Positions 1 through 31,149 of a stretch of 31,149 nt of DNA are shown here, in pieces; position 1 is the stretch's first letter; each line of letters begins with the position of its first letter. A model generated the notes under the pieces. The model ran no database searches. It was not told where the DNA came from and was given only the letters and a program-made list of their open reading frames with translations. The DNA comes from a virus. The position numbers and the translations under genes are program-made. Location of the stretch: positions 1 through 31,149 of the IMG/VR virus record IMGVR_UViG_3300032931_000009; one strand, written 5' to 3'.

Positions 1-51
1 CCTGCTCCTACTCCTGCTCCTACGGTGGAGGAGATTGACCTTCCATTCTAA
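1..51 (+). CDS. C-terminal end of a probable single-stranded DNA-binding protein (partial)
   Basis: Only the last 16 codons and the TAA stop lie in the window; the gene begins upstream. The visible tail is a Pro/Ala/Thr-rich linker (PAPTPAPT) followed by VEEIDLPF and the stop. A flexible linker ending in an acidic patch and a terminal Pro-Phe is the hallmark of bacterial and phage SSB proteins (E. coli SSB ends DDDIPF), where the tip recruits replication and repair partners. Position just upstream of the primase-helicase fits. The OB-fold is not visible, so this rests on the tail alone. Another phage protein that has acquired an SSB-like tip is possible. Confidence 0.55.
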   Translation, partial: PAPTPAPTVEEIDLPF

Positions 52-178
52 CATTGTGTACAAGTGTACGAAATAGATGGGACTTAGGTGAATATATATT
101 TTAAGCTTAGGCATGAATTATTTTTTTCTCTTTTCTTATTTATTTTGTACACTTTGTTCATAAATAAAGAATATAATA

Positions 179-207
179 TATAACTTATTATAAATGAGTA
201 AGTTATA
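179..207. repeat. Inverted repeat, 9-bp arms
   Basis: Arms TATAACTTA (179-187) and TAAGTTATA (199-207) are perfect complements around an 11-base spacer. All-AT-rich stems like this are weak RNA hairpins but reasonable protein-binding or unwinding sites. There is no following T-run that would make it a terminator. Confidence 0.5.
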
Positions 208-262
208 AATGTAAACTTTAAAACATTTTGTACACAAAATCGTGTACAAATGTAAACTTTAA
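207..262. repeat. 15-bp direct repeat pair
   Basis: AAATGTAAACTTTAA occurs at 207-221 and again at 248-262, 41 bases apart (about four helical turns). The inverted repeat at 227-250 sits between them. The second copy runs into the leader of the primase-helicase gene. Confidence 0.65.
227..250. repeat. Inverted repeat, TTTGTACAC / GTGTACAAA
   Basis: Perfect 9-bp arms at 227-235 and 242-250 surround a 6-base spacer (AAAATC), ending 23 bases before the GTG start of the primase-helicase. The same half-site appears at 56-63 and 145-152. It could be an operator or a leader hairpin; no T-run follows, so it is unlikely to be a terminator. Confidence 0.6.
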
Positions 263-273
263 CTAAAAACGAC

Positions 274-2652
274 GTGCAAGTAACTATATTCTCAAATATA
301 AAAGAGACGTCTGTCCCATTCTATCGGGATGTCTTAGCTATACTATCCAGAGTTAAGGATGGTAAGTCCAAAGACATAGTTCGTAAGATTAGATTGGAGA
401 AAGATAAGGAGCTACGTAACAAGCTCAAGCAAGAGTTGCCTGCGATATGTTTCTCAGGTACATTCTCTAAGCGTGAAGACTCGGCTCTTATGGAGCATAG
501 CGGTTTTATCTGCTTAGACTTTGATAACTTCCCATCCAATGATGAGATACTAGCCAAGAAAGATGAGTTGGCTAATGACCCTTATACGTTCTCTGTTTTT
601 ATATCCCCATCAGGTAATGGCCTGAAGGTATTAGTTAAGATACCAAAGGACGTTAATAAGCACAAGTCTTTCTTTAATGCATTAGAGGCACACTATAACT
701 GCGAGCAGTTTGATAAGACATCCAAGAATGTGTCACGTGTGTGCTATGAGTCATACGATCCGACCATCTTTGTCAATGTCAACTCTATCGAGTGGAATAA
801 GATAGATGATGCAGAGATTGAGCACGTGACCAAAGATATGCGACCAACCATACCTATCGATGATGAGAACGAAATCATTAATCGTTTGGCTAAATGGTGG
901 GACAATAAGTTTGGCTTCGTGTCAGGTGCACGCAACAATAATCTATTCGTGTTAGCAATGGCGTTCAATGAGTATGGTGTGTCTAAGTCTGAAGCGATGT
1001 ATCGCATGATGGCATTTGCATCTGAGGACTTTACGACCAAAGAAATTCAGTCTATCATTGACTCAGCGTATCGACATACAGATAAGTATGCTACTAAGTA
1101 CTTTGAGGATACATCTCGTGTTGACTTTGCAAAGAATCAACTTAGCCGTGGTGTATCAAAAAAGGATGTCCGTTCTCAATTGAAGAACTCCGGGGTTGAG
1201 GACGGGACTATTGATTCAGTACTAACTAGAATCGAGGAGGAACAAAGTAAGAATACATTCTGGACTAAGAGTGATAAGGGTGTGGTGACATTAATTCACT
1301 ACGAACTCAAGACATTCTTAGAGAACCATGGGTATCGTAAGTACGTGCCTGAGGGTAACAAAGGCTTCATATTTGTACGCATCAATCAGAATCTAATTGA
1401 GATGTGTACAGAGGATGACATCAAGGACTTTGTATTAAACCATGTGCTTGATAACTTCCAGGATTTAAGCGTGTACAATTACTTTGCCGATAAGACTAGA
1501 TTCTTTAGAGAAGACTTCTTGTCTATGCTTGACTCGGTGTCTATCTATTTTGTAGAGGACACAAGGGATGAGGCATACCTTTACTTTAAGAATGGCGTAG
1601 TTAAGGTGACTAAGGATCAGACCGTGTTACTAAACTACGAGGACTTGGGTGGCTACGTTTGGTCAGACCAAGTTATCCAACGTGACTTTATGTTCTGTCC
1701 ATCTGATGATTGTGACTACAAGACGTTCATACGTAACATTGGCGGTGCTGATGACAAGCGTGTGGCATCAATTGAGTCAACCATTGGCTTCATCCTTCAT
1801 GCATTTAAGAATGGTGGATACTGCCCGGCTGTCATTATTAATGATGAGGTGATATCAGAGAATCCTGAGGGTGGAACTGGTAAAGGATTATTCATGAACG
1901 GAATTAGTCGGATGAAGAAGGCAGTCACCATTGATGGCAAGTCATTCTCATTTGACAAGTCATTTGCTTATCAGTTAGTGAGCACAGATACGCAGGTGTT
2001 GGTGTTCGATGATGTCAAAAAGAACTTTGACTTTGAGCGTTTATTCTCGGTAGTTACCGAGGGTATTACGGTTGAGCGTAAGAATAAAGATGCAATAAAG
2101 ATTCCATTCCATAAGTCCCCCAAGGTGGTCATCACGACCAATTACGCCATACAAGGTAAGGGTAATTCATTTGAGAGACGGAAGTGGGAGATGGAGTTCA
2201 AGCAGTTTTATTCTAAAGACTTCACACCTCAGGATGAGTTTGGTAGACTATTGTTCAACGATTGGAGTCAAGATGATTGGTGTGCGTTCGACAACTACAT
2301 GATCAAAGTATTGCAGTCTTATCTAAATACTGGCTTAGTCAAATGTAACTTTGTGAACCTTAAAGAACGTAAGTTCAGGGCAGAGACTAACGCTGAGTTT
2401 GCTGAGTGGGCACAAGAGTTTGGGTCTACATTCATACCAATGAATCAGCGATTCAGACCCGATGATGTGTTTGATAAGTTCATAGCGGATAACAATGGCA
2501 TGTTCCGAATGTTATCTAAGCAACGATTTAATTCGTGGCTACGTACCTATTCACTGCACATGACCGGTAGCAACCCAGTAGAGGGTCGTGATGGTGCAGG
2601 CAAGTGGATGGTGTTCCCATTTAAAGAAGATAAACAACTAGAACTATTATGA
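274..2652 (+). CDS. Primase-helicase: BT4734/VirE-N-type primase domain plus SF3 (D5-like) helicase
   Basis: A replication initiator that probably primes and unwinds the phage DNA. The N-terminus (about 1-170) matches the BT4734/VirE-N family, a branch of the archaeo-eukaryotic primase fold: the acidic motif LDFD at 81-84, SPSGNGLK at 111-118 and SRVCYESYD at 154-162. Residues about 197-275 resemble the alpha-helical primase C-terminal domain. The C-terminal half is an SF3 ATPase: Walker A NPEGGTGKG at 530-538, Walker B VLVFDD at 575-580, motif C PKVVITTNY at 616-624 and a candidate arginine finger at R635/R636. The predicted start is GTG after an A-rich leader; the next gene overlaps it by ATGA, implying translational coupling. 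Domain families are clear; the claim that it is the main replicative primase is inferred from context. Confidence 0.88.
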   Translation: MQVTIFSNIKETSVPFYRDVLAILSRVKDGKSKDIVRKIRLEKDKELRNKLKQELPAICFSGTFSKREDSALMEHSGFICLDFDNFPSNDEILAKKDELANDPYTFSVFISPSGNGLKVLVKIPKDVNKHKSFFNALEAHYNCEQFDKTSKNVSRVCYESYDPTIFVNVNSIEWNKIDDAEIEHVTKDMRPTIPIDDENEIINRLAKWWDNKFGFVSGARNNNLFVLAMAFNEYGVSKSEAMYRMMAFASEDFTTKEIQSIIDSAYRHTDKYATKYFEDTSRVDFAKNQLSRGVSKKDVRSQLKNSGVEDGTIDSVLTRIEEEQSKNTFWTKSDKGVVTLIHYELKTFLENHGYRKYVPEGNKGFIFVRINQNLIEMCTEDDIKDFVLNHVLDNFQDLSVYNYFADKTRFFREDFLSMLDSVSIYFVEDTRDEAYLYFKNGVVKVTKDQTVLLNYEDLGGYVWSDQVIQRDFMFCPSDDCDYKTFIRNIGGADDKRVASIESTIGFILHAFKNGGYCPAVIINDEVISENPEGGTGKGLFMNGISRMKKAVTIDGKSFSFDKSFAYQLVSTDTQVLVFDDVKKNFDFERLFSVVTEGITVERKNKDAIKIPFHKSPKVVITTNYAIQGKGNSFERRKWEMEFKQFYSKDFTPQDEFGRLLFNDWSQDDWCAFDNYMIKVLQSYLNTGLVKCNFVNLKERKFRAETNAEFAEWAQEFGSTFIPMNQRFRPDDVFDKFIADNNGMFRMLSKQRFNSWLRTYSLHMTGSNPVEGRDGAGKWMVFPFKEDKQLELL

Positions 2653-2909
2653 GAAAATTAGAGGAGATACTTGACAACTTCCCGGATGAAACATTTACCA
2701 TCATCGATGGATTTGATGATGCGATTATTGGAGTAGACGCTTACTCAGAACCAATGAGATTAGTTTACTCTATCAACGACATTGTTGACTGCTTAATGAA
2801 AGAAGGCATGAGTGATGAAGAGGCTATTGACTATTATGAATATAATACCGCACGAGCTGTACCATACATGCCAAACTCACCTATTTTAATTTATACAGAC
2901 TTTTTTTGA
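2649..2909 (+). CDS. Small conserved phage-type protein of unknown function
   Basis: An acidic 86-aa protein that starts in the ATGA overlap with the primase-helicase stop. It has an N-terminal section rich in Asp and aromatic residues (IIDGFDDAIIGVD) followed by EEAIDYYEYNTARAV. The pattern of an aspartate-rich start, RLVYS, then EEAI-YYEYN is one I recall from many unrelated phage genomes, always without a known role. No signal peptide, membrane segment or catalytic motif is visible. Its position directly after the primase-helicase suggests early expression. Function is unknown. Confidence 0.75.
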   Translation: MRKLEEILDNFPDETFTIIDGFDDAIIGVDAYSEPMRLVYSINDIVDCLMKEGMSDEEAIDYYEYNTARAVPYMPNSPILIYTDFF

Positions 2910-2910
2910 T

Positions 2911-3150
2911 ATGAACGAACCAATTGTAATGACAATCAATGCTCATGGTAAGAAGCTTACTATTGAGACTCCGTGGGATACGGACATTAATGAGATGATG
3001 GACATGTTCCATGCTATAGCAGTCTTTGCTACGTTTACAGATAATACTTGGAAGAATGCTATCATAGAATTAGCTCAGGAATACGACACATCAATATTTG
3101 ATGAAGTTAGTAAGGATTGGGGTGATGATGACATAGGAGGGTCAATGTAA
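2911..3150 (+). CDS. Small acidic hypothetical protein
   Basis: A 79-aa acidic protein not recognised as any family. It begins one base after the previous stop, and its own stop shares an A with the next start (TAATG). The sequence has a predicted beta-rich start (PIVMTINAHGKKLTIETPW), a helical middle (MMDMFHAIAVFATF) and an acidic Gly-containing end (DWGDDDIGGSM). The tight packing supports it as a real gene in the early operon. No function can be assigned. Confidence 0.65.
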   Translation: MNEPIVMTINAHGKKLTIETPWDTDINEMMDMFHAIAVFATFTDNTWKNAIIELAQEYDTSIFDEVSKDWGDDDIGGSM

Positions 3151-3353
3151 TGCCAGATATAACAATGTGCTCAGGCGAGGGATGCTTAGACAAGCAGAAC
3201 TGCTACAGGTTCACAGCAAAAGCTAGTGAATATCAATTAATGTTTATGACCCCACCTATGAAAGAGGATGGCGTATGTGACTATTTTTGGTTAAACGATG
3301 GATACCCTGCTGAAGGGGTGTTTCATATTAAATTAGAAGACGATGGAAAATAA
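3150..3353 (+). CDS. Small four-cysteine protein, possibly zinc-binding
   Basis: A 67-aa protein with cysteines at C7, C12, C18 and C43 in the arrangement CSGEGC...NC...VCDYFW. Short phage proteins with this CxxxxC...C...C-x-x-F layout recur in Bacteroidota phages. Four cysteines could bind one metal ion, but this is inference. It starts within the previous stop codon and its end overlaps the next start by 11 bases, so the four small genes are probably read from one message. Function is unknown. Confidence 0.7.
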   Translation: MPDITMCSGEGCLDKQNCYRFTAKASEYQLMFMTPPMKEDGVCDYFWLNDGYPAEGVFHIKLEDDGK

Positions 3354-3606
3354 ACAAACAGCAGTAGAATGGTTGGAACAACAAATGAATACTTCAGAGT
3401 GGATGAGTATTACACGTTTTGAAATAATTCAACAGGCCAAACAAATGGAGAAAGAGCAGATAGAGAAAGCATTTTATGATTCTATGGTAGATATAGTATT
3501 AGGAAAAATGTCAAGTACAAAAGAATATTACAACGAAACATACGCAAATGATACAACTACGGGATTACCAGAAGAAGATAGTAATCGACGGGCTTGGCAT
3601 TATTAA
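3343..3606 (+). CDS. Small helical hypothetical protein
   Basis: An 87-aa protein, mostly predicted alpha helix, with an AVEWLEQQM start and a charged stretch QQAKQMEKEQIEKAFYDSM. This pattern (AVEWL, then AK-MEKEQI-A) is familiar from hypothetical proteins of Flavobacterium-type phages and prophages, with no known role. It overlaps the four-Cys gene by 11 bases and the downstream helicase gene by 59 bases, an unusually long overlap. The C-terminal 20 residues are read in the same DNA as the helicase N-terminus and may be less constrained. Confidence 0.65.
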   Translation: MENKQTAVEWLEQQMNTSEWMSITRFEIIQQAKQMEKEQIEKAFYDSMVDIVLGKMSSTKEYYNETYANDTTTGLPEEDSNRRAWHY

Positions 3607-4783
3607 AGAACATGGCCTGCTGTATCTTTCTATGGAAGTAAGAACCGGTAAGACCATGACATCCTTGGCAATCTGCGAAGAGTTGAGTGTGAAAGAAGTA
3701 TTGTTTATAACAAAATTAAAGGTAGTCCCCGGGATCAAAAAAGATTATAAAGATTTAGGTTGTACCTTTAACCTTACGTGCATAAACTACGAGTCAATTC
3801 ATAAACTTGAGGGGACAAATTGGAACCTCATAATTTGTGATGAGGCACACACGATGGGTGCATTCCCGAAGCCTAGCAAAAGAGCGAAGCAGGTAAAAGA
3901 TTTGGTGAATAAGTGTAAATCAAAGGTTATCTTTCTGTCGGGTACACCGACACCTGAGAGTTACTCACAGATATACCACCAATTCTATGTGCATCCTAAC
4001 AACCCATTTAAAAATCATGTCAACTTTTACCGGTGGGCTAATGACTATGTAAAGGTTAAAATAAAGTACATCGGTGCAATGAAAGTTAATGACTACTCAG
4101 GTGCTATGAAGGATAAGATTATGGATGCCATCAGGCATCTAATGATATCATTCACCCAAGAGAAGGCAGGCTTCACCACATCAGTTGAGGAGGCAGTACT
4201 TAGAGTTGCGATGAGTCCTTTGACTTATAAGTTAGCTAACAAACTGAAGAAAGATTCGGTTGTGCAAGGTGATGATGACACCATACTTGCTGACACTGGT
4301 GGCAAGATGATGAACAAACTTCATCAGATGTATTCAGGCACCATCATCCTTGAGTCGGGCAGAAGATTGGTTTTTGACTATACCAAGGCTACCTACATTA
4401 AGGATCAGTTCATAAACAAGAAGATAGGAATCTTTTATAAGTTTAAGGCTGAGTGGGATGCATTGAAGTTTGTGTTCGGTGATGAGTTGACTGATGACCT
4501 TGAGGAGTTTAATGCAACTAGCAAGAACATTGCTCTTCAGATTGTCTCAGGCCGTGAGGGCATTAGCCTCCGCAATGCTGACTTTTTGGTGTACTATAAC
4601 ATAGACTTTAGTGCAACATCTTATTGGCAAAGCAAGGATAGAATGACCACCATTGACAGAAAGTTTAACAAGGTGTTTTGGGTGTTTACGATTGGAGGAA
4701 TCGAGGAGAAGATTTATGAAGTGGTTCAGCAAAAAAAGGACTACACTCTAAATTTTTTCAAGAAAGATTTCTTAAATTCGTAA
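3548..4783 (+). CDS. SNF2-type superfamily 2 DNA helicase/translocase
   Basis: An ATP-driven DNA translocase for phage replication, recombination or repair. Motifs in order: LRDYQ at 4-8 (Q-like motif, right at the N-terminus, supporting this ATG), EVRTGKT at 30-36 (Walker A with catalytic K35), CDEAH at 97-101 (Walker B), SGTPTP at 131-136 (motif III). A C-terminal RecA-like lobe contains LQIVSGREGISL and SYWQSKDRMTTIDR (motifs V and VI). At 411 aa it is a compact phage form without accessory domains. The VRR-NUC gene follows after four bases; the SNF2 plus VRR-NUC pair is common in phage replication modules. The first motif has Arg-Thr where most members have Gly-x-Gly. Biological substrate is not determinable here. 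Confidence 0.9.
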   Translation: MIQLRDYQKKIVIDGLGIIKEHGLLYLSMEVRTGKTMTSLAICEELSVKEVLFITKLKVVPGIKKDYKDLGCTFNLTCINYESIHKLEGTNWNLIICDEAHTMGAFPKPSKRAKQVKDLVNKCKSKVIFLSGTPTPESYSQIYHQFYVHPNNPFKNHVNFYRWANDYVKVKIKYIGAMKVNDYSGAMKDKIMDAIRHLMISFTQEKAGFTTSVEEAVLRVAMSPLTYKLANKLKKDSVVQGDDDTILADTGGKMMNKLHQMYSGTIILESGRRLVFDYTKATYIKDQFINKKIGIFYKFKAEWDALKFVFGDELTDDLEEFNATSKNIALQIVSGREGISLRNADFLVYYNIDFSATSYWQSKDRMTTIDRKFNKVFWVFTIGGIEEKIYEVVQQKKDYTLNFFKKDFLNS

Positions 4784-4787
4784 CCCC

Positions 4788-5093
4788 ATGTCAGAACAAC
4801 AAATACAATCCAAACGAATTAAGCAACTAGAGAAAGAAGGGTACTATGTTCTTAAGTTAATTAAAACTAACAAGAACGGTATCCCAGATTTAATAGCTTT
4901 GCACCCAAAGAAAGGAGTATTGTTTAGTGAGGTTAAAACACCAACAGGAAAAGTATCAGACTTACAAAAATTTAGACTAGATGAACTTAGAAAACATGGC
5001 TTTAGAGTCGAAGTATTTCGAGGAGAGACAGATGGTAGCAGTACCGAAGAGTCTTTTCGGGTGGATAAACTCGATGAAGGAGGGTACTTTTGA
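4788..5093 (+). CDS. VRR-NUC domain nuclease
   Basis: A 101-aa stand-alone VRR-NUC protein of the PD-(D/E)xK nuclease superfamily. The core is visible as GIPDLIAL (catalytic D34), FSEVKTPTGKVS (E48 and K50) and a following LQKFRLDELRKHGFRVEVF helix-strand (Q60 is the usual fourth conserved position). Members cut structured DNA such as flaps or junctions. Length is normal for phage copies. It follows the SNF2 helicase by four bases, and the two may act on the same recombination or repair intermediates. The last about 25 residues (TDGSSTEESFRVDKLDEGGYF) lie outside the conserved fold. Confidence 0.9.
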   Translation: MSEQQIQSKRIKQLEKEGYYVLKLIKTNKNGIPDLIALHPKKGVLFSEVKTPTGKVSDLQKFRLDELRKHGFRVEVFRGETDGSSTEESFRVDKLDEGGYF

Positions 5094-5373
5094 TCAGGTA
5101 ACTGATGCATTGGTATACTTCTCAAACGAAATAAACGAAAATGATGATAGAAGTATCGTCTTTAACGTGGTAGGTAATGAGCCAAAGTATTTTAGGTTCT
5201 TAGCTTCTAAAGGAGAAATAACATTTGATGATAAACCTCCTGAAGATATGGTAGCTGTTGAGTTACTAGAGCAGATAGACATCGACGAATTTTTAGACGA
5301 GGTACTAGCTGGCAATCAAATTATTAAAGACAAAACAATAAAACGATTTATCGCATCTTATGAGCTTATTTGA
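5074..5373 (+). CDS. Small hypothetical protein between VRR-NUC and nrdB
   Basis: A 99-aa acidic protein if the ATG at 5074 is used, overlapping the VRR-NUC gene by 20 bases. The frame is open further upstream, with alternative starts at 4981, 4996 and 5032, but those need overlaps of 62 bases or more. It ends inside nrdB, overlapping its start by 14 bases. The sequence has FDQVTDALVYFSNEI and an acidic helix DIDEFLDEVLAGNQIIKD; no family or motif is recognised. Tight overlaps on both sides support expression in the same operon. Start choice is uncertain. Confidence 0.55.
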   Translation: MKEGTFDQVTDALVYFSNEINENDDRSIVFNVVGNEPKYFRFLASKGEITFDDKPPEDMVAVELLEQIDIDEFLDEVLAGNQIIKDKTIKRFIASYELI

Positions 5374-6352
5374 AAAAAGAATTGCATACAAACCTTTTGA
5401 ATACCCTGAATACTACACAGAAGGTTGGCTTAAACAAGCTCAGGCGTTTTGGTTACATACAGAGATTCCCATGTCATCCGATGTAAAGGATTGGAATGAG
5501 AATCTAACAGATGATGAGAAGCACGTGGTAGGTAATATCCTACTTGGCTTTGCTCAAACAGAATGTGCTGTGTCTGACTATTGGACAGGCATGGTGACTG
5601 ATTGGTTTCCTAAGTATGAAATCATTCAGATGGCTATGTTGTTTGGTGCTCAGGAGACTGTTCACGCAACGGCTTACTCTTACTTGAACGATACCCTTGG
5701 TCTTGATGACTACGAAGGGTTCATGCACGAGCCTGCTATTGCTGGGCGTATTGATGCGTTGACATCTGTACCACACCATTACAACTATAAGATTCTATGC
5801 ACCAGTGCACCGGCTCGCAGAGATGTGGCTCGATCACTTGCAATCTTTTCAGCGTTCACCGAAGGTGTAGCATTGTACAGCTCATTTGCTGTGCTATACT
5901 CTTTCCAATTGAACAACAAGCTAAAAGGTGTTGGTCAACAGATGAAGTGGTCTGTAAGGGATGAGGCTCTACACTCTAAGATGGGATGTCAATTGTTCCG
6001 TCACATGTGCGAGGAGTTTCCTGAACTAAAGACAGATGCAAAGGATGCTATTTTAGAGGCGGCTAAGTTAACTCTTGATATGGAGATGAAATTCATCGAC
6101 AAGATTTTTGAGAGAGGAGACTTAGAGAATCTAAAGGCTTACGACCTTAAACATTTTATGCACAAACGCATCAATGATAAGTTAGTGGAGCTAGGCTATG
6201 ATGCCATCTTTGCTTATGACCCTGGGGCTGCCGAACAATTAGATTGGTTCTACCAATTAACAGCAGGTGTTGAGCATTCAGATTTCTTTGCAACAAGACC
6301 AACAGCATACAGTAAAGCCAATGAAGGCGAAGACTGGAGTGACGTATTTTAA
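5360..6352 (+). CDS. nrdB: Class I ribonucleotide reductase, small (beta) subunit
   Basis: Holds the di-metal cofactor that generates the radical used by the alpha subunit to make deoxyribonucleotides. Ligand positions line up with the family: E68 (first ligand, in GFAQTECAVSD), E99 and H102 in QETVHATAY, E168 in FTEGVALYSSF, E202 and H205 in RDEALHSKMG. The radical tyrosine is Y106, seven residues after E99, as Y122 is after E115 in E. coli. The first ligand is Glu where E. coli and mouse have Asp. The C-terminus ends in an acidic/aromatic tail (EDWSDVF) as used for docking to alpha. 330 aa is normal. It precedes the alpha subunit with two small genes between. Confidence 0.95.
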   Translation: MSLFEKRIAYKPFEYPEYYTEGWLKQAQAFWLHTEIPMSSDVKDWNENLTDDEKHVVGNILLGFAQTECAVSDYWTGMVTDWFPKYEIIQMAMLFGAQETVHATAYSYLNDTLGLDDYEGFMHEPAIAGRIDALTSVPHHYNYKILCTSAPARRDVARSLAIFSAFTEGVALYSSFAVLYSFQLNNKLKGVGQQMKWSVRDEALHSKMGCQLFRHMCEEFPELKTDAKDAILEAAKLTLDMEMKFIDKIFERGDLENLKAYDLKHFMHKRINDKLVELGYDAIFAYDPGAAEQLDWFYQLTAGVEHSDFFATRPTAYSKANEGEDWSDVF

Positions 6353-6375
6353 CTTTAACTAAATTAAATAAAACG

Positions 6376-6654
6376 ATGATCAAACACCATCCAATCCATG
6401 AACAAGACCTAATCGACTTGGGTTTTGAGAAAACCGTTGTCTCTAAGCATGAGTCAGGGCACGAAGAAGATTTCTATTACTATATATATGTAATATCTAA
6501 AAACACCACACTAATAACTAACGCTGATGATGAGGCGAAACTTAGCACGTGGCACGTTTATATACTTGATGATGACTTCTATTTCGATGAGATAGAGCCT
6601 CTAACAAACTTTTTAACATCATTTAGCTATGCCAAATTCCCCAATAAAGATTGA
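6376..6654 (+). CDS. Small hypothetical protein between nrdB and nrdA
   Basis: A 92-aa acidic, aromatic-rich protein (FYYYIYVISKN, WHVYILDDDFYFDEIEPL) with predicted beta strands. Proteins with a run of Tyr, then a W-x-V-x-I strand, occur widely as unknowns in Bacteroidota phages and prophages. Its ATG lies 23 bases after nrdB, preceded by the leader AACTTTAACTAAA (6351-6363), also found before the primase-helicase gene. It overlaps the 45-aa gene downstream by 26 bases. It is not a glutaredoxin or thioredoxin: no CxxC is present. Function is unknown. Confidence 0.7.
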   Translation: MIKHHPIHEQDLIDLGFEKTVVSKHESGHEEDFYYYIYVISKNTTLITNADDEAKLSTWHVYILDDDFYFDEIEPLTNFLTSFSYAKFPNKD

Positions 6655-6766
6655 GATAGTGTTGCCTGATAAGTCAACCGCTTCAATAGATGCCAGTAGC
6701 TCAGATAGTGCTGTGCAAATGATAGAATTTTTACTTGAACTAATTAAATCTTTAGAAAATGATTAA
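6629..6766 (+). CDS. 45-aa small protein linking to nrdA
   Basis: A short open frame read from ATG 6629, starting MPNSPIKIEIVLPDKSTA and ending in a leucine-rich helix MIEFLLELIKSLEND. It overlaps the preceding gene by 26 bases and the nrdA start by 8 bases (ATGATTAA), filling what would otherwise be a 104-base gap in a genome with almost no gaps. The strand-then-amphipathic-helix pattern looks like a real small fold rather than chance. No family is recognised. It may be needed for translational coupling of nrdA. Confidence 0.55.
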   Translation: MPNSPIKIEIVLPDKSTASIDASSSDSAVQMIEFLLELIKSLEND

Positions 6767-8537
6767 TCACGCAGAGAACCTAGGATGGGAACTAGATGTA
6801 GACTTCCCAGCTTGGGGTAACTCACCCGAATACGTAAAGACAATATCAGGAGGATATTTATTAAAAGGCGAGAAGCCTATCAACGCGTACCATAGAGTAG
6901 CAAACTCTGTGGCCGACAGACTTGGTAAGCCAGAAATGGCAGACAAGTTCTTCCAATATATTTGGAATGGATGGTTAAACTTAGCCACACCTGTGCTATC
7001 TAATACAGGCACCGATCGTGGTCTACCCATCTCTTGCTATGGCATTGATATCGCTGACTCAGTGTTTGATATTGGTACTAAGAACTTAGAGATGATGCTA
7101 CTTGCCAAGCATGGGGGTGGTGTAGGAGTAGGCTTTAATCGCATACGCCCTGCAGGATCAAAGATAGCTAAGAACGGAACATCAGATGGTGTTATCCCAT
7201 TCACTAAAATCTTTGACTCCACTATTCTTGCTACATCACAAGGCAATGTTCGTCGTGGTGCGGCATCTAGTAACATTAACATTGAGCACAAAGACTTTGA
7301 GGATTGGTTGGAGATTCGTGAGCCTAAGGGTGATGTGAACCGCCAATGTATGAACCTACACCAATGTGCTGTGGTAGGTGATAAGTTTATGCGTAAGCTA
7401 GAAGATGGTGATGTAGATGCTCGACGCAAGTGGGGTAAGTTACTACAGAAGCGTAAGGCTACTGGTGAGCCATACATTTTATTTAAAGGTAATGTCAATA
7501 AGCAAAACCCTGAGGCATACAAGAAGAATAGTTTGAAAGTCTACATGACCAATATCTGCTCTGAGATTGTATTGCACACGGATGAGAACCATAGCTTTGT
7601 TTGTTGCCTGTCATCTGTCAACTTAGCTAGGTACGACGAGTGGAAGGACACAGACTTAATCTATATCGCTACTTGGTTCTTAGATGGCGTGCTTGAAGAG
7701 TTTATTCAGAAGGCCAAGAACATGAAAGGCTTTGAAAATGTTGTTCGCTTTGCTGAGAAAGGTCGTGCTATTGGACTAGGTGTTCTAGGGTGGCATACAT
7801 ATTTACAACAGAAAGGTATCCCATTCGAAGGATTGCTTGCTCAGTTTGAGACACGTAAGATATTCTCTCAGATTAAGATTGAGTCTGAGCGTGCATCTCG
7901 TGACATGGCTGAGGAATATGGTGAGCCATTATGGTGCGTGGAGACAGGCATGCGTAACACCCACCTTCGTGCCATTGCACCAACGGTGTCTAACTCTAAG
8001 TTAAGTGGTAACGTGTCAGCTGGTGTTGAGCCATGGGCGGCCAATGTATTTACAGACCAATCAGCAAAGGGTACATTCATTCGCAAGAACAAAGAACTTG
8101 AGAAGGTGCTAAAGAAGATTGGCATTAATACTAAAGAAACTTGGGACCAAATCCTAGCTGATGGTGGGTCAATTCAAGATATTCCTGAACTTGATAATTG
8201 GTATTACCATGACGGTAAGGTTAAGCATACTAATGATGTTTATGATTACCCAGATAGCATGCTAACTCCAGTTAAAGATGTATTTAAAACATTCAAGGAG
8301 ATAAACCAATTAGAATTAATTAAGCAAGCAGGTATTCGTCAGCAGTACATTGACCAATCTGTTTCATTGAACCTCGCATTCCCCTCTCAGGCTACGCCTA
8401 AGTGGATAAACCAGGTGCACATGGAGGCATGGAGACAACGCATTAAGACATTGTACTACATGCGTACAGAATCTGTATTGCGTGCTGACATTGCTACACG
8501 AGCAACTGATCCAGACTGCGTTTCATGTGACGGATAA
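6759..8537 (+). CDS. nrdA: Class I ribonucleotide reductase, large (alpha) subunit
   Basis: Catalytic subunit that reduces ribonucleotides for phage DNA synthesis. Active-site residues are present: C93 in LPISCYGI, N265-C267-E269 in TNICSEI, C282 in VCCLSSVNL (with C93 the redox pair), the radical-transfer tyrosines in LYYMRTES near 568, and a C-terminal C587-x-x-C590 for re-reduction. At 592 aa it is shorter than E. coli NrdA (761). Recognisable sequence starts at the 10-helix barrel region (YLLKGEKPINAYHRVANSVA), so the N-terminal ATP-cone that mediates dATP shut-off is absent. Loss of that brake is common in phage enzymes. It overlaps the 45-aa gene by 8 bases and ends the first forward transcription block before a terminator. 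Confidence 0.95.
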   Translation: MINHAENLGWELDVDFPAWGNSPEYVKTISGGYLLKGEKPINAYHRVANSVADRLGKPEMADKFFQYIWNGWLNLATPVLSNTGTDRGLPISCYGIDIADSVFDIGTKNLEMMLLAKHGGGVGVGFNRIRPAGSKIAKNGTSDGVIPFTKIFDSTILATSQGNVRRGAASSNINIEHKDFEDWLEIREPKGDVNRQCMNLHQCAVVGDKFMRKLEDGDVDARRKWGKLLQKRKATGEPYILFKGNVNKQNPEAYKKNSLKVYMTNICSEIVLHTDENHSFVCCLSSVNLARYDEWKDTDLIYIATWFLDGVLEEFIQKAKNMKGFENVVRFAEKGRAIGLGVLGWHTYLQQKGIPFEGLLAQFETRKIFSQIKIESERASRDMAEEYGEPLWCVETGMRNTHLRAIAPTVSNSKLSGNVSAGVEPWAANVFTDQSAKGTFIRKNKELEKVLKKIGINTKETWDQILADGGSIQDIPELDNWYYHDGKVKHTNDVYDYPDSMLTPVKDVFKTFKEINQLELIKQAGIRQQYIDQSVSLNLAFPSQATPKWINQVHMEAWRQRIKTLYYMRTESVLRADIATRATDPDCVSCDG

Positions 8538-8615
8538 AGTTTTTTCAGAAAAATATACAAGTAATTAGATATTTAACTAAATTTACAAAGGTTAAAGTGA
8601 TAATTTTTTGAAGGG

Positions 8616-8652
8616 GGAAGTGTTTATCGTTTTACACTTCCTCTTTTTTTTT
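8616..8652 (+). terminator. Rho-independent terminator after nrdA
   Basis: Stem GGAAGTGT (8616-8623) and ACACTTCC (8634-8641) with a 10-base loop, followed by TC and nine T residues (8644-8652). It lies 78 bases after the nrdA stop. The ATG of the next gene is only four bases after the T-run, so downstream genes rely on read-through or on a promoter upstream of or within this hairpin. The 78 bases between the nrdA stop and the stem hold a TTTAACTAAA element (8572-8581) and nothing else I recognise. Confidence 0.85.
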
Positions 8653-8656
8653 GTTT

Positions 8657-8857
8657 ATGAAAGAACATATTGACTATACAAATACAACAATTCGCTTCAT
8701 CAATAAGATGACAGACGAGATATATGAAGCCCTTATCGACAAGGAGTACGAAGATCTTCAGGATTCAATTTATATTTTAATCGAAAAATTAAATCAACTA
8801 CGTGATGAAACCTTACCTAGAATACGCACTCGAATTACACCAGCAAGGAGACCTTAA
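8657..8857 (+). CDS. Small helical hypothetical protein
   Basis: A 66-aa protein from ATG 8657; an in-frame TTG at 8651 lies inside the terminator T-run and is unlikely to be used. It is predicted to be almost all helix (FINKMTDEIYEALIDKEYEDL, then YILIEKLNQLRDETL), perhaps a short helical hairpin or coiled coil, with a basic tail RIRTRITPARRP. The last 53 bases overlap the metallophosphoesterase gene, and the basic tail is encoded there. No family is recognised. A structural or adaptor role is only a guess. Confidence 0.6.
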   Translation: MKEHIDYTNTTIRFINKMTDEIYEALIDKEYEDLQDSIYILIEKLNQLRDETLPRIRTRITPARRP

Positions 8858-9935
8858 CAAAGCAGATATTGCTAAGAAGGTTCAAGAACATTATGGAATG
8901 GAAGACAGAAATGTCGAGACATTACGCAAAAGAATATCCGCACACATTTTAAAAGTTGAGCACCGCAGTTTAAATAGTGAGTGTGAAGAGCAGGGAGCCC
9001 CAACCGGGGAAGTGACGCATTACTGGTTAAAGACTGACAAGCACTCTATATTTGTTAAGGTTGACAAGAAAGACCCAGTAGAGGCTTACCATGACATGCG
9101 ATCAGATATCGTGGCTGAGATGCAAAAGCACGCACCGGTATATCCTAAGTTAGATCGCAGTAATATTATTGATGGCCACCTTCTTGTGGTTGACCCAGCT
9201 GACATCCACATTGGTAAGTTAGCCTCCTCGTTTGAAACAGGAGATGATTACAATAATCAGATTGCTGTTCAGCGTGTACTTGATGGTGTACGTGGAATTA
9301 TCCAAAAAGCATCAGGCTTTAACATCGACAAGATTCTTTTTGTTGGTGGCAATGACATCCTTCACATAGACACGCCAAAGCGTACGACTACGGCAGGTAC
9401 TCCACAAGATACAGATGGAATGTGGTACGATAACTTTAGAATCGCTAAGAAGCTATATATCGAGGTCATCGAGATGTTGATTGGTATTGCTGACGTTCAC
9501 TTTGTGTTCAATCCATCTAACCACGACTATACCAACGGATTCTTTTTAGCAGATGCTATTGAGTCTTGGTTTCATAATAACTCAAACATTACATTCGACT
9601 GTTCTATCGCACATAGAAAGTATACAAAATACGGAAATAATTTAATTGGGACTACGCATGGCGATGGTGCAAAGGCCCAAGATTTACCTTTATTAATGGC
9701 TCATGAAGCAAGCAAAGAGTGGGCAGACTCTAAACACCGTTATGTATATACTCACCACGTGCACCACAAGTCTTCTAAGGATTACATGGGCGTTTGCGTC
9801 GAGTCTCTCCGATCTCCCAGTGGTACCGATTCATGGCACCATAGAAATGGCTATGCCCATAGCCCTAAGGCGGTTGAAGGTTTTATTCATCACAAAAATA
9901 ATGGTCAGGTAGCTAGATTAGTACATATATTTTGA
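8805..9935 (+). CDS. Calcineurin-like metallophosphoesterase, possible DNA-processing enzyme
   Basis: A 376-aa two-metal phosphoesterase with motifs in the expected order: D133-x-H135 in PADIHIGK, GGND at 181-184, NPSNHD at 236-241, H285-G-D287 in TTHGDGAK, and the histidine cluster THHVHH at 316-321. These are the metal ligands of the calcineurin/Mre11/SbcD fold. The first about 50 residues (LNKADIAKKVQEHYGMEDRNVETLRKRI) look like a helix-turn-helix, suggesting DNA contact. I chose ATG 8805 over the adjacent GTG at 8802. Phage homologues are often labelled DNA repair exonuclease, but no SbcC-like partner is present in the window, so nuclease activity is inferred. Stop overlaps the next start. 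Confidence 0.82.
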   Translation: MKPYLEYALELHQQGDLNKADIAKKVQEHYGMEDRNVETLRKRISAHILKVEHRSLNSECEEQGAPTGEVTHYWLKTDKHSIFVKVDKKDPVEAYHDMRSDIVAEMQKHAPVYPKLDRSNIIDGHLLVVDPADIHIGKLASSFETGDDYNNQIAVQRVLDGVRGIIQKASGFNIDKILFVGGNDILHIDTPKRTTTAGTPQDTDGMWYDNFRIAKKLYIEVIEMLIGIADVHFVFNPSNHDYTNGFFLADAIESWFHNNSNITFDCSIAHRKYTKYGNNLIGTTHGDGAKAQDLPLLMAHEASKEWADSKHRYVYTHHVHHKSSKDYMGVCVESLRSPSGTDSWHHRNGYAHSPKAVEGFIHHKNNGQVARLVHIF

Positions 9936-10342
9936 AAAAGACTTGCACTAAATGTTTAGAGGAAAAGCCACTAGATGCTTTTCATAAAAGAGTTAATAGA
10001 CCTTGTGGTTATAAATCTAGGTGTATAGAATGTATTAAAAAATACAAAAACCCACACCTCACAAAAGAGAGAATGCGAAAATATGATTTAAAAAAATCAT
10101 ACAATATAACCATTGAGCAATATGACGAAATGCTTAAAAAGCAAAGCAATTGCTGTGGCATATGTAAAAAGCATATTTCTGAAATACTTGTCACTAGAAA
10201 ATCAAATTTATGTGTAGATCATGACCACAAAAACGGGAAGGTAAGAGGTTTATTGTGTGATAATTGTAATAGAGGTATCGGCTTACTTTGTGATGACATT
10301 GACATATTAATAAATGCAATAGAATACTTATCACACAACTAG
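9932..10342 (+). CDS. Endonuclease VII / HNH-family nuclease
   Basis: A 136-aa protein with two metal-binding parts. The N-terminus has a zinc-ribbon-like C5-x-x-C8 and C31-x-x-C34. The C-terminus is the endonuclease VII core: C75-x-x-C78, VDHDH at 95-99, and C109-x-x-C112 followed by N113, matching the zinc site and catalytic His/Asn of T4 gp49. The family includes Holliday junction resolvases and free-standing homing endonucleases. It begins with TTG, overlapping the previous stop as TTGA, and it ends the forward block. It could resolve replication intermediates before packaging, or be a selfish insertion; the sequence does not decide this. Confidence 0.85.
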   Translation: MKKTCTKCLEEKPLDAFHKRVNRPCGYKSRCIECIKKYKNPHLTKERMRKYDLKKSYNITIEQYDEMLKKQSNCCGICKKHISEILVTRKSNLCVDHDHKNGKVRGLLCDNCNRGIGLLCDDIDILINAIEYLSHN

Positions 10343-10393
10343 TTAATATATTTTAGTAATTTTAAGTTTGAATTGCGTATAAGGTGAATAATT

Positions 10394-10420
10394 AAAAAGG
10401 GGGCTATTGGCCCCCATTTT
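10394..10420. terminator. Bidirectional terminator between converging gene blocks
   Basis: Stem GGGGGC (10399-10404) and GCCCCC (10410-10415) with a five-base loop TATTG. It is preceded by AAAAA and followed by ATTTT, so a U-run forms in either direction. It sits between the stop of the forward endonuclease gene and the stop of the reverse giant gene at 10423. The remaining 51 bases after 10342 hold nothing recognisable. Confidence 0.88.
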
Positions 10421-10422
10421 TA

Positions 10423-13400
10423 TTACTTAGCGAAGTATAATCTTTCCTTCTTTCTTTGAGCTGCTCTAGCCTTAGCATTCTTAATATATTGCTTTGCTAA
10501 TTTATTAGCTATCTCACCTGTCTGTCTAAGACCTATACCAAACACACTAGTTGTTTGACCTTTAACCCATGGGGTTAAATTATCTTTCTCTTCTTGAGTT
10601 AACTTAAGTATAGTTCCATCTTTATCCTTATACACATCATTTAACAGCATGGTATTAGCTGTGACATTAGAGATGTTCCCTGCAGGTACACCTGCTAATC
10701 CTCCTACAAGATTAAGATATGCTTCAGCATCACTATTAGAATCTTTCTCGTAAAATAAGAATTTATTTTCAGGAACTGCCCTTTTTGTTTTAGCAAAGTA
10801 AAGTTTCTCTTCAGGCAATTTTTCTTTAATTTCTTTTCCTCCTAATAAATAATTGGTAGCATAAATTAAAAGCTCATCACCTGCTCCTGGTATTGGAGAC
10901 ATCATATCTGTGTATCCTCTAGTTATAGCACTATTAGTTTTATTATCTCTTCTTTTCTTTTTGTCTTCTTCCGATTCTTTAACACCATATAGTTCAAATA
11001 ACTTATCATATACATAATTCATAATTGAACCAGATATTTGTGAATAGATATATGCTTCACCAGAAATTCTTAATAAATCTTTTCCGGCTTCTGCTTTATC
11101 AGATAAACTACTATTTAAACTTCCAATAATAAGTAGGTCTTTATTTATTTGAGCTTTCATATTAATGCTAAAACTAGCAAAAGCAAAAATAGTATTACGC
11201 AATAATTTATTAGAAGCTTTTTTACTAGCAAACATTTCACCTAATGTTTCTTGAACACTTGAGTTTAAAGTTTGATTTACTTTTGATTCAGCAAAGTCTG
11301 CTGCCTCTTTGTTTAATGGCTTACTCCAATCTATATCATTGGTAGGTAATCCCATCTTTCTTAATTTATACACATAATAAGAAGCCCATGCACCTCTAGC
11401 TGCAATAACATCTGGCTTAGATAATAAGAATTTTAATTGTGCATCATTAAGGCCCCTTAAAGCTTCAAAGAATTTTTTAGCACCACTTTCTGCCGCAGAT
11501 GTTAAAATTGTATCTGATGCACCTAAAGATGCTACAGAGTCTAGTCCACGTAATGAAATACCATACCCTGAATTATTTATGGCTTTATTAAAGCTTGGGC
11601 TCGTTACATACCCAAATCCTTTAGCAAAACTAGGTACCTGACCAACAAGTAAGCTAGGTAACTCCTCCACTGTATTAATTATTGTTCCTATGAAAACTGG
11701 AATAGTTTGTTGAATAGGAGCAAGTGCAGATGTTAATGCAGCTGATCTAGCTACACTAGCAAAATAAGTCATGGTATCGTTAGCACTTTTCCATTCTGCT
11801 GCAGAATCATCATACTCTCTATCTCTCAATAGATTAACCATAGTATAAATTTTTTCTTTAGCAAATGTTCTATTTTCTACATCCGGGAACATCTCATTAA
11901 ATCCTTTTGAGTTAATGAATCCCATTAAATGTTGAACAGATGATGCTGTTAATAAATCAAGCATAGTTTTACGCAACTTCGTAGCATTATTAATATCAAA
12001 ATCATAATCTTTTACATAAGTTGTTTCTTTTATATCACCTTCTCCTTGGCTAGGAAGTTTCTTTTTATTCTGTCTATCCATCATTGTGGATACAGGAGAC
12101 TGATTGATAAAATTAAATGCCATCTTATATGTATTCATAGCATTTAAATCTTGGGTTGTTTCATAAGGAACAATCTTCTCCCACCCTTCCGGTGTATAGA
12201 AGTCTTCTTTATTAATCTTCTTATTATAAATGGTAGATGCTATGGTAGCAAATAAGTCATAAGACTCAGCCCATTTACCAACCCAAAATTCAGCACCCTG
12301 CTTATTTACTGGATCAACTAATTTACCAACCTCTTCTGCATTTTTAGCGTCTTTGATTTTTTCGTAAACTTGCTCGTACAATTTAGCCTTTTCAATAAGT
12401 CTTTTATCTCCACTCTTTTTATTTGTTTCAATGGTTTGTTTTAATAAATCCATTTTATCATTAAAATCGTCTTGTACCTCTTTGGGTGTTCCGATAACGG
12501 ATCTTAATAAATCAGCATAGATACCTCTTTCATATACATTCAGTGCATTCATAAACTTCTTGCCATTGGCTTTCATTTTGCCAAAACTTGCAACATAGTC
12601 CTTGGATATATTGTTGACCATTTTGATAGCCTTAGAGTGCATATTAATTATGTCATACAATTTGGATGCAGTCATAAATGTTCTAGCCTTATCATCGCTC
12701 TTAAAGTAACCAGCAAGAAGTGTTTCTATTGGATCAAGTCTTTTATTAATAAATTTTCTAATAGCAGGAATTCTTCCTAAAACAGTTAATATAGCCCGCT
12801 TAAAGTTTCCTTTACCGCCTAATCTCTTTCCAGTTATATTTCCTTCTAATGTGCCAGCATAAGAATTATAAATAGCTCCCATCTTATTAACATACTCGTT
12901 AACGATTAAGTTATTGACAGCATCAAGTGATTGGTATAATTGGTCTGTAGATAATTTATCTAAGTCCATCTCCAAGAAATTCTTGACAAGTTGTTTAACT
13001 TCAGGGCTAAATGTAACTGTCTCACCAGTTAATGGGTGTTTACCAGATAACATTTTAGCTGCTACTTCAGCTGCATTCTTAAATTCTAATTTAATTAACT
13101 CACGAGTGGCTTCAATAACTTCTTCAGCTCCTTCAACAGGTTCTCCCTTTTCAATAGCCGCAATAATTTCTTTGATTTCTTTTAAAGAAATGTCTGCACT
13201 AATTACACCAAGATCAACTAAGTTATTATAATTATCAAGAAGCATGCCTTTCATTGCCTCCATTTGACGTTCAGACTCTCTGTTAATATACTCAAGTCTT
13301 TCGTTAATGTCAGTTGCTTGACGGAAGTTGGCACCACCTTTAGGGGTTACTCTAGGCGTCTTGATAGCATCATAGAACTGTTGAGCATTCTCCATATACT

Positions 13401-16400
13401 CATCAATATCTTCCACCATAGATGGAGAAAGTCTTGCGAACTCAAGTGCTGCTTGTTTAACGTCATCAATAAGATTTTTGTTACCAGCAAGTCTTCTTAT
13501 TTGTTCTCTAATGGCAACTGCTTTAGACAATGTCTCTGCATATATTGCGTTCTTAATTATCTTCTCAGCTTTGTCAAAGAATCTAGCTCTAGTAATTGGG
13601 TTAGTCATATCTTCCTTTAACCCACTTAATAAAGAATTCATTTGAGCGGAAGTCAATATGCCTTTGGCACCTAGTCTCTTGACAGCGTCAATCATTGAGT
13701 TTACCGCTTCTTTAGCACTAACTGCACCACCTTCTGCTGACTCTTCTCTAGCACCTAACTTTTCTTTTAAAACCTCCATCTCATCTACTAACTCTTGAGT
13801 AGACTCAATACCTAACACCTGTTGTGCACTTGGTGCAGCAGGTCTTGGAACGCCAGCTTTCTTATTGATCTCATCAGTAATGGCTTGACGCTCTTGCTCA
13901 CTCATGGTCTTATACCTCTTTAATCTCTTAAGGGCTTTTACGCCTTCTACAGCAATTAAATCAGTAGTCATTCCTTCTTTCAATGCCTTAACCATTGAGC
14001 TTAAGATAGAAGCAGGAAGCATTACTTTCTTTTCTTGTTTTGCTTTTTCTTCTGCTGCTTTCTTTTTGTTCTCAGCTTTGTTAAGTCGATCACTAAGGCT
14101 GTTAGCAATACGAGTGGCTCTAGCCTCAGTCATAGGAATAATACCTATGATATCTTGAGGGGTCAATTCTTTTTCACTCTCACGCCATTTTGCAACAAAA
14201 TCCTTGATGCGTTGGTTGGTAGCTTTAAAACGCTGACCTTCTAATACAGACTTAACAACATCTAACAAATAATTATCATTAACTTCTGATTCAGATAACA
14301 TTGCATCATAAATATCACGCATTTTATCATTAAGCTCAATATCAATTTCAGAATCTACAATTCCATTGTAAATATCAAGAAGCCATTCTTTAAATTGATC
14401 AAATATTTCCTTTAATGCATTGCTTGGAGCTTTGCCGTCTGATAAATATTTTTCAAATCCACGAGCAAATTTCTCGCTAGTTTCTCTATTCCATTCTTTT
14501 TGTCCAGTCCAACTTAATATATTTGCTTTTTCTTTGTCTGTCAAATAATTTTCATACACGTGAGCAAGCTCATGTAAAGGCGTAGATACATTTGGATTAG
14601 ATAACGCATAAATAATAGCCTTTCCATCTTTACCAATTTGCATAGCACCTTGTACTCCTCCTGCAGATTCTTGGAATAAACCATTTACTTGCGGAACCCT
14701 TATCATGCGAATCCCGTCATTGTATTTTTCAGCATATGCGATGGCTTCTTCTTTTGAATCAAATTCAAAATCATCCATGTATTCTGGGTCAATAACAAAA
14801 CCGCTTTTCATGTAAAAATTAACAAGGTCTCTTATACCTAACTTATCCGTCCAATCACCGAAAGGTTGAGCAAATAATGTTAATTCAACACCATTTTTAT
14901 CTGCTATACTAGCAATATCTTTCATTACTTGAGTAGCAACCCCTTTACCTTTATCAATTGAGATAAGAGTTTGTAATTCTAGTTCATTTTCTTTTTTATT
15001 AAATGTTGAAAATTGAAGTACAGCACCATTGCCATAATTTAATTTATCAGGAAATAACATATTCCACTCCAATGATCTAAGTTTGCTTAATTCATTTAAG
15101 AATTTTTCAAGTGTTGGGTTCTTAGACCATTTGTTTTTCTCTTGTTCAGCTGGTTTTTCTGCAGAAGGATTTTCTGGTACAGGTGCCTCTTTAGCTAATT
15201 TATCAACTTGTTCCTTTTGCTGTTTTTCTTTTTTTACTATTTCTTCTTTAGCTTTTGGATTTTTAAGTTTTTCAATTCTTCTTCTATACTTATTGTTCTC
15301 ACTTTTAAGTTTAGCAATTTGCTCCTTAAATGTTTTTATCCAATCTTTAGATGTATCTACTTCATTTTTATATTCATCTTTTAATTCTTGAATAGCTTCT
15401 TTTTTATCAGAAGATGACATTGAAGATGCTTTTACTTTCTCAACTTCTTGATCTAAACGCTCCTTAGCTTCTTTGATATTTTCTAGTGACCCAGCGATAT
15501 CATTTATTTCTAATTCTTCAATTGCTTGATCATTCCAAGAGATATCATCTTCTAAACTTTCTACAGTATCCTTTCTTTGATACAAAAGAGTATTACCATT
15601 TTCATCAATGACTGGTCGGCCAGGTTGAACAGCTACATTAAACTGAGAAATATCTCCTTTCTGAAAATCTATTGACTTATATACCTGTTCTTTTGTTTTA
15701 CCAGAACGCTTGGCAATAGTACCAACAACTCTATCTATAGCAATAGCAGATGCAAGTGCTTGAACATTATTTAATCCAAATACCTTCTTGTTAACCTTGA
15801 ACATACTCCAAACACCTGTAACAGGAACGCCTGATTTTTTAGCAGCTTGTTCAACTTCTGGAGTTGGCTTATCACCTAATTCATCTAATTGACCTTCTTC
15901 AGTAGGTTTTACCTCTTCAGTTTTTGTTTCTTGTGTAGGTGCTACTTCTTCTAATGCTGCTATTTCTGCATCATATTTCTCATTAATTCTATTTTCTTGT
16001 TTAGAAGGAGCTACTTCAATTTCTTCAATTTTAGTAGGTTCAGTAATATAATTTTCAACTGGCACAGAACCATCATATACTTCTAATGTACCAGTTCTTT
16101 TATTGTCTTCATTTGCTGAATCTAATCTTTTTTTGCCATTTTTTAAAGTATGAACTAAAAATCTACGACCTTCACCATCTTCATATACTTCTGTTTTTAC
16201 AATTAAATTATTAGCATATTGATCAAGCTCCTCCTTTCTTCTTCTCTCTATTTCTTCCCTTTGACTTTCTTGGGTAGGGACTTGAGGTTCTGCTTGGGGT
16301 TCTCCTTCCGCCATTTGGACGCGACCTCCGGCTTCTGGCTGTACAGGTACTTCACTTGTTGTTTGCTCTTGAACGGCATTTTGTGGTAGTTTAGATAGTT

Positions 16401-19131
16401 CTTGGTTGTTTTTATCTATTAAAGCCTGCTTCTCTTTTATTTTTTCAATAACGGCTGTAACTAGATTCGGGTCTTTCCCTACAATTGATTTGGACATGTT
16501 GTCCATTTCTGCTTGAATCTTATTGTTTGCAGTAATTAACTCAAACGCTTTGCGTTGACTAGCAACAGGAATATCTGTTGGTATTTGAGCCATGATGCTC
16601 TTGGCTTTTTCTAATGCTTTGACCTCAACATCTGCTTGTTCTTTTGTGATTTTACCAGATGCTAAGTTAAGGGCAATATTAGCTTTTTGTAATTTAGCAT
16701 ACTCAGGATCATTGATCAATGAGCTCATAGCTATATAATCATCATCCGTAACAGATTTGCCCTCAAATACAGTTTTAATGCCAACCATTGGGCCACCTAA
16801 AATTAAGGCTCCTACGGCCCCAACTTTCGCATCCTGTGCAACTTGATCCCAATACTCTTTTGACTCCATAGAGGCTACCTTAAATGCCTCCATGCCCATC
16901 AATTTATTAGAGAATCTCTTCCATTCTTTCTCAGCAATACCTTGCTCTGATTCTGTCTCAGCCTCACCAAGTGCTCCACCTGTAAGTCTTGTTCCTATTT
17001 TACCAATCTTAGTTGCCGCAACCTTTTTTACTCCTTTAGCTATTCCTGTTGCAGCAAGTTTTTCACCCGCCTCAACAATTGCTTTTCTAATAACATCCAT
17101 TGTACTATTCTCTGGAATGCTTTGTGCTACTTTACCAAGTAACTTTACAATTGGGCCTTTGCCTCCTTTTAAAACAGCATTTAATCCAGCCTCTTCTAAA
17201 AAACCAGTTGCTATAGCAATAGGCACCGCTACAAAATCTTTCTCAGATTCTGTCATGTACGGCATATCTTTATTGGTTTCCATCTCTTTACGAGTAGCAC
17301 CAATACTTTGCATAATCATCATTGGCAATCCACCAACCATTGCAGGAGCACTGTAAAAAAGACCACCTAGGGCAGCAGGAATAATACCACTCTTTTCCAT
17401 TTCAGTAGCATACTCTTCTGTAGTAGATTTATCTTTCATGCTTTCTAGTGCACCAATATGCCTAGCCTGCATTTCTTTAGTTGCTTGTCTACGATACATA
17501 TCACCACCTGCAGCTAATAACCATGGCTTTTTTTCTAACTCATCGCTTTTAATACCAAACAAATCTAAAGTCTGAGCACCTAATGTTTTCCACAAACCAA
17601 GTTGGTCATCAAGACCACCTGACATTGCCTCAAGACCACTAATAGCTTTGTTCCATAACCATCCACCCCAGTTACCTTCTTCAGCTTTTCTTTTATAATT
17701 CTCTAAAGCCTTCTTACGTAATTGGAACTGATCGACATCTACCGACTCAGCATTCTTACGTAAAGAAACTTCTTGAGCTTGTAATTGTTGTTGTGTTTTT
17801 AATAAAGTTTGTTGCATTGCCGGCAAAGATGGGTCAGCTGGGTTAGCCTTAGCCATTGCCTCGAAGTTTGTTGCATCTCTTTCAAAAGCAACTCTTTGTT
17901 GTTCAAAAGATTTAATATCTGTAGCAATCTTTTTAGATTTCTGCAATACGTCTTTTGACAAGAAGTTAATATCTTCTTTTACATTATAGAACTCAGGTTT
18001 AGTTACATCATACTGATCGTTTGATGGCAACGTAACCTCAGGCTGCTTAACAACTTCTTTCTTAACCTCAACTGTTTTGTATTTCTGAGAACCACCTTCT
18101 ACAACTTTATTGCCAAGTAACTTATTATAGATACTCATGACACCTTTTAGGTATCCACCATAAGTAGTTTTATTACCATACTCGCGGCCAGGAACTTGTC
18201 TTAAAGCAGACTTATTACCCCTTGCAGCTTGTTCGGCTAATGCAGGAGCATACCATGCTCCAGGAGCATGTACCCCTAATCCTTGAAATTGATCATAATA
18301 GCGACCAGCTACATCTCTTTCTAAGTTAGGGTCTTTATCAAAAGTCTTTTTAAAGTTTTCAAACGTACCATATTCTTGTTTGTATTCATCTGTTTGATCA
18401 TAAATACCCTTAAGAGTTCCTGTAACAAACTGATATGTACCCGATGCACTAGCACGACCTGCCTTACCTCTCATCTTTGTACGCATACCAACACGGTTCT
18501 CTCCTGGTTGAGCACCAGATTCGTGTAATGCAATAGCATCAAGCATTGTATCTCTGTCAATCTTTTGCTTAGGATTTAAAGCAGATGTTTTACTTGGGAT
18601 TGGTATTTTCTTGTATGTAGTAACAACCTCTGTTTCAGCAGGTATTACATTCATCTTAGGAGCACGTAATAGCTCTCCACCTGTACTTGATACACCGCCT
18701 GAGAAATCAGGGGCAGCTATAGGCTTAGGAGCCTTAAGTAATTCTTTAACTGTGGCTTTTTTCTCAGGATATCCTTCGAAGTAAGCCTTACTAGGAGCTC
18801 TTAATAACTCTCCTTCAGTACCTACTAGAGGTGTCTCAATTGGCTTTTCTTGTGTAGAAGAAGCCGAAGGCGTAGGTGCTACCTCTTTCTTTGTAACCAA
18901 TGAAGTAGGTTCCTGAACTTGTCTTGAAGGTAACTCCAAAGTCTTTTTTTTTTCAGCAACTGGTGCTGAAATAGTTCCTGAGAACTCTGACGGAGACGGG
19001 AAATCAAATGATTTCGAGCCTACTTTTTTATCCTTAGTGCTAACTGTTGAACTTTTTTTGGTACTAGTCGGCACACCTTTCTTCGATGTAACACCTGAAG
19101 GAGATGGGAAATCGTATTGTTCTTGATCCAT
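10423..19131 (-). CDS. Giant polyvalent virion protein: transglycosylase-like, GNAT-like and HExxH metallopeptidase domains
   Basis: At 2902 aa this is by far the largest protein in the window. Residues about 1-190 are low-complexity, with repeated motifs FPSPS and (G/K)ELL(R/K)AP. About 190-340 is a lysozyme-like/lytic transglycosylase fold (ALHESG with likely catalytic E204; SGTYQFV at 230-236). Hydrophobic stretches occur near 580-610, 768-788 and 2457-2488. About 1195-1295 is predicted coiled coil. About 1340-1450 resembles a GNAT fold (DKGKGVATQVM around 1395, FYMKSGF). HELAH at 1520-1524, with a following SEKFARGFEKYL and APS...WLLDIYNGI, matches the metallopeptidase of phage polyvalent proteins. 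The rest is long helices. Last in the structural operon, it is probably packaged and injected, like T7 gp16 or crAss-like cargo proteins. Individual activities are inferred. Confidence 0.85.
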   Translation of the reverse strand: MDQEQYDFPSPSGVTSKKGVPTSTKKSSTVSTKDKKVGSKSFDFPSPSEFSGTISAPVAEKKKTLELPSRQVQEPTSLVTKKEVAPTPSASSTQEKPIETPLVGTEGELLRAPSKAYFEGYPEKKATVKELLKAPKPIAAPDFSGGVSSTGGELLRAPKMNVIPAETEVVTTYKKIPIPSKTSALNPKQKIDRDTMLDAIALHESGAQPGENRVGMRTKMRGKAGRASASGTYQFVTGTLKGIYDQTDEYKQEYGTFENFKKTFDKDPNLERDVAGRYYDQFQGLGVHAPGAWYAPALAEQAARGNKSALRQVPGREYGNKTTYGGYLKGVMSIYNKLLGNKVVEGGSQKYKTVEVKKEVVKQPEVTLPSNDQYDVTKPEFYNVKEDINFLSKDVLQKSKKIATDIKSFEQQRVAFERDATNFEAMAKANPADPSLPAMQQTLLKTQQQLQAQEVSLRKNAESVDVDQFQLRKKALENYKRKAEEGNWGGWLWNKAISGLEAMSGGLDDQLGLWKTLGAQTLDLFGIKSDELEKKPWLLAAGGDMYRRQATKEMQARHIGALESMKDKSTTEEYATEMEKSGIIPAALGGLFYSAPAMVGGLPMMIMQSIGATRKEMETNKDMPYMTESEKDFVAVPIAIATGFLEEAGLNAVLKGGKGPIVKLLGKVAQSIPENSTMDVIRKAIVEAGEKLAATGIAKGVKKVAATKIGKIGTRLTGGALGEAETESEQGIAEKEWKRFSNKLMGMEAFKVASMESKEYWDQVAQDAKVGAVGALILGGPMVGIKTVFEGKSVTDDDYIAMSSLINDPEYAKLQKANIALNLASGKITKEQADVEVKALEKAKSIMAQIPTDIPVASQRKAFELITANNKIQAEMDNMSKSIVGKDPNLVTAVIEKIKEKQALIDKNNQELSKLPQNAVQEQTTSEVPVQPEAGGRVQMAEGEPQAEPQVPTQESQREEIERRRKEELDQYANNLIVKTEVYEDGEGRRFLVHTLKNGKKRLDSANEDNKRTGTLEVYDGSVPVENYITEPTKIEEIEVAPSKQENRINEKYDAEIAALEEVAPTQETKTEEVKPTEEGQLDELGDKPTPEVEQAAKKSGVPVTGVWSMFKVNKKVFGLNNVQALASAIAIDRVVGTIAKRSGKTKEQVYKSIDFQKGDISQFNVAVQPGRPVIDENGNTLLYQRKDTVESLEDDISWNDQAIEELEINDIAGSLENIKEAKERLDQEVEKVKASSMSSSDKKEAIQELKDEYKNEVDTSKDWIKTFKEQIAKLKSENNKYRRRIEKLKNPKAKEEIVKKEKQQKEQVDKLAKEAPVPENPSAEKPAEQEKNKWSKNPTLEKFLNELSKLRSLEWNMLFPDKLNYGNGAVLQFSTFNKKENELELQTLISIDKGKGVATQVMKDIASIADKNGVELTLFAQPFGDWTDKLGIRDLVNFYMKSGFVIDPEYMDDFEFDSKEEAIAYAEKYNDGIRMIRVPQVNGLFQESAGGVQGAMQIGKDGKAIIYALSNPNVSTPLHELAHVYENYLTDKEKANILSWTGQKEWNRETSEKFARGFEKYLSDGKAPSNALKEIFDQFKEWLLDIYNGIVDSEIDIELNDKMRDIYDAMLSESEVNDNYLLDVVKSVLEGQRFKATNQRIKDFVAKWRESEKELTPQDIIGIIPMTEARATRIANSLSDRLNKAENKKKAAEEKAKQEKKVMLPASILSSMVKALKEGMTTDLIAVEGVKALKRLKRYKTMSEQERQAITDEINKKAGVPRPAAPSAQQVLGIESTQELVDEMEVLKEKLGAREESAEGGAVSAKEAVNSMIDAVKRLGAKGILTSAQMNSLLSGLKEDMTNPITRARFFDKAEKIIKNAIYAETLSKAVAIREQIRRLAGNKNLIDDVKQAALEFARLSPSMVEDIDEYMENAQQFYDAIKTPRVTPKGGANFRQATDINERLEYINRESERQMEAMKGMLLDNYNNLVDLGVISADISLKEIKEIIAAIEKGEPVEGAEEVIEATRELIKLEFKNAAEVAAKMLSGKHPLTGETVTFSPEVKQLVKNFLEMDLDKLSTDQLYQSLDAVNNLIVNEYVNKMGAIYNSYAGTLEGNITGKRLGGKGNFKRAILTVLGRIPAIRKFINKRLDPIETLLAGYFKSDDKARTFMTASKLYDIINMHSKAIKMVNNISKDYVASFGKMKANGKKFMNALNVYERGIYADLLRSVIGTPKEVQDDFNDKMDLLKQTIETNKKSGDKRLIEKAKLYEQVYEKIKDAKNAEEVGKLVDPVNKQGAEFWVGKWAESYDLFATIASTIYNKKINKEDFYTPEGWEKIVPYETTQDLNAMNTYKMAFNFINQSPVSTMMDRQNKKKLPSQGEGDIKETTYVKDYDFDINNATKLRKTMLDLLTASSVQHLMGFINSKGFNEMFPDVENRTFAKEKIYTMVNLLRDREYDDSAAEWKSANDTMTYFASVARSAALTSALAPIQQTIPVFIGTIINTVEELPSLLVGQVPSFAKGFGYVTSPSFNKAINNSGYGISLRGLDSVASLGASDTILTSAAESGAKKFFEALRGLNDAQLKFLLSKPDVIAARGAWASYYVYKLRKMGLPTNDIDWSKPLNKEAADFAESKVNQTLNSSVQETLGEMFASKKASNKLLRNTIFAFASFSINMKAQINKDLLIIGSLNSSLSDKAEAGKDLLRISGEAYIYSQISGSIMNYVYDKLFELYGVKESEEDKKKRRDNKTNSAITRGYTDMMSPIPGAGDELLIYATNYLLGGKEIKEKLPEEKLYFAKTKRAVPENKFLFYEKDSNSDAEAYLNLVGGLAGVPAGNISNVTANTMLLNDVYKDKDGTILKLTQEEKDNLTPWVKGQTTSVFGIGLRQTGEIANKLAKQYIKNAKARAAQRKKERLYFAK

Positions 19132-19140
19132 TTTGATTTT

Positions 19141-20613
19141 TTATTGGTCTTCGTCGATGAAGTATCCTGCGTCTTCTAATTGCTTTTTGTAATCGTTGGC
19201 TGTCATATTAGTTGCTCCTGAGTCCTTGTACTTCTTTAACATAGCACTATATGGAACATACTTTCCTTCTTCTTTCATTAAACGGACAGCTCTTCTGTAG
19301 TTTATTTCACCTGAAGCAGCATCACCCGTTTTAAGTAAAAGAAGTTTATGTAAATCACTTTTCTTTTTTATAGTAAAGGTAGGCGTTTCGTCACCTTCTC
19401 TATATATATTTACTCCTATAACGCCATTGGGATTAACATATTTTTTAATTCTTACGTTAGGGAATCCAGCATTACCTAGAGATTGGGTAAGAATAGTATT
19501 TGTAGCATCTGTTAAATTTGCAGATGTAGGATTCTTTATATCCCTCCAAGAATCCATAGATAAACCTAGTGACTCTACAAAGTTTTTATCTTCGCTAGTA
19601 GGCTTGTCAGGTGGAGGTGGTGTTTTAACATTAGTAATTTTAGTCCCTAATGATGCCTCAAAGTTTTGCTTAACAATTTCCTGAGCCTTTGCTTGCAAAG
19701 TTGCATCTATCTGTGGCTTCCATTGACCTTCAGCATAATTATACTTTATTAAGTTTTTATTACCATCCTTAATTAAAGCAGCCTTTTCATCCTCAGATTG
19801 ATACATATCATATCCACCATAGTCTCCCAATACAGCAGCATAAGCTTCTGGGCTAGATAAAACAGAGCTAACTTGAGATGCAATTATTTGCTCATAATTA
19901 GCAGCATTTTTAGCAGACTCCACAACACCATAAACACCATTGGTTCCAGGTAGTTCTTGGTATATACCAACCCCTTTTAATATATCCCCTAATCCTTTAG
20001 CATGTTTAGCTAAGTCAACAGTAGGGTCAGCTAATCTTGTTGCATCAGCAAAAGATGTTACAGCAGCTAATGTTGTTTGGTCTTTAATTTGTCCTGTGTT
20101 TGGATCAGTTTTACCAATAAAAACAGTACCTCCTGTAGGAGATATAAAAGTCTCTTGATTTGTTAAATCAGCACTAGCGTTGAATTTTTTTATTTTAAAT
20201 ATGCCGCCTTTTGAAACTTCTCCAGCAAGCATTTTTTTAGATAACTCAGATGCATTAGCACTAAATGTCTTACCAACTTTATTTAAAACACCTGTGTCTG
20301 TATTTAAAGTTAATAAAAGCTTTTTATATTGGGATCTTGTCATTAACCCCTTTTTTAATTGATCAGCCCAGATGTTAATCATACTACGACCGCTATCAAT
20401 ATGCTTAAATAAAAATTGATTATAACTCTGACTAGTAGTTGCTTCAACGTCCCCTACTTTAGAATAAGCTTCTGCAGTAAAGTCGTCAATTTTTTCTTGT
20501 TCAGCTTTACGTTTTTCATCTAAAGCAATTAATCTATCAGTAAGATCGGTGCTTATCTTATTAAAATCTGTTGGCGGTTGTTGTTGCCCAATATATCCTG
20601 CTAATTCTGCCAT
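19141..20613 (-). CDS. Probable internal virion (ejection/cargo) protein
   Basis: A 490-aa protein lying between the Ala/Gln-rich protein and the giant polyvalent protein, nine bases from the latter. The N-terminal 130 residues are helical and charged (LDEKRKAEQEKIDDFTAEAYSK). A Gly/Thr-rich central part (SPTGGTVFIGKTDPNTG) is followed by a Pro-rich linker (TPPPPDKPTSEDK), then a mixed C-terminal region ending DYKKQLEDAGYFIDEDQ. There is no enzymatic motif, signal peptide or membrane segment. In podoviruses the slots after the tail genes hold proteins stored inside the capsid and ejected with the DNA; that role is inferred from position. Specific family not recognised. Confidence 0.6.
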   Translation of the reverse strand: MAELAGYIGQQQPPTDFNKISTDLTDRLIALDEKRKAEQEKIDDFTAEAYSKVGDVEATTSQSYNQFLFKHIDSGRSMINIWADQLKKGLMTRSQYKKLLLTLNTDTGVLNKVGKTFSANASELSKKMLAGEVSKGGIFKIKKFNASADLTNQETFISPTGGTVFIGKTDPNTGQIKDQTTLAAVTSFADATRLADPTVDLAKHAKGLGDILKGVGIYQELPGTNGVYGVVESAKNAANYEQIIASQVSSVLSSPEAYAAVLGDYGGYDMYQSEDEKAALIKDGNKNLIKYNYAEGQWKPQIDATLQAKAQEIVKQNFEASLGTKITNVKTPPPPDKPTSEDKNFVESLGLSMDSWRDIKNPTSANLTDATNTILTQSLGNAGFPNVRIKKYVNPNGVIGVNIYREGDETPTFTIKKKSDLHKLLLLKTGDAASGEINYRRAVRLMKEEGKYVPYSAMLKKYKDSGATNMTANDYKKQLEDAGYFIDEDQ

Positions 20614-20617
20614 CTAA

Positions 20618-21487
20618 TTACTGTTTTTTTAGCGTATTATTCATGTAAAAATCATTTAAAGCATCGTCACTTTGATACATTCCTTTATACATTCCAGGTG
20701 TATACTGAGTAGTTGGCACAAAATTATTGTAATTATTTGTCCAATTAGGTGCCGAATTAATTACTGCTCCAATTGGACTAGCTCCTTGTTGTGTCATATA
20801 TGATCCTGTAATTCCCGGAGGCGGTCCTGTTGGAACACCAAGATTAGCTGCAGGTACTTGAGCAGGTGTTGTTACTGGGTTACTTACAGGAACTCTATCT
20901 TTATTCATATAAGCATTTAAATATGCTGCATTAGAAACAGCCCCAGCAATACCTGCCATCCCCTGATTCTCCATATCCATACCTTGGCCTGCCATTCGTT
21001 GGCCACCTTGTATTTGACTTAAACGAAGATTTCTTTCTGTGTTTACTTTTGTATTCTCGATATCTTGCTGATTAGCAGCCTTCTGCATTTGTAATTGTGA
21101 TTGAGCTTGCTCAACTTGTGCAGCTAATTGAAGGTCGGCTTGTTGGCCTCCTGCCATTAACCCAGGGACAGCACCAATAACTCCAGCAGCTCCAGATTCT
21201 TGAGCAGCTCTTACTAAGCCAGCTTCTCTAGCTTGTTGATTCTGTTGTGCTAATTCAAACCCTTTCATTGGTACAGTTAACGCAGCAAACTTATCCTCAG
21301 CTTTTGTGTTAAGTAATTGGTTTACAGCCGTTGCTGTTTTAGCATTAGCTTCCGCTGTATTTGCAGCTCCTTGTATCATTTGATACGCTGAAAGCCCTGT
21401 ATTTACTGCTAATGATGCCCAGCCTACTGGTCCCATAGCTGCTTGTGCTCCTGTTGCTGCTACATTTGCTGCTGTTCCTAAACTCAT
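20618..21487 (-). CDS. Ala/Gln-rich internal virion protein (ejection-protein-like)
   Basis: A 289-aa low-complexity protein. The first 45 residues are Ala/Gly-rich and hydrophobic (AATGAQAAMGPVGWASLAV), with membrane-insertion character. About 45-160 is long helix rich in Ala, Gln and Asn (VEQAQSQLQMQKAANQQDIE). The C-terminal third is Pro/Gly/Asn/Tyr-rich and probably extended. This composition resembles the small ejection proteins of podoviruses such as T7 gp14, which enter the host envelope with the DNA. It lies four bases upstream of the 490-aa gene and one base downstream of the GNAT gene. Assignment is by composition and position only. Confidence 0.6.
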   Translation of the reverse strand: MSLGTAANVAATGAQAAMGPVGWASLAVNTGLSAYQMIQGAANTAEANAKTATAVNQLLNTKAEDKFAALTVPMKGFELAQQNQQAREAGLVRAAQESGAAGVIGAVPGLMAGGQQADLQLAAQVEQAQSQLQMQKAANQQDIENTKVNTERNLRLSQIQGGQRMAGQGMDMENQGMAGIAGAVSNAAYLNAYMNKDRVPVSNPVTTPAQVPAANLGVPTGPPPGITGSYMTQQGASPIGAVINSAPNWTNNYNNFVPTTQYTPGMYKGMYQSDDALNDFYMNNTLKKQ

Positions 21488-21488
21488 T

Positions 21489-21896
21489 TTATAGATGTTT
21501 TACTAGTTCTGTGCAGTTTTTTTCAGTTTCAATATATCCTGCATTTTTATATTTATTTACCAAGTTTTTATTATGAACCGACACTAACATAAACCTATAT
21601 CCAGATTCTTTGCAAGCTAAACTAATAGTTTCAATTAAAAACTCAATTGCTTTGTTTCTATCTTTTTCTCTGTAGTTAATATTAGATACAATAAATTCGC
21701 AAAATGCTATTGATGAATTAGTAAAGTATGCATATCCTGCACAAATATCTATATCACCTTTTGATATCATAAAACCACCTGTTGCATTGTTGGGTAAAGC
21801 ATCCCTACTTGGAATAACACCTCCCCAATCATTCCACCATTTAGTTAATATATTATCGTAATCATTTTCATTTAATAATCTAACGGAGAAATCCAT
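21489..21896 (-). CDS. GNAT-fold N-acetyltransferase-like protein
   Basis: A 135-aa protein with the strand and helix order of a GNAT acetyltransferase: VRLLNENDYDNILTKWW at the start (beta1-alpha1), ICAGYAYF and AFCEFIVSN strands, a helix REKDRNKAIEFLIETI where acetyl-CoA normally binds, and the typical end LVSVHNKNLVNKYKNAGY. The usual R/Q-x-x-G-x-G/A loop is degenerate (YREKDRNKA), so cofactor binding is uncertain. Proteins of this kind sit inside structural operons of many phages with unknown targets. Here it lies between the tail protein and the internal virion proteins; a second GNAT-like domain is in the giant protein. Confidence 0.75.
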   Translation of the reverse strand: MDFSVRLLNENDYDNILTKWWNDWGGVIPSRDALPNNATGGFMISKGDIDICAGYAYFTNSSIAFCEFIVSNINYREKDRNKAIEFLIETISLACKESGYRFMLVSVHNKNLVNKYKNAGYIETEKNCTELVKHL

Positions 21897-21913
21897 CTAC
21901 AAATATAATTAAA

Positions 21914-22642
21914 TTATGGGTAGGATTTAAATACATCTGAAGATACCATAAACATTTCTGTATAAGTTGTATCGCTATTGGTAAACTCTACGCTTAGATA
22001 AGTCCCTCTTGTAGGTGTTGATTCAGCAACTGGATTTTTCTCATAAAGAATAAAACTACCATTTGTTGGTGCCGTTCCTGTTACAGTGACTGTCACTGTT
22101 GTTCCAGAGTGTGCCGTAATTGGGCCAATAAAAGTAAGAACTCCTGTATTAACCCAATAAAGATTATCTCCTGTGCTAATTATATCGCCAATATTAAATG
22201 CAAATGTAAGTATACCTGCTGCATAAGTTGTAACATTGCCTATACCTTGAACAGATGTCATAGATATATTATTAGCAGACAATTCAGTTCTTCTAATATA
22301 ACCATACCAAGTACCCTCCTTTAAGTCATACCAAGTTTTATCAATATACCCTTCTCCTTGGTCAGATAAAATATCTGTTTCCCAAGCAGTAGTTGAATTA
22401 GTGGCTATGGTTTTAAATGATTTTGTTTGAGCAGGGTCATTATTAAATATGGTAGTTATTTTAGATGGGTATAAAACGCCATAATAACTATTTCTAACAG
22501 GATTTGAGTTATGTTTATATAAATTGCCATTACTAAATGAATACATATAGTTATTCATAGACACCATCCACTCAGGACGGTAGTCGTGGTAGGATGTCCA
22601 TCCACTTAATCTAGGAGAATATGTTAATGTATAGTATGACAT
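21914..22642 (-). CDS. Tail structural protein, likely detached C-terminal part of the tail (muzzle/stabilization-type) protein
   Basis: A 242-aa protein from ATG 22642; an in-frame TTG nine bases earlier is possible. It starts with LTYSPRLSGWTSYHDYRPEWM, followed by MYSFSNGNLYKHN and KSFKTIATNSTTAWETDI. From memory, this succession (spK-gWtSf, sf-nG-lY-Hn, then k-fkti-..-s-aW) occurs near the C-terminus of the about 1000-1400-aa tail stabilization proteins of crAss-like and related phages. A beta-rich Gly/Thr segment (about 130-205; FNIGDIISTGDNLYWVN) interrupts it. It lies 26 bases after the 1376-aa tail gene, which lacks that ending, so the two probably assemble together in the tail. The homology needs an alignment to confirm. 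Confidence 0.65.
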   Translation of the reverse strand: MSYYTLTYSPRLSGWTSYHDYRPEWMVSMNNYMYSFSNGNLYKHNSNPVRNSYYGVLYPSKITTIFNNDPAQTKSFKTIATNSTTAWETDILSDQGEGYIDKTWYDLKEGTWYGYIRRTELSANNISMTSVQGIGNVTTYAAGILTFAFNIGDIISTGDNLYWVNTGVLTFIGPITAHSGTTVTVTVTGTAPTNGSFILYEKNPVAESTPTRGTYLSVEFTNSDTTYTEMFMVSSDVFKSYP

Positions 22643-22668
22643 ATATTGCAAATTTACTTATTTAATTA

Positions 22669-25600
22669 TTATGGACAACTATAAAACGATGTTATTTGAA
22701 TTGAGCCATTATATCCCACAGGAGGTGTCAATTGCGACAATGTAGCCCCTGTGTATGTATAGAAAACTGGAGTCATTGATGGTAGTACATATCTTCTACC
22801 AACTGCATCTGGAACAATTGTGGTGAATGCGTATCCTGTACCAGGAGAACATTCAGCTAACTCATAATAAGTTATTGGTGTTGGACAACCAGTTAGGCCA
22901 GTACTAGTAATTGCAAGCAATGTGCCGCCTGGATTGTAATTAATAATACCATCTACAATATAAGTATCACCACCTGATGTAACTCTGTTATTTAATTCAA
23001 ATGTGTTTTCTGCATAAGCCTGTGAATTGGCTGATGATCCATCAGAACATTTATATAAAATATACCATTCATAAGTGGGTGCACTAGGGCATCCAGTTAA
23101 TCCTGTTGCAGTAATTGCAAGCAATGTACCACCTGGATTGTAATTAATAATACCATCTATAACATAAGTATCTGCACCTGATGTAACTCTATCATTAATT
23201 TCAAATGTGTTAGCTGGGTATGCTATAGAATTTGCTTCAGACCCGTCAGAACATTTATGCATTACATAATATTCATCTAATGGCGGGCTTGTAACTTGTG
23301 TTACAGATATAATTATATCTTCAGTACATCCTGATACAGTAATATTTAAATTTCTTGTAGCTCCTAAATTCTCAAGGACATCTACGTAAATAAGCCCATT
23401 GTTTGATCCGTAATAATCACTAACAGTTAACCAATCATTTGCAGGAATTGAAACTACCCAATCTGTATTAGATTGAATATAGAATGATTTTTTTTGTACT
23501 GTACCATCAAATGACAATGTTGATGGAGTTACAGATATTGAGCATGTTGTAATTTTTCTATCATTGTCAATAGATAAAGCATAATGCTCAAAATAAGGAT
23601 CCATCATACCAAGTTTTACAACATTAGTATCGAGGTTTGCCTTAAACCAGTTTTTCATGCCTTGAGATGATATCTCAAATAACCCATCTTGCTGTAATGC
23701 CATAACAGCACCACGTCTCGCATCTGTAAAGTATAAATTATTTCCCCATCTAGTAAAACTTTCTGGGTTTAAACTAATGCCATATTCTCCCTCATAAGAT
23801 ATTTGAGTTCCTAATACTTCAGGTACTGAAGCAATTGCTCCACCACCAGTAGAATCACTTAATAAATTTTTACCATAAAGAACTTTAGATACTTTATTTT
23901 CTTGAAATACAACTAAATCAGTATCACGAGAAAAAAGTTTCTGAATAGACCCAAAGAATCTGTCTAAGTATTTAAAGTTTGCTAAAGATAAGTTAAACTC
24001 ATTCAACCTGTTAATGGCTGATGTTTGAGTATAAATACCGCTATACGTTAATGCCTGAACGACTGTTTGCTCTTCATACCCTTCAATTGTTGCATTTGCT
24101 CTTGGGCTAAATTGCATTGTTCCGGAGTTAAAGTCATCTCTAATTCTAAAACTTTCTACACCGTTTCCAAATGAGAATGCATTAAAATCACCATTAAAAT
24201 TAAACGTATTTAAATCTATTATTGCCGGGTCACCCAATGCAACATTTTGATTTTGAATATTTCCATAGTGATTACCATTGATAATAGGATACGTTTTTGA
24301 AAGCTCATAATATACATCTTGGTTAGTATCAGTTGGAACTGTTTCAAAAAGTACTGGTGCCTCCGATTGTTGTAAAGTGAATCTTGTATCAACAGAAGGT
24401 AATCCAGAACCAGTACCCTGACTTGAATAAAAATACATATATACTGGATATTCCAGTGTTGTTGTTGATATAGTAGATCCTTGAGATATACTATCTGGAT
24501 TAGAAGTAGCTTCAATTCCTCTTCTAAAACAAACTTCTAGCGGACCAATACTATCACCATCGGATCCAAATTGAACCCATTTTTGGTAAGCATAATCCTC
24601 AATAAACCATTCTTCAATGTTTACATATTCTCTTGATGATATAAAAGTTTGAGGTATCCATACATCAGCATTATTTGTTTCTTTATATTTAAACAATAAA
24701 ACAGCCCCTGCTTTAATTGGTCTATCTTCATCATTGCTGACAGATACACTCCATTCGTTAAACGTAAAATATGTCGCAGGATTTGTTGGTTGAAATTGCT
24801 CAGTACTACCTCCAAATATATTATTACCAGCTAAACTCCTACAATTAACAACCCAATAGTCATTTAATGTATGTGCTGTGTTGCTTGTAAACTTAATCGT
24901 ACAAGACTCACCAGAGTATGTTAGTGATTGGTCTACGCCAGGAGTTATTGCTACATTTTCGGCAACTAAAAATTTATACGTACCATTATACGTTGCGTAA
25001 TACTTAAATGTATTTATCGGAGCATCACTATCTATTTGTATGTAAAATCTGATATCATTAGTTCCTGAATACAAATTAGAGTTACTCGTAATCATATCGT
25101 TTAACCCTAACCCATAAAAAATAGCATTTTCTGCAACAGTGAATCTGTTGATTACTGGTTGATATAATGTATCTAAAGCACTACCATTTGCATCTGTATA
25201 ATATGTTATTGGAGGAAGTACTGATGTATCAATTTTTACTCTAAAATAAACACCCGCTGGCTGTGTTATATTAGGCGTATTTAAAAAATCTACTCCTTGA
25301 CTTACAATATCCAATATCTTATATTGAACATTAGTATTTAATGTAGCTGATTTTAAATATAAATATGTGCCAACGGAAACTTTATTAACATCGGCTTGAT
25401 TAATTAAAAACCACTTGAATTCTCCATCTTGAAAATATAATAAAGGGAATACATTGTAATAATTCTGTTTATCCTGCTTAATCATAAAACGATAATGCGT
25501 AGCAAAAGCCGGTGGCTGATATGTACCATCAATTGTAACACGGATGTTATTAGCATCAATGGCATTAGCAGCAGGTATGTAAATAGTATTAGTATTTTCA

Positions 25601-26799
25601 GTTGGAGTAATTACAGTTGTTGTTCTTCCATAATCATCTAAATAAGAAATACCAATTTCATAATCCCTATTACTTTTAAATGTAGGCGTAGGCGTTCCAC
25701 TAACTATTAAATCCGATTGTAATGATAATGTGAATGCTGGATTAATAGGCTCTTTGTTTTCTTTTAATAAATTAAAAAATTGTGTATAATTTCCGTATAC
25801 CAATCTACTGCCAATTAATTCTTGAGACTTAGCCTTTATTGGCACATTATCAAAAAGCCTATTTACTTGGTCTTGAGGTAATATTGTAAATACTTTATTA
25901 TTCTTAAACTGATAAGAGTAATCTGTATTATCTGAATAATCGATTAGGCTTTTAACTAAATTGTCAATTATATATGTATTAATACTTTGAGTATCCCTAA
26001 ATATTAATTGAATTTCTTTTACATTATTTGATCCAGAGTTAAATGTTATATCTGCCGTGTTAAAATTATTAACCATTGATATATTCTCAGATACCCCGTA
26101 ATCATAAGCAAATTCTTTTGGAAAGAAAGCTACAGGAGAAAATGGAGACAAAGCACTATACTCGTTATCTAAATACTTATATCTGTATGAGAAATAAAGA
26201 AATTTATTTTCTAAGTTATTAGCTTCTCCTTCTGAATATAAGTTAATTGTTGGTGCAGATAATGGAGGAGCTAAGATAACATTGATGTCAGCCTCAGTAA
26301 ATCCATCTACTGCATAATTCTTTGAACGATCAATATTGATCCTACGTGGAGGATTTAAGTTGTCAGTCCACAAGAGAAGTCCATTGATATAATTTATACC
26401 TGTAACAAAGAACGCCTTGTCAAAGCCAAGCAATGAAGGCGTAGTGGGTGTTAACTTGGTAGCTCTAAGTACTGGAGTTAACGCATCCGTTGTTTCATTA
26501 TATTCATAAATAGCATCCAACGTATCAGATGCTACTAACCAATAAATTGAATTATTTGTTTCGTACGCAAGTGATCCAATACACATTGCATTGACTAACT
26601 CTAAATCATCTCCCTTTAAAATATTACCTAAGTAGTTTTGAGCTACTCCATTACGTGAACCATCTTCTGGTACAAACGCCCCATCAGAATCCCCCACAAT
26701 AATATTATATGCCTCACGATATGTACCGTCAGGTAAAAAATGAGGGTCAAGGTCTTTATTCATGACCCCTGAAAGGAAATTTCTTTGAAGTTCTACCAT
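22669..26799 (-). CDS. Large tail protein (stabilization/muzzle-type) with BACON-like domain and C-terminal tandem repeats
   Basis: A 1376-aa structural protein. The N-terminus (RNFLSGVMNKDLDPHFLPDG, then EAYNIIVG) and the FVTGINYINGLLLWTDNLNPPR segment match large tail proteins I recall from crAss-like and other Bacteroidota podoviruses, where they form the end of the short tail. The middle is beta-rich, ending with NNLYFTDARRGAVMAL and MMDPYFEHYALSI. About 1082-1171 is BACON-like: SVTPSTLSFDG, SNTDWVVSI, NDWLTVS, then NITVSG and a closing VTQ. About 1176-1310 is two near-identical Cys-containing repeats, then a diverged third to the end (1311-1376). BACON domains are thought to bind glycans, so this end may contact the host surface. 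It abuts the 298-aa gene upstream without a gap. Confidence 0.8.
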   Translation of the reverse strand: MVELQRNFLSGVMNKDLDPHFLPDGTYREAYNIIVGDSDGAFVPEDGSRNGVAQNYLGNILKGDDLELVNAMCIGSLAYETNNSIYWLVASDTLDAIYEYNETTDALTPVLRATKLTPTTPSLLGFDKAFFVTGINYINGLLLWTDNLNPPRRINIDRSKNYAVDGFTEADINVILAPPLSAPTINLYSEGEANNLENKFLYFSYRYKYLDNEYSALSPFSPVAFFPKEFAYDYGVSENISMVNNFNTADITFNSGSNNVKEIQLIFRDTQSINTYIIDNLVKSLIDYSDNTDYSYQFKNNKVFTILPQDQVNRLFDNVPIKAKSQELIGSRLVYGNYTQFFNLLKENKEPINPAFTLSLQSDLIVSGTPTPTFKSNRDYEIGISYLDDYGRTTTVITPTENTNTIYIPAANAIDANNIRVTIDGTYQPPAFATHYRFMIKQDKQNYYNVFPLLYFQDGEFKWFLINQADVNKVSVGTYLYLKSATLNTNVQYKILDIVSQGVDFLNTPNITQPAGVYFRVKIDTSVLPPITYYTDANGSALDTLYQPVINRFTVAENAIFYGLGLNDMITSNSNLYSGTNDIRFYIQIDSDAPINTFKYYATYNGTYKFLVAENVAITPGVDQSLTYSGESCTIKFTSNTAHTLNDYWVVNCRSLAGNNIFGGSTEQFQPTNPATYFTFNEWSVSVSNDEDRPIKAGAVLLFKYKETNNADVWIPQTFISSREYVNIEEWFIEDYAYQKWVQFGSDGDSIGPLEVCFRRGIEATSNPDSISQGSTISTTTLEYPVYMYFYSSQGTGSGLPSVDTRFTLQQSEAPVLFETVPTDTNQDVYYELSKTYPIINGNHYGNIQNQNVALGDPAIIDLNTFNFNGDFNAFSFGNGVESFRIRDDFNSGTMQFSPRANATIEGYEEQTVVQALTYSGIYTQTSAINRLNEFNLSLANFKYLDRFFGSIQKLFSRDTDLVVFQENKVSKVLYGKNLLSDSTGGGAIASVPEVLGTQISYEGEYGISLNPESFTRWGNNLYFTDARRGAVMALQQDGLFEISSQGMKNWFKANLDTNVVKLGMMDPYFEHYALSIDNDRKITTCSISVTPSTLSFDGTVQKKSFYIQSNTDWVVSIPANDWLTVSDYYGSNNGLIYVDVLENLGATRNLNITVSGCTEDIIISVTQVTSPPLDEYYVMHKCSDGSEANSIAYPANTFEINDRVTSGADTYVIDGIINYNPGGTLLAITATGLTGCPSAPTYEWYILYKCSDGSSANSQAYAENTFELNNRVTSGGDTYIVDGIINYNPGGTLLAITSTGLTGCPTPITYYELAECSPGTGYAFTTIVPDAVGRRYVLPSMTPVFYTYTGATLSQLTPPVGYNGSIQITSFYSCP
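22873..23274 (-). repeat. Tandem repeat inside the tail gene (two units of about 200 bp)
   Basis: Unit one is 23071-23274 (68 codons) and unit two 22873-23070 (66 codons). Both encode a YKCSDGS/HKCSDGS start, ENTFEL-NRVTSG or ANTFEI-DRVTSG, then DGIINYNPGGTLLAIT and TGLTGCP. A DNA block around ATTGCAAGCAATGT and the following GGATTGTAATTAATAATACC is identical in both (about 22910-22952 and 23116-23158), pointing to a fairly recent duplication. A third, much diverged unit may follow at 22669-22872 (AECSPGTGY ... FYSCP). Confidence 0.9.
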
Positions 26800-27696
26800 T
26801 TACTTAATCCACTTAGATTGGCCTCTCATGTTCATTAACAAGCGACCTGGGTGTAAATTACTTAATCTAATCTTTGCGTTTCTCCAATTGGAAACCTTTT
26901 CTTTACGAGCTCTATTAATAACATACTCAGGTTGATTTGCCTTATTATTTAAAATAGCCCACTTGATATATGAGTAGATATATTCCTCTGCTAACTTCGC
27001 AATAGTAATCTGAGCGTCGTCACCTGGATACATACCATCGGAAATATATTCTAATACTACTGACCGATTAAACATGCCTGAACTAAAATTAATGACACCT
27101 GCGACCTTATCTACTCTAAAGGTAGGGTTCACATTAGCTGTCTCTGTATTAAGCCCGTACACAGCTCCGTAGCCCTGTGAGAAGTACCACAACCCATCTA
27201 CACACCATCCATACTGATTGTTGTATGGGCACAATTGGTAGTTTATACCATCAATGCGAGATAAGTCTAGTTTAGATGTTCCTTGTATAGCATTTCCATC
27301 ATTATCAAATAAAATTTGATACTGGTCATCTTGCAAGAATTCGATAGCTGTATTTGCTTGAGGGTTCTCCGACATAGGGTACAAGATGCCCCCATGAAAT
27401 AAAGATACACGAACATAGTTCACGTAATCAGAAGGTAACACGAATTTTAAATCATGACCAACTTCTAGCTGTAATGCATTAGTCTGACGATTTCCATCGT
27501 AGTTTAATTCTTGCACAGCTCTTTTAGCATGAAACAAGATTTTATACCTATTGATATTATTCAATAGTTCACCATCGTCCGTATACATTAAGATGAAGTT
27601 GTTAACAACATCGCCTAATGTTACATTTTGATACGTGCCCCAATTGGCATCCGTGGGTGTTAACCCATCATTAGTGTAATATTTTTCCTGATTCAT
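26800..27696 (-). CDS. Head-tail connector / tail tubular (ring) protein
   Basis: A 298-aa protein directly upstream of the large tail protein, with no gap. It has a helical start (VVNNFILMYTDDGELL, FHAKRAVQELNYDG), then LKFVLPSDYVNYVRVSLFHGG and LYPMSEN, a beta-rich centre, and a basic helical end (YVINRARKEKVSNWRNAKIRLS). The helix-then-LPSDYVNY layout is characteristic of the gp4/gp11-type adaptor proteins that link portal to tail in Bacteroidota podoviruses. In crAss-like virions two such ring proteins stack below the portal. The neighbouring 229-aa product is a candidate second ring. Assigned by pattern memory and gene order; no structure was checked. Confidence 0.65.
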   Translation of the reverse strand: MNQEKYYTNDGLTPTDANWGTYQNVTLGDVVNNFILMYTDDGELLNNINRYKILFHAKRAVQELNYDGNRQTNALQLEVGHDLKFVLPSDYVNYVRVSLFHGGILYPMSENPQANTAIEFLQDDQYQILFDNDGNAIQGTSKLDLSRIDGINYQLCPYNNQYGWCVDGLWYFSQGYGAVYGLNTETANVNPTFRVDKVAGVINFSSGMFNRSVVLEYISDGMYPGDDAQITIAKLAEEYIYSYIKWAILNNKANQPEYVINRARKEKVSNWRNAKIRLSNLHPGRLLMNMRGQSKWIK

Positions 27697-27698
27697 TA

Positions 27699-28388
27699 TT
27701 ATTGTTTTTGATCAGTGTACGCTTCTTCTGCTCTTGCCGCTTGAACTACCTCAGCCTCTCTAATACTTACTCCTGCATATTGGCAAATCTTAATAACCAA
27801 TTTAGGGAAGTCTGATATTGCTAATTCAAAATCTTGGTAGTCATTAGCTGACTGGTTAAACAAAGGACTTCCGTCAAACAACGTATAAGTCCATTTAGGG
27901 TCTTGCGGATATCTGACGTAATAAATATTAATATTATCTATAATAGTATCTGGATAAACAGCTACTTGACTTCCTTGCATTACATACGTAGGATAGGTTA
28001 AAGTAGGTGCTGTTAAATTAGAATTAAGCAAATAATATAATTTCTCTTGATTAACGTGAGTAACCTCTTTACCATTATAGTATAATACATTTAATAAAAA
28101 GAAATTTACCGGTAAATCAAATTGACCCGAAATAACATTATAAACCAAATCTTCATTGCTAGAAAAGAAATCAATAGTTTGGTCTATTTGTTTTGTGATA
28201 TCTGAGTATCCACTAGTCTCCATACCCTTCATGTCGCTAATCTTAGCTTTCTGAAAGTCATAGAAGTATTGTTGGAACAATTCTAACTGTGCTTGCTTTG
28301 CAAAGCTGTTGAATTCTTCTGGTGTAATAAACCCATTATTATCCTTATTGATAATATTTAGGACAGTATTTCTTACGGAATTTATCAT
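27699..28388 (-). CDS. Head-tail connector / ring-type structural protein with EF-hand-like loop
   Basis: A 229-aa protein two bases upstream of the 298-aa connector gene. The N-terminal helix runs into NKDNNGFITPEE (residues 14-25), which fits a calcium-binding EF-hand loop in spacing (N1, D3, N5, G6, I8, E12), then a long helix FAKQAQLELFQQYFYDFQKAK. The centre is beta-rich (FDLPVNFFLLNVLYYNGKEV, PTYVMQGSQVAVYP), and the C-terminus is an Ala/Glu helix. Proteins starting with this NK-x-x-x-GxITPEEFN pattern are common next to connector genes in Bacteroidota phages. A ring role is inferred from position. It is the first gene after an intergenic terminator. Confidence 0.65.
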   Translation of the reverse strand: MINSVRNTVLNIINKDNNGFITPEEFNSFAKQAQLELFQQYFYDFQKAKISDMKGMETSGYSDITKQIDQTIDFFSSNEDLVYNVISGQFDLPVNFFLLNVLYYNGKEVTHVNQEKLYYLLNSNLTAPTLTYPTYVMQGSQVAVYPDTIIDNINIYYVRYPQDPKWTYTLFDGSPLFNQSANDYQDFELAISDFPKLVIKICQYAGVSIREAEVVQAARAEEAYTDQKQ

Positions 28389-28403
28389 AATGACAAAGAT
28401 AAT

Positions 28404-28428
28404 AAAAAAAGGGCACTAGATGTGCCCT
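28404..28428 (-). terminator. Terminator downstream of the 248-aa head gene
   Basis: On the reverse strand the stem AGGGCAC/GTGCCCT (arms 28422-28428 and 28410-28416) closes a five-base loop and is followed by a run of seven U (28404-28410, sharing one base with the stem). It starts six bases after the stop of the 248-aa gene and ends 15 bases before the start of the next, leaving almost no space for a promoter. Confidence 0.85.
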
Positions 28429-28433
28429 CTTAA

Positions 28434-29180
28434 TTAACGGTATTTCTTAACTAGCGTCTCATAAATATCGAGACCATCGTTGCTTTGTAGGAACGACGCT
28501 AATAGCCTTACCGGGTCATCCCCAAATGGTATACCCATTAGTTTATTCTTATTGTCAGGTAAGTTAAAGAAGATATCACGCTTCTTGTTTTTCAACACAA
28601 ACGTACCATCTTGCAATGACTTAGCAGCAATATCATTTAACTTTAACTCTGGATCATTTAACATGTTCAAGAAACCAATAGGATGATTACGAGCATAAAG
28701 AATTAAGTCACGCTTAAGTTCTTCGCTAGTTAATCTATCCACACGACTACCTAATAGTACACGACCTAATGCATCTGCTGTATTGATATCTAATTCACGT
28801 GCAGCAATCTGAGCATCTAATTGAGCATTTAATACATCAATCTGATTAGTTGCATCTCTCTGAGTATCAACCTCTTCGAACAATACATTGTTCTCTGGGT
28901 GATATTGTAAGAATAACTGCAATACTTGATTGTTTCTTGGAACCGATAATAAACCATCTTCAAAGATGATTGGTTCTAAAATAAAGTTTCCATCTTGCTC
29001 ATCTTCAAACGGAGACTTTTGGTTAACCGCATAACGTAATGCACGATTAATACCTTTAGTCTCATCAAAATGAAGTAAAGGCTTGCGATTGGTATTTCTA
29101 CCTGAAATCATAAATGAGATAGGGAATGTTTTTCTTTTAAGGACATAGACCTTGTCCTTGAATTCTTTTGGATTTGACAT
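28434..29180 (-). CDS. Conserved head-region protein of unknown function
   Basis: A 248-aa protein encoded between the capsid gene and the connector genes. The N-terminus (FPISFMISGRNTNRKPLLHFDE, then RALRYAVNQKSPFEDEQDG) is a signature I recall from proteins in the same slot of several Bacteroidota phages, without assigned function. The middle has a helix EEVDTQRDATNQIDVLNAQL; the C-terminus contains DGTFVLKNKKRDIFFNLPDN and an acidic helix. There are no catalytic motifs. It is bounded by terminators on both sides, so it probably has its own expression level, lower than capsid. It could be a head completion or decoration factor. Confidence 0.6.
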   Translation of the reverse strand: MSNPKEFKDKVYVLKRKTFPISFMISGRNTNRKPLLHFDETKGINRALRYAVNQKSPFEDEQDGNFILEPIIFEDGLLSVPRNNQVLQLFLQYHPENNVLFEEVDTQRDATNQIDVLNAQLDAQIAARELDINTADALGRVLLGSRVDRLTSEELKRDLILYARNHPIGFLNMLNDPELKLNDIAAKSLQDGTFVLKNKKRDIFFNLPDNKNKLMGIPFGDDPVRLLASFLQSNDGLDIYETLVKKYR

Positions 29181-29200
29181 TTTATTTGATTTTAAATTTT

Positions 29201-29228
29201 AAAAAAAGGGGAGACATAAAGCCTCCCC
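29201..29228 (-). terminator. Terminator downstream of the major capsid gene
   Basis: On the reverse strand the stem GGGGAG/CTCCCC (arms 29223-29228 and 29208-29213) has a nine-base loop and is followed by seven U (29201-29207). It begins nine bases after the capsid stop and ends 20 bases before the next start. Confidence 0.85.
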
Positions 29229-29237
29229 CTAACTTTA

Positions 29238-30653
29238 CTAGTTCTCGAACAAGAAGAAGTTATTCGCACCAAGTGTACATAAAGCACGCTCAGATAAGAA
29301 GTTAACCTCCATTGCATCTAATGAACTTGTTTGAGCACCACCAGCAGAACCAGTGATCCAAGTTTTGTAACGACGATCTTCAGTTTCAGAAGCACGGTAA
29401 CGAACGTGTAAGAACGGACGCTTTGCATTCTTTCCTAAGATTTGATCGTATACGTTAGTAGAACCTGCAGGTACCAAGATACCATTGATTGCTCCACCTA
29501 CGATTCCACCACGAGTAGTAGCATCATTTAAGTATTTCCAGTCAGTCTTGTAGAAATCATATCCACGCTTAAATCCTGTGAAACCTAAGTTTAACGCCAT
29601 AGTCTCGTTATTGTCGAATAGACCATAAGAAGTACCACCTGCTCCGTAAGAGTTTTGAGCAGCTAACATATCATTGATATCGAAAGAGAACTTACGATTA
29701 ACGAACAATACGTTTTCTTGGATAGCTCCTTGCTTGTCAAGACGTTGGATGATTGAATCAAAGTCTGACAAAGTAGTTGGGTTACCACCTGCCCATACGT
29801 TACCACGAGTAGCAACAGCATCAAATAAACCTTGAGTACCAGCAGCACCAGGTTGTACGTTAGAAGCAGCAACTGTCAAGTAAGTAGCAGCAGCTGAACC
29901 TGACTCTGCAGGAACACCTTCAACCATTGACATCTCTAAGTAATCTTCGAAACGTAAACGAGTCTCGTGCTCAGACTTGATGTACCATAAGTAACCAGTA
30001 GCACCATTCTCAGAAGTTACTTCAACCCATCCGATTTGAGCCATGTCAGAACCTGATACAGCATACTTGTCTTTGATGATGATTGGCTTGTTCTCTAAGA
30101 AAATATCTTGAGACTCAAGTGAACCTTCCATTCCTAATGAACCCTTAGTGAATTCAGAACCGTAAACGAATGCAGTTGTAGCAGTATCTACAGCAATTGC
30201 TTGTCCAGATGCAGCATAGTAAGCAACAGTAAATGTGTTAGCTACAGTATCAACTGCAGTGATAACAGCACGGTCTGAAGCAGACCCAGCGTTAGCTGAT
30301 AAGAAAACTGTTTGGTTAACACGGAAGTTAACTGTTACATCAACATCTTCAACAGTCCACACAGCAGTGTCAGCACCTACAGCAGCAGCTGAAGTACAGT
30401 TTACATACTTAGTGTGTAAACGACCTTGCTCTGCCCACTTAATTAAGTCAGAGTTAGAAGGTAATTCTGCACCTACCATACGTAAGAAAGATGCAATAGA
30501 GCGATTACCATAACGCTCGAATTCCGCCTCGTAAGTATCAGGAAGATACTGGTTTAAGAAATCGAAGTTGGTAATGTAATTTGTAGGCAATGTTGCCTTT
30601 ACCGCTGATGGTTCTAATTGAAAACCAGGGGTACTTTGAACTGATCCAGCCAT
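29238..30653 (-). CDS. Major capsid protein (HK97-fold type, crAss-like)
   Basis: A 471-aa protein forming the shell. The C-terminal segment RYRASETEDRRYKTWITGSA, then ERALCTLGANNFFLF, is characteristic of capsid proteins in crAss-like and related Bacteroidota phages. A charged N-terminal helix region (TNFDFLNQYLPDTYEAEFER) and a beta-rich region (LENKPIIIKDKYAVSGSDMAQ) follow the usual order. Residues about 84-165 (VDVTVNFRVNQTVFLSA ... FTVAYYAASG) look like an inserted beta domain. It is flanked by a putative scaffold gene upstream and a strong terminator downstream, and has an A-rich leader, all consistent with high expression. Length matches the about 470-510 aa usual for the group. Confidence 0.88.
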   Translation of the reverse strand: MAGSVQSTPGFQLEPSAVKATLPTNYITNFDFLNQYLPDTYEAEFERYGNRSIASFLRMVGAELPSNSDLIKWAEQGRLHTKYVNCTSAAAVGADTAVWTVEDVDVTVNFRVNQTVFLSANAGSASDRAVITAVDTVANTFTVAYYAASGQAIAVDTATTAFVYGSEFTKGSLGMEGSLESQDIFLENKPIIIKDKYAVSGSDMAQIGWVEVTSENGATGYLWYIKSEHETRLRFEDYLEMSMVEGVPAESGSAAATYLTVAASNVQPGAAGTQGLFDAVATRGNVWAGGNPTTLSDFDSIIQRLDKQGAIQENVLFVNRKFSFDINDMLAAQNSYGAGGTSYGLFDNNETMALNLGFTGFKRGYDFYKTDWKYLNDATTRGGIVGGAINGILVPAGSTNVYDQILGKNAKRPFLHVRYRASETEDRRYKTWITGSAGGAQTSSLDAMEVNFLSERALCTLGANNFFLFEN

Positions 30654-30680
30654 TTGTTTTTTTTAGTTTTTAGTTTTTAA
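30654..30680 (-). promoter_or_regulatory. A-rich leader of the capsid gene
   Basis: Read on the reverse strand, the bases before the capsid ATG are nearly all A with two CTAAAAA units and no Shine-Dalgarno. A-rich, structure-free leaders are the known substitute for Shine-Dalgarno pairing in Bacteroidota. The first 11 bases overlap the end of the scaffold gene. It is a translation signal rather than a promoter. Confidence 0.5.
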
Positions 30681-31149
30681 ATGATTTAACTTTAAGTCCG
30701 CTGCCATGATCATTATCCAACGCTGTAACTTTAAACCCGCCTTTCTCAATATTCTGTGGAGAATTTCTCACACTCATATCTATGTTCTTGCTTTGACGAA
30801 CGCTGTCATCAATAGCATCTGCTTTACCTAAGTCATAAAAGAACTTAGCCATCGCATCGGGGTTCATTGCCGCAGCAACTGTTTTATGATACTGTTTAGC
30901 ATCCTTAATGTATCCATTTTCATCAACAAAATTATTGAAGAATTTGGAAATGTCTGTTTGTTGAGCTTTCAGCTGCTCTGGAGTGTTTGGCTTGTAAGCT
31001 ACTTCTCTATCTCCAACTTTGAAATCAAAACCTTTGAATTCATCAGAGAATAATTCGTTTGTCTTATTAATAAAGTACTCCGACTTTTTAGCTTGGTCTT
31101 GCTGACTTGCAGCAGATTGGCTGATATATTGCTTGTAAGATTCCAAAGC
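30670..31149 (-). CDS. Probable head scaffolding protein (partial, C-terminal part)
   Basis: The frame stays open to the window edge (its 5' end lies beyond 31149), so only about 160 residues are visible. They are charged and helical, with repeated Lys/Gln/Asp and a C-terminal region AMAKFFYDLGKADAIDDSVR, then SKNIDMSVRN. A Gln/Lys-rich helical protein immediately upstream of the capsid gene, with a FFY-x-x-GKADA-like end, fits phage scaffolding proteins, whose C-terminus binds capsid subunits. The visible ending lies 16 bases upstream of the capsid start. Confident that a gene is here; scaffold role by position and composition. Confidence 0.65.
   Translation of the reverse strand, partial: ALESYKQYISQSAASQQDQAKKSEYFINKTNELFSDEFKGFDFKVGDREVAYKPNTPEQLKAQQTDISKFFNNFVDENGYIKDAKQYHKTVAAAMNPDAMAKFFYDLGKADAIDDSVRQSKNIDMSVRNSPQNIEKGGFKVTALDNDHGSGLKVKSFKN

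Follow-up and report, generated by a model that had tools for sequence, protein, structure and literature searches.

Gene content of the locus

The window, meaning the whole stretch of 31,149 nucleotides analysed here, is a 31-kb virus record in which two neighbouring genes on the minus strand, downstream of two ring-type tail genes, encode proteins of 1376 and 242 aa, hereafter the N-chain and the C-chain (Table 1). The gene directly upstream of them would be a ring-type tail gene by its position, and the muzzle likewise stands straight after ring-type tail genes in phi38:1 and the elemo phages. The list of open reading frames begins the C-chain at a TTG, three codons ahead of the ATG that is the start common to relatives. 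The product of the small gene downstream matches phi38:1 gp098 at 22% and its counterpart in MW202828 at 35%, where it is annotated as an acetyltransferase subunit; its relatives adjoin the muzzle in both genomes, and this synteny is kept in split and fused genomes. As the window is a fragment, and NCBI places the related cultured phages in Pervagoviridae, Pachyviridae or Elemovirus, outside Crassvirales, we call it crAss-related only.

Table 1. Positions of the muzzle genes, their predicted parts and their neighbours in the window
Feature	Coordinates	Strand	Details	Evidence
Virion structural gene directly upstream of muzzle	26800..27696	-		phrog_13977; same order in phi38:1
N-chain ORF	22669-26799	-	1376 aa	phrog_14478 (virion structural family), E 1e-199
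Putative muzzle N-chain core	23569..26799	-	residues 1-1077	phrog_14478; phi38:1 gp097; gp44 profiles
Final conserved strand ahead of break, MMDPYFEHYALSI	23569..23607	-	residues 1065-1077	alignments
Cassette BACON domain	23284..23544	-	residues ~1086-1172	3ZMR profile match, Foldseek
Repeat R1	23071..23274	-	204 nt, Cys-containing	sequence comparison of copies
Repeat R2	22867..23070	-	204 nt, Cys-containing, 77% identical to R1	
Last cassette domain	22672..22866	-	ends ...SFYSCP	stop codon 22669-22671
A/T-rich spacer between muzzle genes	22643..22668	-	26 nt	
C-chain ORF	21914-22651	-	from TTG, 245 aa	ORF list start
C-chain gene	21914..22642	-	from ATG at 22642, 242 aa	phrog_18548, E 1e-47
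PF25729 crAss_MUZ_C domain in C-chain	22286..22498	-		Pfam E 5.5e-15, above curated cut-off
Small conserved gene downstream of muzzle	21489..21896	-		phrog_17252

Homology of the two proteins to single-chain muzzles

Cellulophaga phage phi38:1 carries the window's protein and synteny, but as one chain of 1324 aa (gp097; YP_008241478.1) from which the cassette is absent. Residues 1-1047 of gp097 align with residues 1-1052 of the N-chain and residues 1072-1323 with the entire 245-aa protein, at 34-35% identity across both and leaving no space for an insert. The original prediction, that the muzzle lacks its C-terminal section after MMDPYFEHYALSI and that the next gene supplies it, is thus supported by PF25729 and by gp097, which is also the continuous homologue that it had proposed to look for, spanning both proteins and skipping the insert. 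The insert does lie at the break, although it begins at about residue 1078 and not at 1082 as had been proposed.

N-chain profiles matched crAss001 gp44 (7QOK; PMC10172136) at residues 25-159 and 1049-1168, and the C-chain profile matched it at 1198-1292 (E 5e-15), so that the similarity of the 242-aa protein to the C-terminus of single-chain relatives, also foreseen, extends from gp097 to gp44. The N-chain core corresponds to the first ~1190 residues of gp44, and the break maps to gp44 ~1190-1198, where two strands follow one another directly (...NDVYFTY / KDHCLCYSE...). Profiles were required to detect this homology, as searches of solved structures with single sequences returned neither gp44 nor any useful match. 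The likeness covers the N-terminal, post-IG2 and C-terminal regions, PF25729 and the place after ring-type genes; gp44 is, however, a single chain of 1371 aa with a blade hairpin free of any insert, whereas the window has two chains and a cassette. Only 0-6 residues separate the two strands in the single-chain homologues of phi38:1 and loci L127-L131, L193 and L199-L204. At the level of sequence, the reading of the 1376-aa protein up to residue 1077 as a crAss-type tail muzzle, and of the 242-aa protein as its C-terminal part, holds. Where a crAss-type muzzle is a single polypeptide, the window has two ORFs in different frames, the second with a separate start, and we therefore regard its muzzle as a two-chain variant.

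Composition of the cassette

The insert (residues 1078-1376) consists of a BACON domain, two repeats and a last domain, bearing out the tandem repeats and the BACON domain that had been proposed from the window alone. For the latter, three lines of evidence agree: the family profile matches the BACON module of BoGH5A (3ZMR; E 1.1e-8), an AlphaFold model of the first cassette domain superposes on the same module, its closest solved structure at 26% identity (Foldseek E 1e-6, rmsd 1.4 Å over 88 columns), and one relative matches PF13004 at 6e-9. Of 23 members of the domain family, nine match PF19190 and six PF13004, and in a single-sequence Pfam search of the window protein BACON stayed under the cut-off (19.3 vs 25 bits). 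BACON domains also occur in the tail-associated proteins of crAssphage (de Jonge 2019, PMC6949934), but there as tandem arrays, whereas the window has a single copy in the muzzle, followed by unrelated repeats. In Bacteroides ovatus, by contrast, the BACON module of BoGH5A is part of a xyloglucanase and has no phage role.

The window's R1 is 91% identical to that of L014 and 33-46% to those of the other 16 relatives, while the nearest core is that of L009. Within the protein, R1 resembles the R2 type (72%), so replacement or conversion of a repeat is likely. Searches of public phage genomes found no matches to R1-R2.

Architectures among related loci

We sorted 204 loci by profile. The muzzle is split in most of those listed, a proportion that is no census because the loci were gathered via the C-chain, with the best 80 taken per scan; for the same reason, the presence of the C-chain at every locus is not evidence in itself. 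Split genes with a cassette are common to the window's whole genus and beyond, in a large aquatic group of crAss relatives. Among the split loci, N-chain tails range from 11 to ~2000 aa, and the two genes overlap by as much as 52 nt or stand as far as 5.8 kb apart, with extra genes between them. The N-chain of L041, L073, L104 and L133 stops just past a BACON-type domain and separate genes come next, and in L076-L078 and L080 it is the C-chain that has gained a 375-aa N-terminal extension. One locus (L092:5381-9729) is split with neither cassette nor extra gene, its N-chain ending 11 residues past the strand and its two genes sharing a TAATG stop-start overlap.

A plain fused muzzle is found in phi38:1, Calle, Gundel_1, L127-L131, L193 and L199-L204, and single chains are encoded by crAss001 (gp44), cr118_1, phi38:1, Gundel_1 and the elemo phages. 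The elemo proteins carry ~14 aa at the hairpin, and the fused muzzles of the L173 clade have 127-152 aa inserted at the same hairpin.

Three kinds of domain come first at the cut among the matches listed: BACON (37 distinct rows), a domain that we call type A (85, including phi19:3) and the fused insert (eight), with no overlap. Single-linkage clustering joined BACON and type A via shared repeats, and profile iteration on the first 112 residues parted them; hhalign gave the pair a probability of 0.4%, and by sequence the two are unrelated. Cellulophaga phages phi19:3, phi13:2 and phi46:3 (gp120/gp121 and equivalents) have the window's split point, with the cassette on the N-chain and the C-chain as the next gene, but the cassette of phi19:3 (Pachyviridae) opens with a type-A domain where the window has BACON. 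Depositors annotated both muzzle pieces of these three phages as structural, the C-chain by similarity to another phage.

Several observations on individual loci stand apart from this comparison. The C-chain extension of L076 (7870-9744) contains DUF5122 beta-propeller repeats, and the ~2000-aa N-chain tail of L044 (3-7019) has many Cys-rich domains. A gene of ~303-310 aa lies between the muzzle genes in L033 (6264-7193), L031, L034, L037, L043 and L044; that of L033 belongs to phrog_4417, of unknown function, and a second intervening gene in L031 is methyltransferase-like. Most of the intervening genes scanned, including the ~303-310-aa genes tested, had no match in Pfam. Maribacter phage Panino (L002:3501-7414) is joined at the hairpin and yet comprises two CDS, which part just past the equivalent of about window residue 958 and leave the last strand of the N-part on the C-terminal piece; the break is possibly a second split point or a sequencing frameshift. 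The N-chain ORF of L032 (1535-5645) is interrupted near residue 482, where two frames overlap, and an assembly frameshift is the probable cause.

Origin of the split and turnover of modules

In the tree, every split row except phi19:3 falls on one branch (SH-aLRT 98-99), and phi19:3 groups with the fused L131 (SH-aLRT 96-97), although the data do not reject a tree that unites every split row (p-AU 0.20). By these phylogenies, splitting would have arisen once or twice. With crAss001 and cr118_1 both single-chain, we take the single chain as ancestral, in agreement with the original prediction of a single-chain ancestor, an insertion exactly at the break and a distal part that became its own gene; the event is not peculiar to the window but old, and a large clade has it in common. 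The split can occur without the cassette and the cassette position can be filled without a split, given that L092 is split without an insert and the L173 clade is fused with one. Split homologues lacking any domain in between had been named as evidence against the insertion, and L092 is literally such a case; it is nested, however, in the cassette-bearing split clade, making loss of its cassette the simpler reading.

That the split arose more than once, at a hairpin that tolerates breakage, with shared cassette types spread by recombination, is a reading to which we give only slightly less than an even chance. Phage phi19:3 groups with a fused locus and yet has a type-A cassette like that of a distant 84-row clade (E 5e-57), and the L173 clade acquired a different insert without splitting; against this, the branches concerned are long, and the test cited above leaves one clade of all split rows standing.

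Turnover was assessed by Mantel comparison in 18 close relatives, with core residues 801-1077 plus the C-chain as reference. Whereas the crass domain and region 151-522 follow the core (r 0.77), BACON (0.22), R1 (0.14) and R2 (0.31) track its phylogeny poorly, which indicates module turnover in the window's genus; poor tracking is not unique to the cassette, as the N-terminal 150 residues also have r 0.24. Between other relatives, at 80-87% core identity, cassettes measure 298-1318 aa, with up to 1000 aa added onto the shared part. The picture from these sequences is one in which distal modules appear to accrete and exchange and the first domain seems to change rarely, so that the earlier notion of a 'swappable' module applies to the distal modules and repeats.

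Probable assembly of the two chains

By the domain map of gp44 (PMC10172136), in which the IG2 domain ends at residue 1021, the cut lies among the C-terminal propeller blades, in a hairpin that joins two successive strands, and our reading of sequence and predicted strands puts it mid-blade. The N-chain would give most of the muzzle, with homology that ends two strands into a four-stranded propeller blade; the C-chain would take up that blade from its third strand and supply the remaining propeller (the last blade) and the C-terminal domain. Since the hairpin is interrupted between its strands, the N-chain is left with half a blade at its end, and reassembly of the two chains is strongly implied: most likely they complete one blade jointly, and the propeller closes although no peptide bond links them. 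The turn missing between the strands would become the exit point of the cassette, as the C-terminal tail of the N-chain, and a six-fold muzzle would bear six cassettes on the tail tip. With the C-chain restarting alone, a free-ended cassette may gain or lose length, give way to another or turn into separate genes, leaving the muzzle frame intact.

A read-through model of L014, comprising the N-chain end, cassette and C-chain with stops as Ser, was built on an 85-row alignment that includes natural single chains (moderate confidence: mean pLDDT 72.8, pTM 0.46; Foldseek vs 7QOK/7QOL ~700 columns, E 1e-5, high overall rmsd of 14 Å). The strands predicted for it at 196-203 and 208-218, from the N-chain, and at 526-531 and 536-541, from the C-chain, fit a two-chain blade, which favours joint folding of the halves without proving it.

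We consider it likely that the two genes make one crAss-type muzzle as two chains, with a cassette at the break that probably contacts the host surface or keeps the tip at a distance from it. Very improbable, in our view, is that the C-chain left the muzzle after the split and became an independent accessory protein, as might be thought from its separate gene, which lies 5.8 kb from the N-chain gene in one relative, and from the new extension that it bears in L076-L078 and L080, with DUF5122 repeats in L076. The C-chain is among the best conserved parts (mean identity within the genus 86%, vs 88% for core 801-1077), distances in the C-chain and in that core segment are correlated (Mantel r 0.65), and an N-chain without it would miss half a blade plus the next blade. 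Still less credible is that the break is only apparent, with a frameshift, stop read-through, intein or intron joining the pieces. Both ORFs share a frame across a 27-nt spacer in many relatives, and some crAss-like groups are rich in introns and inteins (PMC7886860), but spacers of 25, 26 and 27 nt occur in close relatives with two or three stops between the ORFs, so that the frames differ among them and the second gene has its own start. Together with overlaps of 1-52 nt and whole intervening genes in other loci, these spacers argue against a joined product made by a fixed mechanism. Neither the insert, with its BACON domain and repeats, nor the scanned intervening genes had a splicing domain, and Rfam found nothing in the window; on these grounds, with the stops and the intervening genes, read-through, intein and intron explanations were rejected.

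Possible function of the cassette

Phages of the crAss group dominate the human gut and their relatives are common in water, while how they choose a host and open is poorly known. The muzzle forms the tail tip, where it is likely the gate for ejection, and contact with the host has been proposed for its crass domain (PMC10172136). The same paper describes the crass and IG2 domains, but not the blade hairpin, as variable in length.

In propellers, the loop that links the second strand to the third lies on the face that also bears the loop between blades. The cassette would thus sit on the tail tip, where a host-contacting, receptor-facing role is plausible. Rather unlikely, in our view, is a two-chain muzzle whose cassette serves not to bind the host but as a structural spacer or as a decoration that stabilises the particle. 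A spacer role is possible because the BoGH5A BACON module failed to bind any substrate tested (PMC9853417, citing Larsbrink 2014); carbohydrate binding by BACON is contested (PMC9853417). Poly-threonine linkers between the repeats of L031, L033 and L034 have a stalk-like look, and conserved cysteines sit in BACON and at both ends of each repeat, disulfides being used in the tails of crAss001 (PMC10172136). Fast turnover, unrelated domains at one site and poor agreement with the core are, however, more usual in parts that recognise surfaces than in structural glue.

More tentatively, and with the odds somewhat against it, we suggest that the muzzle of this clade has a true two-chain propeller closed within one blade, whose cut hairpin serves as a general docking port on the tip for N-chain tails, free-standing genes and C-chain extensions with unrelated origins; if so, the phage would renew its cell-contact surface with the gate untouched. 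Earlier work has described the muzzle itself, insertions into its crass and IG2 domains and the occurrence of BACON in tails of phages; we found no split (two-gene) muzzle or hairpin insertion site in the open-access literature, which does not prove their absence. A natural cut and insertion point, with several unrelated inserts and an insert-free two-chain case, marks where the tip tolerates new domains, and the host-contact role becomes directly testable through removal of the cassette in cultured phages.

Elsewhere in the window, a 2902-aa ORF without a Pfam match lies within the late gene block (10423-19131), and both ribonucleotide reductase subunits (Pfam) are encoded on the plus strand at 5360-8537, near primase-like and SNF2-type helicase genes.
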